A DNA stretch of 64,000 bases from NCBI RefSeq assembly GCF_019649055.1, contig NW_026570239.1, positions 744,001 to 808,000 on the forward strand, in the 5' to 3' direction. The translations under genes were made by a program, and so were the position numbers. Positions 1 through 64,000 of the stretch are shown piece after piece. The notes beneath the pieces are model-generated. The model worked only from the letters and a program-made list of their open reading frames with translations. It ran no database searches and had not been told where the DNA came from. The first letter of the stretch is position 1; the number at the start of each line of letters is the position of its first letter. Source of the stretch: Paramacrobiotus metropolitanus. Taxonomy: Eukaryota > Tardigrada > Eutardigrada > Parachela > Macrobiotidae.

Positions 1-3000
1 TCAAACTTTCAGCCAACCAGCAAATATTGTTTTACCTTCTCTCCAGATGATTACCTTGAATGATAAGACAAAACTACCGCTTTCAGAAGAAAAATGGGTC
101 TTTTCCAACAAAAAAAAATTTTGTATTCACCTTGCCAAATTGTCATCCGTATGTCAATTTGTCAAAAGTCATTCAAACTGGCAGCCAACTAGACATGTTC
201 GTCTGGCTTCCCTTCTAGATGATTACCCTAAATCCTTCAGAAAAAACTAGTGATTCGGAAGAAGATTCAGAATGACTCAATAAGCAGAAGGCAATTTTTG
301 CAGATTTTGCGAAAAATCCGGATGTATGGAAACCATTGGTGTAATCATTGGTGTTTTCCGAACATCAGTAAAAAACGACTGTCACTCTAAATAGATAAAT
401 GCTAGAGCTAGAAGAAAAGTCATTTATTACAAAAAAGGAAATTTTGTTTCTACCTTGTCAATTTGTCCTCTGTATGTCAATTTGTCGAAAGTTTTTCAAA
501 CTTTCAGCCAACCAGCAATTATTGTTTGACCTTCTCTCCAGATGATTACCTTGAATCGTAAGACAAAACTACCGCCTCCAGAAGAAAAATGGGTCTTTCC
601 AACAAAAAAAATTTTGTATTCACCTTGCCAAATTGTCATCCGTATGTCAATTTGTCAAAAGTCATTCAAACTGGCAGCCAACTAGGCATGTTCGTCTGGC
701 TTCCCTTCTAGATGATTACTCCAAATCCTTCCGAAAAACTACTGCTTCGGAAGAAAAATCAGCTTGTCTCGATAAGCAAAAGCGATGTTTGCAGATCTTG
801 CGAAACATCCGGATGTATGGAAATCATTGGTGTAATCATTGGTGTTTTCCGAACATCAGTAAAAAACGACTGTCACTCTAAATAGATAATCGCTAGAGCT
901 AGAAGAAAAGTCATTTTTACAAAAAGGAAATTTTGTTTCTACCTTGTCAATTTGTCCTCCGTATGTCAATTTCTCGAAAGTTTTTCAAACTTTCAGCCAA
1001 CCAGCAAATATTGTTTTACCTTCTCTCCAGATGATTACCTTGAATGATAAGACAAAACTACCGCTTTCAGAAGAAAAATGGGTCTTTTCCAACAAAAAAA
1101 ATTTTGTATTCACCTTGCCAAATTGTCATCCGTATGTCAATTTGTCAAAAGTCATTCAAACTGGCAGCCAACTAGACATGTTCGTCTGGCTTCCCTTCTA
1201 GATGATTACCCTAAATCCTTCAGAAAAAACTAGTGATTCGGAAGAAGATTCAGAATGACTCAATAAGCAGAAGGCAATTTTTGCTGATTTTGCGAAAAAT
1301 CCGGATGTATGGAAACCATTGGTGTAATCATTGGTGTTTTCCGAACATCAGTAAAAAACGACTGTCACTCTAAATAGATAATTGCTAGAGCTAGAAGAAA
1401 AGTCATTTATTACAAAAAAGGAAATTTTGTTTCTACCTTGTCAATTTGTCCTCTGTATGTCAATTTGTCGAAAGTTTTTCAAACTTTCAGCCAACCAGCA
1501 ATTATTGTTTGACCTTCTCTCCAGATAATTACCTTGAATCGTAAGACAAAACTACCGCCTCCAGAAGAAAAATGGGTCTTTCCAACAAAAAAAAATTTTG
1601 TATTCACCTTGCCAAATTGTCATCCGTATGTCAATTTGTCAAAAGTCATTCAAACTGGCAGCCAACCAGGCATGTTCGTCTGGCTTCCCTTCTAGATGAT
1701 TACTCCAAATCCTTCCGAAAAAACTACTGCTTCGGAAGAAAAATCAGCTTGTCTCGATAAGCAAAAAGCGATTTTTGCAGATCTTGCGAAACATCCGGAT
1801 GTATGGAAATCATTGGTGTAATCATTGGTGTTTTCCGAACATCAGTAAAAAACGACTGTCACTCTAAATAAAGAATTGCTAGAGCTAGAAGAAAAGTCAT
1901 TTATTACAAAAAAGGAAATTTTGTTTCTACCTTGTCAATTTGTCCTCTGTATGTCAATTTGTCGAAAGTTTTTCAAACTTTCAGCCAACCAGCAATTATT
2001 GTTTGACCTTCTCTCCAGATGACTACCTTGAATCGTAAGACAAAACTACCGCCTCCAGAAGAAAAATGGGTCATTTCCAACAAAAAAACATTTTGTATTC
2101 ACCTTGCCAAATTGTCATCCGTATGTCAATTTGTCAAAAGTCATTCAAACTGGCAGCCAACTAGACATGTTCGTCTGGCTTCCCTTCTAGATGATTACCC
2201 TAAATCCTTCAGAAAAAACTAGTGATTCGGAAGAAGATTCAGAATGACTCAATAAGCAGAAGGCAATTTTTGCAGATTTTGCGAAACATCCGGATGTATG
2301 GAAATCATTGGTGTAATCATTGGTGTTTTCCGAACATCAGTAAAAAACGACTGTCACTCTAAATAGATAATTGCTAGAGCTAGAAGAAAAGTCATTTATT
2401 ACAAAAAAGGAAATTTTGTTTCTACCTTGTCAATTTGTCCTCCGTATGTCAATTTCTCGAAAGTTTTTCAAACTTTCAGCCAACCAGCAAATATTGTTTT
2501 ACCTTCTCTCAGATGACTACCTTGAATGATAAGACAAAACTACCGCCTTCAGAATAAAAATGGGTCTTTTCCAACAAAAAAAAATTTTGTATTCACCTTG
2601 CCTAATTGTCATCCGTATGTCAATTTGTCAAAAGTCATTCAAACTGGCAGCAAACTAGACATGTTCGTCTGGCTTCCCTTCTAGATGATTACCCTAAATC
2701 CTTCAGAAAAACTACTGCTTCGGAAGAAGATTCAGCTTGTCTCAATAAGCAGAAGGCAATTTTTGCAGATTTTGCGAAACATCCGGATGTATGGAAATCA
2801 TTGGTGTAATCATTGGTGTTTTCCGAACATCAGTAAAAAACGACTGTCACTCTAAATAGATAATTGCAAGAGCTAGAAGAAAAGTCATTTATTACAAACA
2901 AGGAAATTTTGTTTCTACCTTGTCAATTTGTCCTCTGTATGTCAATTTGTCGAAAGTTTTTCAAACTTTCAGCCAACCAGCAATTATTGTTTGACCTTCT

Positions 3001-4485
3001 CTCCAGATGAATACCTTGAATCGTAAGACAAAACTACCGCCTTCAGAAGAAAAATGGGTCATTTCCAACAAAAAAAAATTTGTATTCACCTTGCCAAATT
3101 GTCATCCGTATGTCAATTTGTCAAAAGTCATTCAAACTGGCAGCCAACTAGGCATGTTCGTCTGGCTTTCCTTCTAGCTGATTACTCTAAATCCTTCCGA
3201 AAAAACTACTGCTTCGGAAGAAGATTCAGATTGACTCAATAAGCAGAAGGCAATTTTTGCAGATTTTGCGAAACATCCGGATGTATGGAAATCATTGGTG
3301 TAATCATTGGTGTTTTCCGAACATCAGTAAAAAACGACTGTCACTCTAAATAGATAATTGCTAGAGCTAGAAGAAAAGTCATATATTACAAAAAAGGAAA
3401 TTTTGTTTCTACCTTGTCAATTTGTCCTCCGTATGTCAATTTGTCGAAAGTTTTTCAAACTTTCAGCCAACCAGCAATTATTGTTTGACCTTCTCTCCAG
3501 ATGATTACCTTGAATCATAAGACAAAACTACCGCCTTTAGAAGAAAAACTGGTCATTTCCAACAAAAAAAAATTTTGTATTCACCTTGCCAAATTGTCAT
3601 CCGTATGTCAATTTGTCAAAAGTCAGTCAAACATGCAGCCAACTAGACATGTTCGTCTGGCTTCCCTACTAGATGATTACTCTAAATCCTTCAGAAAAAA
3701 CTAGTGATTCGGAAGACGAATCAGCTTGACTCAATAAGCAGAAGGCAATTTTTGGAGATTTTGCGAAACATCCGGATGCTCTTATATCGTTGGTGTTTTC
3801 CGAACATCAGTAAAAAACGACTGTCATTCTAAATAGATACCTGCTAGAACTAGAAGAAAAGTCATTTGTAACAAAAAAGGAAATTTTGTTTCTACCTTGT
3901 CAATTTGTCCTCCGTATGTCAATTTGTCGAAAGTTTTTGAAACTGGCAGCCAACCAGCAATTATTGTTTGACCTTCTCTCCAGATGATTACCTTGAATCA
4001 TAAGACAAAACTACCGCTTCAGAAGAAAAATCGGTAATTTCCAACAAAAAAAACAAAACTTTGTATCCACCTTGTCAATTTTTCATCCGTATGTCATACT
4101 GTCCAAAATTTTTCAACCTGGGAGCCAACCAGGTATTATCGTTTGACTTCCTTTTTAGATGATTACTCTTAATCTTTCAGGCAAAACTACCGCTTAACAA
4201 GAAAAATCAGCCTGTATCGATAAGCAGAAGGCGATTGTTGGTGAATTTGCGAAACTTCCGGATGTTTGAAATTATTGTTGTAATCATCCGTATTTTCCGA
4301 ACATCAGAAAAAAAACAACTCTCACTCTAAATAGAGACCTGTCAGAGCCAGAAAAATAGTCATTCCCAACAAAAGACAAAATTTTGTATAACTCTTGTCA
4401 GTTTGTCCTCCGTATGTCAATTTGTCAAAAGTCTTTCAATCTGGCAGCAAACCTGGCATTATGGTTTGACCTTCTCTCTAGATGA
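1..4485 (+). repeat. Satellite array, first copy
   Basis: About nine head-to-tail units of roughly 485-495 bases. Each unit is a dimer: a long monomer of about 310 bases, with boundary near ACCTTGCCAAATTGTC, and a short one of about 171 bases, with boundary near ACCTTGTCAATTTGTC. The short monomer looks like the long one with an internal deletion of about 140 bases. Recurrent short reading frames of about 60-95 codons cross the units, but indels break them and I do not consider them genes. Near the right edge (about 3900-4480) the monomers are more diverged and no longer strictly dimeric, as expected of an old array margin. Confidence 0.9.
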
Positions 4486-5290
4486 TTAGCCAAACAATAG
4501 TGCGTGGTTGGCTGCCAGTTTGAAAGACTTTTGACAAAATTGACATACGGATTACAAATGGAGAAGGTAGATACAAAATTTCGTTTTTTGTTGGCAATGA
4601 CTATTTCTCCAGCTCTGAGTTTTTTTTAGAGTGACATCCGTTTCTTTCCTGATGTTCGGAAAACGCGACTGATTACAACAATGATTTCCAAACATCCGGA
4701 TGTTTCGCAAAATTTACAAGAATGGCATTCTGCGTAATGAGACAGGCTGATTGTTTTTCTGAGGCAGTAGTTTTGTCTGGAGGATTTAGAGTAGTCATCT
4801 GGTGAGGAAGCAAAACGATAATTCCTGGTTGACTGCCAGTTTGAAAAACTTTCGACAAATTGACATACGGATGACAAATTGACAAGGTGGATACAAAATT
4901 TGGTTTTTGTTGGGAATGACTGTTTTTTCAGTTCTGACAGGTTACTATTTATATTGACAGTGTTTTCTTTCCTGACATTCGGAAACGCGAATAATTACAA
5001 CAGTGATTTCCAAACATCAGGGTGTTTCGCAAAATCTGCAACAATCGCCTTCTTCTTAATGAGACAGGCTGATTTTTCTTTTGAAGCAGTAGTTTTGTCT
5101 GAAGGATTTAGAGTAATCATTTAGAGATGAAGCCAATCGATAATTGCTCATTGGCTGTTAGTTTGAAAAATTTCTGTCAAATTGATATACGGACGACATA
5201 TCGACAAGGTAGATAGAAAATTTCTGCTTTTGTTGGGAATGACTGATTTTTCTTCTGAAGCGGTAGTTATGCCTAACTGATTTAAGGTAT
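4486..5290 (-). repeat. Inverted satellite monomers, first copy
   Basis: The satellite switches orientation at about 4490. Two to three long-type monomers follow on the minus strand and are diverged from those to the left. The region around the switch is an imperfect palindrome of satellite DNA that could form a large hairpin. The block fades into unique sequence near 5290. Confidence 0.85.
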
Positions 5291-6287
5291 TCAGATTCGT
5301 TTTTTGTGCCTAATCGTCTAGCCCACCGATAAAACGCATTTGAATGAATTTTTCTGACTGTGAAGCTTCAAAACATACTATCAAAGTTGGATCCAAAATA
5401 ATGAACCGACGGAATGTACTAATCTAGCTCAAAGTCTTGTAATCTGGAACAGTATATTCTTTTGTGCAATTAAAGCACCGTGAGATCACGAATTGAATAG
5501 CTATTCCTGTTCTTCCTTTTACAAATCCTGGCGGTTAAAACGTTAGACCTACAATTTGTTATGTTGTAGTTCCGATAACGAACACCAGCCGTTACTTGAT
5601 TAACAAGTTTCTTGTAAAACTTGTAGAATTTCTTATACTGTTTTCAGTTCATACGCTTATGATTTGATTTGCGAGATAGAACGTAATGACTACTGAACTC
5701 ACGAAAACTTCCTAACTGGTGCCTTTCTTGAGTAAGAATTGACCGATTTAACTTTTCTTCTGAGCAGAATAGAATCAAATAAAACCTGTGAAGCGGTCGT
5801 CCATTAAGCCTGCGAAATAATTACAAACCCACGCCGAATTCAAAGGCTGCCCGGAGTAGATCCCATCCAAAACTTTTACGTAAAATTTTAAAAACAGTAA
5901 CACTGGGTCACTATATAATTTGAAATTCGGTAACGACCAATATAAAGAGTTTTGCCACCGTCCAAAGCTGCTTCACGAGAAGTGCTCCTAGAGTAACGAA
6001 AATGGGGCTAAATTAGGTTGAGCTGCCGAGCCAACATTTATTTACGTATACTGCAAGAAAATTTATTCAGCATAAATACTCCTCATTGAAATGGGCGTGC
6101 ACAACACATTCATACCGTAGCTACAAAATGATTTCGTGCATGAATCCATTGGCAGCAACCCTAACAGAATACAGAGCAAGAAAACAAAGCTGCCATTGTT
6201 GATTAGCCAGACGTCATTTCCGGGTTCCACATTGTTGTTTATTTAGATATGATTTTCATATTACCCAAACGTTCAACTTTATCCGGC
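5291..6287. other. Gene-free stretch, first copy
   Basis: Unique AT-rich sequence between the satellite and the last exon of the minus-strand F-box gene. No supported coding region or RNA gene is seen. It matches 15656-16707 closely. Confidence 0.6.
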
Positions 6288-8205
6288 TCAGCCGTCCTTC
6301 GAAAAGAACGCCGCTATATCAATCGTCGCTGATCGCCCTCGCATATTCAAGTTGAGTACCCATAACGTCAGCGTGGACAAAGTCGTAAGGTCTAAACTGC
6401 GCAGCTCTTCTTCCGTCCAACTGGACTTCCCACGGTAGCGGTTCGTCAGACGAGGATCACTGCACTGGTTGTTCAGTAGAATCTGGAAAAATTATGATGA
6501 GATTATCATCAATCAACAGTTTGGGTTTAGTGAGCCCCCCCAAATTAAACGAAATCCTACCGTTTTAATGGCGGCACAAATGCCGGATGATTCGTTAACC
6601 TGCGCTTCCTCCGCAATCCACCGTTGCAACCCGGACATATCCAGCGGCGTTCCCATTAACGCCCGCTCCAGTACTTCATACAAATTCATCTGCATCCTCC
6701 AATGTACCGCGGATGATGGTGGCGTCATTGGTCAAAATCTTCTGAATATATTCGCCGCCGATACCACAGAAGCGACAATTACGCCAGACAATGCGCTCCA
6801 CGGCGGCTGCCGCGTCGACACAAGACTGGGCCAATAGTTGTACCTCCGTGCGAAGGCGGATATCACCCAGATCCCAGCGGCAGCGGTTGGCCAACACCTG
6901 TGAAGCAACGGAGGTACACAAGGCTGAATATTGGAAAGAGTTTCTTACGTACGAATATGTATAGGTCCTCTACTCTGTATAATTATGGACTATGCGAAGT
7001 ATTAGTGAATGTACTCGTAAACAGAAAATCTGAAAAATTTTTGATCAGTGAGAAAAAAAAATCTTTCTTTTGGTATGCAATTTAGTGTTTATAAAACATA
7101 ATGCACGTGGAAAACGCGCCTCTGGTTGCAAAATACAACAGATGAGAAAAAACCGTGCCGATTGCTAATTAAATAAAGATTGTAACGCACACCGGCACCG
7201 ACGGATTTACCTGTAGCTTCCGCAAGCGGTTACCGCGCTGTTCGTACACGGCACGTATTAAGCGCAAGCAATCGCCGAGATCCTGAGTCATAGAACCATG
7301 TCTGGCGTCGACAACGACGACCCACTCGGTAGTGACGGTTAAGTACTGAATGATGCACATGCCCACCAGACTTGGCCCATTTTCGCTTTTCCACTTTCAC
7401 TCCACCCCACCTTCACAGTTTGATTCCCAGCCCAGCCCAACTCCGGCTACTCAAATTTTCAGCCCATCTCACCTTTTGGACCTCATCTTCATCCCCATTT
7501 TTTTACAGGCTCAGCGCCGTTAATTTTGCAAGTTTTCCGTATACCATAGAGTTGCCGGGCGAAAAAAATGTTGGTTCCCAAGAAAATATGTTCACTTATT
7601 GTTAAAATCCGCGCGGAGCGCGAAATTTTTGTTTTGGAGCTCGAATGGCGCATTTTTTACATGCTCCTAGCCTGAAAAACAGATGAAAATATAAACATTT
7701 TTTATTTTTATTTGTTTTCTGGATCCCACCCCATCTTTAACAATCCCAGCCCATCTCACCTCATCTGCGGCTCTTTCCCACCTCATCCTCATTTTCACCT
7801 AAAAGGTGAGATGGGCTGGGAAAAATGGGGAAAATTTTCACCTCACCCAAAAGATGGGCCAAGTCTGATGCCCACTGAGTAGGCAGACGTGCCGGGGCTG
7901 TCGAAGTTGAGCGTCAGGTGTTTGCCGTTGTCCTCTCGTTGAATAAGCTCCTTCCACAGCGGACTGACGCGACAGTAGAACGGCCGATCGTTCATGGCCA
8001 AGCAGGACAGAATTTTCCGCATGACTTCTATTGGGAGCGCCGCGGCCATTTGTAAGGTTTCCGGTTCCGGTCCGTTCCGCAAAGACAGGGGATTACTAAC
8101 CGCGGGTTGATTTTTTTTAGGTGGTGTCCAGTGGCCATCGGCCCATTTCCATTTGGTCTGCAGACGCTTGGCCATCTCCGTTTTGGTTTCTTCATTTAGT
8201 CGATC
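6288..8205 (-). pseudogene. F-box family gene, first copy, 5'-truncated and MITE-disrupted
   Basis: Three minus-strand exons are recognisable. The F-box exon runs 8205 to 7211, with WADGHW near its start, an F-box core LPIEVMRKILSCLAMNDR and RVSPLW, and donor CAG|GTAAAT. The CRWDLG exon runs 6897 to 6561, with WRNC motif and donor ACG|GTAGGA. The last exon runs 6482 to 6288, rich in leucine with WTEEELRSLDL. The family's first exon is missing because satellite replaces it at 8417. A 501-base MITE (7367-7867) interrupts the F-box exon, and an extra T near 6688 shifts the third domain. F-box proteins usually link substrates to SCF ubiquitin ligases; that role is inferred from the domain only. 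Confidence 0.75.
7367..7867. mobile_element. hAT-type MITE, 501 bases
   Basis: The element begins CAGACTTGGCCCAT and ends with its exact reverse complement, giving 14-base perfect terminal inverted repeats. It is flanked on both sides by the 8-base direct repeat ATGCCCAC (7359-7366 and 7868-7875). An 8-base target duplication and a CAG start are typical of hAT elements. No transposase is encoded, so it is non-autonomous. The interior is rich in repeated CCCAGCCCATCTCACC-like segments. The duplicate locus at 17760 lacks the element. Confidence 0.92.
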
Positions 8206-8353
8206 CTATTGAGTACAAGGACATCTTTGTTTGTAACTGCCTCCGTTTGATGGAATGGTTCAATAACATTGCGATACCTTGATGGATCGTCTGATATAGA
8301 ACATTGCCCACCCTTTAACCGCAGGAAAGCTTAAAACCAACAAGAAAGAAACG

Positions 8354-8384
8354 CTTCCGGCAGGCAGAAAAAGCCTGCCGGAAG
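8354..8384. other. Perfect 12-base hairpin in intron, first copy
   Basis: CTTCCGGCAGGC and its exact reverse complement GCCTGCCGGAAG are separated by seven bases. The same hairpin occurs at 18256-18287 in the second copy. It lies in the intron upstream of the F-box exon. Function unknown. Confidence 0.7.
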
Positions 8385-8416
8385 TCCGCAAGAAATTTAG
8401 TTGTCGAGATAAGGCG

Positions 8417-11400
8417 CTGTGTTGAATTTGTCCTCTGTATGTCAATTTGTCGAAAGTTTTTCATACTTTCAGCCAACCAGCAATTATTGTTTGACCTTCT
8501 CTCCAGATGACTACCTTGAATCGAATCGTAAGACAAAACTACCGCCTCCAGAAGAAAAATGGGTCATTTCAACAAAAAAACATTTTGTATTCACCTTGCC
8601 AAATTGTCATCCGTATGTCAATTTGTCAAAAGTCATTCAAACTGGCAGCCAACTAGACATGTTCGTCTGGCTTCCTTCTAGATGATTACCCTAAATCCTT
8701 CAGAAAAAACTAGTGATTCGGAAGAAGATTCAGAATGACTCAATAAGCAGAAGGCAATTTTGCAGATTTTGCGAAACATCCGGATGTATGGAAATCATTG
8801 GTGTAATCATTGGTGTTTTCCGAACATCAGTTAAAAACGACTGTCACTCTAAATAGATAATTGCTAGAGCTAGAAGAAAAGTCATTTATTACAAAAAAGG
8901 AAATTTTGTTTCTACCTTGTCAATTTGTCCTCTGTATGTCAATTTGTCGAAAGTTTTTCAAACTTTCAGCCAACCAGCAATTATTGTTTGACCTTCTCTC
9001 CAGATGATTACCTTGAATCGTAAGACAAAACTACCGCCTCCAGAAGAAAAATGGGTCTTTCCAACAAAAAAAATTTTGTATTCACCTTGCCAAATTGTCA
9101 TCCGTATGTCAATTTGTCAAAAGTCATTCAAACTGGCAGCCAACTAGGCATGTTCGTCTGGCTTCCCTTCTAGATGATTACTCTAAATCCTTCCGAAAAA
9201 CTACTGCTTCGGAAGAAAATCAGCTTGTCTCGATAAGCAAAAGCGATTTTTGCAGATCTTGCGAAACATCCGGATGTATGGAAATCATTGGTGTAATCAT
9301 TGGTGTTTTCCGAACATCAGTAAAAAACGACTGTCACTCTAAATAGATAATCGCTAGAGCTAGAAGAAAAGTCATTTATTACAAAAGGAAATTTTGTTTC
9401 TACCTTGTCAATTTGTCCTCCGTATGTCAATTTCTCGAAAGTTTTTCAAACTTTCAGCCAACCAGCAAATATTGTTTTACCTTCTCTCCAGATGATTACC
9501 TTGAATGATAAGACAAAACTACCGCTTTCAGAAGAAAAATGGGTCTTTTCCAACAAAAAAAATTTTGTATTCACCTTGCCTAATTGTCATCCGTATGTCA
9601 ATTTGTCAAAAGTCATTCAAACTGGCAGCCAACTAGACATGTTCGTCTGGCTTCCCTTCTAGATGATTACCCTAAATCCTTCAGAAAAAACTAGTGATTC
9701 GGAAGAAGATTCAGATTGACTCAATAAGCAGAAGGCAATTTTTGCAGATTTTGCGAAACATCCGGATGTATGGAAATCATTGGTGTAATCATTGGTGTTT
9801 TCCGAACATCAGTAAAAAACGACTGTCACTCTAAATAGATAATTGCTAGAGCTAGAAGAAAAGTCATTTATTACAAACAAGGAAATTTTGTTTCTACCTT
9901 GTCAATTTGTCCTCCGTATGTCAATTTGTCGAAAGTTTTTCAAACTTTCAGCCAACCAGCAATTATTGTTTGACCTTCTCTCCAGATGACTACCTTGAAT
10001 CATAAGACAAAACTACCGCCTTTAGAAGAAAAACTGGTCATTTCCAACAAAAAAAAAATTGTGTATTCACCTTGCCAAACTGTCATAAGTATATCAATTT
10101 GTCAAAAGTCATTCAAACTGGCAGCCAACTAGGCATGTTGGTCTGGCTTCCCTTCTAGATGATTACTCTAAATCCTTAAAAAAAAACTACTGCTTCGGGA
10201 GAATAATCAGCTTGTCTCAGTAAGCAGAAGGCGATTATTGCAGATTTTGCGAAACATCCGGATGCTTGGAAATCATTGGTGTTTTCCGAACATCAGTAAA
10301 AAACGACTGTCACTCTAAATAGATAATTGCTAGAGCTAGAAGAAAAGTCATTTATTACAAACAAGGAAATTTTGTTTCTACCTTGTCAATTTGTCCTCCG
10401 TATGTCAATTTGTCGAAAGTTTTTCAAACTTTCAGCCAACCAGCAATTATTGTTTGACCTTCTCTCCAGATTACTACCTTGAATCGTAAGACAAAACTAC
10501 CGCCTCCAGAAGAAAAATGGGTCATTTCCAACAAAAAAAAATTTTGTATTCACCTTGCCAAATTGTCATCCGTATGTCAATTTGTCAAAATCATTCAAAC
10601 TGGCAGCCAACTAGACATGTTCGTCTGGCTTCCCTTCTAGATGATTACCCTAAATCCTTCAGAAAAACTAGTGATTCGGAAGAAGATTCAGATTGACTCA
10701 ATAAGCAGAAGGCAATTTTGCAGATTTTGCGAAACATCCGGATGTATGGAAATCATTGGTGTAATCATTGGTGTTTTCCGAACATCAGTAAAAAACGACT
10801 GTCACTCTAAATAGATAATTGCTAGAGCTAGAAGAAAAGTCATTTATTACAAACAAGGAAATTTTGTTTCTACCTTGTCAATTTGTCCTCCGTATGTCAA
10901 TTTGTCGAAAGTTTTTCAAACTTTCAGCCAACCAGCAATTATTGTTTGACCTTCTCTCCAGATGATTACCTTGAATCATAAGACAAAACTACCGCCTTTA
11001 GAAGAAAAACTGGTCATTTCCAACAAAAAAAAATTGTGTATTCACCTTGCCAAACTGTCATCCGTATATCAATTTGTCAAAAGTCATTCAAACTGGCAGC
11101 CAACTAGGCATGTTGGTCTGGCTTCCCTTCTAGATGATTACTCTAAATCCTTAAAAAAAACTACTGCTTCGGGAGAAAAATCAGCTTGTCTCAGTAAGCA
11201 GAAGGCGATTATTGCAGATTTTGCGAAACATCCGGATGCTTGAAATCATTGGTGTTTTCCGAACATCAGTAAAAAAACGACTGTCACTCTATATAGATAA
11301 TTGCTAGAGCTAGAAGAAAAGTCATTTATTACAAACAAGGAAATTTTGTTTCTACCTTGTCAATTTGTCCTCCGTATGTCAATTTGTCGAAAGTTTTTCA

Positions 11401-14400
11401 AACTTTCAGCCAACCAGCAATTATTGTTTGACCTTCTCTCCAGATTACTACCTTGAATCGTAAGACAAAACTACCGCCTCCAGAAGAAAAATGGGTCATT
11501 TCCAACAAAAAAATTTTGTATTCACCTTGCCAAATTGTCATCCGTATGTCAATTTGTCAAAAGTCATTCAAACTGGCAGCCAACTAGACATGTTCGTCTG
11601 GCTTCCCTTCTAGATGATTACCCTAAATCCTTCAGAAAAAACTAGTGATTCGGAAGAAGATTCAGATTGACTCAATAAGCAGAAGGCAATTTTTGCAGAT
11701 TTTGCGAAACATCCGGATGTATGGAAATCATTGGTGTAATCATTGGTGTTTTCCGAACATCAGTAAAAACGACTGTCACTCTAAATAGATAATTGCTAGA
11801 GCTAGAAGAAAAGTCATTTATTACAAAAAAGAAATTTTGTTTCTACCTTGTCAATTTGTCCTCTGTATGTCAATTTGTCGAAAGTTTTTCAAACTTTCAG
11901 CAATTATTGTTTGACCTTCTCTCCACTTGAATCATAAGACAAAACTACCGCCTGAAGAAAAATGGGTCATTTCTAACAAAAAAATTTTATATTCACCTTG
12001 CCAAATTGTCATCCGTATGTCAATTTGTCAAAAATCATTCAAACTGGCAGCCAACTAGGCATGTTCGTCTGGCTTCCCTTCTAGATGATTACTCTAAATC
12101 CTTCCGAAAAACTACTGCTTCGGAAGAAAAACCAGCTTGTCTCGATAAGCATAAAGGCGATTTTGCAGATCTTGCGAAACATCCGGATGTATGGAAATCA
12201 TTGGTGTAATCATTGGTGTTTTCCGAACATCAGTAAAACGACTGTCACTCTAAATAGATACCTTTTAGAACTAGAAGAGTAATCATTCATAACAAAAAAT
12301 TAAATTTTGTTTCTACCTTGTCAATTTGTCCTCCGTATGTCAATTTGTTAAAAGTCTTACAAACTGGCAGCCAACCAGGAGTTATCGTTTTGTCTCCCAG
12401 ATGATTACCTTGAATCATAAGACAAAACTACCGCCTTCAGAAGAAAAATGGGTCATTTCCAACAAAAAAAATTTTGTATTCACCTTGCCAAATTGTCATC
12501 CGTATATCAATTTGTCAAAATCATTCAAACTGGCAGCCAACTAGGCATGTTCGTCTGGCTTCCCTTCTAGATGATTACCCTAAATCCTTCCGAAAAACTA
12601 GTGATTCGGAAGAAATCAATTGTCTCAATAAGCAGAAGGCGATTTTTGCAGATTTTGCGAAACATCCGGATGTATGGAAATCATTGGTGTAATCATTGGT
12701 GTTTTCCGAACATCAGTAAAAAACGACTGTCACTCTAAGATATTGCTTAGAGCTAGAAGAGTAATCATTCATAACAAAAAAATAAACTTTTGTCTACCTT
12801 GTCAATTTGTCCTCCGTATGTCAATTTGTTAAAAGTTTTACAAACTGGCAGCCAACCAGGAGTTATCGTTTGACCTTGTCTCCAGATGATTACCTTGAAT
12901 CATAAGACAAAACTACCGCCTTTAGAAGAAAAACTGGGTCATTTCCAACAAAAAAAATTTGTATTCACCTTGCCACTGTCATCCGTAAATCAATTTGTCA
13001 AAATCATTCAAACTGGCAGCCAACTAGGCATGTTGGTCTGGCTTCCCTTCTAGATGATTACTCTAAATCCTTAAAAAACTACTGCTTCGGAAGAATAATC
13101 AGCTTGTCCCAATAAGCAAAAGGCGATTTTGCAGATTTTGAAACATCCGGATGCTTGGAAATCATTGGTGTGTATCATTGTTTTCCGAACATCCAGTAAA
13201 AACGACTGTCACTCTAAGTTGATACCTGTTAGAACTAGAAAGTAATCATTCATAACAAAAATGAAATTTTGTTTCTACCTTGTCAATTTGTCCTCCGTAT
13301 GTCAATTTGTCGAATGTTTTTCAAACTTTCAGCCAACCAGCAATTATTGTTTGACCTTCTCTCCAGATGATTAGGTTGAATCATAAGACAAAACTACCGC
13401 CTTCGGACATAAAATGGGTCATTTCCAACAAAAAAAAATTTTGTATTCACCTTGCCAAATTGTCATCCGTATGTCAATTTGTCAAAAGTCATTCAAACTG
13501 GCAGCCAACTAGGCATGTTCGTCTGGCTTCATTTCTAGATGATTACTCTAAATCCTTCCGAAAAACTACTGCTTCGGAAGAAAAACCAGCTTGTCTCAAT
13601 AAGCAAAGGCAATTTTTGCAGATTTTGCAGAAACATCCGGATGTATGGAAATCATTGGTGTAATCATTGGTGTTTTCCGAACATCAGTAAAGAAACGACT
13701 GTCACTCTAAGTTGATACCTGTTAGAGCTAGAAGAGTAATCATTCATAACAAAAAATGAAACTTTTGTCTACCATGTCAATTTGTCCTCCGTATGTCAAT
13801 TTGTCAAAGTCTTACAAACTGGCATCCAACCAGGAGTTATCGTTTGACCTTCTCTCAGATGATACTTGAATCATAAGACAAAACTACCGCCTTCAGAAGA
13901 AAAAATGGGTCATTTCCAACAAAAAATTTTATTCACCTTGCCAAACTGTCATCCGTATATCAATTTGTCAAAAATCATTCAAACTGGCAGCCAACTAGGC
14001 ATGTTCGTCTGGCTTCCTTTCTAGATGATTACTCTAAATCCTTCCGAAAAAACTACTGCTTCGGAAGAAAAATCAGCTTGACTCAATAAGCAAAAGGCGA
14101 TTTTGCAGATTTTGCGAAACATCCGGATGTTTGAAATCATTGGTGTGTCATTGTTGTTTTCCGAACATCAGTAAAAAACGACTGTCACTCTAAGTAGATA
14201 CCTGTTAGAACTAGAAGAGTAATCATTCATAACAAAAAATGAAACTTTTGTCTACCTTGTCAATTTGTCCTCCGTATGTCAATTTGTGAAAGTTTTACAA
14301 ACTGGCAGCCAACCAGGAGTTATCGTTTGACCCTCTCTCCAGATGATTTACTTGAATGATAAGACAAATCTACCGCCTTCTGAAGAAAAAATGGGTCATT

Positions 14401-14879
14401 TCAACAAAAAAATTTGTATTCACCTTGCCAAACTGTCATCCGTATATCAATTTGTCAAAATCATTCAAACTGGCAGCCAACTAGGCATTTTCGTCTGGCT
14501 CATACTGTTCAAAATTTTTCAACTGGAGCCAACCAGGTATTATCGTTTGACTTTTAGATGATTACTCTTATCTTTCAGGCAAAACTACCGCTTAACAGAA
14601 AAAATCAGCCTGTATCGATAAGCAGAAGGCGATTGCAGAATTTGTGAAACTTCCGGATGTTTGAAATTATTGTTGTAATCATCCATTTTCCGAACATCAG
14701 AAAAAAACAACTCTCACTCTAAATAGACCTGTCAGAGCCAGAAAATAGTCATTCCCAACAAAAGACAAAATTTTGTATAACTCTTGTCAGTTTGTCCTCC
14801 GTATGTCAATTTGTCAAAAGTCTTTCAATCTGGCAGCAAACCTGGCATTATGGTTTGACCTTCTCTAGATGATTAGCCA
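8417..14879 (+). repeat. Satellite array, second copy
   Basis: About twelve to thirteen units of the same long-plus-short monomer dimer as at 1-4485. Units in 8417-12000 are very like those of the first array. Units from about 12000 onward carry many short deletions, often in homopolymers, and long monomers near 14480-14870 are diverged. The excess of short indels could be sequence error rather than biology. Repeated short open frames are shadows of the repeat. Confidence 0.9.
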
Positions 14880-15655
14880 AACAATAGTGCGTGGTTGGCT
14901 GCCAGTTTGAAAGACTTTTGACAAAATTGACATGGATTACAAATGAGAAGGTAGATACAAAATTTCGTTTTTTTGTTGGCAATGACTATTTCTCCAGCTC
15001 TGAGTTTTTTTTAGAGTGACATCCGTTTCTTTCCTGATGTTCGGAAACGCGACTGATTACAACAATGATTTCCAAACATCCGGATGTTTCTGCAAAATTT
15101 ACAAGAATGGCATTCTGCGTAATGAGACAGGCTGATTGTTTTTCTGAGGCAGTAGTTTTGTCTGGAGATTTAGAGTAGTCATCTGAGAAGCAAAACGATA
15201 ATTCCTGGTTGACTGCCAGTTTGAAAACTTTGACAAATTGACATACGGATGACAAATTGACAAGGTGGATACAAAATTTGGTTTTGTTGGGAATGACTGT
15301 TTTTTCAGTTCTGACAGGTTACTATTTATATTGACAGTGTTTTCTTTCCTGACATTCGGAAACGCGAATAATTACAACAGTGATTTCCAAACATCAGGTG
15401 TTTCGCAAAATCTGCAACAATCGCCTTCTTCTTAATGAGACAGGCTGATTTTTCTTTGAAGCAGTAGTTTTGTCTGAAGGATTTAGAGTAATCATTTAGA
15501 GATGAAGCCAATCGATAATTGCTCATTGGCTGTTAGTTTGAAAAATCTGTCAAATTGATATACGGACGACATATCGACAAGGTAGATAGAAAATTTCTGC
15601 TTTTGTTGGGAATGACTGATTTTTTCTTCTGAAGCGGTAGTTGCCTAACTGATTT
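14880..15655 (-). repeat. Inverted satellite monomers, second copy
   Basis: Reverse-oriented long monomers that match 4486-5290 with small deletions. They end where the unique sequence shared with the first copy begins. Confidence 0.85.
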
Positions 15656-16707
15656 AAGGTATTCAGATTCGTTTTTGTGCCTAATCGTCTAGCCCACCGA
15701 TAAAACGCATTTGAATGAATTTTTCTGACTGTGAAGCTTCAAAACATACTATCAAAGTTGGATCCAAAATAATGAACCGACGGAATGTACTAATCTAGCT
15801 CAAAGTCTTGTAATCTGGAACAGTATATTCTTTTGTGCAATTAAAGCACCGTGAGATCACGAATTGAATAGCTATTCCTGTTCTTCCTTTTACAAATCCT
15901 GGCGGTTAAAACGTTAGACCTACAATTTGTTATGTTGTAGTTCCGATAACGAACACCAGCCGTTGTTACTTGATTAACAAGTTTCTTGTAAAACTTGTAG
16001 AATTTCTTATACTGTTTTCAGTTCATACGCTTATGATTTGATTTATGAGATAGAACGTAATGACTACTGAACTCACGAAAACTTCCTAACTGGTGCCTTT
16101 CTTGAGTAAGAATTGACCGATTTAACTTTTCTTCTGAGCAGAATAGAATCAAATAAAACCTGTGAAGGTCGTCCATTAAGCCTGCGAAATAATTACAAAC
16201 CCACGCCGAATTCAAAGGCTGCCGGAGTAGATCCCATCCAAAACTTTTACGTAAATTTTAAAAAACAGTAACACTGGGTCACTATATAATTTGAAATTCG
16301 GTAACGAGAGGATTTGTTAGAGAGATGCCAATATATCCCCTTTGAATTTTGAGTTTTGCCCTACCGTCCACTTAAAGCCAGCCAAAGCTGCTTCACGAGA
16401 AGTGCTCCTAGAGTAACGAAAATGGGGCTAAATTAGGTTGAGCTGCCGAGCCAACATTTATTTACGTATACTGCAAGAAAATTTATTCAGCATAAATACT
16501 CCTCATTGAAATGGGCGTGCACAACACATTCATACCGTAGCTACAAAATGATTTCGTGCATGAATCCATTGGCAGCAACCCTAACAGAATACAGAGCAAG
16601 AAAACAAAGCTGCCATTGTTGATTAGCCAGACGTCATTTCCGGGTTCCACATTGTTGTTTATTTAGATATGATTTTCATATTACCCAAACGTTCAACTTT
16701 ATCCGGC
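15656..16707. other. Gene-free stretch, second copy
   Basis: Close match of 5291-6287. It differs most at about 16310-16375, where some 60-70 bases are replaced or added compared with the first copy. No coding region is supported. Confidence 0.6.
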
Positions 16708-17759
16708 TCAGCCGTCCTTCGAAAAGAACGCCGCTATATCAATCGTCGCTGATCGCCCTCGCATATTCAAGTTGAGTACCCATAACGTCAGCGTGGACAA
16801 AGTCGTAAGGTCTAAACTGCGCAGCTCTTCTTCCGTCCAACTGGACTTCCACGGTAGCGGTTCGTCAGACGAGGATCACTGCACTGGTTGTTCAGTAGAA
16901 TCTGGAAAAATTATGATGAGATTATCATCAATCAACAGTTTGGGTTTAGTGAGCCCCCCCAAATTAAACGAAATCCTACCGTTTTAATGGCGGCACAAAT
17001 GCCGGATGATTCGTTAACCTGCGCTTCCTCCGCAATCCACCGTTGCAACCGGACATATCCAGCGGCGTTCCCATTAACGCCGCTCCAGTACTCATACAAT
17101 TCATCTGCATCCTCCAATGTACCGCGGATGATGGTGGCGTCATTGGTCAAAATCTTCTGAATATATTCGCCGCCGATACCACAGAAGCGACAATTACGCC
17201 AGACAATGCGCTCACGGCGGCTGCCGCGTCGACACAAGACGGGCCAATAGTTGTGCCTCCGTGCGAAGGCGGATATCACCCAGATCCCAGCGGCAGCGGT
17301 GGCCAACACCTGTGAAGCAACGGAGGTACACAAGGCTGAATATTAAGAGTTTCTTACGTACGAATATGTATAGGTCCTCTACTCTGTATAATTATGGACT
17401 ATGCGAAGTATTAGTGAATGTACTGTAAACAGAAAATCTGAAAATTTTTGATCAGTGAGAAAAAAAATCTTTCTTTTGGTATGCAATTTAGTGTTTATAA
17501 AACATAATGCACGTGGAAAACGCGCCTCTGGTTAAAATACAACAGATGAGAAAAACCGTGCCGATTGCATTAAATAAAGATTGTAACGCACACCGGCACC
17601 GACGGATTTACCTGTAGCTTCCGCAAGCGGTTACCGCGCTGTTCGTACACGGCACGTATTAAGCGCAAGCAATCGCCGAGATCCTGAGTCATAGAACCAT
17701 GTCTGGCGTCGACAACGACGACCCACTCGGTAGTGACGGTTAAGTACTGAATGATGCAC

Positions 17760-17775
17760 ATGCCCAGTTGCCCAC
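17760..17775. other. hAT excision footprint
   Basis: The site reads ATGCCCAG-TTGCCCAC. The filled site in the other copy has ATGCCCAC on each side of the MITE. The two copies of the target repeat therefore remain here, with the last base of the left copy (C to G) and the first base of the right copy (A to T) each changed to its complement. That is the classic scar of hAT excision through flanking hairpins. Paralogues show that the uninserted gene had a single ATGCCCAC here. Confidence 0.9.
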
Positions 17776-18255
17776 TGAGTAGGCAGACGTGCCGGGGCTG
17801 TCGAAGTTGAGCGTCAGGTGTTTGCCGTTGTCCTCTCGTTGAATAAGCTCCTTCCACAGCGGACTGACGCGACAGTAGAACGGCCGATCGTTCATGGCCA
17901 AGCAGGACAGAATTTTCCGCATGACTTCTATTGGGAGCGCCGCGGCCATTTGTAAGGTTTCCGGTTCCGGTCCGTTCCGCAAAGACAGGGGATTACTAAC
18001 CGCGGGTTGATTTTTTTTAGGTGGTGTCCAGTGGCCATCGGCCCATTTCCATTTGGTCTGCAGACGCTTGGCCATCTCCGTTTTGGTTTCTTCATTTAGT
18101 CGATCCTATTGAGTACAAGGACATCTTTGTTTGTAACTGCCTCCGTTTGATGGAATGGTTCAATAACATTGCGATACCTTGATGGATCGTCTGATATAGA
18201 ACATTGCCCACCCTTTAACCGCAGGAAAGCTTAAAAACCAACAAGAAAAGAAACG

Positions 18256-18287
18256 CTTCCGGCAGGCAGAAAAAAGCCTGCCGGAAG
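18256..18287. other. Perfect 12-base hairpin in intron, second copy
   Basis: Same stem as at 8354-8384, with an eight-base loop of mainly A. It lies in intron 1 of the second-copy F-box gene. Confidence 0.7.
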
Positions 18288-19369
18288 TCCGCAAGAAATT
18301 TAGTTGTCGAGATAAGGCGCTGTGTTGAAAATTCCAAAGTATTTTGGTTCTGTACGATAAAAATTTAGCATAGCTGTACACTTATTGTAGGTACTGTATC
18401 TGCAAATAAACATGTTGCCCAGATAAGTTTACCCACTTGTTAGCTCTTATAAAAGCAATCGCAAATATCATAGAGGTACCTATTTTCTTGCTTATCGGCT
18501 TATTCAGTTGCTGAAAATATTTATCATCGGTGCTATGAAATTTATTGCAAGAAGCATTGTTTTTTATGCCGGAAAAGATTGCATTGGAAAAAGCATTTTG
18601 AATTATTGATAATTAAAATAAAAATTCTGATGCTGACAACCAACGTGAGTGCGGAACTGCCGATATAAACAAACCGGGTGATCTCAGCAGCTACAAAAGG
18701 GTATGCCCGTACCATCTCCTCCTCTGATACTGGCTTCCGTTTCTCCGGAGTCCACTTAGCCTGCAGATACAACAGGCATGCATTGCGTGCACAGCTGATG
18801 TACGCACTGTGCCCCGACATCATCCTATCTTTCCACAGACTCCACAATGCCGGCTCCACTGGCTGTTCCTCTTGATATTCCCACGGGAGCAAACAGGCTC
18901 ACATAATGTAATCATCGCTCCTGACAGCCCACGTAGCTCTTTCCTGGGGCGCCGTCCGAACCGCCGGGGCCCTGACGCATTTGGTCACCACGTTCCCATT
19001 TATGTGGATTTTTATGTAGGCATATTTCTTCCACAGAATCTGGCGTACGAGGAGCTCCACCGGGTACCATGTCCACGGCAGGCGGGTGGCCGTCCGGGCG
19101 AGGACCTGACAGCGGTCCGCGCTCCAGTTCTGTTCCGACCGACAGTGCAGCGCTTGTTTGTAATGGACAAACTGTATGTGCCGATAGGGTACGCCGAAAT
19201 CGACGATTAGACCGTTGTTTACCAGGTCGACGACCACACCGCGCTGCAGGAGACCTTCGGAAATCTCCACATCCACCGCGTTCCATTGGTAGATGTCGTT
19301 ACCGGGGTAAATCTCACATGCAGGCGATTGGTCCGAGCAGTCAAACGATCGATTTCCGTTGCTGCACAT

Positions 19370-20444
19370 TCTTGTATAAAGCGCGAAATCTAAAGGTGGC
19401 TAAAGTCTTCGTTAAATAGTGACTGAGGCAATTGTGCTGAGAAAAATGAAAACATAAGCTGCACTGCACAGTTTAAAGGTCGATAAAATATACTGCTTTA
19501 TTTGGCTTGCTGCTATGAAATAACAATTTTACCACAAACAATTGTAAATCAATTCATCATGGCGCTTAGGATCTGTGGCCACTGACTGCCAAGAGACTTC
19601 TATCTTCTACAGGTTCTTCTATTTTTATGCGATGCAGTTCCTTGCGGAGTTGGGCTTAAACTGAGATAAAGAGAGTAAGCAATCAATATGCAGCAGTCTA
19701 CCTGCTGCTCTAACTTGATTCCCCGCCGTGTTTATCTGGGGCTGACCAGAGGATAGCGGACACTCCGGACAGGCGAGTATTCATGCCGCACATTCAGATT
19801 GCATTAGACAGACTGTCACAGACAAGACAGTACACCGCAGAGCATTTTCCCGTTAACTCGACGATATTGTATAGATGCACAGGCTCTAGTCATCTCTTGT
19901 CTTTAGAAGACAATGGAAGTTATCTAACCTAGCAGGCTGCACCATTGAGGTTGTAATGTTGTACGCACAATACAGTAATACAGCGCATCTGCCGAAATTT
20001 ATTAAGCGCCCCGGGGCGATAATATCTGGGAGGGGGCGTCTATTCGGAATTTATGGCACATACAAACTTAGCCCTGGAGTGGACAAAGTTGTGAACATTC
20101 CGATTCACAATTTTGCATTCCAACAGCGCGTGGCAGGGGCCACCGCCTTAGTGCTTCAGTTACGTTGTCACTTAACAATCAGCAATTTCCCACCCAGTGT
20201 GGCTGAGAGGTCAGAAAATAAATTTGTTTATACTGCACGTCTGAACGTAAAATACATTTGTAGTTTTGTGCACTGTTCATTTTCCAACACCGCGCGTTCT
20301 CTGTGCACGTGTACTTGTATACATACAGTACATATGCGCCTGCATAATATACCGGAAGTGGATCGATCGATTATCGCATCGATTACGTCTTCAAGGGCGC
20401 TATCCCACATATCCGCATATCCGCATGCATATTCCCTTATCTAA
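19370..20444. other. Gene-free stretch
   Basis: Upstream region of the minus-strand gene that starts at 19369. One 162-codon open frame (19956-20444) has no recognisable domain and biased low-complexity composition, and I do not call it a gene. Confidence 0.5.
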
Positions 20445-21415
20445 TCGACCGGAGCGTAGCGAAGGTCCTCTATATTCAAGACCAATGCAATGGTTGATTT
20501 CTGTCCGTTACGAAAATCCGTTACGGAAGTTCGTTACGGAAGTTTGTTACGGAAGTGTGTTACGGAAGTGCGTTACGGAAGTTGGATATGGAAGTGAGAC
20601 TACGGGATCATGCAGCTGACCGGTGTGATGCAGTCGCAGCCAGTGCTCTACGACATCGTGGTTCGCTGCCGTTGCCCATGGCGTCTCGGCTACAGAATAC
20701 ACAGCGGCACTGCAACCCTTGAATTGTTTCCGTTACAAAAGACTTTTACGGGATAACGCTATGACCTCAGGATATTTAACCTAATGCCACTTGTGGTGCC
20801 TGTTGCTGTGGGTCTGTACAAAATCTAGAAGCTCACCGCTTTGTCGTCATTTTTGACTGCCGTGACCCAGCGCAGCTTCACTACATAAATACTCGTAATA
20901 TTCTTTGCTTCTCGACAATTCACATCGGTCTGATCAACTGTAATAAATAACTCCCGACAAAAATTTCCTTCTGAAAATTTTACTCCTGTTCCCTACGCTA
21001 CCGTCGCTGAAATAGTAGGTCATAATGGTCATGATGGCGAAACCCAGGACTGGCATGGGTTTTCGTTGTGGATGCGACACTTCTGCGACACACTTCTGCG
21101 ACACACTTCCGTAACAAACTTCCGTAACGAACTTCCGTAACGGATTTTCGTAACGGACAGAAATCAACCATTGCATTGGTATTGAATATAGAGAACCTTC
21201 GCTACGCTCCGGTCGCCGGTCGCTACGCTCGGTCGAAACCCAGGACTGGCATGGGTTTTCGTTGTGGATGCGACACTTCTGCGACACACTTCTGCGACAC
21301 ACTTCCGTAACAAACTTCCGTAACGAACTTCCGTAACGGATTTTCGTAACGGACAGAAATCAACCATTGCATTGGTCTTGAATATAGAGGACCTTCGCTA
21401 CGCTCCGGTCGACGA
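20445..21415. repeat. Three copies of a 150-190 base dispersed repeat
   Basis: A plus-oriented copy lies at 20445-20600 and two reversed copies at about 21037-21215 and 21233-21415. Each has the core CGACCGGAGCGTAGCGAAGG, then a stretch ending in reiterated GTTACGGAAGT steps. The two reversed copies form a tandem pair of about 200 bases. The right edge of the last copy abuts a coding exon (GACGAGAAAGC at 21413) and replaces the sequence found in the paralogue near 40180. The stretch between the copies (20601-21033) holds nothing I can support. Confidence 0.75.
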
Positions 21416-23362
21416 GAAAGCTTTTGATGAGAAAGAAACTTGGGAATATCTTTTAAATGGGACAACAGTATCTGTAGAAGTATGGTAAGCAATAGCACAG
21501 CCGCGTTTTCTTTATGCGACAGGGATGACGTAGTCGACTGTTGCTTAGTCCGTTCCCAGTCCGTACAATGTTTGATGAAGTTTGATGAATTTTTATTTTC
21601 TCTGAAGTTTATTTGCTATCTGTACACTGTTTAAAAAAATTCTGCATTACAAGAGGAGTCAGACTGATTTTCGAGGTTATTTAAAACAAAATGACTACCC
21701 ACCTCGCATGTACTGTGTTGTCGAGTCAACTTGGCACCTTTCCGTACAGTGAGTTATACGTTAAGCGGATACGACTCACTGTTAAAAAAGGTCCCAAGTT
21801 GACTCGACAACACAGTACTTGTTCTTTTTGCAGATGTGGAAGAAACTTGCCTGGATGAGCTTGCGCATCCGATTCTAGCTGGCATTCTACTTAATCTGGA
21901 TGTAGTTACCAAGACCCGAATGAACCGGTATGTCACCTGCTCGTACTATAATCTCATTGAAGAATTAAATTTTCTCAAAATAAACTTACTTAAATGTTGA
22001 TGCAGCGATGCCGATAGAGCATCGTAATGAATTGCTTATTTAATGTCATTGTACGCATTTCGTAACACGGTAGGCTTCTGGTTAATTATGTAATAGTCAC
22101 GGTTCAGTTTTCTTTCTTTGTAATTTATCGATCGTCTGAATTTATCTGATACCTGAATTTATTTTTGAATTGATATCTTTTACGATTAATCTTTCTCCAG
22201 TAACGCTATAAGAAAATCAGGAGTCAGTTATCCTTAAACAAAACACCATTTTCGGCAGTACCAATAACATAAAGGTTGTTTAAAAATCACGGTTGGGTTC
22301 GTTATAATCAGGGTGTGCCCACTGTGGATGCTTCTATTGCGAGAATTCGCCAGTCCTCGGGATATTATCATCGACATTCGCCGGCTGTGCGGACAGGAAT
22401 CCGAGACCGCGGAGTTCCGTTTTCACTATTACAACTTCCAGTATAAACTTGTCACGATCCTGGAGCGAACCGTTTCGCCGTGCACGCAAATAGTGGCTAT
22501 GTTGGAAAGTGGATTGGCTACGGCATCAAAGGGAGAAACCTCCACGTCTTCGTCCAAACTGTGGATTATCGAAAAGTTTTTAGAAACAAACGGGTTTAAC
22601 GGGTTTCGCCTCAAGTTTATCATGAGCAAAAACCCCCGTGATGTGTGTTTCGTGCGGACGGGTTTGATGCGGACGGGCGTGTTCTGGATCTTCAGCGGAA
22701 TTCCCAGAACGGGACGTATGAATGCGAGAAAATGTCGCAGTTGCTGGCAGTGTGCCAGGAAGTGGTGCTAGTCAACTACACCGCATGCGACCTGACCGGG
22801 ACGGTCTCGCTGCTGAAAAGGCTATTCGACAGTGGTAGCGCGGCCTGGCCGGAAGTAGCTCCAGAGCGCCGGCGATATGAAGACCATGGTGAATTTGATG
22901 TGCTCATTCCGCTCATGCGCTTCCCCTGCACGGAATCAGCGGCACAGCTGTGCCGGTACTATGTAACAGGGTTAAACGCTAACTGCCCGGACGTTTCCCA
23001 TAAGACCTGCGAAAAGGTCAAGCGGATGCACGCACGCTGGGTGAGGACGTTGGCTTACCCCGCTGAATGGATCGCCGTCCGCAGCTTCTTTAAACTGTGA
23101 GCAACAGGATTCACATTAATCATTGCAGAAATAATGAAATTTTGCTCCGTCGTCGAATATCGTCTGACGAAACCGATGATTGTCGCAAACTGTACAAATT
23201 TCTTCTTGCAGGTTTAGTAGTTTTCGGCCCGAGCACAGTGCAGATTGGTGGGATACAGTGGACTTGCGGGAATTTGACGTATCGAAGCTAAGCAAGGTGG
23301 CCGTACACATACTGGACGGATGCTACAAGGACGACAACGAAAGTGGAGACGGCCAAGCTTAA
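21413..23362 (+). pseudogene. F-box-like gene, plus-strand copy of inverted pair
   Basis: Exons seen: 21413-21484 (donor TATG|GTAAGC); 21834-21927, an F-box start with LDELAHPILAGILLNLDVVTKTRMNR cut by donor CG|GTATGT; 22312-23096, which completes it with RVCPLW and then IIIDIRRLCG and a long domain ending near WIAVRSFF; and about 23212-23362 with WWDTVDLREFDVSKLSKVAVHILD and a TAA stop. The third exon has a one-base loss near 22650 compared with the minus-strand copy at 38.6-39.4 kb, which breaks the frame. The 5' end is replaced by the repeat at 21233-21415. The VSKLSKV exon resembles the last exon at 34465-34690. Confidence 0.7.
21713..21815. mobile_element. TA-flanked MITE, 103 bases
   Basis: Nearly all of the element is inverted repeat. 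It starts CTGTGTTGTCGAGTCAACTTGG and ends with the reverse complement, within TA on each side (21711-21712, 21816-21817). It sits in the intron just upstream of the F-box exon, and the paralogous intron at about 39860-39890 lacks it. A TA target suggests the Tc1/mariner superfamily. Confidence 0.75.
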
Positions 23363-23605
23363 TTACTGATCTAGGATGCCCCGTATAAAAACGCTAGGAA
23401 CTATTTTGTTAGAGCTACCGCCTAGGTGGCGGTGTGACATTTTTTTTCATTTGTGCTTCGGTTTTTCTTTTGGACTTTTGCGTTTTGTGATACCCAGCTA
23501 ATTTAAGAATTTCGCAACTTTATGAAATGCAGTAGCCAAACTTTCTGTAAATCCACAACTGTTTCAAAGGCGCTTTTTCTTTATCAACATACTTAATAAG
23601 ATATA

Positions 23606-23772
23606 CAGCTTAGGACAAAATGGTCGCATACCCAACATCTCCACATTCAGTACGAATGCAGTGCAGTGCACTGTACGACTGAGTTCAAAATATCCGTTTC
23701 GTACAAGTGCACTGCACCGCTTGCGTACAGAATGCTGGGTATGGGGCTATGCGACCATTTAGTCCTACATTG
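23606..23772. mobile_element. Tc1/mariner-type MITE, 167 bases
   Basis: Inverted ends of about 25 bases (left CAGCTTAGGACAAAATGGTC; right end is its near reverse complement) lie between TA dinucleotides (23604-23605, 23773-23774). The paralogous position in the other arm of the inverted duplication (near 38091) reads AGATATAAGG without the element, so one TA was the target. No protein is encoded. Confidence 0.85.
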
Positions 23773-23866
23773 TAAGGCAAGACATTTCGTATGAAGTGGA
23801 ACCGCCCAATTAAGTAACTGAATAATGCTTTTTCTTATCAGCACACTAGCTGTAATGTAAGGCAAT

Positions 23867-24284
23867 CAAATTTCTCAGATAGAATATATAATGTTAGTTT
23901 TTATAAACCCGTTACAATTTACAATGGTTAATCTATGTACGGCAGTTTTTAAGTAAACATTTGAAGGAAACATTCTGCAAGATAATACAGGAAGGGCAAA
24001 CGGATCTAATAAACGGATGCAACCATGCAAATAATCTTACGAACTGGAATGTCCGTGTACAAAATCCGTTTTCAGAATAATTCCTGACTTTCAACTTTTC
24101 GGCTGTTCTGTCCGCAGTTTCTATATCGCCGTGTTAGTGCGAATTATTATGCTACGTAATACACTAATACAACGTTAGGCAAGATACTGTACAGTAATCC
24201 CTGACCTTTAACAGAACATCTTGGGGCATTCCGCTGAGCTTTCTCTGCTAACGTTATCTTGGACAGTTGCTCTCGTCAAAGGAA
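23867..24284 (+). other. Upstream region of intact F-box gene
   Basis: No gene seen. It lies between the inverted-duplication arm and the ATG at 24285. The promoter is probably here, but I see no clear TATA box. Confidence 0.4.
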
Positions 24285-26637
24285 ATGTTGGAAATTTTTC
24301 CACTTCCCGAAAAGATTTTTCGGTGGAACGCCGTGAATGTACCGGGCCCAGGTGGAGTGCTCCAGTACGGCTTAGTCATCGACGCTCCTCGAAACGGCCT
24401 CGTCGTCGACTTTGACTGTCTCGGCCAACGCTCCCAGTTAATAAAGCGCCATACAGCACAGCCTTGCCGCGGTTTCTACGGCATTGAGAACTTATCGCTC
24501 GGCACCGGGGAAGCGGATTACGAGACAGACTGGGACCTCAACACTCCGCTGCGGGTTCTAGCCCGGACGGCTGTCGACCGCCCGTGGACGTGGTACCCGG
24601 CACGGGCTCTTATACGACGGGTGCTCTGGAGTCATGGAATGTATATTCGTATCCAACTGGGTGATATGTTCCTCGATAGGTACGTCAATGTCAAAGCAGT
24701 TCGTCTCGGAAACGTGGAACAAATTCAGCTGGGGGAGGAGTTCTGCACGCGATCTTGTCGGTTACCGCGCAAATATTGCGCGGGCGCCAGTATTAATCCG
24801 GCCCTGTGGAGTTGCTGGAAAAACGTCCTTGACGTCCACTACGAATGTTACCCTGTACGAGTGGAAAACGGAACACTCTTTTATCTAGTCGAGGCGCATT
24901 CACCAAGTCTCATCTGGTAAGAGAGTCTCTTTTTTATATTTTCAATGAAGCTTCGCACAACCTCCTAAATTATATTTGTGCAAAATAAAGAGTAAATATA
25001 ACTCCACGGAAATTTAAATAAGTATCACGGTACGAGTACAAACTATGCACCACAACAAAACAGCATTTATAAGCGAAACAGTTCTTCTATACTATCCTGA
25101 TCGGGGATCCTACCTATTACACAAATCGCATTTCCTCGTTGTATTTACATAGATATAAAATACGAGTATAAACCATTTATGATTTAGTTTTAATTTTTTT
25201 AATTAATTTTTAATTATTATCCTTAAATATTTTATTTATTTTTTAATTTTTTTTAATATTTCTTTTTATTTATTTTCATCTACTGTTTATTTATTTTTTC
25301 ATGATTTGTTTTAAATTTTTATGATTAATCAGTTTGACAGAAACACGTTGTTGTCTAAAATTTATGAATCTCACGTTTAACATTGCGTCCAAACAGGAAG
25401 AATCGCTGTCGAGAGCCAACGTCAATTTGGACCGACGCTCAAAAACTGGATGGACTTACGCAGACGGAAGCTGGTGCCCTCCTCCAGAGAAAGCGTACAT
25501 CGATTCTCACCCCGAAAGCGGCAGCAAAGGCATGTCGGTTTTATCTTCGAATATTTTGGAAGGCGTTTTTCAGTCACTAGACACGATCCATCGTACAAGA
25601 ATGTGCCGAGTGTCCGGATTGTGGGACGCGCTGATCAACCGGTCGAATCAGTTTAACGAGCTTTGGGTGACATTCAAACGCGAGAAAGATCCCGCCCACT
25701 TCATTGGATCCGCGATAGTGCAGCGCATGGCGACATTCCCCACCCGTGTGCTTATCGCGCTGGCCGAGGAGGCTCCAAGGGAGAGCGCTTTAACGGACTG
25801 CCTGCTCCTCGTGGCGGCGATGTACAGTCATCTGCAGCCGCGCCAGCCGAGGAAACTTCATATATACTGCAGTCATTGCCGCTGGAATCTTGGCGGTTGT
25901 GCTGACCTCCACAAAGAAGTGCAGAAAATGGCCGCGGTGCTGCAGGAGTGTGCCACGACTGTGACGAGCGTAGTGTGGAAGAACTGCATTTTATCGGGGC
26001 TTGGTGGACGCATTGGCGAGCAGCTAGTCGTCCACGATAGTATCCCGCTGGACACGGATCGTGCCCGGATGGTGGAGGCACTATACGCGCTCGTGGAGAG
26101 GCAGTTGCCGTCCCGGGACAGCAGCGTTACGGCACTGGTAAAATGGATTGGCGAATGTATCGACGTCGGCCATAGCTCATCCGGGCTTCGCGCCGTTTCC
26201 GAGGTAATGTTTGGAGATAACAAAATTGTAATGTAAGGGACAATTTATGACGGTATTCTGCTTCCGCCGGGCCGATTGCTTAACTGTTTTGTGCGTCAGA
26301 CGAACGTCAGACAGTCAGACCCTGTATGGCCGCTTTTAAAGAGTTATTTTGTTCCGCTTTGTGCGATGATTTGTGACGGAACGGGAATATTTTCTGGAAT
26401 TGTAATCGGTGTCGCAGTGAGCGTAGACTGTAGCCGTGTCCTTTGTGCTTACAGATTTTGATATCTTACGAGCTTGATCGGCCCAATTCGCTGTACCAAT
26501 GGCCGCGCCAGGAGCTGCGCTTTGTGGACCTAGAAACGCTGACCACGCTTACGCTGTGTGCGTTGACACGGGAAATGGAATGGTTTAAGCGGAATAGCGA
26601 GCGTCAAACCGCGACTGCACGCAAAGGCCTGCCATGA
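24285..26637 (+). CDS. Intact three-exon F-box family protein, about 561 residues
   Basis: Exons 24285-24916, 25333-26203 and 26455-26637 join in phase (GT-AG introns of 416 and 251 bases) and end at TGA. The ATG is chosen because MLEIFP is conserved at 41643. Exon 1 holds the family N-terminal domain: FRWNAVNVPGP, then NGLVVDFDC, then RPWTWYPA. Exon 2 holds TGWTYADGSW, an F-box (about ILEGVFQSLDTIHRTRMCRVSGLW), then CRWNLGG and VVWKNC. Exon 3 is leucine-rich (ELRFVDLETLTTLTLC). F-box proteins generally recruit substrates to SCF ubiquitin ligases; the N-terminal domain is unknown to me. This is the best complete member of the local family. In other members the F-box and CRWDLG parts lie in separate exons, so an intron was lost here or gained elsewhere. 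Confidence 0.82.
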
Positions 26638-28346
26638 CCCGTTTGACAATTTTCCGCAGTGGACGATGCTGATTTCCTGGATTTGCTTGTTCTTGATGCG
26701 ACACTGCAGCGACAGAATCGTTTTAATAATTTTATGTTGCAAGTCCATAGTTGTTTTGTTCCTGCTATATAAATTTGAACATTGAACCTTCGCGTGTTTA
26801 AAAATGTGTAGACACATTGTATAAGGTCACTTTTGAGGGTTTCTATACATTTTTCTGTTCAACTATTTTGAACTCTCGGGAAAATTTTGGAGCTTGGGCA
26901 TTCTGCAGTCAGTTTGGTATCTAATTTATACTAGTACTTCTGGCACGCTTCATATTTTCGACGCAAGCTCGCGTAAGGCACCCTTAAAAAACGTAAATGG
27001 GTGTTTCCGCACGTTTAACGAGTGTAACTAGGGTTGTACACGTATATTACCGAGTCAATATTGTAAGTAACGTAAGGCTGTGTAAGTTTACTGTTTACCC
27101 AGGTCTATGTGTACACCCAGTACTTAAGTCAAAGTACAGATAACTGAGATAAGTAATACAAGCGCGAATCTCTGCACTCGGGTAGTGTACGCTGGAGGGC
27201 TCGTTTTACCGCTAACAAAACTACCGATCTTGGATGCTTCGTTGTATTGCGTACAAGTACTTCAAGGCTGGACATAACTAGCCAGCAGCGCATCAGGTAG
27301 CTTTCCATGGTTATTTGGTCCCGGTTAACCCGGGAACGCTCGGTACTCGAATTAGTGCAAGTTTCTCCTTGGAAATCGAGATTTCCTGATGAAAACTTTC
27401 CATAAAGAAAGAGAATTTTTCTGTTTGGCTATACTGACCATAGGTCGCCGGCGGTGAACAGTGTGTCAGGTTACACCGTTGGGTATACACAGTCATTAGT
27501 ATAGAAAATATTTAATACTCTAGAACATATACGAACAGCAATTAACAAAACCCAGAATGCCCATTAAATAGCATTTCCAGAGCACTACAAAACAGGAGTA
27601 TTTTAGTGGTCAGAAAACTGACCACTGGTCAGCAAAAACAAAAGAAAAAGGGAAGCGTTTTACAGTACTCGAATGAACCTTATGAGTACAAAAAACCTAT
27701 TTAGCAAATTGTATGTTTGTATGTTGGGCTATTGGCAGCTGTATTCCCTTTACATGATCCCCCTATGTTGTAGTCAGCGGGACGCGCCGATTATAGTTAG
27801 GATGCATCTGCTAATTTCCAGGTGTATTGTTTAGAAGTCTACTTTGCATGTCGAGACAGGTTTACTTCACCGGGCTAATGACCATCGACTGTCAATACAG
27901 ATTGACAGCAATAAATGCATTCCTGAGGAATAACCAATATGCAAGTGCAACTTCGGCCTATCGGTGTGATAACCCGGACGGTTAGACAGAGGTTATTCAT
28001 TAGAAATACAATTAATTGCTGTCTATCTGCAGTGACCGTCGGTGGTCATTAGTCCGGTATAAGCAAATGCTGTGTTATAAAGCGGGTCCTTAATTCGGGA
28101 TTCTTGTTCATAGGTCTCTGCTGTTCTCCGATGAGCTGAAACGGAGCTCGTTGTTAGCTGGGGATGAATAAGAATCAGAACAAGACGGAAAAGCTGATTA
28201 TCTTGCAGTAGTGCAGTGCTATGCAGCTACTGGCTAGAGTGCCGCTGTGATCATTTTTACCATGTGCAGCCGGAAGTCAAGCTGAACATTCTCCCTGCTC
28301 TGTATCTCTTCTGTCTTTCATCTATTTACTGTACAGCCGCTGAGTA
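26638..28346. other. Gene-free stretch with one hairpin element
   Basis: No supported gene. It contains the inverted repeat at 27869-28058 described separately; the rest is unique AT-rich sequence. Confidence 0.5.
27869..28058. mobile_element. MITE-like hairpin, 190 bases
   Basis: The left end ACCGGGCTAATGACC and the right end GGTCATTAGTCCGGT begin imperfect inverted repeats of about 65 bases that run inward through GACAGCAAT and GAATAACC. No convincing target duplication is visible. It is probably a non-autonomous DNA transposon remnant. Confidence 0.55.
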
Positions 28347-28356
28347 GGCTGTCGAG

Positions 28357-30466
28357 ACCAAAAAATTTTATGTAAAAAGCTCCTGCTTTTGGCGGACGTC
28401 ATCACGCGTCCTAGGGCTGAGCGCACGTATCCGCGTATGCGTGCATGTTATGCACAAGTATGAAGACTTAGCGACTTTTTAAAACTGAAGCAATTCCAGT
28501 CCATTTTGCTTTCACAATTTAACTGCAATCTAGAATATTCTGTCACCAGAAGTGAACTCGCACAGCTATGTGCCATAAAAGCAATTACAACTGCTACTAG
28601 CTCATGATAGAATTAACAAAAGTGAACATGTTTTCTTCGTCCTGAAACATTATTAGAACAAACAGGATATCACTGAAAATCAATTCAATTATTCTTAATC
28701 AGACAAATACATTCGGGTACCACAGTTTTGCGAGGTAATCGTGGGTTTTTGCAGGCTGCCTCAACATAATGAAAGCTCAAGATAATATCACGTTCTTGGA
28801 ATAATTTTAAGAAAACTTTCAAAAGACAAGATCCTTTGGTCGCTTATTCTACAAATTTCAATAAATTCTAGACATGGCTGTTCTTTTAACGGGAAAGCAA
28901 TCTACAGGCCAAAGTGTATAAGTACATTTAAGTCCCAGCGTACAGCATAGTTTATCCCATAGTGAACTACGTAGTTGATCCCACAGTTTATCCCGCAGTA
29001 AACCACACAGTTAACCGCACAGTTCTTCCAACAGTAAACCCCACAGTGTATTCCGGAGTTCTTTGGGTATCGTTTTCGCGTGCAATTCAATCCGTAGTAA
29101 ACAATACAATATATTCCACATAATATCTCGAATTGTTTTTATTTTATTTTGCAATATTTTGTAGTCTCAGAGGGATACTCGCTTATACAATTTCACAAAC
29201 AAAACAACTACTGAAGTTTGTATGCAGTTGCCGACTCGCGCTTGCACTTTTGATTTGTGATTTGCAATGTTAAATAAATACATAAGTGACCTCACAACAG
29301 TTGAATTTTCGCATTTAGTATTCAATATAATTCTTTATAAACACAAACTTCAATAAAATTTATATCTGCAAACAGTTTCTGAGTTAATATTGGGATCAAA
29401 ACATTAACGAAACATCATAAATCAAGTACTTTTATGACTAAGCACATAGCTGTAGATTCGATTTCTATGACGGAACTACCGGAACAAACATGCCGGAACT
29501 TCGTTAAAACAAAGAAATTTACTTTACATGCCTGCCAGTGTTCCTAATAATAGCGTTTACAAATTACCTAAAGTTGTTGCGCAAATTAGTGGCAGAAGTG
29601 ATTGTTAATAAATCATCAGTTTTAAAAAATACTGCAAAAAATATTGCTCCAAAAATAATGCAAAATAAAATAAAAAATTTGAGATGTTATGTTGAACATA
29701 TTGTATTGTTTACTACGGATTTAACTGTACGTGAAAACGTTATGCAAAGTAACTACCGAATACACTGTGGGGTTTACTGCTGGACGAACTGTGCGGTTAA
29801 CTGTTTGATTTTCTGCGGGATAAACTGTGGGATCAACTATGTAGTTCACTATGGGATAAACTATGCTGTACGCTGTGATTAAAATGTCTACACTTTGGCC
29901 TGTAGATTGACTTGCAGTTAAAGAACAGCCATGTATAGAACTTATTGGATTTTTTAGAACTAAACGCGACCCATGGGTCTTGCGTCTTGAAAGTTTTTTT
30001 TTCAAATTATTCCAAGAACATGATATTATCTTGAGATTTTATTGCCTTGAGGCAGTTTGCGAAAACCCACGATGAGCTCAACAGACATTGTGGTACCCGA
30101 ATGTATTTGTCTGAATAAAAAGAATTGAATTGCTTTTCAGTGGCATTCTGTTTGTTTTAATAATATTGCAAGACTAGGAAAAAACGTTCACTTTTGTTAA
30201 TTATATCAAGAGCTAATAGCAGTTGTAATTGCTTTTTCATTTTCTTTTGGCACATAACTATGCGAGTTCACTTCTGGTGCCAGAATATTCTAGATTCCAG
30301 TTATGTTGTGAAAGCAGAATCGACTGGAATTGCTTCAGTTTTAAAAAGTCGCTAAGTCTTCATACTTGTGCATAACATGCACGCATACGCGGATACGTGC
30401 GCTTAGCCTTAGGACGCGTGATGACGTCCGCTACAAGCAGGAGCTTTTTACATAAAATTTTTTGGT
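28357..30466. mobile_element. Fold-back (Mutator-like?) element with 10-base target duplication
   Basis: The element starts ACCAAAAAATTTTATG and ends with the exact reverse complement. Its arms are very long: 28357 to about 29160 and about 29650 to 30466, some 800 bases each with diverged positions. The direct repeat GGCTGTCGAG flanks it at 28347-28356 and 30467-30476. Long inverted ends with a 9-11 base target duplication fit Mutator-like or fold-back elements. The arms contain short reiterated units such as CACAGTTTATCCC and CAGTAAACC (about 28920-29060 and 29760-29880). The 490-base centre encodes nothing I recognise, so it is non-autonomous. Confidence 0.85.
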
Positions 30467-30476
30467 GGCTGTCGAG

Positions 30477-30838
30477 CACATGGCACAGCACCATCGGGAG
30501 AATAAACAGTACGTACTATAAACATTATTAACAGCATCCAGGGACTTCAGTGTTTAGAATTCTAAAATCAAATCAATTCTAAATTAGAATTGATTCATTT
30601 TATATCGAATTGTTTATCTTTTAATGGTGCATTTCATTATTATTTACTAATGTATTCATCGTTTAATTGTTATAGAACCGCAAAATCCTATAAGATTGCG
30701 GTGCATTTGTACGGGCCAGTGCGGCCACATTTTTCTTTGGTATGGGAGCTACGAACCCGTACCGTCTAATTACTGTTTTCAGTGTACATGTAATTGCACT
30801 GTATATGCATTGTAATGCCGTAACCATATTTATGCGTG
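30477..30838 (+). other. Upstream region of F-box-family gene
   Basis: AT-rich and gene-free. Around 30556-30612 AATTCTAAAATC-type words recur in both orientations. No specific promoter element is recognised. Confidence 0.4.
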
Positions 30839-33614
30839 ATGAGCAGCCACGAGATCCAATCGTTAGATCATGTGAACTCATCGCCCTTCTGTGAGATTTA
30901 CCCTGACACTGACATCTACCAGTGGAACGCGGTGGACGTGGAGAATGCTGAAGGATTCCTCGAGCGCGGTCTAGTCACCAACACTGTGAACGGCGGTCTG
31001 TTAATAGATTTCGGCGTTGCCGATCGACGCTCGCAGTTGATCGAGTTAGAAAGGGCGCTGCACTGTTGCTGCTCCGGGCACGAGTTTTGCGCCGCTACCC
31101 ACTCGTGGGGCCTTGACTACCACTGGGCGTCGCGCAACGAGGAGCCCCTGGGCGGCTTTGAGGTACTGACGCGGACGGCTGCCGATCGCCCGTGGATGTG
31201 GTACCCGGCGGTGTTCTTAGCGCGCCGGATCTTGTGGAATAAATATGCCTACATTGGAATCCGGTTGGGTGAGAACGTCGTGGCGAAATTCGTCAGCCCC
31301 CTCGTGGTGCGGTTGGCGCAGCGCTATCGGGGGGAACGCGCTGTTGACGCAAAGGACTACGTCACGCAGGTGTGCGCCCTACCGCGAGAGTACCTTGAGG
31401 GGCGGACAGTGGAGCCGGAGTTGTGGAGCATCTGGGTGGACGCGCTGAAGTCGGCCTATGCCAGCATCTTGTACCCCATCGGTGTGAACAACGAGTGCCT
31501 ATTGTATCTTCAGGATGGAATTGGGCCGTCAAAGTTGACGCCAATATTAACGGAAGTGCTGGTACGAGCAAACACGATCATTATAAAACAACTTACAGAT
31601 TTACAGTTATATCCCTTTGAATGAAAATGTTCAGGTAATGCGCTAATTGCAGTAAAAACAATTACAGATCGGGTAAATTTTTTCTTATGAAGGCCCTCCC
31701 CGAAACAATAAAAGCCCCGCGATACTAGAGCCCCCCAAAAGGATCTTTCGAAAATTATAAGCTACACTTTTTCCGAATAAAAAGTCATGCCGCAGAGTGT
31801 GCTTCCCTGCTGCTTATAATTCTATACTCATGGTAATCAAATAAATGAACATTTGTTGATAATAAATAGGAGTCGTAAGCGGATGTGAGCAGTCGTGTTT
31901 AAACGTTTATAGAATCGACTGAATTTGATGGCCAAATCGGAGCTGACGCGCCGGCTGCAGGCCGGCTGGACCTTCGCCGACGGCAAGTGGATTCCAGAGA
32001 ACGTCGAGCTAAGTACTCGAGGTCCTCTGTATCCCACAACGGCTCAGCCATCCAGCCCGCTGGCCGACGCATTCCCACCGGAGCTCTTCCAAGAGATTCT
32101 CTCCTGTTTCGGTACGAATGAGCGGCCATTCTACCGCCGCGTCAGCCCGTTGTGGAACGAGCTTTTCCACCAGGATGACATCCGCCAACGCCTGACGCTG
32201 AACTTCCGCGACGCCGGCACGGCAGCCTATTCGATGGGCATGTCCATCATTAAGCATTTAACCGCCGCCACAGAGTTGGTCGTGATTAACAACGCCAGAC
32301 AAAGCATGACAATGCAGGAGTTCGGGGACTGCATGCTGCTGATCGGCGCTGTTTACAAGCAGAGCGGCAACAGCCTGCAAAAGCTGCAGGTAATTCCACC
32401 GGGAACGTGCGCTAGCGTCTTTGTAAATTTAATTAGGGTTAAACTAAGAAAACAGCCCTTTCAATTAATTATTGTGAGACTATTAGTACCCCGTTCCACT
32501 CTTTTACCATCGTTTACCATTCGTATTGTGAAGGATGAACCATGAGCTTATATTATTTTATGTTACATATATTATATTATATTGTGTGCTTTTTTATTTA
32601 GCTGAGATACAACGTTGTATACAATAACTGAAAACATCACAATTTTACAACAATCATCATAATTTAATTAAACTTTTCTGCTCCTTCGTTATTCCCAAAA
32701 CCGATGCCGCGCTTCCTCGCTGAATCTCCTGTCTGGAAGGTTTAATTGACTTGGCTCCTTTAATTACGTAACTTAAATTCATTTCTTTGATTATTAATTA
32801 AACCACCTAATTTTAATCATAAAAGTGCAATTACTTTACGAGATGATTACAGGTACTTCCTTACGTGCCGGTTTTTTTCGGGCATCGGGTGCCTCCTCTT
32901 TTATCCAGCAACTCTGCTAAACAGTTTCGGTTCGTTTCAACTTTTATAGAAACCGTACGCTCTGATAATATTGGTTAATATTGATAATATTTTCGGAATA
33001 TCGTTAAGTGCTTAGCCATCTTACAATACGTTAGCGATCATACTAATAATAATGTTGACGTATCTAGCTCCGGAATCCTGACACTGCAATTATATGCTAA
33101 AGCTCCAAAGAGGTGCCTATAAAAACAAGGGTGTACAAAAGAAATCATTTAATAAAATAAAGGTGCCTTTAATTAACGGGGTGCAGAAAAGGGGTGCCAA
33201 TAGTGAACGGGGTTTATTGGGTGCCTCTTTCGTCACCCATTACTTTAACCAGATACTGTCTCACGCGGCAGTTGTTTTTCTTTATCGAGGTGATGGAGTA
33301 CAGGTGCTTTTGTTTATCAGGTGATGGCGTATAGGTGCCGTTGGGATCTGGGAGATGAACGCTTCTCCTCGGAAGTAGAGTTGTTGGCCAGGACGTGTGT
33401 CGACGTGGCAGCCGCTGTGGAGTCCATACAGTGGCGCAACTGTCTGTTTTCCGGTTGTGGTCCCCTACGCGACGATAATACTGTCGCGCTTGATGTCACC
33501 GCCACCCACGAGACGTTGAGAGAGATGGAAACGGATTTGCGTGCACTTCTGATGCGGCAGCTGTGGTATATTAATCGCCCGCCGATCCCTCTCCGATGGT
33601 ACCATGCGTTGTAG
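30839..33614 (+). CDS. F-box family protein lacking the last exon, about 497 residues
   Basis: Proposed exons are 30839-31561 (donor CTG|GTACGA), 31913-32389 (acceptor TTATAG, donor CAG|GTAATT) and 33321-33614 (acceptor TTATCAG). All are phase 0 and open to TAG. Exon 1 has DIYQWNAVDVE, NGGLLIDFGV and RPWMWYPA; if not spliced it would end at 31624. Exon 2 has GWTFADGKW and an F-box (FPPELFQEILSCFGTNER, RRVSPLW). Exon 3 has CRWDLGD and IQWRNC but ends in a diverged tail, and the family's leucine-rich last exon is not found. An F-box fragment follows directly, so the 3' end was probably rearranged. The exon 1 donor is the least certain. Confidence 0.68.
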
Positions 33615-33629
33615 TGATGCGGGGCTACC

Positions 33630-33956
33630 GACACTGGAACCTTCCAAATGGCCACAGCCCTCCCACTGGAACTCACGCGAGAACTACTTCCCCGCTTGGC
33701 CATGAACCAGCGGCCGTTCTAGCGCCGTGGCAGTCTGTTGTGAAATGTCGTCAGACAGGACGAGTTGGGGCTATCTCATGATAAATTTCGACAATCCTAG
33801 CACATCAGCCTGCTCTATGGGCACGTGCATCGGTCAGTATCTAACCGCCGCCACGGTGATGGTCATAACTAACGTGAAACAACGCTGGACGCCGCAGAAT
33901 CTCAGCAACGAACTGGCGACGCCGATCAGCATATCAACCGCCTGCGAAAGCTGCAG
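33630..33956 (+). pseudogene. Orphan F-box exon fragment
   Basis: A decayed copy of the family F-box exon. It starts with ATGGCCACAGCCCTCCC, keeps the LTRELLPRLAMNQRPF stretch, hits an in-frame TAG, and after frame loss shows NFDNPSTSACSMGTCIGQYLTAAT up to a CTGCAG|GTAACA donor. It lies just after the third exon of the gene at 30839-33614. It is most like the exons at 17612-18105 and 31913-32389. Confidence 0.75.
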
Positions 33957-33960
33957 GTAA

Positions 33961-34464
33961 CACGCGCTGGTACCGCTGTGCGTTAAGCTAACCTTCGCAC
34001 TATTTTTCCCGTTCTATTTCTGCCGGTGCTAAACGCAGTTTTTGCCACCATGTTGTGGTGGTTACTGGTTATAATGGATTTTTCAGCTGTCATAATGCGA
34101 TGATATTTTGAATTTTCGATCTGTTTGAATTACTTTGTTGATCAATTTCTAAAACAGCTGCAAAGAATAACTTATGTGAAAGAGGCAAATACGCTGTTTT
34201 GAACTTGAATTGTACCAATACTGGCAGTACAGTATCAACGGTCAAGTAACCCAGTGCATAGAATTAAATTCGCATAAAATTACCGGAACTTTCGCTAGGT
34301 ACGCGCTCACTCGTTAAAGTTTTTTTTGTTTTTTGCCATTGTCTGGCTTAACGACTTTTAAACATCGGCGTGAAAAGCTTGTTTCTGCACAACCATCTGG
34401 TTAAGAAATATGGCTGAGATAGCTACCGAAATTTTCACTTGCTAACAGGTGCAACAGCAATTTC
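33961..34464. other. Gene-free stretch
   Basis: No coding region or repeat recognised between the F-box fragment and the last exon of the convergent minus-strand gene. Confidence 0.45.
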
Positions 34465-36896
34465 CTAATTCATTCTGTAGCGTAATGACATTCGCTCCCT
34501 TCGTCTTCGACTTCGGAAAGCTTTGACGGCTCCCAATGACGCATCGATCCAGCTCTGAATATGACAAGACCACACATGCAGGCAGATTTTATTCAGCTTT
34601 CTGACGTCCAAATTGTCCAGCGTCCACTTAGCGGGATGGTTGTCCGCATCCCATTCCGGACAGTGGTCTTCATACACATTCACAAGCTTTACAGGTAACA
34701 ACAAAAGAGGCATGCAGTTAGTGCTATCAATTCATTTTCGCTCATTTTCATGTTTCAGATCTGTACTTCATACTTTCTACATATTTCTATGTACATATTT
34801 CTATTTCTACGTATTTCTACGTATTTCGATATTGTATTTCTATGTGTTTCTACGTATTTTTATGTATTTCTGTGTATTTCTATGTGTTTCTACGTATTTT
34901 TATGTATTTCTGTGTATTTCTATGTATTTCTATGATTTCTTAGCAATCCAACTGATAAAAGCGCGAATAATTTCTGCTGTTCAGTTGCAGATACCTTGAT
35001 CAGGTTTTGGCAGGCATCCCTGTATGGCTGTGCAACCAACTTGGCCGTCCACTGTGCAATACGCTCCACATCAAGTGGCTGATTCCGGTCCAAGTGTTCT
35101 GCGAGTAATTACCAAAGCGCTTTTTTAGTGAGGCCGCTAGGAGAAAAAGCAGCGTGCGGAATCCGAAACTTCATTGTGGGAGTACTGAAGCTGTCGTCGT
35201 AGTTCAGCTGAAAATCCTTCCAAATCACACGACCGCAACAGGACGCCAGTTTGGAATATAATTTCGCGCTGTTTTGGAAGTAATGGCGAAGGCCCCACAT
35301 ACCATCGTGTTCGCGGGAAAGCGATCGGCGGCATATAATTAATCGGTCAATGCGGATGTTGATTGTTTGCAAGACTTTCCTTGCGTGCTTGATGAATTTT
35401 CCTTTAAAGGATGCGGCTTTCGAGCCATCCCTAATTAGCTCGTGTATTATTAATTAAACAAAACTTCTTTAATATTCTGCAATGACCTATGCAAATAGCA
35501 TCCCACCAAATGTTGACAGCAAAGAAATAAAGTACCATTCAAATTCCTTTTAGTATAATAATATATCATGCGATCATTATATCTGTAGAGAGCATCTAGT
35601 GAAAATTTGTGCTGGGAGGATTATAATGAATTTAAGAGAAAACAGTAGAATTTGGCGGGTTCACCTTCTGTGCGTATTTAGAAGTACTATTTACAAGTAT
35701 TTTTACGCTCATATTTATTTGTTCAAAATGTTAGAAATAACTGAAAAACTTCATACCGTGTCGTGATTAACGGCTCCCCGAATGTAGATAGTCCGCGTGG
35801 CCGATGCAGTGTGCTTGAAGACGCAGGTGTACGCAGCTCTAGTGCAGTTCAACTTCTCGTACGCCTCGTCTTTCTGCGATAAACAAAACACTTTGCACAG
35901 CTCGTCCGACGTCAGAATATTATTCCATAAAGGGCAGACGCGTCGACAGCGCAGCCGCTCCACGGTGTCCAGTGTCTCGAAGATTTCCGTAATAAGCTCC
36001 GGTGGTAAAGCTAAACCGGGGCCGTCAACGGTTAAAGGTGCCTTTCGCTTGGGTTCTCCCGGTTTCAGCTCTCCACCAGTCGCAAGTTTTGATTTCACGG
36101 TTTTTGCGTCTCGGATAGCCTCTTCGAACAAATCAGCCTGTGGGACAACGAGCAATTGACACATATTGTGCACGTCAGCGAATCCGTTTATTTCGATATT
36201 CAAAAAAGCCGGTGCTGGTAACTTTTATTTGTGCAAACAGCGAGTACTACACTACAACTTACTGCTTCTATATCCGATACCGGTGATTTGTCGCCTCGTT
36301 GCTGTAAGTGATCGTCTGACTGAGAACGGATAGTATGCGCAATCCTGTTCTCCACTACTTCGTTTTCCATTGGTTTTTCTTTTTCCAACCGTTTTTCTTT
36401 TCACTCCAGTACCTCCTTTTTGAATGTATGAACCTTCCATTTTTTGCCGGAATAATTCTTTCGCTGCACGAATTTCCCTCACCCAGTACCCTTCCGGTAC
36501 ACTGCACGTGCGGATGACGAAATGACCCGGTTGAATCATTCGTCGCTTGAAGTCTTCTTCCGAAGACGGCGGCCGAATCCGCTCTTCGGAAAGCAGTTCA
36601 CGGACGCGTTGCCACGCCAGAAGAACCTCTACCAGGGCGTCTCCTAAACGATAGTCGATGTTGAACAGGAGGAGCTTAGCGGGATACCAACCCAGGGGCT
36701 GGTCAGGATGGATGCGCATCAGCACTTCCAGGTCCCCATAATCGGCTCCTACCGGGACGCTGCAGAATTTATTTGGCCCGGTTTTATTCGCTGGCGGCAC
36801 GTCGCGGAAGTCGAACACCGTTCGGTACTCTACCAGCACGGAGCGCTGTGTCGCGCAGCCGAAATCGATGAGCAGTCGTGGCGGGTATGTGGACAA
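34465..36896 (-). pseudogene. F-box family gene with in-frame stops
   Basis: Four minus-strand exons. Exon 1 (36896 to about 36250) has LLIDFGCATQRS and LGWYPAKLLL but lacks the YQWNAVDV start, with a TAA directly upstream. Exon 2 (36203 to 35757, donor ACG|GTATGA) has a clear F-box, LPPELITEIFETLDTVERL followed by RRVCPLWNNIL. Exon 3 (about 35372 to 34995, donor AAG|GTATCT) has VIWKDF, then an in-frame TAA at 35110-35112, after which homologous sequence (LLAEHLDRNQPLDVERIAQW) continues. Exon 4 (about 34690 to 34465) has WTLDNLDVRKLNKICLHVW and a basic tail. A single base change at 35110-35112 would separate a working from a broken gene, so sequence error is possible. Confidence 0.7.
34775..34940. 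repeat. Ten-base microsatellite in intron
   Basis: Imperfect repeats of TATTTCTATG and TATTTCTACG, period about ten bases, within the last intron of the minus-strand F-box gene. The plus-strand open frames over it are repeat shadows. Confidence 0.8.
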
Positions 36897-37999
36897 TTAG
36901 AAACTCTTCCAGCGCGTAAAAGCAAACGGTTCAGTGCTGCGGACAGTGTAAATAATTTTCTTTCTGGCTCTGCTAACCGGGTAGCGGTGGTAGTGCTGCA
37001 CTCACTCACCGACAGTGCCGGTAGTATTGTAATCGCTTACTTCTAACCGAGATCTCTAACTGGACAGTCGCCGTTCTTTGCAGAATGCAGATGCGTTATT
37101 TTACAATGTTTTCATGCTTCCAGGCAGAAGTCTGAGGCAGAGGGTCTACCTGGATAACTCACGTCATCGCCCAAGTCAAAAAGTCGTACTCGTACTTGCG
37201 AAGTTTCCAGAAAAGTTCCATACCGGTTCGAAAGTAGTGTCACCTTTTCCACATAACCGTAATCGCACTACATTAGACCCATAGATCTCGCTCGACCAGC
37301 TCCAAGTTCGAACCGGAAGTGACTGTTGCAGTTTGGTATGAATTTTGCAGGTGTTTACGAGCTTGGACACGTGGACTCTACTAGAATACTGTGCGAAATG
37401 GAAATCGCACATTCGACCACATGGGACGCTCTACAGCTTTCAACAAAATATCTACCGCATAATTCATTATTTAATTTGTTACTGTAATAGAAATAATTAT
37501 TTAATCCCCCTATAATTACTATTCTAAGTTACTATCTCTTGCCATAAATTAGTAAATTTATTAATCAATTAATTTAACAGTTAATTAATTAATTAATTAA
37601 TGTGAATTTAATAAATTAATTAGTTTATACAGTAGATATGCTGTTGAATAGTGTGTCCGATACGGTCTATAGTTCGACTTCCATTCCGTACAGTATTTTA
37701 GTAAGTACACTATTCCAAGCTTGATTTATAAATAAATTTACACTTCTCCAAAATTTATTTGGAAATAAATTTCTCAAGTGTTTACTTGAAAATTGCAGTA
37801 AACAGATTAATCGTAGTAAATTTTAATGGGTTTTAATACAGAATAACATTAAGCATTTCATTGGTTGCCAGTTTTTCCTTCGATAAAGCAGTTGTTTTCA
37901 GCACGGCATCTATCCCGGCTGTTACTGCAATCCCGACGAGAAAGCCAACCCCTCCCCTCATACTGAGTTTTAATAAGGTTTTCACACACGGAATGTGTT
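36897..37999. other. Gene-free stretch
   Basis: No supported gene. It contains an AT-rich, TTAATTAA-rich segment near 37570-37630. The plus-strand open frame at 36708-37046 overlaps the minus-strand exon and is a shadow. Confidence 0.45.
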
Positions 38000-40180
38000 C
38001 CTTACATTCCAGCTAGTGTGCTGATAAGAAAAAAACATTATTCAATTACTTAATTGGGCTGTTTCACTCTCACATGTAATGTCTGGCCTTATATCTTTTA
38101 AGTATGTTGCTGAAGAAAAAGGGCCTAAACAGTTGTGGATTTACATAAAGTGTGCGTACAGAACTTCATAAAGTTGTGAATTTCTTGAATTAGTTGGGTA
38201 TCACAAAACGCAAAAGACTCAAAAGTCCTAAAGCAAAGCCGAAGCACAAATGAACGCAAAATGTCACAACGCCACCTAGGCGGTAGCTTCAACAAAACAC
38301 TGCCTAGCGTTTTATAAGGGGCATCCTAGAATGATCATTAATCAGGCTTGACAATCTTCGCTGAGTTCACTCCCGTTGCCGTCTTTGTAGCATCCATCCA
38401 GGATGTGTACGGCCACCTTGCTGAGCTTCGACACGTCAAATTCGCGCAAGTCCACTGTATCCCACCACTCTTCACCGTGCTCTGGCCGAAAACTACTAAA
38501 TTAAACCTGCAACAAGAACCAATCATGAACAATTGCCAACAATGATCGATATTCTCGGACTATCACATATTATTTTGACGAACGAAGCAACATTTTACTT
38601 GTTCTTTATGAATTTCCTGTTGCTCACAGTGTAAAGAAGCAGCGGACAGCAATCCATTCAGCGAGGTAAGCCAACGTCCGCACCCAGCGTGCGTGCATAC
38701 GCTTGACCTTTTCGCAGGTCTGTTGGGAAACGTCCGGGCAGTTAGCGTTTAACGCTGTTACATAGTACCGGCACAGCTGTGCCGCTGATTCCGTGCAGCG
38801 GAAGCGCATGAGCGGAATGAGCGCATCAAATTCACCATGGTCTTCATATCGCCGGCGCTCTGGAGCTACTTCCGGCCAGGCCGCGCTACCACTGTCGAAT
38901 AGCCTTTTCAGCAGCGAGACCGTCCCGGTCAGGTTGCATGCGGTGTAGTTGACTAGCACCACTTCCTGGCACACTGTCAGCAACTGCGACATTTTCTTGC
39001 ATTCATACGTCCCGTTCTGGGAATTCCGCTGAAGATCCAGAACGCGCCCGTCCGCATCAAACCCGTCCGCACAAAACACATCATCACGGAGGTTTTTGCC
39101 GATGATCAACTTGATGCGAAACCCATTTGTTTCTAAAAACTTTTTGATAATCCACAGTCTGAACGAAGACGTCGACCTTTCTCCAGCTGATACCGTAGCC
39201 GAACCACTTTCCATTAAAGCCACTATTTGTGTGCACGGCGAAACGGTTCGGTCCAGGATCGTGACGAGTTTATAACGGAAGCTGTAGTAGTGAAAACGGA
39301 ATTCCGCCGTCTCGGATTCCCGTCCGCACAGCCGGCGAATGTCGATGATAATATACTGACGACTGGCGTATTCTCGATCCACAGTGGGCACACCCTGATT
39401 AAAACGAACACAACCCTGATCTTTCTGTTATTGAAACTATGGAAAACGGTGTTTTGTTTAAGGGTAACAGACTCTTGATATTCTTATAGCGTTATTGGAA
39501 AGAGATTAATAAATTCTGGTATCAGATAAATTCAGACGATCGATAAATGACAAAGAAAGAAAACTGAACCGTGACTATTACATAATTAACCAGAAGCCTA
39601 CCGTGTTACGAAATGCGTACAATGACTTTAAATAAGCAATTGAAGTTACGAGTTACGATGCTCTATCGGCATCGCTGCATCAGCATTTTAGTAAGTTTAT
39701 TTGGAGAAAATTTAATTTTTCAATAAGATTTTAGTACGAGCAGCTGACATACCGGTTCATTTGGGTCTGGGTAACTACATCCAGATTAAGAAGAATGTCA
39801 GCTAGAGTCGGATGCGCAAGCTCATCCAGGCAAGTTTCTTCCACATCTGCAAAAAGAACAAACAAAAGAGGTGGGCAGTCATTTCATTTTAAATAATCTC
39901 GGAAATCAGTCTGACTACTCTTGTATAACAGAAATTTTTGGAACAGGGTACACTGTATAGCAAATAATTTTCAGAGAGAATTTAAACTTCATCAAACTTT
40001 ATCAAACATTGTAAGGACAGGGAACGGACTAAGCAACGGTCGACCACGTTATCACTGTCGCATAAAGAAAGCACGGCTGTGCTATTGCTTACCATAGTTC
40101 TACAGATAGTATTGTCCCACTTAAAAGATGTTCTAAAGTTTTTTTCTCATCAAAAGCTTTCTCATATTTTAAAAGGTTAT
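38000..40180 (-). repeat. Right arm of large inverted duplication
   Basis: Reverse-complement match to 21413-23866. It lacks the two MITEs at 21713 and 23606, so it preserves the empty target sites. It keeps sequence at its 3' boundary near 40180 that was replaced by a repeat in the other arm. Confidence 0.85.
38338..40180 (-). pseudogene. F-box-like gene, minus-strand copy of inverted pair
   Basis: The exons mirror those at 21413-23362: about 40178 to 40093 (donor before GTAAGC); 39850 to about 39757, the F-box start LDELAHPTLADILLNLDVV; 39391 to about 38630, the long domain containing YIIIDIRRLCG, open for 255 codons; and about 38500 to 38338, with the WWDTVDLREFDVSKLSKV exon ending TGA. 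Compared with the other copy it lacks ten bases just after the RVCPLW codons (near 39370), which shifts the F-box out of frame with the long domain. The long domain is the better preserved of the two copies. Function is unknown beyond the F-box likeness. Confidence 0.7.
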
Positions 40181-40377
40181 ACTGAATATAGAAACCTATA
40201 ATTGGGTGGGTGGAAATAAAAGAGGTGAGAGAATCTGCCGAGAAAATAGACAAAAACACGTATCTGTCACCATGGCAGCCGCCCTTAAGTGTGTATGCGA
40301 TGGATAATGTCAAACGGATGGCTCTCAGCCCTTTCACACTATACTGACTATAGTAAGCACTAAGTACTTGACTTCAT

Positions 40378-40970
40378 TTATCTACCGTAGTTACGCGTTA
40401 CTGAGTCACGGTACGTACCATGCAGGAGCATACCCATTGTCAAACCCTTGACGGCAATGCCTGGCCGCGACTGTTGCTCGGTAAGGCAGTTGCGGCCGGC
40501 TTCTTCCAGCGAATCGCTGGTCCAGAACAAGCTGCTTCCAGTAGCACCACCTTGCACTTCCGCGCAGATGAAGGTGACTGTATCGTTTCCCACCCGCGCA
40601 AACATACGACACCCGATGGGGAACCTGTAGACTCTGCCCAAGTGAGTCGGGCACACGAATTGTGTAGATTCCAGCGCATTATCATGAAGTACCACCAGTA
40701 ACGGTTACAGTGGACACTTTCATCACACACACCCTCACGCTTCTCCAACACGACGGAGCACGCGCGCGCCACAAACTTGGGAAGGAAATGGACGTCACGC
40801 AGCCGATGGGCCTGGTCGAAGGAAGCAATGTGTTCCGTACAGGAACCCTTCACTCTTCCCGAAGAAACTTGGTTCTCTGTCAGACACGGGCAGTCGGGCG
40901 ACGAACTGAGTTTGATGCACGATGCAGGAAGTGGTTGTAATTTTCGGATGCGCAGTATCTTGGCAAACAA
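40378..40970 (-). pseudogene. Possible first exon of the minus-strand F-box-like gene, frameshifted
   Basis: Two overlapping minus-strand frames look coding. 40970 to about 40690 contains HRLRDVHFLPKFVARACSVVLEKREG; from about 40690 to 40378 another frame contains HLGRVYRFPIGCRMFARVGNDTVTFICAEVQGG in consecutive stretches. The composition is GC-rich like the family's exons, and it lies upstream of the 40178 exon on the same strand. I do not recognise the domain. A shift near 40690 separates the halves. Confidence 0.4.
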
Positions 40971-40978
40971 CGGCGAAA

Positions 40979-41642
40979 CAGTTGGTTAAATACCCAACTG
41001 CAATATTTCCAATAATTCATAGAACTATTGGCTTTGCCCGCTTGCCGCTGCTTATATCTTAGCCGGCTGTTTTACACAATTTCCTAAAAGGCACGCCAGA
41101 TGCAAAAAATAGCGGCGTGGTTGTAACTTCGATGCTCTGCAGACGTGGCCTTCATTTTGTATATAATGGCTTAGACTGAATACAGAGCTTTGGTACTGAG
41201 AACTGAAAGTAGAGGGTCTGCAACTGCAGCATCCAAGTACAGCATCCGCTTGACTGATCAACTAGCACAATTCGTGTTACATAATCTAATCTTGTTACTT
41301 TAACGAACGCCGCCCGGATGGTTGCACGACATTTGCCTGGATGCGCGGATTGTGTCTTGCATGAGATTATGTAACTCCAATCGTGCTAAAACATCATAAA
41401 AGAGGATGCTGTACACGGATGTCGCAGTTGCTAATTTGCTGAAACTCCTTTATCCTTTGTCAGTACCATAGCTGTGTTGAAGTGTATTCAGTCCAGTTGA
41501 AGCCATTGTGGAAAGAAAGTCTCAAGAGCATCTAACTGATATTAAGTAGCTAAGCCGTACTAGCAGTCTTTTCGTCTGCCATTAAAAATTTAAAAGAACG
41601 GCTCAGATTTTAGTGGCGGCAGAGCTAACTTATGCAGAAAAG
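40979..41642. other. Gene-free stretch
   Basis: No supported gene. It contains the short inverted repeat at 41268-41391, and is upstream of the ATG at 41643. Confidence 0.4.
41268..41391. mobile_element. MITE-like inverted repeat, about 124 bases
   Basis: TAGCACAATTCGTGTTACAT at the left is the near reverse complement of ATGTAACTCCAATCGTGCTA at the right, giving about 28 bases of inverted end. No clear target duplication. Its size and form suggest a MITE remnant. Confidence 0.5.
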
Positions 41643-42308
41643 ATGTTGGAAATATTTCCTCGGCAGTGTCGGCACGATATTTTCCGCTGGAACGCGGTCG
41701 ATGTACCGGGCCCTGATGGACTGCTCCAATATGGTCTGGTCGTTGACGCCCCTCGCAACGGTCTCATCGTGGACTTTGACTGTCCCGGCCGACGCTCTCA
41801 GTTGGTGAATAACGATGCAGCACGGTTATGTCTTAGTTCTCAGAGAAAAGACTGCCACCTCGTTGCGCCGTCAGACGCGGAATACGGGGACAATTGGGAC
41901 CTCCGGACACCGCTGCAGGTTTTAGCCCGGACCGCGTCCGACCGCCCGTGGACCTGGTACCCGGCAAAATGTCTTCTGCGGCGGGTACTGTGGAACCGCT
42001 GCATGTTTATTCGCGTCCAGCTCGGCGACGTATTCCTCGACCGATACGTCAATGCTACAGCGGTTCGGTTGGAGAATTATAAAGAAAATCCACGGGATAA
42101 GGAGAAAAAGTTTTGCACGCGATCCTGTCCACTGCCGCGAATATACTGTGCCGGAGCCGGTGTTGACCCGGCCTTGTGGAGCTTGTGGATAAAATTGCTG
42201 GATATGGAGTGCGAAAATTATCCCATTCGAGTGGAAAATGGAAACCTTGTGTATGTGATGAAGCGCAGTACTTGGCGAAGTTCACTCACAACGGCTCATT
42301 TCAAGTAG
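41643..42308 (+). pseudogene. First exon of F-box family gene, cut off by a hAT insertion
   Basis: The exon opens with MLEIFP, as at 24285, and carries FRWNAVDVPGP, NGLIVDFDC and RPWTWYPAK, so the N-terminal domain is complete. At the position where the paralogue ends its exon with CATCTG|GTAAGA, a hAT transposon has inserted. The reading runs into the transposon end, whose first bases supply the TAG stop at 42306-42308. The original splice donor (CATTTG|GTAAGA) lies on the far side at about 46207. No F-box exon is found downstream, so any product is a truncated protein of about 221 residues. Confidence 0.8.
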
Positions 42309-45300
42309 TGTTGTGCTACTAAATAAAACTAAATAAATCCTATTTAATTAGTAAATACTTGCCTAAAATTAAAAGTGTAGTAAATAGTAAAGTTCCGGAG
42401 GTAAAGTTAGTAAAAGTAAGTAACTAGATTACTGATAAAGTAAATAGTAAGTAAATAGTAAGCTTTGTTTATCTTAAAATTAAATACTTTATTAATTCCA
42501 ATTACTAAATCGTTTTTAAAAAAACGTTAAAATAAAAATTACGAAGTAATTAATTTAATGTGACACTGGAAATTCCTATTATTTTGCTGGCTGCTGCACG
42601 AGGCAAGTGGTTGCCCTAGCATGAAGGGTGATATTTGCTACGTGCCTCGGATGTGTTTACGAGCTTGGCACGGCGGTTCCGTTAAAAAAAACAATTCCCA
42701 TACCACACTCGCACAGTCGCACTCCATAAGCGTTGTATTGCATAATAGCTAATTATTTCGCACGGATACGAGTGCCGTTTTGGATCTATAGTTTGTCTCT
42801 GGTATCTTGTATTTTACAGTCCCCAACTGTTTTTCTATTTTACTCGTAAGGGAGTATCATGCTCCGTTTAAAAGAAGTTGAAGTTAAGCGTAAAGTTTCC
42901 AAAACCGTCGCCCAAAATGTCAGCTCTGCAGAAGAATCAGCACCGGAGACCTCTGTAGTGATATCTGATATCGACGATGATGGACCTGTTTCTCCCATGT
43001 CTCCAATGCCTCCGCCTTCCCCTTCGTCTGTATCATCAGCAGACTCATTACAGACGAATCGTAAAAGCGGCGATTTTGGGCGCGCAGTGGTTTCTGCAGT
43101 CTGGAAGTATTTCGAGTACCTGCCATCGACAAATCTCTCGAAATGTTTGATTAGTGGGTGCGGATATTCGCTTAATGGAAAAAACACTGGCAACCTTGTT
43201 ACTCATCTGCGCGGCCGGCATCCTGAACAGTTCAAGGATTACGGCATTAAAGAAGCGGAAAGAAAGAGTGTGAATGAGAAGAAAGGCGGGATACAGACCA
43301 CCTTGACTTCGTTTCCGAAGAACCCAGAAGCGTATCGCCCGGCGAACCGCGGTAATGCATTAGCTATAATGATTTCAGATAAATTATAAAGTAAAGTATT
43401 TCATATTAAAAGGATAGCAGTCATTTTTTTCTTCTGTATTAGTAGTTTTGGTTTTCTAAAGATAATATTTTGTGTACAGTATACACAGTACTCGTAGAAA
43501 CAAAAGTACTGCTGTCAGTGTTATGTCCGTCTGTGCAATTCAACGATTATTGTTTAGTAGTCCGTTTTGTCGTCTACTTGTTCCTGTTAAGGATGCTCTT
43601 TTAAACTGTGACTTTGAAATCTCAAAATCTGGTTTAATTCGGCCAACAATTTTTAGGTATAATATAATACTGCGCGAGACAGCACTCTTGATTGCGGATA
43701 CCACGTCGCCGTTTAGTTTGGTGGAGCATAAACGATTTCGCAAATACAGCAAAGTGTTGGATGCGCGATGCCCAGATATCGGACGAAAACGACTCACAAC
43801 GGAAATTACAAATGTGTGGAAAGACACGAAAAAGAAAATGCAGGCTGAACTGGATAACGCAGGACTCATTGCGCTTAGTACAGGTACATTTTGCCGCTAA
43901 ATTTAATTTTTTAATTTTAGTTATCATTCCGATGTATCTCTTAAATTCAGTGCTGTAAAGAGAAGTGAAATTTTTAGACGTTGTTGTGCACATTTTGCAG
44001 ATATCTGGACCAAAAAGGGCATGACAGAGTCGTTTTTGGGAGTGAATGCTCACTACGTTGACGCAGCTACCGAAGAAACCCGCAGCTGTACACTTGCGTG
44101 CCGCAGCTTTCCCTCCCCACACACGGCTGAAAAATGTATGCGCTGGTGAAAGAAATTTTAGATGAATGGAAGATTACTCCCGAACGAGTGATTGCTATTC
44201 TGACTGATAACGGCTCAAAAATGGTTTGCGCCTTCAAAAACTTCATTAGCGCAAAGCTGGTAATCCGGGATGAAGAAGAATTTCCTTGTGAAGATTCCGA
44301 CGAAATGTACATGTTAAGCACGTGCGAACCATTACCGGACGGCGCAGCCATAGATCTTGATTCTCAACAGTTCTTAGATTACGAGGACAACGAAAATAAA
44401 CTGTATGCAGACTATAACCGCCACAGCTGTTTTATTCACACCCTGCAACTTGTGGTGAAGGTTTTTGAAAAATCGGAAGAAGTTAAGCCCGTAATGAAGA
44501 AAGTGCGGTTTCTTGTCTCTGCGTTCAACAAGTCCGCCAACGCTACTACGGCATTAATTCGCAGTGCGGGACGAAAATTGATCTGCGATGTATCTACGCG
44601 ATGGAATTCTACTCTGCTAATGGTTTGCCGTTTACTGGAGCTGAAAATGGATGTGCGAAAAGTTATTGTAGAAGAAAACCTGAAGATATCTGACCTCACA
44701 CCGGAGGAATGGAAAATTTTGGAGGGCATCGAACTTTTGCTGGGAAAATTCGATACAGTAAGAGCTTAAATTGTATGAAAATAAATAATTCTACAATTCT
44801 TGTCGTTGTAGTAATCTTTCAAAACAAGATAGGTTTACACATCGTTGACGTAGCCTAATATGTAAATAATATAAAGCAGTTGCACTTGCTTCTCGTACTC
44901 TATTATTATGCTGTATAGTGTATATACGCTATACGAGTACTGCATCTTAAAATATTTTCGCTCAATGCATTAGATCGACCTTTCGACATCCTAAAACATT
45001 ATTTAAAAATTAGTGGTAATAATTTTATACTTTGGTTATTTCAGTGTGCATCTGTATTGGTTTTGCAGATTACTGATAAAATGAGTTCGGAGAAATCGGC
45101 TACAATCCATATGGTTTTACCGTATGTCAAGGAAATTAACTCCCACTTGGAAAATCAGTCGGCGTTAGATATCTTCCTGGACTTGAACTCTTTCGGCATG
45201 GAATCGATTTTTAGCGAAGTCGTTGAAAAAATGAAAGAGCAAATGGTGCTACGGTTCGCGTACGTTGTGGACGAAGCTAATGCGAAGTACAGGCCCATCT

Positions 45301-46204
45301 ACCTGGCAGCCAACTTCTTGCACGTCTGGTTCAAAGACTTTCTGACAGTAAATGAAATTAAAGCGGCTCGTGATGAAACGACAAGAATTTTTTTGCTCCG
45401 AAAAAATGCGTGCCAAGGGACATCAAGAGAAATCTCAGTGGCGGTGGGTGCCAATGGAGTGGAGATGGAGATATCAGCTTCTAAAAGAAAGAAAACGACT
45501 GAGCTGTCTTATCTGGCGACGCTCGCCCCCTTACGCGCAGCTATTCCAGAAGAAAGGCAAAGTGGAACTGCGAAGCTTATCAAAGAAAGGGATTCTTACT
45601 GCGGGAGTTCGGCGTCTGCACAAATTGACGAAAACTATGACCCAAGGAAGTACTGGATGCAGCACAGTGCTTTATTTCCTCTTCTCAGTTCTGTGGCTTT
45701 GGACATTTTTGCTATTGGCAGTAGCACGGCTGACGTCGAACGCTTGTTTTCAGCTGCAGGCAACACAAGCAGCGGTCGGAGAAATCGTATAAACGGTTCC
45801 CGGTTGGAAATGAAAGTTTTTTTGCAGAAAAATATGCGTTATGCCGACCCATCAATGAATGAAGAATGATATCTTAGTAGTTGAGATGAGATTCTGGGTA
45901 GATTATTGCGGTGCTAATTTTGTTCTTATGACGATTAAATGGCAATTGTACTAGCCTGTCTTAACTCCAGTGGATTCAGTTACGACATTTATTTGAAATT
46001 GCTAATTAAAAAATTATTTATTAATTTTAATTAGTATAATTAGTAAGTAAATTGAAAGGAAAGATTAAAATAGTAAGTAATAGTAAGTAATAGTAGTTCA
46101 AAATTTTTGAATCATTATAGTAAGTAAAAGTAAGTAACTTTTTTTAAGCGGTTATTAATAGTAAGTAAGGTTGGAGAAAGCTGTACAGTAGTAGCACATC
46201 ACTA
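42303..46204 (+). mobile_element. hAT transposon, about 3.9 kb
   Basis: Inverted ends share about 18 bases: left AGTAGTGTTGTGCTACTA (42304) and right reverse complement AGTAGTGATGTGCTACTA (46206). CTCATTT occurs beside both ends (42295-42301 and 46205-46211), close to the 8-base duplication expected of hAT, with a few bases of offset on the left. The paralogous exon end (24905-24920) confirms that one such sequence was the target. Subterminal AGTAAGTAA repeats occur at both ends (about 42340-42480 and 46020-46170). It carries a split, frameshifted transposase gene. Confidence 0.85.
42859..45869 (+). pseudogene. hAT transposase, BED finger and C-terminal dimerisation domain, one frameshift
   Basis: Exon 1 (from 42859) has an acidic N-terminus and a BED zinc finger (VWKYFEYL, CLISGCG, GNLVTHLRGRH). 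Exon 2 (about 43659-43883) has IADTTSPFSLVEHKRFRKY. Exon 3 (44001-44757) joins in phase through ACAG|GTACAT and TTGCAG and carries the first catalytic-type Asp (DIWTKKG) and a second in ILTDNGSKMV. Exon 4 (45069-45869) ends with the hAT dimerisation domain (ALFPLLSSVALDIFAIGSS then VERLFSAAG). In exon 3 the frame breaks near 44132, within a run of A, so this copy is probably inactive unless that is a sequence error. The exon 1 donor is not resolved. Confidence 0.85.
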
Positions 46205-47708
46205 CTCATTTGGTAAGACACATTTGCTTTTCCTAAGCGTTTCGACAAACATGAACCTAAAACAGTATGTGGCAGGCAGGCTTTAACACGCATATTAGGA
46301 CATTCATTACTTCGTATGCGTTCGTTACATTCGTTCGGACATTCGTTACTTCTTCTATAAGGACATTCGTTACTTCTTCTTCGTTACAGGACATTCGTTA
46401 CTTCTTTAAACGAAGCTTTTAAGAAATTATATACCTGTACCTTGAGATATAAATTATATACCTGTACATTTAGACCTAACAATGACATCAAAGCTAGACC
46501 CCTCGTGAAAAGGAAAGTTACTAAAAACATCCAGTTACGAAAAGAAGTGCATGAAAAGTTAGCCTAAACTTACAAAAAAGTTTTTATGACAACCGATTAT
46601 AACTTGGATCTTTAATATAACTTACGGGACACTTCAAGTTGGTCAAAAAGTTACCTACTGCACTAGAGCACTGAAGCGCATGTTTGTAATTTGAAGCAGT
46701 AATAAGCCGCCACCAGTGGACACAACTGCAAGTAACGTCACTGCATAATTGCATTGCCACCTGACACAACGCAACTGCACAAAAAATTTTATTGATACCA
46801 CGTATTTTTAAAATATTTTTTTTATTAATTGCACTTGCATACATACTACCGAAGTAGTTTTCCACTTCAGATTGTATCTCTCTAGTGCTTCTCTACTCTC
46901 CAGTTCATACAGGCATTTAACAAAACAATCAATTGTATTTCGGTGGCTTCGTAAAACAAATTAACTAATGTGACTTTTAATTACAAATATTAGCAAACTA
47001 TAAAATAAATAAGACTGATAAAATTTTATAACACAAATTACAAAAATAACAAATTACAAAGGTTTTGTGGCATTACTGCAGCAGCAAAACCTCAAAATTT
47101 AATCTCAAAAAGCAGCTCGTGAAAGGTATGCATGTAACCCCACGAGGTGGCGGCCGCGATAAGGGCGCGCGGTCGACCACGTAATACGGCCCGCGCTGAA
47201 GCGCTGAGTCTGAGTCTGAGTCTGACCCCTAAAAGGCTGAGTCTGACTACTGAAAGGCTGAGTCTGAGTACTAAAAGGCTGAGTCTGACCATTAAAATGC
47301 TGAGTGTTCCTAAGACTGCTAAAGTAATATCTCGATAACTTTTAACACTTGACCGGAAATATGCGCCATATGGTCCAGCGAATCCCCCTATTACAAGCAA
47401 CGCTAAAACAAAGTAAAGTACAACTGCAAGAGTTTATTTGGCAACAACCCATGCGGTAATCGAATACGGGACGTTTGTACTTTGTACTAGTGTAACTGCA
47501 TCAACACGAATGTTGAAAAGAAAGACTTAACCATAATTACAGCCGCTATTCGACATTTCCGGCCAAAATAAAACTAAATCCATTTTAATTATGACTGTAA
47601 ATACCATGTACAGTGTATAACTATTGAAATGCTGAGAACTTCACGTCTGAGTCTGGAACCATTGAGGAAGGAATAAATAAAGGAAGCAATGTTTTTTTGT
47701 CAAAAATA
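46205..47708. other. Gene-free stretch with short repeats
   Basis: GGACATTCGTTACTTCTT-like words repeat at about 46298-46412. A 20-base minisatellite lies at 47205-47310. The sequence just right of 46212 should be the old intron of the gene at 41643, but no downstream exon is found. Confidence 0.5.
47205..47310. repeat. Minisatellite, unit about 20 bases
   Basis: Four to five copies of CTGAGTCTGAGTACTAAAAGG, with variants. The serine/leucine-rich open frames on both strands here come from the repeat. Confidence 0.8.
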
Positions 47709-48823
47709 GGAAAGAAATTTCGATGGTTAAAAAAGGAAGGAAATTTTTGCGGCCAAAAAGGCACTAGATTTCTGATGGTCCAAAACAAGAGGAAAAGTTT
47801 TGTAGTTGCACTTGATGGTCTGTACGTTTCAAAAAAATAGTAAATGAAGTACGTAATGCAACTGCAATAAGCGTTACAGCTAAAAATATTTGTCGAGAAG
47901 AAGTAATTACCCGTGCACTTATGTGCTACGCATATCGTGAGAAAAAATAACCTAGAGTAGGTATTAAAGAAATGCCCTTTGATGTGCTGAATCATGCAGA
48001 GCAGAAAAAACTGAAGTTTGAACGTCGTGAAAGACCAGATGTCGCACGCCATTGATGCATCACATATTTCCTTCGAGTGGGTTATTCGTAAAGCGCCAAA
48101 GACTCTTTACCGTTTCGTTAAACTTTAAATGCAATCGATACATCTTCCAATTAATATGAGTTGCTACCGTGAAAAGTTACCGGTCCCAGTTCAATCCATC
48201 ATACGAGTATTTACTAAGCTCACAGCTTATTTTAATTTATCAGATACACTGTTCGCCAGTTACTTAGACAAATGCTGATACTAAATAATTATTTAGCTAA
48301 CTATTAATTATTTTTACCCCTATCATGTGACGCATGGTAGTAGAAACAAAAAGTTCACTTGGTCAGAAACTTTATGCACATGCAACTGCTATAAAACGCT
48401 GCGACCACCTTGTTAATGAGCAATCACAGTTGTAGCAATTATTTTAACTAGCTTGCGTGGAAGTACCAAGTATGCATGATAAGCATTTAATCAACAAAAT
48501 AATATAATACAGATCTGTAGTTAGCTAATACTAAATAATTCTAGAATAATACTAATAATAATCAGTTGTATGATGCTAGAATCACTAATTACGAGTATTA
48601 TAGGGTACTATATCATAATTATCACTCTACTAATTAGCGGCATCGTTAACTACTATCATTATTTCTTTTTTTTGAAATAGTTACTTCATTTACTTTTTTT
48701 TGAAACGTACAGACCATCAAGTGCAACTACAAAACTTTTCCTCTTGTTTTGGACCATCAGAAATCTAATGCCTTTTTGGCCGCAAAAATTTCCTTCCTTT
48801 TTTAACCATCGAAATTTCTTTTC
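47709..48823. mobile_element. Fold-back element, about 1.1 kb
   Basis: Arms of about 145 bases (47709-47851 and 48681-48823) are inverted and over 90 percent alike by eye. Shared landmarks are GAAATTTCGATGGTTAAAA, the GCGGCCAAAAAGGCA stretch, and TGCACTTGATGGTCTGTACG. No target duplication is clear. The AT-rich centre has no supported gene. Confidence 0.75.
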
Positions 48824-48839
48824 TGTTTCTAGAAATGGA

Positions 48840-49110
48840 AATGGTACCGCGGACAGCCGTTAGTGTTGGTCGTGACGTGCAGAAACACGATGTGCGATTC
48901 ATACATTGTTGCGACTTCAAAGTGTGCTGGCGCCGCCGCCGAACTGGCTTGCCGGGAGAAGATTGGAAAATACAAGTCGCTTACTGATCGCTATAATTTT
49001 GTCCCCTTTGCATGTGAGACTTTTGGCACTTGGTGTGAGACCGGCATTGTTACGTTAAAGGAAATTGGAAAGAAGTTGTTTTTAAAGAGTGGTCACCATA
49101 ACCTAAACAC
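48840..49110 (+). pseudogene. C-terminal fragment of a retroelement-type protein
   Basis: The plus frame has VTCRNTMCDSYIV, CAGAAAELACREKIGKYKSL and FVPFACETFGTW. This order (a DVT-like start, AGAAAE, KYxxL, FxPxAxETxG) matches the stretch commonly found at the C-terminal end of LINE reverse transcriptase ORFs in invertebrates. No reverse transcriptase core is present. The frame continues to 49231 without the motif. I judge it a decayed fragment. Confidence 0.6.
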
Positions 49111-49617
49111 ATGTACGCTACAATATAGATACATGTATATTCTTATATCCAGTAAGTACTTTACGTACGTGTTCAGAGTATATACTAGAAGAAGGGACCA
49201 TTCCGTGGAGGAAGGGTGTCCGAGAAAATAGCGGACCGTGTCCGGGAAAATAGCGGAGAGTGCCTGTTGTCCGTAACTCTGGCGTAGTGTACAGCTACAG
49301 TGGCACTTGCGCCTATATGTTTTGTATGTGTACTTATATACTCGTATTTTACAGACGAGAGCACTACCGTCTTCTCTGATTTTATTAATAATAACTAACA
49401 ATATTATGAACATCGGAAGTATGTATTACACTTAAGACAACCAGTAAAACAAATTATACAACACTTACACAGTGTAAGATCTAGCAAGCATATAATAAAT
49501 ACATAATACACCCCTTCACCACTAACACCATCGCGACTATCGCCGCCCATGCCGACCACCACCACCGCCGCCGCCGTCATGCCGATAAACACTACCACCG
49601 CCGCTGCGGCCGGATCA
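49111..49617. other. Gene-free stretch
   Basis: Nothing supported. A short ACCACCACCGCCGCCGCC-type run lies near 49555-49610, just downstream of the minus-strand gene's stop. Confidence 0.4.
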
Positions 49618-50385
49618 TTAACCTGTCAGAATACCGTCGGTGGTCGGCGTGACTTGCATGCTGCCGGTCGTCGCTGTAATGGGCACCGTGACCGACAGAT
49701 GGATAAGAAACCAGTTGAGTGTCCGATCATACTTCAAGTCAGCGTAGCGCTGTGCGCAGGCTAACTTGAGCAGATTGGTACGGGTGGTTCCGTACAAGGC
49801 GGCTATTTTGCTTAGCTCTGCTTCTTCGTCTTTTTTGAGCTGCGCTATTCTTTGCTTGGCATCAGCAAGCTCATTCTCAGCAGTGGTTTTGCGGTACACC
49901 CATAAGGCGTCCTCGAGCGCCTCATCCCGATCCCGATTTTTTGGATCGGGATACCGTTTGATAGCGTCGAGCTTTATGGCATCCCTTAAATTTTTAGGGA
50001 TATTGGCGGGGATGATGCGACTTTTGTATGATAACAAAACACTCTCGATGTTCTTCACATAGTCGCGCGCTTTGACGGCATCATCCTGAAACTTTATGAT
50101 ATTGGTAGAAAATTCTACTATACGCCCCCCAAAAGTAACGTTTTCGACTGCGTGACTGATGGTTTCGTCTGCCGTTGCAGTAACATCGGAGCGCACCGTC
50201 GCTTTCAAGTGTCGCTCCGCTTCCAGACGACGCACGCAGCTGTTGTAGTCCTTGATGGAGATGGTAAGTAGATCCTCCAACTCCCGCACCCGGTTGAGTG
50301 CAACTCCATAATCGCGCTGCAGGCGCTCCCTCTGCTCAGCATCAGTCGTCGCTGTCTTTTGCCTCTTCGCGGACGGCTGTGGCAT
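49618..50385 (-). CDS. Coiled-coil protein of unknown function, 255 residues
   Basis: A full minus-strand frame from ATG (50385) to stop. The N-terminus has a basic patch (AKRQK) that could be a nuclear signal. Residues about 16-60 and 165-205 (ENELADAKQRIAQLKKDEEAELSKI in consecutive stretches) look like coiled coil. The C-terminus is Thr-rich. There is no recognised domain. It lies about 3.5 kb left of the virus-like polymerase gene and on the opposite strand, so it could be part of that element or a host gene. AG just before the ATG (TTTCATAG) could also be a splice acceptor, so an upstream exon is possible. Confidence 0.55.
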   Translation of the reverse strand: MPQPSAKRQKTATTDAEQRERLQRDYGVALNRVRELEDLLTISIKDYNSCVRRLEAERHLKATVRSDVTATADETISHAVENVTFGGRIVEFSTNIIKFQDDAVKARDYVKNIESVLLSYKSRIIPANIPKNLRDAIKLDAIKRYPDPKNRDRDEALEDALWVYRKTTAENELADAKQRIAQLKKDEEAELSKIAALYGTTRTNLLKLACAQRYADLKYDRTLNWFLIHLSVTVPITATTGSMQVTPTTDGILTG

Positions 50386-51189
50386 CTATGAAATATCAAA
50401 GATTAAAACAGTACAAGTATAATACAACAAACAAAAGTACATGACATTGATGAATATGTAACATACACACCTTAGTAAAGCAAATGTGTAAATCAAAAGT
50501 TGGTATGTAAGACGTAAGGTAATACCAAGAAATGTGCACTCAGAAACGGAAAAATTTACATTTTGTTACTTGTACGTGATATTATATAATGCAAGATGGC
50601 TCTGGACGCTGTTTCTTATGTATAGGTGGCGCGTTTTGGCTTGGTGTTTTTACCCCGCCCTGTATCTGTACACAGACTGACCAGAGAGGACAGAACAGCG
50701 TCTTCACGCCATATTGCTTCGCTGAGTTATATAATACCGTCCGCTATACAACGTCTGAATAAAACATAAAATTGTATTTTCTGATGTACAATCCTGTTTT
50801 ATGAATACTCCACATCGTTTGTCTATTAAATTGCGAAGAAAACGCGCATTATGAGATAGTCAACAATCACCATGTAAGTAATCACACATGAACGGCACTA
50901 TATATATTGTTTTCTCAGTGAAATGCACTAGGAGCGTTGCAGAACGCTATTGCTCGGTATTTTTCCCTGCTGCACTAGTTTGCACTGGCAAGTGGTGTTA
51001 GCACTCGTGAAAAAACTGGAAAATCATGAAAATAGGGCAAACCCCTGCCCGATTTTCCAATTTTTAACTACAGAGGAAAAAAACAATGAACGCTATACAA
51101 TGATATAATACATAACAAATAACTGTTTAATACACAGCACCGCTTACAGCATACAGCATGAGATTCTGTTCTGCGCGGTGGTGAAACCG
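50386..51189. other. Gene-free stretch
   Basis: No coding region, RNA gene or repeat recognised. It ends at the start of the GC-rich minisatellite. Confidence 0.4.
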
Positions 51190-52790
51190 ACAGCAATACA
51201 GCCACAGTAAATGAACGGCATCCGCACACCGTACGCCGGCTGCACTCGGAGCGTCCACGGTGGTTTTGACAGAAACCACGCCGTGCACGGCATGCCCACA
51301 CCACACACCCGCCCCGCGACGTCCACGGCGGTGTTTGCAGTATCATGGCCGTACACGGCATCCCACAAAACTCCAGCTGCTGCACCTACAACGTCCACCC
51401 AAAGTGGACGGCATCCGCACACCGTGCGCCGGCTGCACACAGAGCGGCCACGGTAGTGTTGAAAGTAGACACGCCGTGCACGGCGTGCCCACACCACACT
51501 CCCGCTCCGCGACGTCCACGGTGGTGTTAATATCAGACACGCCGCGCACGGCATGCCCACACCACACTCCCGCCCCGCGACGTCCACGTTGGTGTTGATA
51601 TCAGACACGCCGTGCACGGCATGCCCACACCACACTCCCGCTCCGCGACGTCCACGGTGGTGTTAATATCAGACACGCCGCGCACGGCATGCCCACACCA
51701 CACTCCCGCCCCGCGACGTCCACGGTGGTGTTGATATCAGACACGCCGTGCACGGCATGCCCACACCACACTCCCGCTCCGCGACGTACACGGTGGTGTT
51801 AATATTAGACACGCCGTGCACGGCATGCCCACACCACACTCCCGCCCCGCGACGTCCACGGCGGCCTTCGTAATAGCCACACCGTGCACGACATCCTCAA
51901 ACACCGGCTGCTGCACCCGCAACGTCCACCCAAAGTGGACGGCATCCGCACACCGTGCGCCGGCTGCACACAGAGCGGCCATGGTAATGTTAATAGCAGG
52001 CACACCGTGCACGGCATGCCCACACCACACACCTGCCCCGCTCGGTCCACGGCGGTGGTCGCAGTAGCACCACCGTGCAAGGCATCCCCACACCACACCG
52101 GCTGCTGCACCCGCAACGTCCACCCAAAGTGGACGGCATCCGCACACCGTGCGCCGGCTGCACACAGAGCGGCCACGGTAATGTTAATAGCAGGCACGCC
52201 GTGCACGGCATACCCACACCACACCCGCTGCTGCACCCGCAACGTTCACACAACGTTGACGGCATTCGCACACCGTACGCTGGCTGCACGCAGAGCGGCC
52301 ACGGTAGTGAAAGTAGACACGCCGTGCACGGCATGCCCACACCACACACCCTCCCCACGACGTCCACGGTGGTGTTAATATCAGACACGCCGTGCACGGC
52401 ATGCCCACACCACACACCCGCCCCGCGACGTCCACGGTAGTGTTGAAAGTAGACACGCCGTGCACGGCATGCCCACACCACACACCCTCCCCGCGACGTC
52501 CACGGTAGTGTTGAAAGTAGACACGCCGTGCACGGCATGCCCACACCACACCCGCCCCGCGACGTCCACGGCGGCTTTTGCAATAGCCACACGCTGGCTG
52601 CACAGGCGACGTCCACGGTTGTGTTAACAGTAGACACGCCGTGCACGGCATGCCCACACCACACCCGCCCCGCGACATCCACGGTGGTGTTGACAGTATA
52701 CATGCCGTGCGCGGCATGCCATCACCTCACACACCCACACCACACGTCGGCTACAACAGCGAAATCCACACACCGTGAACGGCATCTGCA
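51190..52790. repeat. GC-rich minisatellite, 68-base unit with a 12-base palindrome
   Basis: From 51511 to 51851 successive GACGTCCACG words start 68 bases apart (51511, 51579, 51647, 51715, 51783, 51851). Elsewhere units vary in length. Most units carry GCCGTGCACGGC, a perfect 12-base palindrome, followed by ATGCCCACACCACA. Longer variants insert a GCACACCGTGCGCCGGCTGC segment. Because 68 is not a multiple of three, long open frames appear on both strands; these are repeat shadows. It is CpG-rich, unlike its surroundings. Confidence 0.92.
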
Positions 52791-53775
52791 CGCCGGCTGC
52801 ACTCTTGACGTCACCGCACCGGGGGCTTTGTGAACACCACACACCGGCCACTGGCTGCACCCACACACGGCGTTCACGGCATGCGTACACCACACACCAC
52901 ACCCCGGCTACACCCGCCACGTCCATGCACCGTGAACGGTATTCGCACACCGGTTGCTGGTTGCACTCGCTGGCGGTGCTAATCTCACTGTACCATCCTG
53001 TACATGACATTCACGCGCCGGCCGCTAGCAGCAGCTGCATGCGCCACGTCCACGCCGGTACCAATCATACTGTACCACACTGCACGGCATTGTCGCACTG
53101 CGTCTGTTGGTGTTTTACCACACACCGGCGCTGCATCCGAGACGTCCACGGTGGTACTAAACACAAGGTGCATAACAAATGCCGACGGCATTGTACACGA
53201 CACACGTACTGTGTCTGATGGTGGTGCTCGCCACGCGTCGGTTGCAACTATGACGTGACACTAACCAAGCTATGTAATAAGCGTTAAGTAACTGCACACC
53301 AGCCAGGAGCCCCCCCCCTTTGCTTAACATTGTACACAATAAGCAGGCTGGTGCATTCGCACGACATCGCCGCGCAGCGCTTCGCGTCCGGTTGCAACCG
53401 GCTTTACCACACAGTATCAGGTGGTATCGGCCACACCGCAGTGTAGAATAGCTAGAGCCGTACAATGTACCAACTAGATATAATATACTGTGCATGTACC
53501 AGTATATCTGCTGGCCCGATTCGACGCCATCTTTGCATCAAGTTTCAGTAGTCTATTGTACCACACCGCTTCTGCAGCTGTGCAGGAACGCTACGGGTGC
53601 ATAATGCAGTTACCCAACTTCTAATACAAATTGCGAACGGTGGCCTCGTAATACAGTGTATTTATCACGGTACCCGCAATATGCAGTAGTGATCAAAACT
53701 CTGCGGCTTCATCAACAACATCAACGGTTGTGCTAACCGCACTATTTGCACATTGTGAAGGCACTACTCAGCGCC
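52791..53775. other. Degenerate minisatellite edge and gene-free stretch
   Basis: From 52791 to about 53250 the sequence keeps scattered words of the 68-base repeat (CACCGTGAACGG, GACGTCCACGG) but no period. From 53250 to 53775 I see no gene. The left end of the virus-like element may lie in here; I found no terminal repeat. Confidence 0.45.
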
Positions 53776-55000
53776 ATGCGACTCTGTCCCGCTCTTCTAC
53801 GCTTTAATAAGCACCAGTTTCCACACACCTATATACTCAGAATGCATATGCTTCCTATGTTTAAAACGATGGACCGGAAAAAGGTTCCGGCTACCGGAAT
53901 CCGAAAGAAAAAGCCACTAATCCAGAAGTCGCTGCCAGATCCCGTCCTACTCTCGCTGCTACCAAAATGCCCATGCTGTCAGCTCGTTGTCGAACCATCC
54001 CGCCTTCCATCACACCTTTTCAACGGCTGCCCATTCGCGCGCGATCAGCTCGAACAGTTTCACGCAAAGGACAAAGCCACCACAGAGAAGGCATACCTGG
54101 CCTTATCACGCTTCCAGTGTCCCCCATTGGAGTTCATGCACTTTGAAGATGGATTCCATAACGCACTAGCCAAAACGCTCGGTGTGCGTTTAGCCAAGGC
54201 TCACGATGCGTTCAAGTATAATGTCGATTACAAGAGCCGCCAATATACCGACGAATGGAATTTGAAATTGCTGACCAACAGTATGGGGCTTACCTTGAGA
54301 GAGTTTCTTGTGGAACTGTCGCGGTCGAATGTTTTCGTCATTCCTCTTGTTATCTGTACAGCATCGCAGCGCGATCAGTTCAGCCATATGTGTGTCTTAT
54401 GCATCGTTGCTACGTGTAAGGCTTAAGTTTTTTAAGAACCTAATTTGATGATGTAAAACAGTTTGTAATGCGTTTGCAGACGCCAAAGTCAAATGTTTCG
54501 TTTTTGACTCTTGTGGCGAAAGCCCCGGACACGAAGTGATTGTCAGTGCTCTGCTTCAAGCTGTCCGTAAAAAAGCGCGCAAACATCCAGATTTGTTTGA
54601 TCGTTTTGGTGATGACCGATGGGAAGACCGACCGCCAAAGCCGTTGAACAGTTATAACCTCCAGCAAGATGGCGATTACCTGCAAGATTCTTGCTATTGC
54701 CTGTCGCGTCTCTTTATAACCAACTTCCTGCACAACGTAGGTTATTTCTATTAGGTGCGCACTAGTACAACTGCTGAATAAGTTTTAATTTATTTTCTTC
54801 CAGTTTGACAGCGAACAGAACATGGACCTGCTGCTAAAAAAGGCTAGCGACTACACTGAGGACGACGCATTCCGACTCAACAAGCCGAAAAACAGAGAAG
54901 AATTGGACAACGTAGCTGATCTTGTGCAGAAATACATGGGTGGGAGCTACTTGATGAACCTTATGTCGGATCGGCTGATGGATTTCATGACTAAGAACAG
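53776..55000 (+). CDS. N-terminal exons of the family B DNA polymerase gene, with a Rad18-type zinc finger
   Basis: Three exons, to 54415 (start uncertain; ATG candidates at 53776 and 53857), 54480-54736 and 54804-55000, join in phase through GT-AG introns of 64 and 67 bases. A third intron (55001-55057, GTAAGT to TTTTAG) joins them in frame to the large polymerase exon. The first exon has a basic stretch, then CPCCQLVVEPSRLPSHL ending NGC, a C-C-H-C pattern like Rad18/UBZ4 ubiquitin-binding fingers. The rest is not recognised. The alternative is a separate gene upstream whose last donor is used by chance; the phase match argues against it. Confidence 0.6.
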
Positions 55001-55057
55001 GTAAGTCAGAACTTAAGCTAATTTATACTGCTGTTTTACATCTAGCCAACTTTTTAG

Positions 55058-57234
55058 GAAAATAATACCGGAGAAACTTGTAAAAGGAATGGATCCTTTT
55101 GCAAACGACGGATTCAACTTTGACATGTATGAGTCGCCGCCATCTTCCGTTGCCGCACCGGAGGATTTGGATTTTCCAACCGGTGGAATGGATTGGGATA
55201 CAATAGATCCAGATGTCCTCGCGGCTCAAGTTACCCAGAACAGCGAAGCGGTGCCAAACGCAGAACTCGTCCCCATAATCGTGCAACCGCTGCCCATTGC
55301 CCAGAGTCAGGAGATAGTGCCCATGGAAATTGATCAAGATGGCGGTGCGACCTCGACTGCAGAGCAGCCAAATGTCGAGGAAGGAGATCTGGTTACGGAA
55401 GATCTCAACGGGTATGCACCGATCGTCGACCAGACAACGCCAATTTTGATAGCTCCAGCAGCAGTTCCCAAGTATGACTGGAGCAACGTGTTCGAGTTGC
55501 ATAGGGATGGTAGAGCGGCCAACCGACAATGGGGCCAGTCGAAAGTTTATTGGAGGACGCATTTTCAAAACTTACCGGCTCAATTTGACGGTCCTACGTC
55601 GATTCTCGTTCTGCCGGACGCGTTGGAAGAAATTTTGCGTTTATGCACCGAAGATTTCCATAAAGATGACAAAGTCGGTTTGGAGATTAGCAGTTCCGTG
55701 TTCCAATCTGAAAAACGCGCTATTTGCGTCCCTATCCGAAAACTGGAAAATTTACGCGTTGATGATATAATGCAGATTGTTTCATTGGTGAATTCCGGAG
55801 ATAAGCTTTGCATTGACGAAAGTTTTTTTGTTCGCGTTACACATGTGGCGCTTCCAAGAGGTGGCGCAAAGCCACGCAAGCATATCCATTCTTCTTTTGA
55901 TCGGAAAAAATGGAGTAAGTCCATTGTGCAGGTGAAAGTCAACAAGAATTTGTGCCTGCCCGCCTGCCTTATCCTTGGCAAATACCACAACGCTGTCCAC
56001 AAAGATAAGAAAGCTTGGAAAGTTCTAACTGACAGTCGTTGCAAACGCTTGCAAAATGAAGCGGAAAAATTAGTGAAAGATGCTGGTCTTACGGTCGGAG
56101 ATAAGTTTGGGATTGCCGATATCCCGCGGTTTCATGCCACAGCACTGAAGAACTTCCAGGTTAAGGTGGTTTCAGCTTCCACCTTGAACCAAGTGTTTGC
56201 CCGCCATCCTGAAGAGCGTGGCAATCGTAAGATAATCTATATCTTACATGAGAACGACCATTTCGACCTTATTACGAAACCGTCAGGATTTCACAGACGC
56301 GGGTACTACTGTCACGATTGTGACCTCCCACACGACCACAAAGAGCGTCACAGGTGCCAAAACATTTGCAATGGCCGTTATCGCAGTAAAGATGAATGTG
56401 CTGAAGAGGAGAAGGTTTTTTGTAACAACTGTGGCCGCACCTTTAACAACCGGAAATGTCTTGAACTACATGAAAAGCCTCGAAAAAACCAGCTGACCTT
56501 TTGCGAACAGCTTTTTGTTTGTGGGTCCTGTAACAAGTTCGTTAGTCTACTGCGACGACCTGGCCAGAAGCATGTATGCGATGAGATGTATTGCGGAATC
56601 TGTAAAGAGTGGGTGCTGCAATCGCACCGCTGCTTCATGAAGCCAATCGAAAGTCGAGTATATCCATCGACACCGCAGCACATATATTTCGATTACGAAA
56701 CTTACCAGGATGAGGATGGCGTGCATAGACCGTGCTATGTTGTTGCCCAGTATGTGGACGGGCAGGAGTTTCGGTTCCCACCTGACGGGACACCAATGGA
56801 AGGTTACGATGTGCAAAAAGAATTTGGCCAGTGGGTTTACTCTGAAAAGCACCGGGGTTTCACACTCATTGCACATAATCTGCGTGGCTATGACGGACAT
56901 TTCTTACTATCATACCTTCTGGAGAACAACTTAAAAGGTGTGGAAGTAATACGGCGGGGAAGTCAGCTTCTGGACATCAGATACCCGGCGTTGGATATGA
57001 ACGCTCGTGATACGCTGAATTTCGTGATGACAAAGTTGTCGGCTTTTCCGAAGGCTGTTGGTTTGGATGAGTGCGAAGAAAAGGGAACGTTTCCCCATGG
57101 GCTCAGTCATCCTGAAAATTTCGACAAAGTCGTTCCGTTTCCGAATACGGACAAGTACATGTATGAAGGGCTCAACAGGAAGTCCCGAAGAGAATTTGAA
57201 CAGTGGCACGCCGAAGAAAAACAACGAAAAAACG
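55058..57234 (+). CDS. Protein-primed family B DNA polymerase, exonuclease half
   Basis: One long exon (open from 55058, with an internal ATG at 55089) ending at AACG|GTAAGG. The N-terminal part is acidic. Cys/His-rich segments between about 56300 and 56640 (for example CHDCDLPHDH and CNNCGRTF) look like zinc-binding fingers, as in Polinton/adintovirus polymerases. The proofreading exonuclease motif I is FDYETY (near 56690) and motif II is AHNLRGYDGHFL (near 56870). Motif III follows in the next exon. The product would copy a linear element, primed by a protein. No stop or shift is seen within this exon. Confidence 0.88.
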
Positions 57235-57309
57235 GTAAGGTTTTAGAAAATATCTAATTTCTTTTACAAAACAAAACGTTCAAATCCTTTAATTTTTTTA
57301 AATTCTTAG

Positions 57310-59126
57310 GTTTGTTCGATTTTCGGCAAGAAATGGCATCGTATTGCTCTCAGGATGTCACCATATTAAGGAAATGCGCACTAAGATTCCGTCAGAACTT
57401 CCTTAATATGACAAAAATCGACCCCTTTGCCAGTGTTACGATAGCATCTGCCTGCAAGAAATATTATCAAACCCAACTTCTGAAGCCAAATGAAATCGCT
57501 GTAATTTCCGGGAACGGCTATCAGGCAAACCGGAGAACAAGTATGGAAGCTACGCAATGGTTGGAATGGGAAAAGATGGATCACCCCGGCATAGAGCATG
57601 GTCGTACTGGAAAAGAAGCTAGGGTTGGTCGATATTTTGTGGATGGCCACGATAAACCAGCAAAAACGGTTTACGAATATAACGGCTGTGTTCATCATGG
57701 ACATCCGGAATGCACAGAAGAGGAAGATCGTGCTCCATATTCAAACAAAACTATGCGGGAAGTTTATGAAGAGTGGAAAGAGAAGGAAGCATACCTGAAA
57801 AGCCGTAAGCTCAAAGTCGAAGTCAAGTGGTCCTGTGAATGGTTGAAAGAGAGAAAGGATCCGGACATTGCGCAGTTTATCCTCAATCAGAATTTGCGTG
57901 ATCCCCTGCAACCAAGAAATGCCTTTAAGGGCGGTCGCACCAACGCTTCGCGACTATACAAAGTGGTCGAAGAAGGAGAAAAGATACTGCATTACGATAT
58001 CGTTTCGTTGTATCCTTTTGTGAACAAGACGGCAGAGTATCCTATTGGCCATCCTGATATCATCGTGTCTAATTTTAAACCAGTCACGGAGTACTTTGGG
58101 TTTGTTCACTGTAAAGTTCTTCCACCTGAACGACTGCGCTATCCTGTGCTGCCAACGACGATAAACGGCAAGTTGATGTTCGCTTTATGCGGCGAGTGCG
58201 CCAAGCAGTGCAGGAATGATTACTGTCCACACACAGACCAGGAACGATGTATTGATGGCGTCTGGTGTACCCCAGAACTCAACTACGCGATAGCAAAAGG
58301 ATACAAAGTGGTTGAAACGTATGAAGTATGGCATTGGCCGGAAAGACGATCCGGATTATTCGAAGACTACGTGAACATGTTTTTGAAGGAAAAGATTGAA
58401 GCGAGCGGCTTCCCCGTCGACTGTAGTACAGAAGAACAGAAGCGCGCCTACATCGAAGAAGTTTTTAAGCGTGATGGAATCCGTCTAGATTACCACAAAG
58501 TTGAGGATAACCCTGCCCGCCGTGCCGTAGCAAAGCTTATGCTCAATTCTTTCTGGGGGAAATTTGGACAAAGAGATAATCTACATCAAACGCGTTTTAT
58601 CTATTCACCGAAGGAATTTCACGATTTATTGCGATCCGAAGCCTTTGACATCTTCAGCATACACGCTGTGACACCGAACTGTATGATGGTCACCTACGCA
58701 AAGCGGGATGAATATAACGAAGGCAGTGACGGTGTGAATGTCGCCATCGCTGCTTTTACGACCAGCCATGCTCGCTTAAAGCTTCTTGAGACTATGAATC
58801 GTCTTGGTGAGCGGTTGTTATATTACGACACGGATTCCGTTATCTTCGTTCATAAAGACGGTGATTGGCTCCCCGAGTCAGGATGTGGTCTTGGAAAATG
58901 GACGAATGAGCTTAAGCCCGGGGAATCTCATATTGTCCGATTCGTTTCTTGCGGTCCCAAAGTTTACAGCTACGAGACCGACACAGGTCGCGTTGAATTG
59001 AAAGTGAAGGGGCTTACCCAGAATGGATACACGGAAGACATCTTGGACGAAGAAATGGTCCGAACCGGTCGCGAGTTGAACTTCGACGCATTGGAGACAC
59101 TGCTCAAAGACCGAAATTCAATGAAG
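57310..59126 (+). CDS. Protein-primed family B DNA polymerase, polymerase half
   Basis: Joined in phase to the preceding exon by a 75-base intron. The exonuclease motif III region is YCSQDV (near 57345). Polymerase motif A is YDIVSLYPF (near 57994), motif B is KLMLNSFWGKFGQ (near 58535), and motif C is YYDTDSV (near 58822), with the catalytic aspartates in place. The order and the CxxC-rich insert between A and B fit Polinton/adintovirus enzymes. The exon ends at ATGAAG|GTTAAT, a weak but usable donor. All catalytic residues appear intact, so it may still be functional or recently integrated. Confidence 0.9.
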
Positions 59127-59206
59127 GTTAATACAAGTTTATTGCACGTTCTTGTTATGTGGTTTAATACTGCAGAGGCATTATTTCACTAATTTTGTTT
59201 TTGCAG

Positions 59207-59386
59207 ATTGTGTATCCGCAACACATAACCCGTAATGTGAAAACACAAGAGATCTGTACGGTGAAGCTTACCAAGCACTTGCGACTGGTCTATGATAAGC
59301 GGATCCTTTTGGATGATTTTCGTACCGCCCCTTTTGGTTTGAAAAGCGTGGTACGTATATATTGCCAGCTGAGTCTTTTAACGTGA
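59207..59386 (+). CDS. C-terminal exon of the DNA polymerase
   Basis: After TTTTTGCAG, an in-phase exon carries HLRLVYDKRIL and LDDFRTAPFG, a typical C-terminal signature of Polinton-type polymerases. The TGA stop (59384-59386) lies inside the GTGACAG of the first promoter-like motif. A GTACGT after AAAAGCGTG could instead be a donor for one more small exon. Confidence 0.75.
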   Translation: MVYPQHITRNVKTQEICTVKLTKHLRLVYDKRILLDDFRTAPFGLKSVVRIYCQLSLLT

Positions 59387-59410
59387 CAGAAGTTTACGAG
59401 AAAGTATATG
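59383..59410 (+). promoter_or_regulatory. Promoter-like motif 1
   Basis: GTGACAGAAGTTTACGAG followed at once by AAAGTATATG, a TATA-like stretch. It stands 191 bases before the ATG at 59574 and overlaps the polymerase stop codon. It is one of four related copies, each upstream of a gene of the element. Confidence 0.6.
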
Positions 59411-59573
59411 TTGCAGAGCATGAAGCAGTTAAGCATACTCGCTTAGGATGAAGCAGTAGTCATTACATTGTTGGTTCTTGTGTTCTGTAGTTAGACCAAA
59501 CCCAGCCAGCGTCTCAGCCGGTCGAGTGATTCCTGTTTGCCAGTTTGAGCGTGTTTGATTACGGGCCACAACC

Positions 59574-60008
59574 ATGAAAGTTTTCCTCGAAGATGCTACG
59601 ACAAAGTGGTTCAATTTTAAAGACGATCGTTATGTTGGATTTCATAAGAAGACGCAAGCTGTCACCTTTTGCCGCATATTTTCGACAGAAGGAGACCAAC
59701 GCTATGTATATACTGCTATGGAATTATCCAGTCATATTCTTCGTCAGATTTTCCAGGCCATTGCCAATCATACTATCCAGGACCTTTTGGATACTGCCAT
59801 TTTGAAGAACAGACCGACGCATCTTATTCTTAAAGGCGACGGTAATGACGACGACGAACTTGATATTTCCTTTAAAGCTGGAAAATTTTGTTGTATCTTT
59901 TTTAAGCAAAAGAAAAATAGAACGACCGTAAGATTTTCGCATAAGAAATTTCATGATATGTTTGCCGCTCTGGAATCGTTTTGCTGTCCTTCTCCTGATG
60001 CTGTGTAA
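59574..60008 (+). CDS. Unknown small protein A, 144 residues, paralogue of the protein at 61040
   Basis: A single exon with ATG at 59574 and a promoter-like motif upstream. It seems to have two similar halves, each with strands followed by a helix: VGFHKKTQAVTFCRIF then YTAMELSSHILRQIFQAI, and DISFKAGKFCCIFF then TTVRFSHKKFHDMFAAL. The protein at 61040-61480 follows the same plan. The strand-strand-helix pattern faintly recalls PC4-type single-strand DNA-binding coactivators, but the match is too weak to assign. Together with the TBP-like gene nearby, a transcription or DNA-binding role is possible. Confidence 0.65.
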   Translation: MKVFLEDATTKWFNFKDDRYVGFHKKTQAVTFCRIFSTEGDQRYVYTAMELSSHILRQIFQAIANHTIQDLLDTAILKNRPTHLILKGDGNDDDELDISFKAGKFCCIFFKQKKNRTTVRFSHKKFHDMFAALESFCCPSPDAV

Positions 60009-60057
60009 ATAAATCTGATAATTTGCATGATTATTTTTTTACAGCATGTTGTACTTA

Positions 60058-60234
60058 AAATATTTTTTAAAAAATGGAAAAAAAAGCGAAAATGAAAAAA
60101 ATGCAAAAAAAAATAAAAAACTGGAAAAGAATAAAAAAAGGGGTAAAAAAATTGAAATAAACTGAAAAAAATGCTTAAAAAAATGAATAAAAAATGAAAA
60201 AAATATTTAAAAAAAAAAGAAAAAAGAAAAAAAA
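60058..60234. repeat. A-rich low-complexity tract
   Basis: Runs of A broken by single G, T or C (GAAAAAAATG-like words) between the unknown gene and the BIR gene. No coding value. Confidence 0.8.
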
Positions 60235-60295
60235 CCCCAATCTGCGGTTGTGCTAAATTGTCCTATAAAGGCGATCTGGTCTGGCTGCAGTTTGG
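60234..60295 (+). promoter_or_regulatory. Intergenic block, copy 1 (partial)
   Basis: CCCCAATCTGCGG, then CTAAATTGTC and GGTCTGGCTGCAG. It resembles the fuller blocks at 61606 and 63339, but the GGGC half of the hairpin is missing. It precedes promoter-like motif 2. Confidence 0.4.
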
Positions 60296-60308
60296 GTTTT
60301 CTTACTTT

Positions 60309-60337
60309 GTGACAGAAGTCTACGAAGAATAGTATAG
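60309..60337 (+). promoter_or_regulatory. Promoter-like motif 2
   Basis: GTGACAGAAGTCTACGAAG followed by AATAGTATAG, a TATA-like stretch, 127 bases before the ATG of the BIR gene at 60436. Confidence 0.6.
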
Positions 60338-60435
60338 TTTATTGCACTAAGGAGCGGTCACGCAAGTAACCAGGTATCACAACTGCTTGCCACTCGCGCG
60401 TTTATTCAGTGTAATATTTGACAGGTATTGTTAAA

Positions 60436-60918
60436 ATGGCTTCAGAAAGTGATTTGACACCCACGTTTACTGAGCTGCGAAATGATTATCAAGATTATAC
60501 TTTAATTTACAATTTAAACATGCAGAATAACGATAAGCGCGTCGCATCATTTTTTGGCCATTTTTCGAGTTTTCCTGGTCTGAAACCAGCAGAGTTAGCG
60601 GCAGCAGGTTTTTATTGTGTGGGTATGGGGCGTATCTACTGTTATGCCTGCGGTCTGGGTTTGGAAGACTTACTTCCCTTTGAGGACATCAATGTTCACC
60701 ATGCACTTAATCGTCCACTTTGCGATCATTTGCGTACAGTTGTTGACACACAGTTCATCAACGAAGTATTGGAAGCAGCAGATTCTTGCAGTGAATGGAC
60801 ACTTAAACGCTGGAATCGTAAAGTCTTCAGTTTTGGCGGGTATTGCCGTTGTAACATGGAGGAAGGGCCAACGGGTGACGTTATCGATGGTCCGTGTTTT
60901 ATGCATCCTCCTCGCTAA
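60436..60918 (+). CDS. BIR-domain (IAP-like) protein, 160 residues
   Basis: ATG at 60436; an in-frame extension upstream has no ATG. Residues about 37-105 form a BIR domain: an arginine-led start (RVASFFGHFSSFP), AGFYCVG, the zinc ligands CYAC, and a His then Cys in HALNRPLC. The C-terminal third is not recognised and contains a second Cys cluster (GYCRCNM). No RING is present. BIR proteins of viruses and hosts usually restrain apoptosis by binding caspases or related factors; here that is inferred from the fold only. It sits in the virus-like cassette with its own promoter-like motif. Confidence 0.85.
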   Translation: MASESDLTPTFTELRNDYQDYTLIYNLNMQNNDKRVASFFGHFSSFPGLKPAELAAAGFYCVGMGRIYCYACGLGLEDLLPFEDINVHHALNRPLCDHLRTVVDTQFINEVLEAADSCSEWTLKRWNRKVFSFGGYCRCNMEEGPTGDVIDGPCFMHPPR

Positions 60919-60934
60919 CGAGTTGACATCGTAT

Positions 60935-60965
60935 GGTCAGAAGTCTACCAGAAAATGTATGTTGT
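60935..60965 (+). promoter_or_regulatory. Promoter-like motif 3
   Basis: GGTCAGAAGTCTACCAG followed by AAAATGTATG, 105 bases before the ATG at 61040. It lacks the ACA of the first half but keeps CAGAAGTCTAC. Confidence 0.55.
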
Positions 60966-61039
60966 AGACGTTAAGGAAGCTCACTTTCGTTTGTAAAGCT
61001 ATGATCATTGCTAGATATTAACTTAATCAACACCAGAAA

Positions 61040-61480
61040 ATGGATAATTTTCCTCAATTAGAATTCGTTTCGCAGGCGGGTACGGTTAAATGTTACAGAG
61101 TCACTAAAGTCTGTTTTGTATGGTTTGATACAGATGCAAAGACCGCCCTTTTTGCACGCTGCACCTCACCAACTCCGGAAGCTTACTCTGAGGCGGTGAA
61201 TCGCGGTTTCGTTTTGGATTTACCAGCCATCAATAATCTCCTCATCTTGCTTAACAATGGAGAAATCCGCAAATTACTCGATAAAGCCTCCGTAGAAGAC
61301 CGAAATACGCATACGGTAATCCGAAACGCCAAAGATGATGTCATTGATGTGAAGCTGGCATACCACTGCATGTTTGGTCGAATGGTTTCATTTAACCACG
61401 AAGGCCGCTCAGTAACTTTTGCATATCGGAATTTTCGGAGCGTGTGCAACCTTCTCTCTCAGTTGATTTCAAATAATTAG
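61040..61480 (+). CDS. Unknown small protein B, 146 residues, paralogue of the protein at 59574
   Basis: Single exon from ATG 61040. It has the same two-half plan as protein A: VCFVWFDTDAKTALFARC then a helix-like LDLPAINNLLILLNNG, and FGRMVSFNHEGRSVTFAY then RNFRSVCNLLSQLI. Between the halves both proteins have a KLLDKA/DLLDTA helix, a run of N/D/R/T, and a short strand. They look like products of an old duplication around the BIR gene. Possible PC4-like fold, weakly supported. Not found elsewhere in the window. Confidence 0.65.
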   Translation: MDNFPQLEFVSQAGTVKCYRVTKVCFVWFDTDAKTALFARCTSPTPEAYSEAVNRGFVLDLPAINNLLILLNNGEIRKLLDKASVEDRNTHTVIRNAKDDVIDVKLAYHCMFGRMVSFNHEGRSVTFAYRNFRSVCNLLSQLISNN

Positions 61481-61605
61481 TTCTTCTATTCCGTTAGCAT
61501 GAAAGCAGTAAAAATACCCCTTTTTCTCTCACTGTCAGGTAATATACAACTAAGTAGATTTGTACAGCAGCATCTAGTATAGACAAATAGAAAAGCCAAA
61601 AAAAA

Positions 61606-61680
61606 AGAGGGCGTTGCCCCAAATCTGCATTTCTCTTAGCTTGTCTACGGCCAGGCTGAAAGCACTGCGGTTTTGGGATA
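61606..61680 (+). promoter_or_regulatory. Intergenic block, copy 2, with hairpin
   Basis: After an A-run comes GAGGGCGTTGCCCCAAATCTG, with GGGC-GTT-GCCC able to form a small hairpin, then TAGCTTGTCTACGGCCAGG. The same block recurs at 63339. It could end transcription of the upstream gene or regulate the next one. Confidence 0.55.
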
Positions 61681-61740
61681 CACTCATTGGCTGTTGGGTG
61701 AAATGTTTACGCCTTTTGTCTGGACAGTGGTCAATTTGCA

Positions 61741-61770
61741 GTGACAGAAGTCCTTAAGAAAAATACTGCT
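61741..61770 (+). promoter_or_regulatory. Promoter-like motif 4
   Basis: GTGACAGAAGTCCTTAAG followed by AAAAATACTG, 115 bases before the ATG of the TBP-like gene at 61856. The core GTGACAGAAGTC is exact; the rest is weaker. Confidence 0.55.
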
Positions 61771-61855
61771 AAAAGTACATGTAGCTTCGCGAAACCGAAC
61801 CTATCTTTTAGTTTCAACTTTTCCTGTTTCAAAGTTTTGAATATCTTTTGCTAAA

Positions 61856-63160
61856 ATGATTCACCACATTATTACTGTCCTAACGTTCGACTGCCAGTTT
61901 GATTTGAGACATATTGCTCGATCAACAGCTTCTCGTCCTGTTAAAGATTTCAATGCAGTTATTCTTACATCCAAAGACGGAAGTTACATTCAGGTTTTTA
62001 GATCTGGAAAAGCGATCATTAACGGTGGATCAAATGAACTGGAAGTGCGTAATCTTGTCAAACGTTATCGGGCACGTTTAACGCATTTGGGTTACTCTGC
62101 TAACATCTTGGATAAGAAGACCGCAAATATTATGGCTACACATCAGCAAGAATTTCCGATAAATCTGTTTAAGTTTGCATCCGCAAACAAACTATGGTAT
62201 GAACCGGAGCGAATTGATAATGTTCAATTGCGTTACGATGATCTTGGAACCACAGTGAAAGTTTTCAGTACCGGCAAATGTGTGATCATGGGCGCCAAGA
62301 CCGAAAAAGCTGTGGAAGAATGCATTGCCCGTCTCAAGGCTACATTACCAGCGCATCCGCCTCCTCCTGGAGCTGAAATGCCTCCACCACCACCACGTAG
62401 AAATCGGAAATCGTTGAACACGCATGAATGGGAGAAGTGGTTTGTTGATTTCGATAAGGAGATTTTAGAATCTGAACCGGTCGAAACAACTAAGGCAGTC
62501 AATCATGCCAAAGCAAAGACAGGGAAACGTAAGAGACAAGCATCAGAACCAGATAGCTCGAGACCGGTTAAGCAGAAGACGGCACCTCCAAGCGCACAAA
62601 GTACAACTCAACCAGACCGAACGGATTTAAAGCCAACCGAAACTGAGCCATCCCAACTAATAAAAGTGGAAGACAACAGTGATTTGGATAAATGGATTAC
62701 AATTTTAGACGATGAAATTTCGTCTGCGAAAGACTGCTTAAACGAACCGGGTAAGACTGAGGTGAATACCACCACTGAAGATTACCTGGCGTGGGTGGAC
62801 GAAATTGTTCTTAGCCCAATGTGTACTGCAAAAGATGAGGATTTATTTGATTGGTTTGAAAGAGTCCAGGACACTGTAGCCGATACCAAAGAAACGCCGC
62901 AGACAGACGACCCTCTTGCCTGGGTAGACCAAATCGTTCTAAGCCCGCCCTGCGTTGGTGAAAGTGAAGACTTATTTGAATGGTTTGAAAAGGTCCAAGA
63001 CACTGCAGCTGCTACGAAGGAGGAGCTGCAAACAGACGATTCTCTTAGTTCTGTGGACCAAATCGTTCAGAGTCCGGCTTGCACAGACAACATGGAAATG
63101 GATTTGTTTGATTGGTTTGATAAAACTCCTACATTTTTAGAATTATACTGTCATTTTTAG
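61856..63160 (+). CDS. TBP-like protein with acidic/aromatic repeat tail, 434 residues
   Basis: Residues about 10-165 form a two-repeat TATA-binding-protein core. Repeat 1 has CQFDLRHIARS, KDFNAVIL and FRSGKAIINGGSNE; repeat 2 has PINLFKFA, WYEPERIDNV and FSTGKCVIMGAKTEKA, matching the FxSGKxxxTGAK signature of cellular TBP in both halves. Of the four DNA-kinking phenylalanines of TBP, three positions keep Phe (F32, F48, F137) and one is Ile (I120). A proline-rich linker (about 166-182) and a basic patch (GKRKRQ) follow. The C-terminus has three repeats of 43 residues (WVDEIVLSP to DLFDWFE), rich in acid and aromatic residues like activation domains. Predicted role: promoter recognition for the element's own genes (inference). 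Confidence 0.85.
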   Translation: MIHHIITVLTFDCQFDLRHIARSTASRPVKDFNAVILTSKDGSYIQVFRSGKAIINGGSNELEVRNLVKRYRARLTHLGYSANILDKKTANIMATHQQEFPINLFKFASANKLWYEPERIDNVQLRYDDLGTTVKVFSTGKCVIMGAKTEKAVEECIARLKATLPAHPPPPGAEMPPPPPRRNRKSLNTHEWEKWFVDFDKEILESEPVETTKAVNHAKAKTGKRKRQASEPDSSRPVKQKTAPPSAQSTTQPDRTDLKPTETEPSQLIKVEDNSDLDKWITILDDEISSAKDCLNEPGKTEVNTTTEDYLAWVDEIVLSPMCTAKDEDLFDWFERVQDTVADTKETPQTDDPLAWVDQIVLSPPCVGESEDLFEWFEKVQDTAAATKEELQTDDSLSSVDQIVQSPACTDNMEMDLFDWFDKTPTFLELYCHF

Positions 63161-63338
63161 ATCATTGGCGCCGTTGTTTTCGGAGATTTTCTTAACCGTT
63201 TTCAAGACATTAATTCTTCGTTCATTGTATAGCATTACCATGCAAACAGTTGTTAAAATTGTATTTTCTTTCTAGAAAATTTTGTACTTTCTTTGGGTTG
63301 GATTTATTAGATAAAAAACTCTAAAACTGTTCCAAAAA

Positions 63339-63415
63339 AAGAGGGCCATGCCCCAAAACTGTGGCGGGTTTAACTTGTCTTCGGCCAGGTTGAACTCGTT
63401 TCTGTTTTGGTCATT
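63339..63415 (+). promoter_or_regulatory. Intergenic block, copy 3, with hairpin
   Basis: GAGGGCCATGCCCCAAAACTG then TTAACTTGTCTTCGGCCAGG, nearly the same as the block at 61606. The three-base loop differs (CAT against GTT) while the GGGC/GCCC stem is kept. It lies between the TBP-like and ATPase genes. No clear copy of the GTGACAGAAGTC motif follows it; GCGAGGAAAACGTAATGAAT near 63427 may be a degenerate one. Confidence 0.55.
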
Positions 63416-63483
63416 TGCTCATTTAGCGAGGAAAACGTAATGAATATTTTCGAATAGTCGATAAAATAAACGGAAGCGAAGAA

Positions 63484-64000
63484 ATGGAACGTATCCGCTT
63501 TGATTTCAGATTTAAAACACCGTGTTCAGTTTACGTAAGTGGTCCAACCATGTCAGGGAAATCCATTTTAATAGTAGAACTATTGAAAACTCCAGAAAAA
63601 TACTTCTACCCGTGCCCCAAGCGCATTGTCTACGCATACGGAACGTGGCAAAATGAGTTCAAGGAATTCCCTCCATCAATAGAATTAGTTTCTGATTTTA
63701 ATAAACTTTTTGATGATGGATTTTTTGATTATAATAAACCAACCTTGCTAATCTTAGACGATTTAATGGAAGAATTATCAAGCAGTGTAAAAGCGTCAAC
63801 TCTTTTTACTCGTGATGTTCACCACAAGAATATAACCGCAATATTTACGTCTCAAAATCTTTTCAAACAAGGCAAAGCAATGCGCGATATAACACTGAAC
63901 GCTCAGTACTTAATTTTATTTAAATCTGTGCGAGATCTACAACAAATTCGTGTTTTGGCAAGACAACTCGGAATGAAGCACTTAGAAGAAGCATACCGAA
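63484..64000 (+). CDS. FtsK/HerA-type (A32-like) genome-packaging ATPase, partial
   Basis: Open from ATG 63484 to the window end, 172 codons. Walker A is SGPTMSGKS (residues about 21-29) and Walker B is PTLLILDDLMEE (about 87-98), followed by the sensor-like AIFTSQNLF. This is the pattern of the packaging ATPase shared by Polintons, adintoviruses and related large DNA viruses, which pumps the genome into the capsid. Together with the protein-primed polymerase it identifies the element. Integrase, protease and capsid genes, if present, must lie to the right of the window. Confidence 0.9.
   Translation, partial: MERIRFDFRFKTPCSVYVSGPTMSGKSILIVELLKTPEKYFYPCPKRIVYAYGTWQNEFKEFPPSIELVSDFNKLFDDGFFDYNKPTLLILDDLMEELSSSVKASTLFTRDVHHKNITAIFTSQNLFKQGKAMRDITLNAQYLILFKSVRDLQQIRVLARQLGMKHLEEAYR

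Follow-up and report, generated by a model that had tools for sequence, protein, structure and literature searches.

A TATA-binding protein family in Polinton/adintovirus-like elements of the tardigrade Paramacrobiotus metropolitanus, fused in one lineage to a repeat-bearing tail

Few eukaryotic proteins are as conserved as the TATA-binding protein (TBP). White spot syndrome virus, an invertebrate DNA virus with a large genome, is a nimavirus and not a Polinton. It has a TBP-like gene, as do the elements described here, and we compare the two by description, as far as the accessible part of the source goes (PMC6751192). Giant and other large dsDNA viruses likewise encode TBP-like proteins, again compared here by description only from the available portion of the paper (PMC7221094). 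In Kaposi's sarcoma-associated herpesvirus (KSHV), ORF24 is a viral TBP mimic that binds promoters and Pol II (available text of PMC7498053 and PMC12529657). As described there, it resembles the tardigrade protein in that a single viral protein joins a TBP-like domain to an additional part that recruits, a role that in the tardigrade protein would be a presumed one. The two differ in layout, since ORF24 has 752 aa and its Pol II-binding part is N-terminal, whereas the extra part of our protein is C-terminal; moreover ORF24, according to the same excerpts, is without the acidic residues that contact TFIIB, whereas the family described here keeps the position of yeast E188.

With Polintons (Mavericks) and adintoviruses, as covered by the accessible part of PMC11071296, the element reported here shares PolB, a chromodomain integrase, an adenain-like protease, capsid-like ORFs, terminal repeats and a 6-bp duplication; the same source defines adintoviruses by an integrase with a C-terminal chromodomain. 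Maverick is among the superfamilies named in the available part of a paper on tardigrade transposons (PMC11071193). The words TATA and TBP are absent from the main text of PMC11071296 and PMC11071308, and no such TBP appears in the text of these two papers or of PMC10120064, PMC12721341, PMC12220804 and PMC10328495. In the literature searched, outside the scope of which most subscription papers lay, we found no report of a TBP in Polintons, adintoviruses or Polinton-like viruses. Both terms occur in PMC10132985, on mirusviruses, and in PMC7786948.

The stretch that we analysed, referred to as the window, is 64,000 nucleotides long and corresponds to C19:744001-808000 of the 170-Mb P. metropolitanus assembly (533 contigs). 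The original prediction placed a TBP gene within a Polinton/adintovirus-like element, and the gene does lie inside one. The Polinton-type insertion around it spans 23.0 kb (C19:793187-816198) and has at each end a terminal inverted repeat of about 140 bases, starting AGAAGAAGGG; the left repeat occupies window positions 49187-49326, and its right partner, C19:816062-816198, lies beyond the window. Immediately outside is a 6-bp target-site duplication, TATACT, with its left copy at 49181-49186 and its right copy, also beyond the window, at C19:816199-816204. Inverted repeats at the ends and a target duplication of 6 bp count among the features that define Polinton/Maverick elements. Two more copies of the gene are likewise found between terminal repeats: one at C10, 96% identical, with the repeats 24.5 kb apart, and one at C27, 99% identical over residues 1-382, with the repeats 24.0 kb apart. 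In the C27 copy the end of the TBP is in another frame (from about residue 382) and one terminal repeat is only 76% identical. The duplication was read at C19, and at C10 and C27 the terminal repeats only; a lone terminal repeat match was seen at C55.

The main ORFs of the element run rightward, those in the window being on the forward strand. PolB comes first, in two ORFs (55089-57257 and 57312-59192; Pfam DNA_pol_B_2, E 1.5e-7 and 7.3e-34), followed by a small conserved ORF (59574-60008), a BIR (inhibitor-of-apoptosis) domain protein (60418-60918; Pfam BIR, E 4.7e-7), a second small conserved ORF (61040-61480), the TBP gene (61856-63160) and an ATPase-like ORF with the P-loop-like start GPTMSGKS (63484 to the window's end at 64000, and on to C19:808113). 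After these come a short ORF, a 383-aa ORF, an integrase with a chromodomain, penton-like, small capsid-like, hexon-like and adenain-like ORFs, and three small ORFs. By its DNA_pol_B_2 match the PolB is of the putatively protein-primed type, and the retrovirus-like integrase matches rve at E 1.3e-13 and Chromo at E 1.4e-9, the latter at residues 318-354 of 354. Peptidase_C5 was matched by the adenain-like protease in five of six relatives (best E 8.6e-5), the window's own copy being under the cut-off at E 0.04. We name the penton-like, hexon-like and ATPase-like ORFs by place, size, motif and conservation; profiles gave no confirmation of the ATPase-like ORF, and the penton- and hexon-like ORFs, which in size, order and conservation would suit penton and double jelly-roll major capsid proteins, had no match in Pfam, PHROGs or PDB profiles. 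Relatives bear the NCBI label F54H12.2-like. Together, PolB, the integrase with its chromodomain, the adenain-like protease, the terminal repeats and the 6-bp duplication support the assignment of the element as Polinton/adintovirus-like.

Several further features of the region were recorded along the way. The small ORFs on either side of BIR are paralogues by hhalign (E 3.6e-6); reading had raised the suspicion that they encode PC4, and profile comparison returned nothing for that identity. An OTU domain had no Pfam match in the first PolB ORF. The PolB ORFs are parted by window positions 57235-57309, which have GTAAG...TTAG ends and may be a spliceosomal intron. Left of PolB and inside the element, positions 51467-52571 consist of GC-rich tandem repeats, a 68-base unit among others, and over positions 1-16000 the base-composition values come back about every 10 kb, which may reflect a duplicated unit.

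The TBP gene is open throughout and encodes 434 aa. Two TBP repeats had been read from its sequence, with a match to TBP profiles proposed as a check, and both are borne out: the Pfam TBP profile (PF00352) matches in two stretches at E 1.4e-22, scoring 79.7 bits against a cut-off of 22.9, and TBPs from the PDB align inside residues 2-164, residues 3-156 pairing with positions 68-226 of yeast TBP (chain 1rm1_A, 240 aa). By profile, then, the core (residues 1-162, window 61856-62341) is supported as a TBP. Each lobe has the signature FxxGKxxxxG that had been pointed out, as FRSGKAIING and FSTGKCVIMG. The kinking positions fall by alignment on F32, F48, I120 and F137, in agreement with the earlier reading of three phenylalanines kept and one changed to isoleucine; we take these to be yeast F99, F116, F190 and F207, on a numbering placed by alignment. 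A protein search restricted by length returned a single protein, P0001 of P. metropolitanus; it is 67% identical to the window's TBP, and its first 173 residues are those of the TBP ORF at L039 (C147).

The gene is widespread in this genome. A TBP profile search of the contigs, in which 150 of 493 candidates were scored and all 150 listed matches lay above the cut-off, was merged with a protein search (97 of 269 candidates scored) to give at least 182 loci, one of which is the host gene at C4:406 kb (L001). All 18 further TBP loci that we inspected, 10 kb each and picked for diversity rather than randomly, contain genes of the window's element type, and 17 contain two or more; at L023 the ATPase-like gene stands alone beside the TBP. 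Gene order varies among the lineages, for which we use labels of our own. Type A, that of the window, has PolB, BIR, TBP and ATPase on one strand; in type B the TBP is convergent with PolB, mostly with a partner ORF adjoining it and a PC4-like gene nearby; in type C it is paired with integrase and ATPase, and in type D it occurs with BIR and PC4. For PolB, 79 loci were scored of 507 candidates, and among the matches listed a TBP lies within 15 kb of 60 of these, within 10 kb of 46 and within 5 kb of 30, where by chance about 4% of random points would have a TBP within 20 kb. Around the remaining 19 listed PolB loci the TBP list, which covers the part of the candidates that was scored, has no entry out to 20 kb.

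Other TBP-bearing elements encode a PC4/SUB1-like coactivator, at L003:2520-3233 (PF02229, E 1.9e-8) and L007:2663-3172; apart from the best match, at C41, eight of nine PC4 matches are at most 1.6 kb from a listed TBP. In several elements an ORF that is conserved with the TBP overlaps its start (L003:1740-2252 and L007:1679-2227), with unconvincing Pfam results. At L009:3578-7771 the integrase and penton-like ORFs have a few bases in common, as do the hexon-like and adenain-like ORFs, a sign of splicing or of unusual translation.

Behind the core of the window's TBP, the predicted proline linker and basic patch were found, the latter as the two patches RRNRK and GKRKR. They are followed by three repeat units at 43-residue spacing (starts at residues 313, 356 and 399) in a region of residues 303-432, window 62762-63151. 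The three repeats, too, had been foreseen, and self-comparison recovers them: at a lag of 43 the tail matches itself at 22 of 30 positions in its best stretch, where 200 shuffles (lags 20-80) reached 11 at most. Units 1 and 2 are identical at 27 of 43 residues and units 2 and 3 at 16 residues, the third being degenerate (SSVDQIVQSP). The same fusion had been sought in other elements, and here the outcome was divided, in that the TBP itself is general and the fused tail, among the copies examined, is restricted to the window's lineage (type A). Because the TBP genes of other lineages mostly encode about 170-200 aa from a conserved Met, without a fused tail in the copies examined, we regard the TBP as the general feature and the fusion as the special one. 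In type A relatives the tail ends in a different repeat, TLTQCxKLVAQ, and by eye the basic patches and acidic Trp/Phe motifs recur. The tail evolves faster than the core, with dN/dS of 0.13, 0.35 and 0.65 in three tail pairs. In type A only, the basic patches would carry the protein into the nucleus, and the acidic and aromatic repeats would recruit a coactivator, so that promoter choice and recruitment would reside in one protein. By analogy, the role of the viral TBP may be like that of KSHV ORF24, and in type A the tail would recruit in addition.

Relatives of the family were sought with a profile of 11 tardigrade TBP copies, which returned 228 proteins at E ≤1e-5. In the list of the best 120, 46 rank higher than durian P0047, which is the first cellular TBP with an organism name, comprising two from P. 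metropolitanus and 44 others of 112-250 aa, mostly metagenomic. In a 72-row tree, 34 relatives are interleaved with 12 tardigrade copies, and 25 cellular rows, host TBP included, fall on one side (99/97, the bootstrap not having settled). Two rows labelled cellular, P0100 and P0102, sit there on very long branches, P0102 among type A, and both were left out of a 50-row tree rooted on eight archaeal TBPs. In the latter, one clade (100/99) unites 31 viral rows, 9 from the tardigrade and 22 metagenomic, beside 11 eukaryotic TBPs including the host's; the eukaryotic group is weak (38/0), and the program warned of long branches meeting at the viral/eukaryotic join, where the attachment is uncertain. 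A recent capture from the tardigrade is unsupported, the host TBP grouping with eukaryotic TBPs in both trees. All five IMG/VR scans, with two viral TBP profiles and with the hexon, ATPase and cellular TBP profiles, gave no relative. A hexon-like profile search returned 59 proteins, all from P. metropolitanus or metagenomic, bar one filed under an archaeal metagenome bin.

Like cellular TBP, of which the host copy is our example, the viral proteins have two lobes and mostly keep the kinking phenylalanines and the stirrup P-E. They differ in forming a separate clade and at the positions of T124 and T215, and the window's core differs from the host copy at most sites. We counted residues in 65 viral rows (23 tardigrade, including near-copies, and 42 metagenomic) and seven cellular rows, without the short P0025, P0044 and P0045 and without tardigrade stretches of fewer than 136 residues; the C27 core is identical to the window's and was counted once. 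Positions are given by yeast numbers that we presume to correspond, placed by alignment. Phe at F99 and Asn at N159 are invariant in the viral rows (65/65 each), and Phe occupies F207 in 63 of 64 and F190 in 63, with Ile in two (window and C10). At F116 there are 52 Tyr and 13 Phe, and at N69 53 of 63 rows have Asn and 10 His. The DNA-facing positions of T124 and T215 are both Thr in the seven cellular rows; in the viral rows the former is Asn in 64 and Ser in one, and the latter is Leu in 58 and another residue in five, with Thr in none of 63. This shared replacement of Thr is consistent with one origin and with a changed preference for DNA. Of the acidic positions, E188 is Glu in 61 of 65 rows and E186 in 35 of 65. 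Because it has further changes, to His, Arg, Ile and Asp at the positions of N69, L189, F190 and P191, the window's protein is, as judged from the alignment, among the less typical members, having lost more DNA-contact positions than most of its relatives.

The viral TBP family is under purifying selection. Of 13 pairs tried, 12 gave a computable ratio, and dN/dS is below 1 in 11 of these; among core or whole-protein pairs it is 0.04-0.29 in eight of nine. The pair L016/L018 has a ratio of 1.33 on two synonymous changes, and window/L021 is saturated.

In contrast to the at least 182 merged TBP loci, a TFIIB profile search of the whole genome, in which 8 of 8 candidates were scored, matched at three places, and at this profile's sensitivity we saw no viral TFIIB family accompanying the elements. 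Host TFIIB is likely the partner of the viral TBP because no such family was seen, and the kept E188 position fits docking to host TFIIB, whereas the variable E186 position does not. The elements differ in this from giant and large dsDNA viruses, since the accessible part of PMC7221094 describes a TFIIB-like gene in almost all large viruses with a TBP-like protein, poxviruses excepted; its authors consider viral TBPs unlikely to bind host TFIIB. As for promoters, the signal is weak: a TATA-like motif is found upstream of 5 of 28 type A gene starts, and TATAWA occurs within 120 nt upstream of 5 of 18 type B-D starts, counting near-copies, where shuffles gave 2.1 and 24 of 500 were as high as the observed count. 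A conserved non-coding block of type A between the TBP and the ATPase-like ORF (window 63330-63440) has the look of an inverted repeat and no TATA box, and is a candidate promoter or operator.

We consider it probable, on what the sequences show us of conservation and gene context, that the viral TBP family in Polinton/adintovirus-like elements specifies viral promoters and relies on the host for TFIIB and Pol II. The protein would be made while the element replicates, would bind and bend the element's own promoters with a preference unlike that of host TBP, and would dock host TFIIB by way of the stirrup Glu that most members keep (yeast E188), so bringing host Pol II to viral genes. A fuller version strikes us as plausible and short of probable: animal Polinton/adintovirus-like viruses with a genome of about 23 kb would have their own ancient TBP lineage, whose DNA face, re-tuned by Asn and mostly Leu in place of two base-contacting Thr, reads a non-host core promoter and still uses host TFIIB and Pol II, with promoter choice and coactivator recruitment fused in the window's lineage.

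Other explanations draw on some of the same observations. A doubtful one is that the viral TBP is a decoy for host shut-off, competing for TFIIB, TFIIA or TAFs and lowering host transcription without marking viral promoters. Retention of E188 in 61 of 65 rows alongside changed DNA-facing residues would suit such a decoy, as would the loss of several DNA-contact residues in the window's protein, but the positions of F99 and N159 are unchanged in 65 of 65 and that of F190 in 63 of 65, as expected if DNA is still bound. TFIIIB guides some retrotransposons, and the viral TBP might similarly act in replication, packaging or integration, bending DNA at the element ends or guiding the integrase to host promoters. 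In the window's element the gene does have the ATPase-like and integrase ORFs close by, and the target duplication is AT-rich (TATACT); site preference, however, cannot be judged from the one duplication read, and the lineages vary in gene order, without a constant link to the integrase, so we hold this role unlikely.

Decay is evident in places: many copies are broken, several matches contain stops, and the C27 copy leaves frame near residue 382, as would be seen if a TBP captured once were now a functionless passenger. The dN/dS of 0.04-0.29 in eight of nine core or whole-protein pairs and the ORFs that stay intact in diverged lineages as well as in metagenomic relatives nevertheless make that very improbable. 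To the idea that the gene is a host TBP paralogue merely adjoining an element fragment, for which the general TBP match alone might speak, we give next to no credence. The gene lies between terminal repeats at three sites, and the host has a TBP gene of its own elsewhere, at C4:406 kb, which falls among eukaryotic TBPs; the repeats, the duplication and the tree placement rule out a host gene beside a fragment.

That related elements also carry a TBP suggests that a lineage of small animal viruses comes with a promoter-recognition factor of its own. To our knowledge there is little work on Polinton transcription, and the viral TBP would offer a testable entry point to it, as well as a marker gene for this virus group in tardigrades and metagenomes. 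A separate, fast-evolving viral clade is a natural experiment on the residues that fix promoter choice and partner binding in TBP. If the reading that we prefer is true, a virus need not be a giant virus, a nimavirus or a herpesvirus to come with a basal transcription factor of its own, since small animal DNA viruses can do so too.
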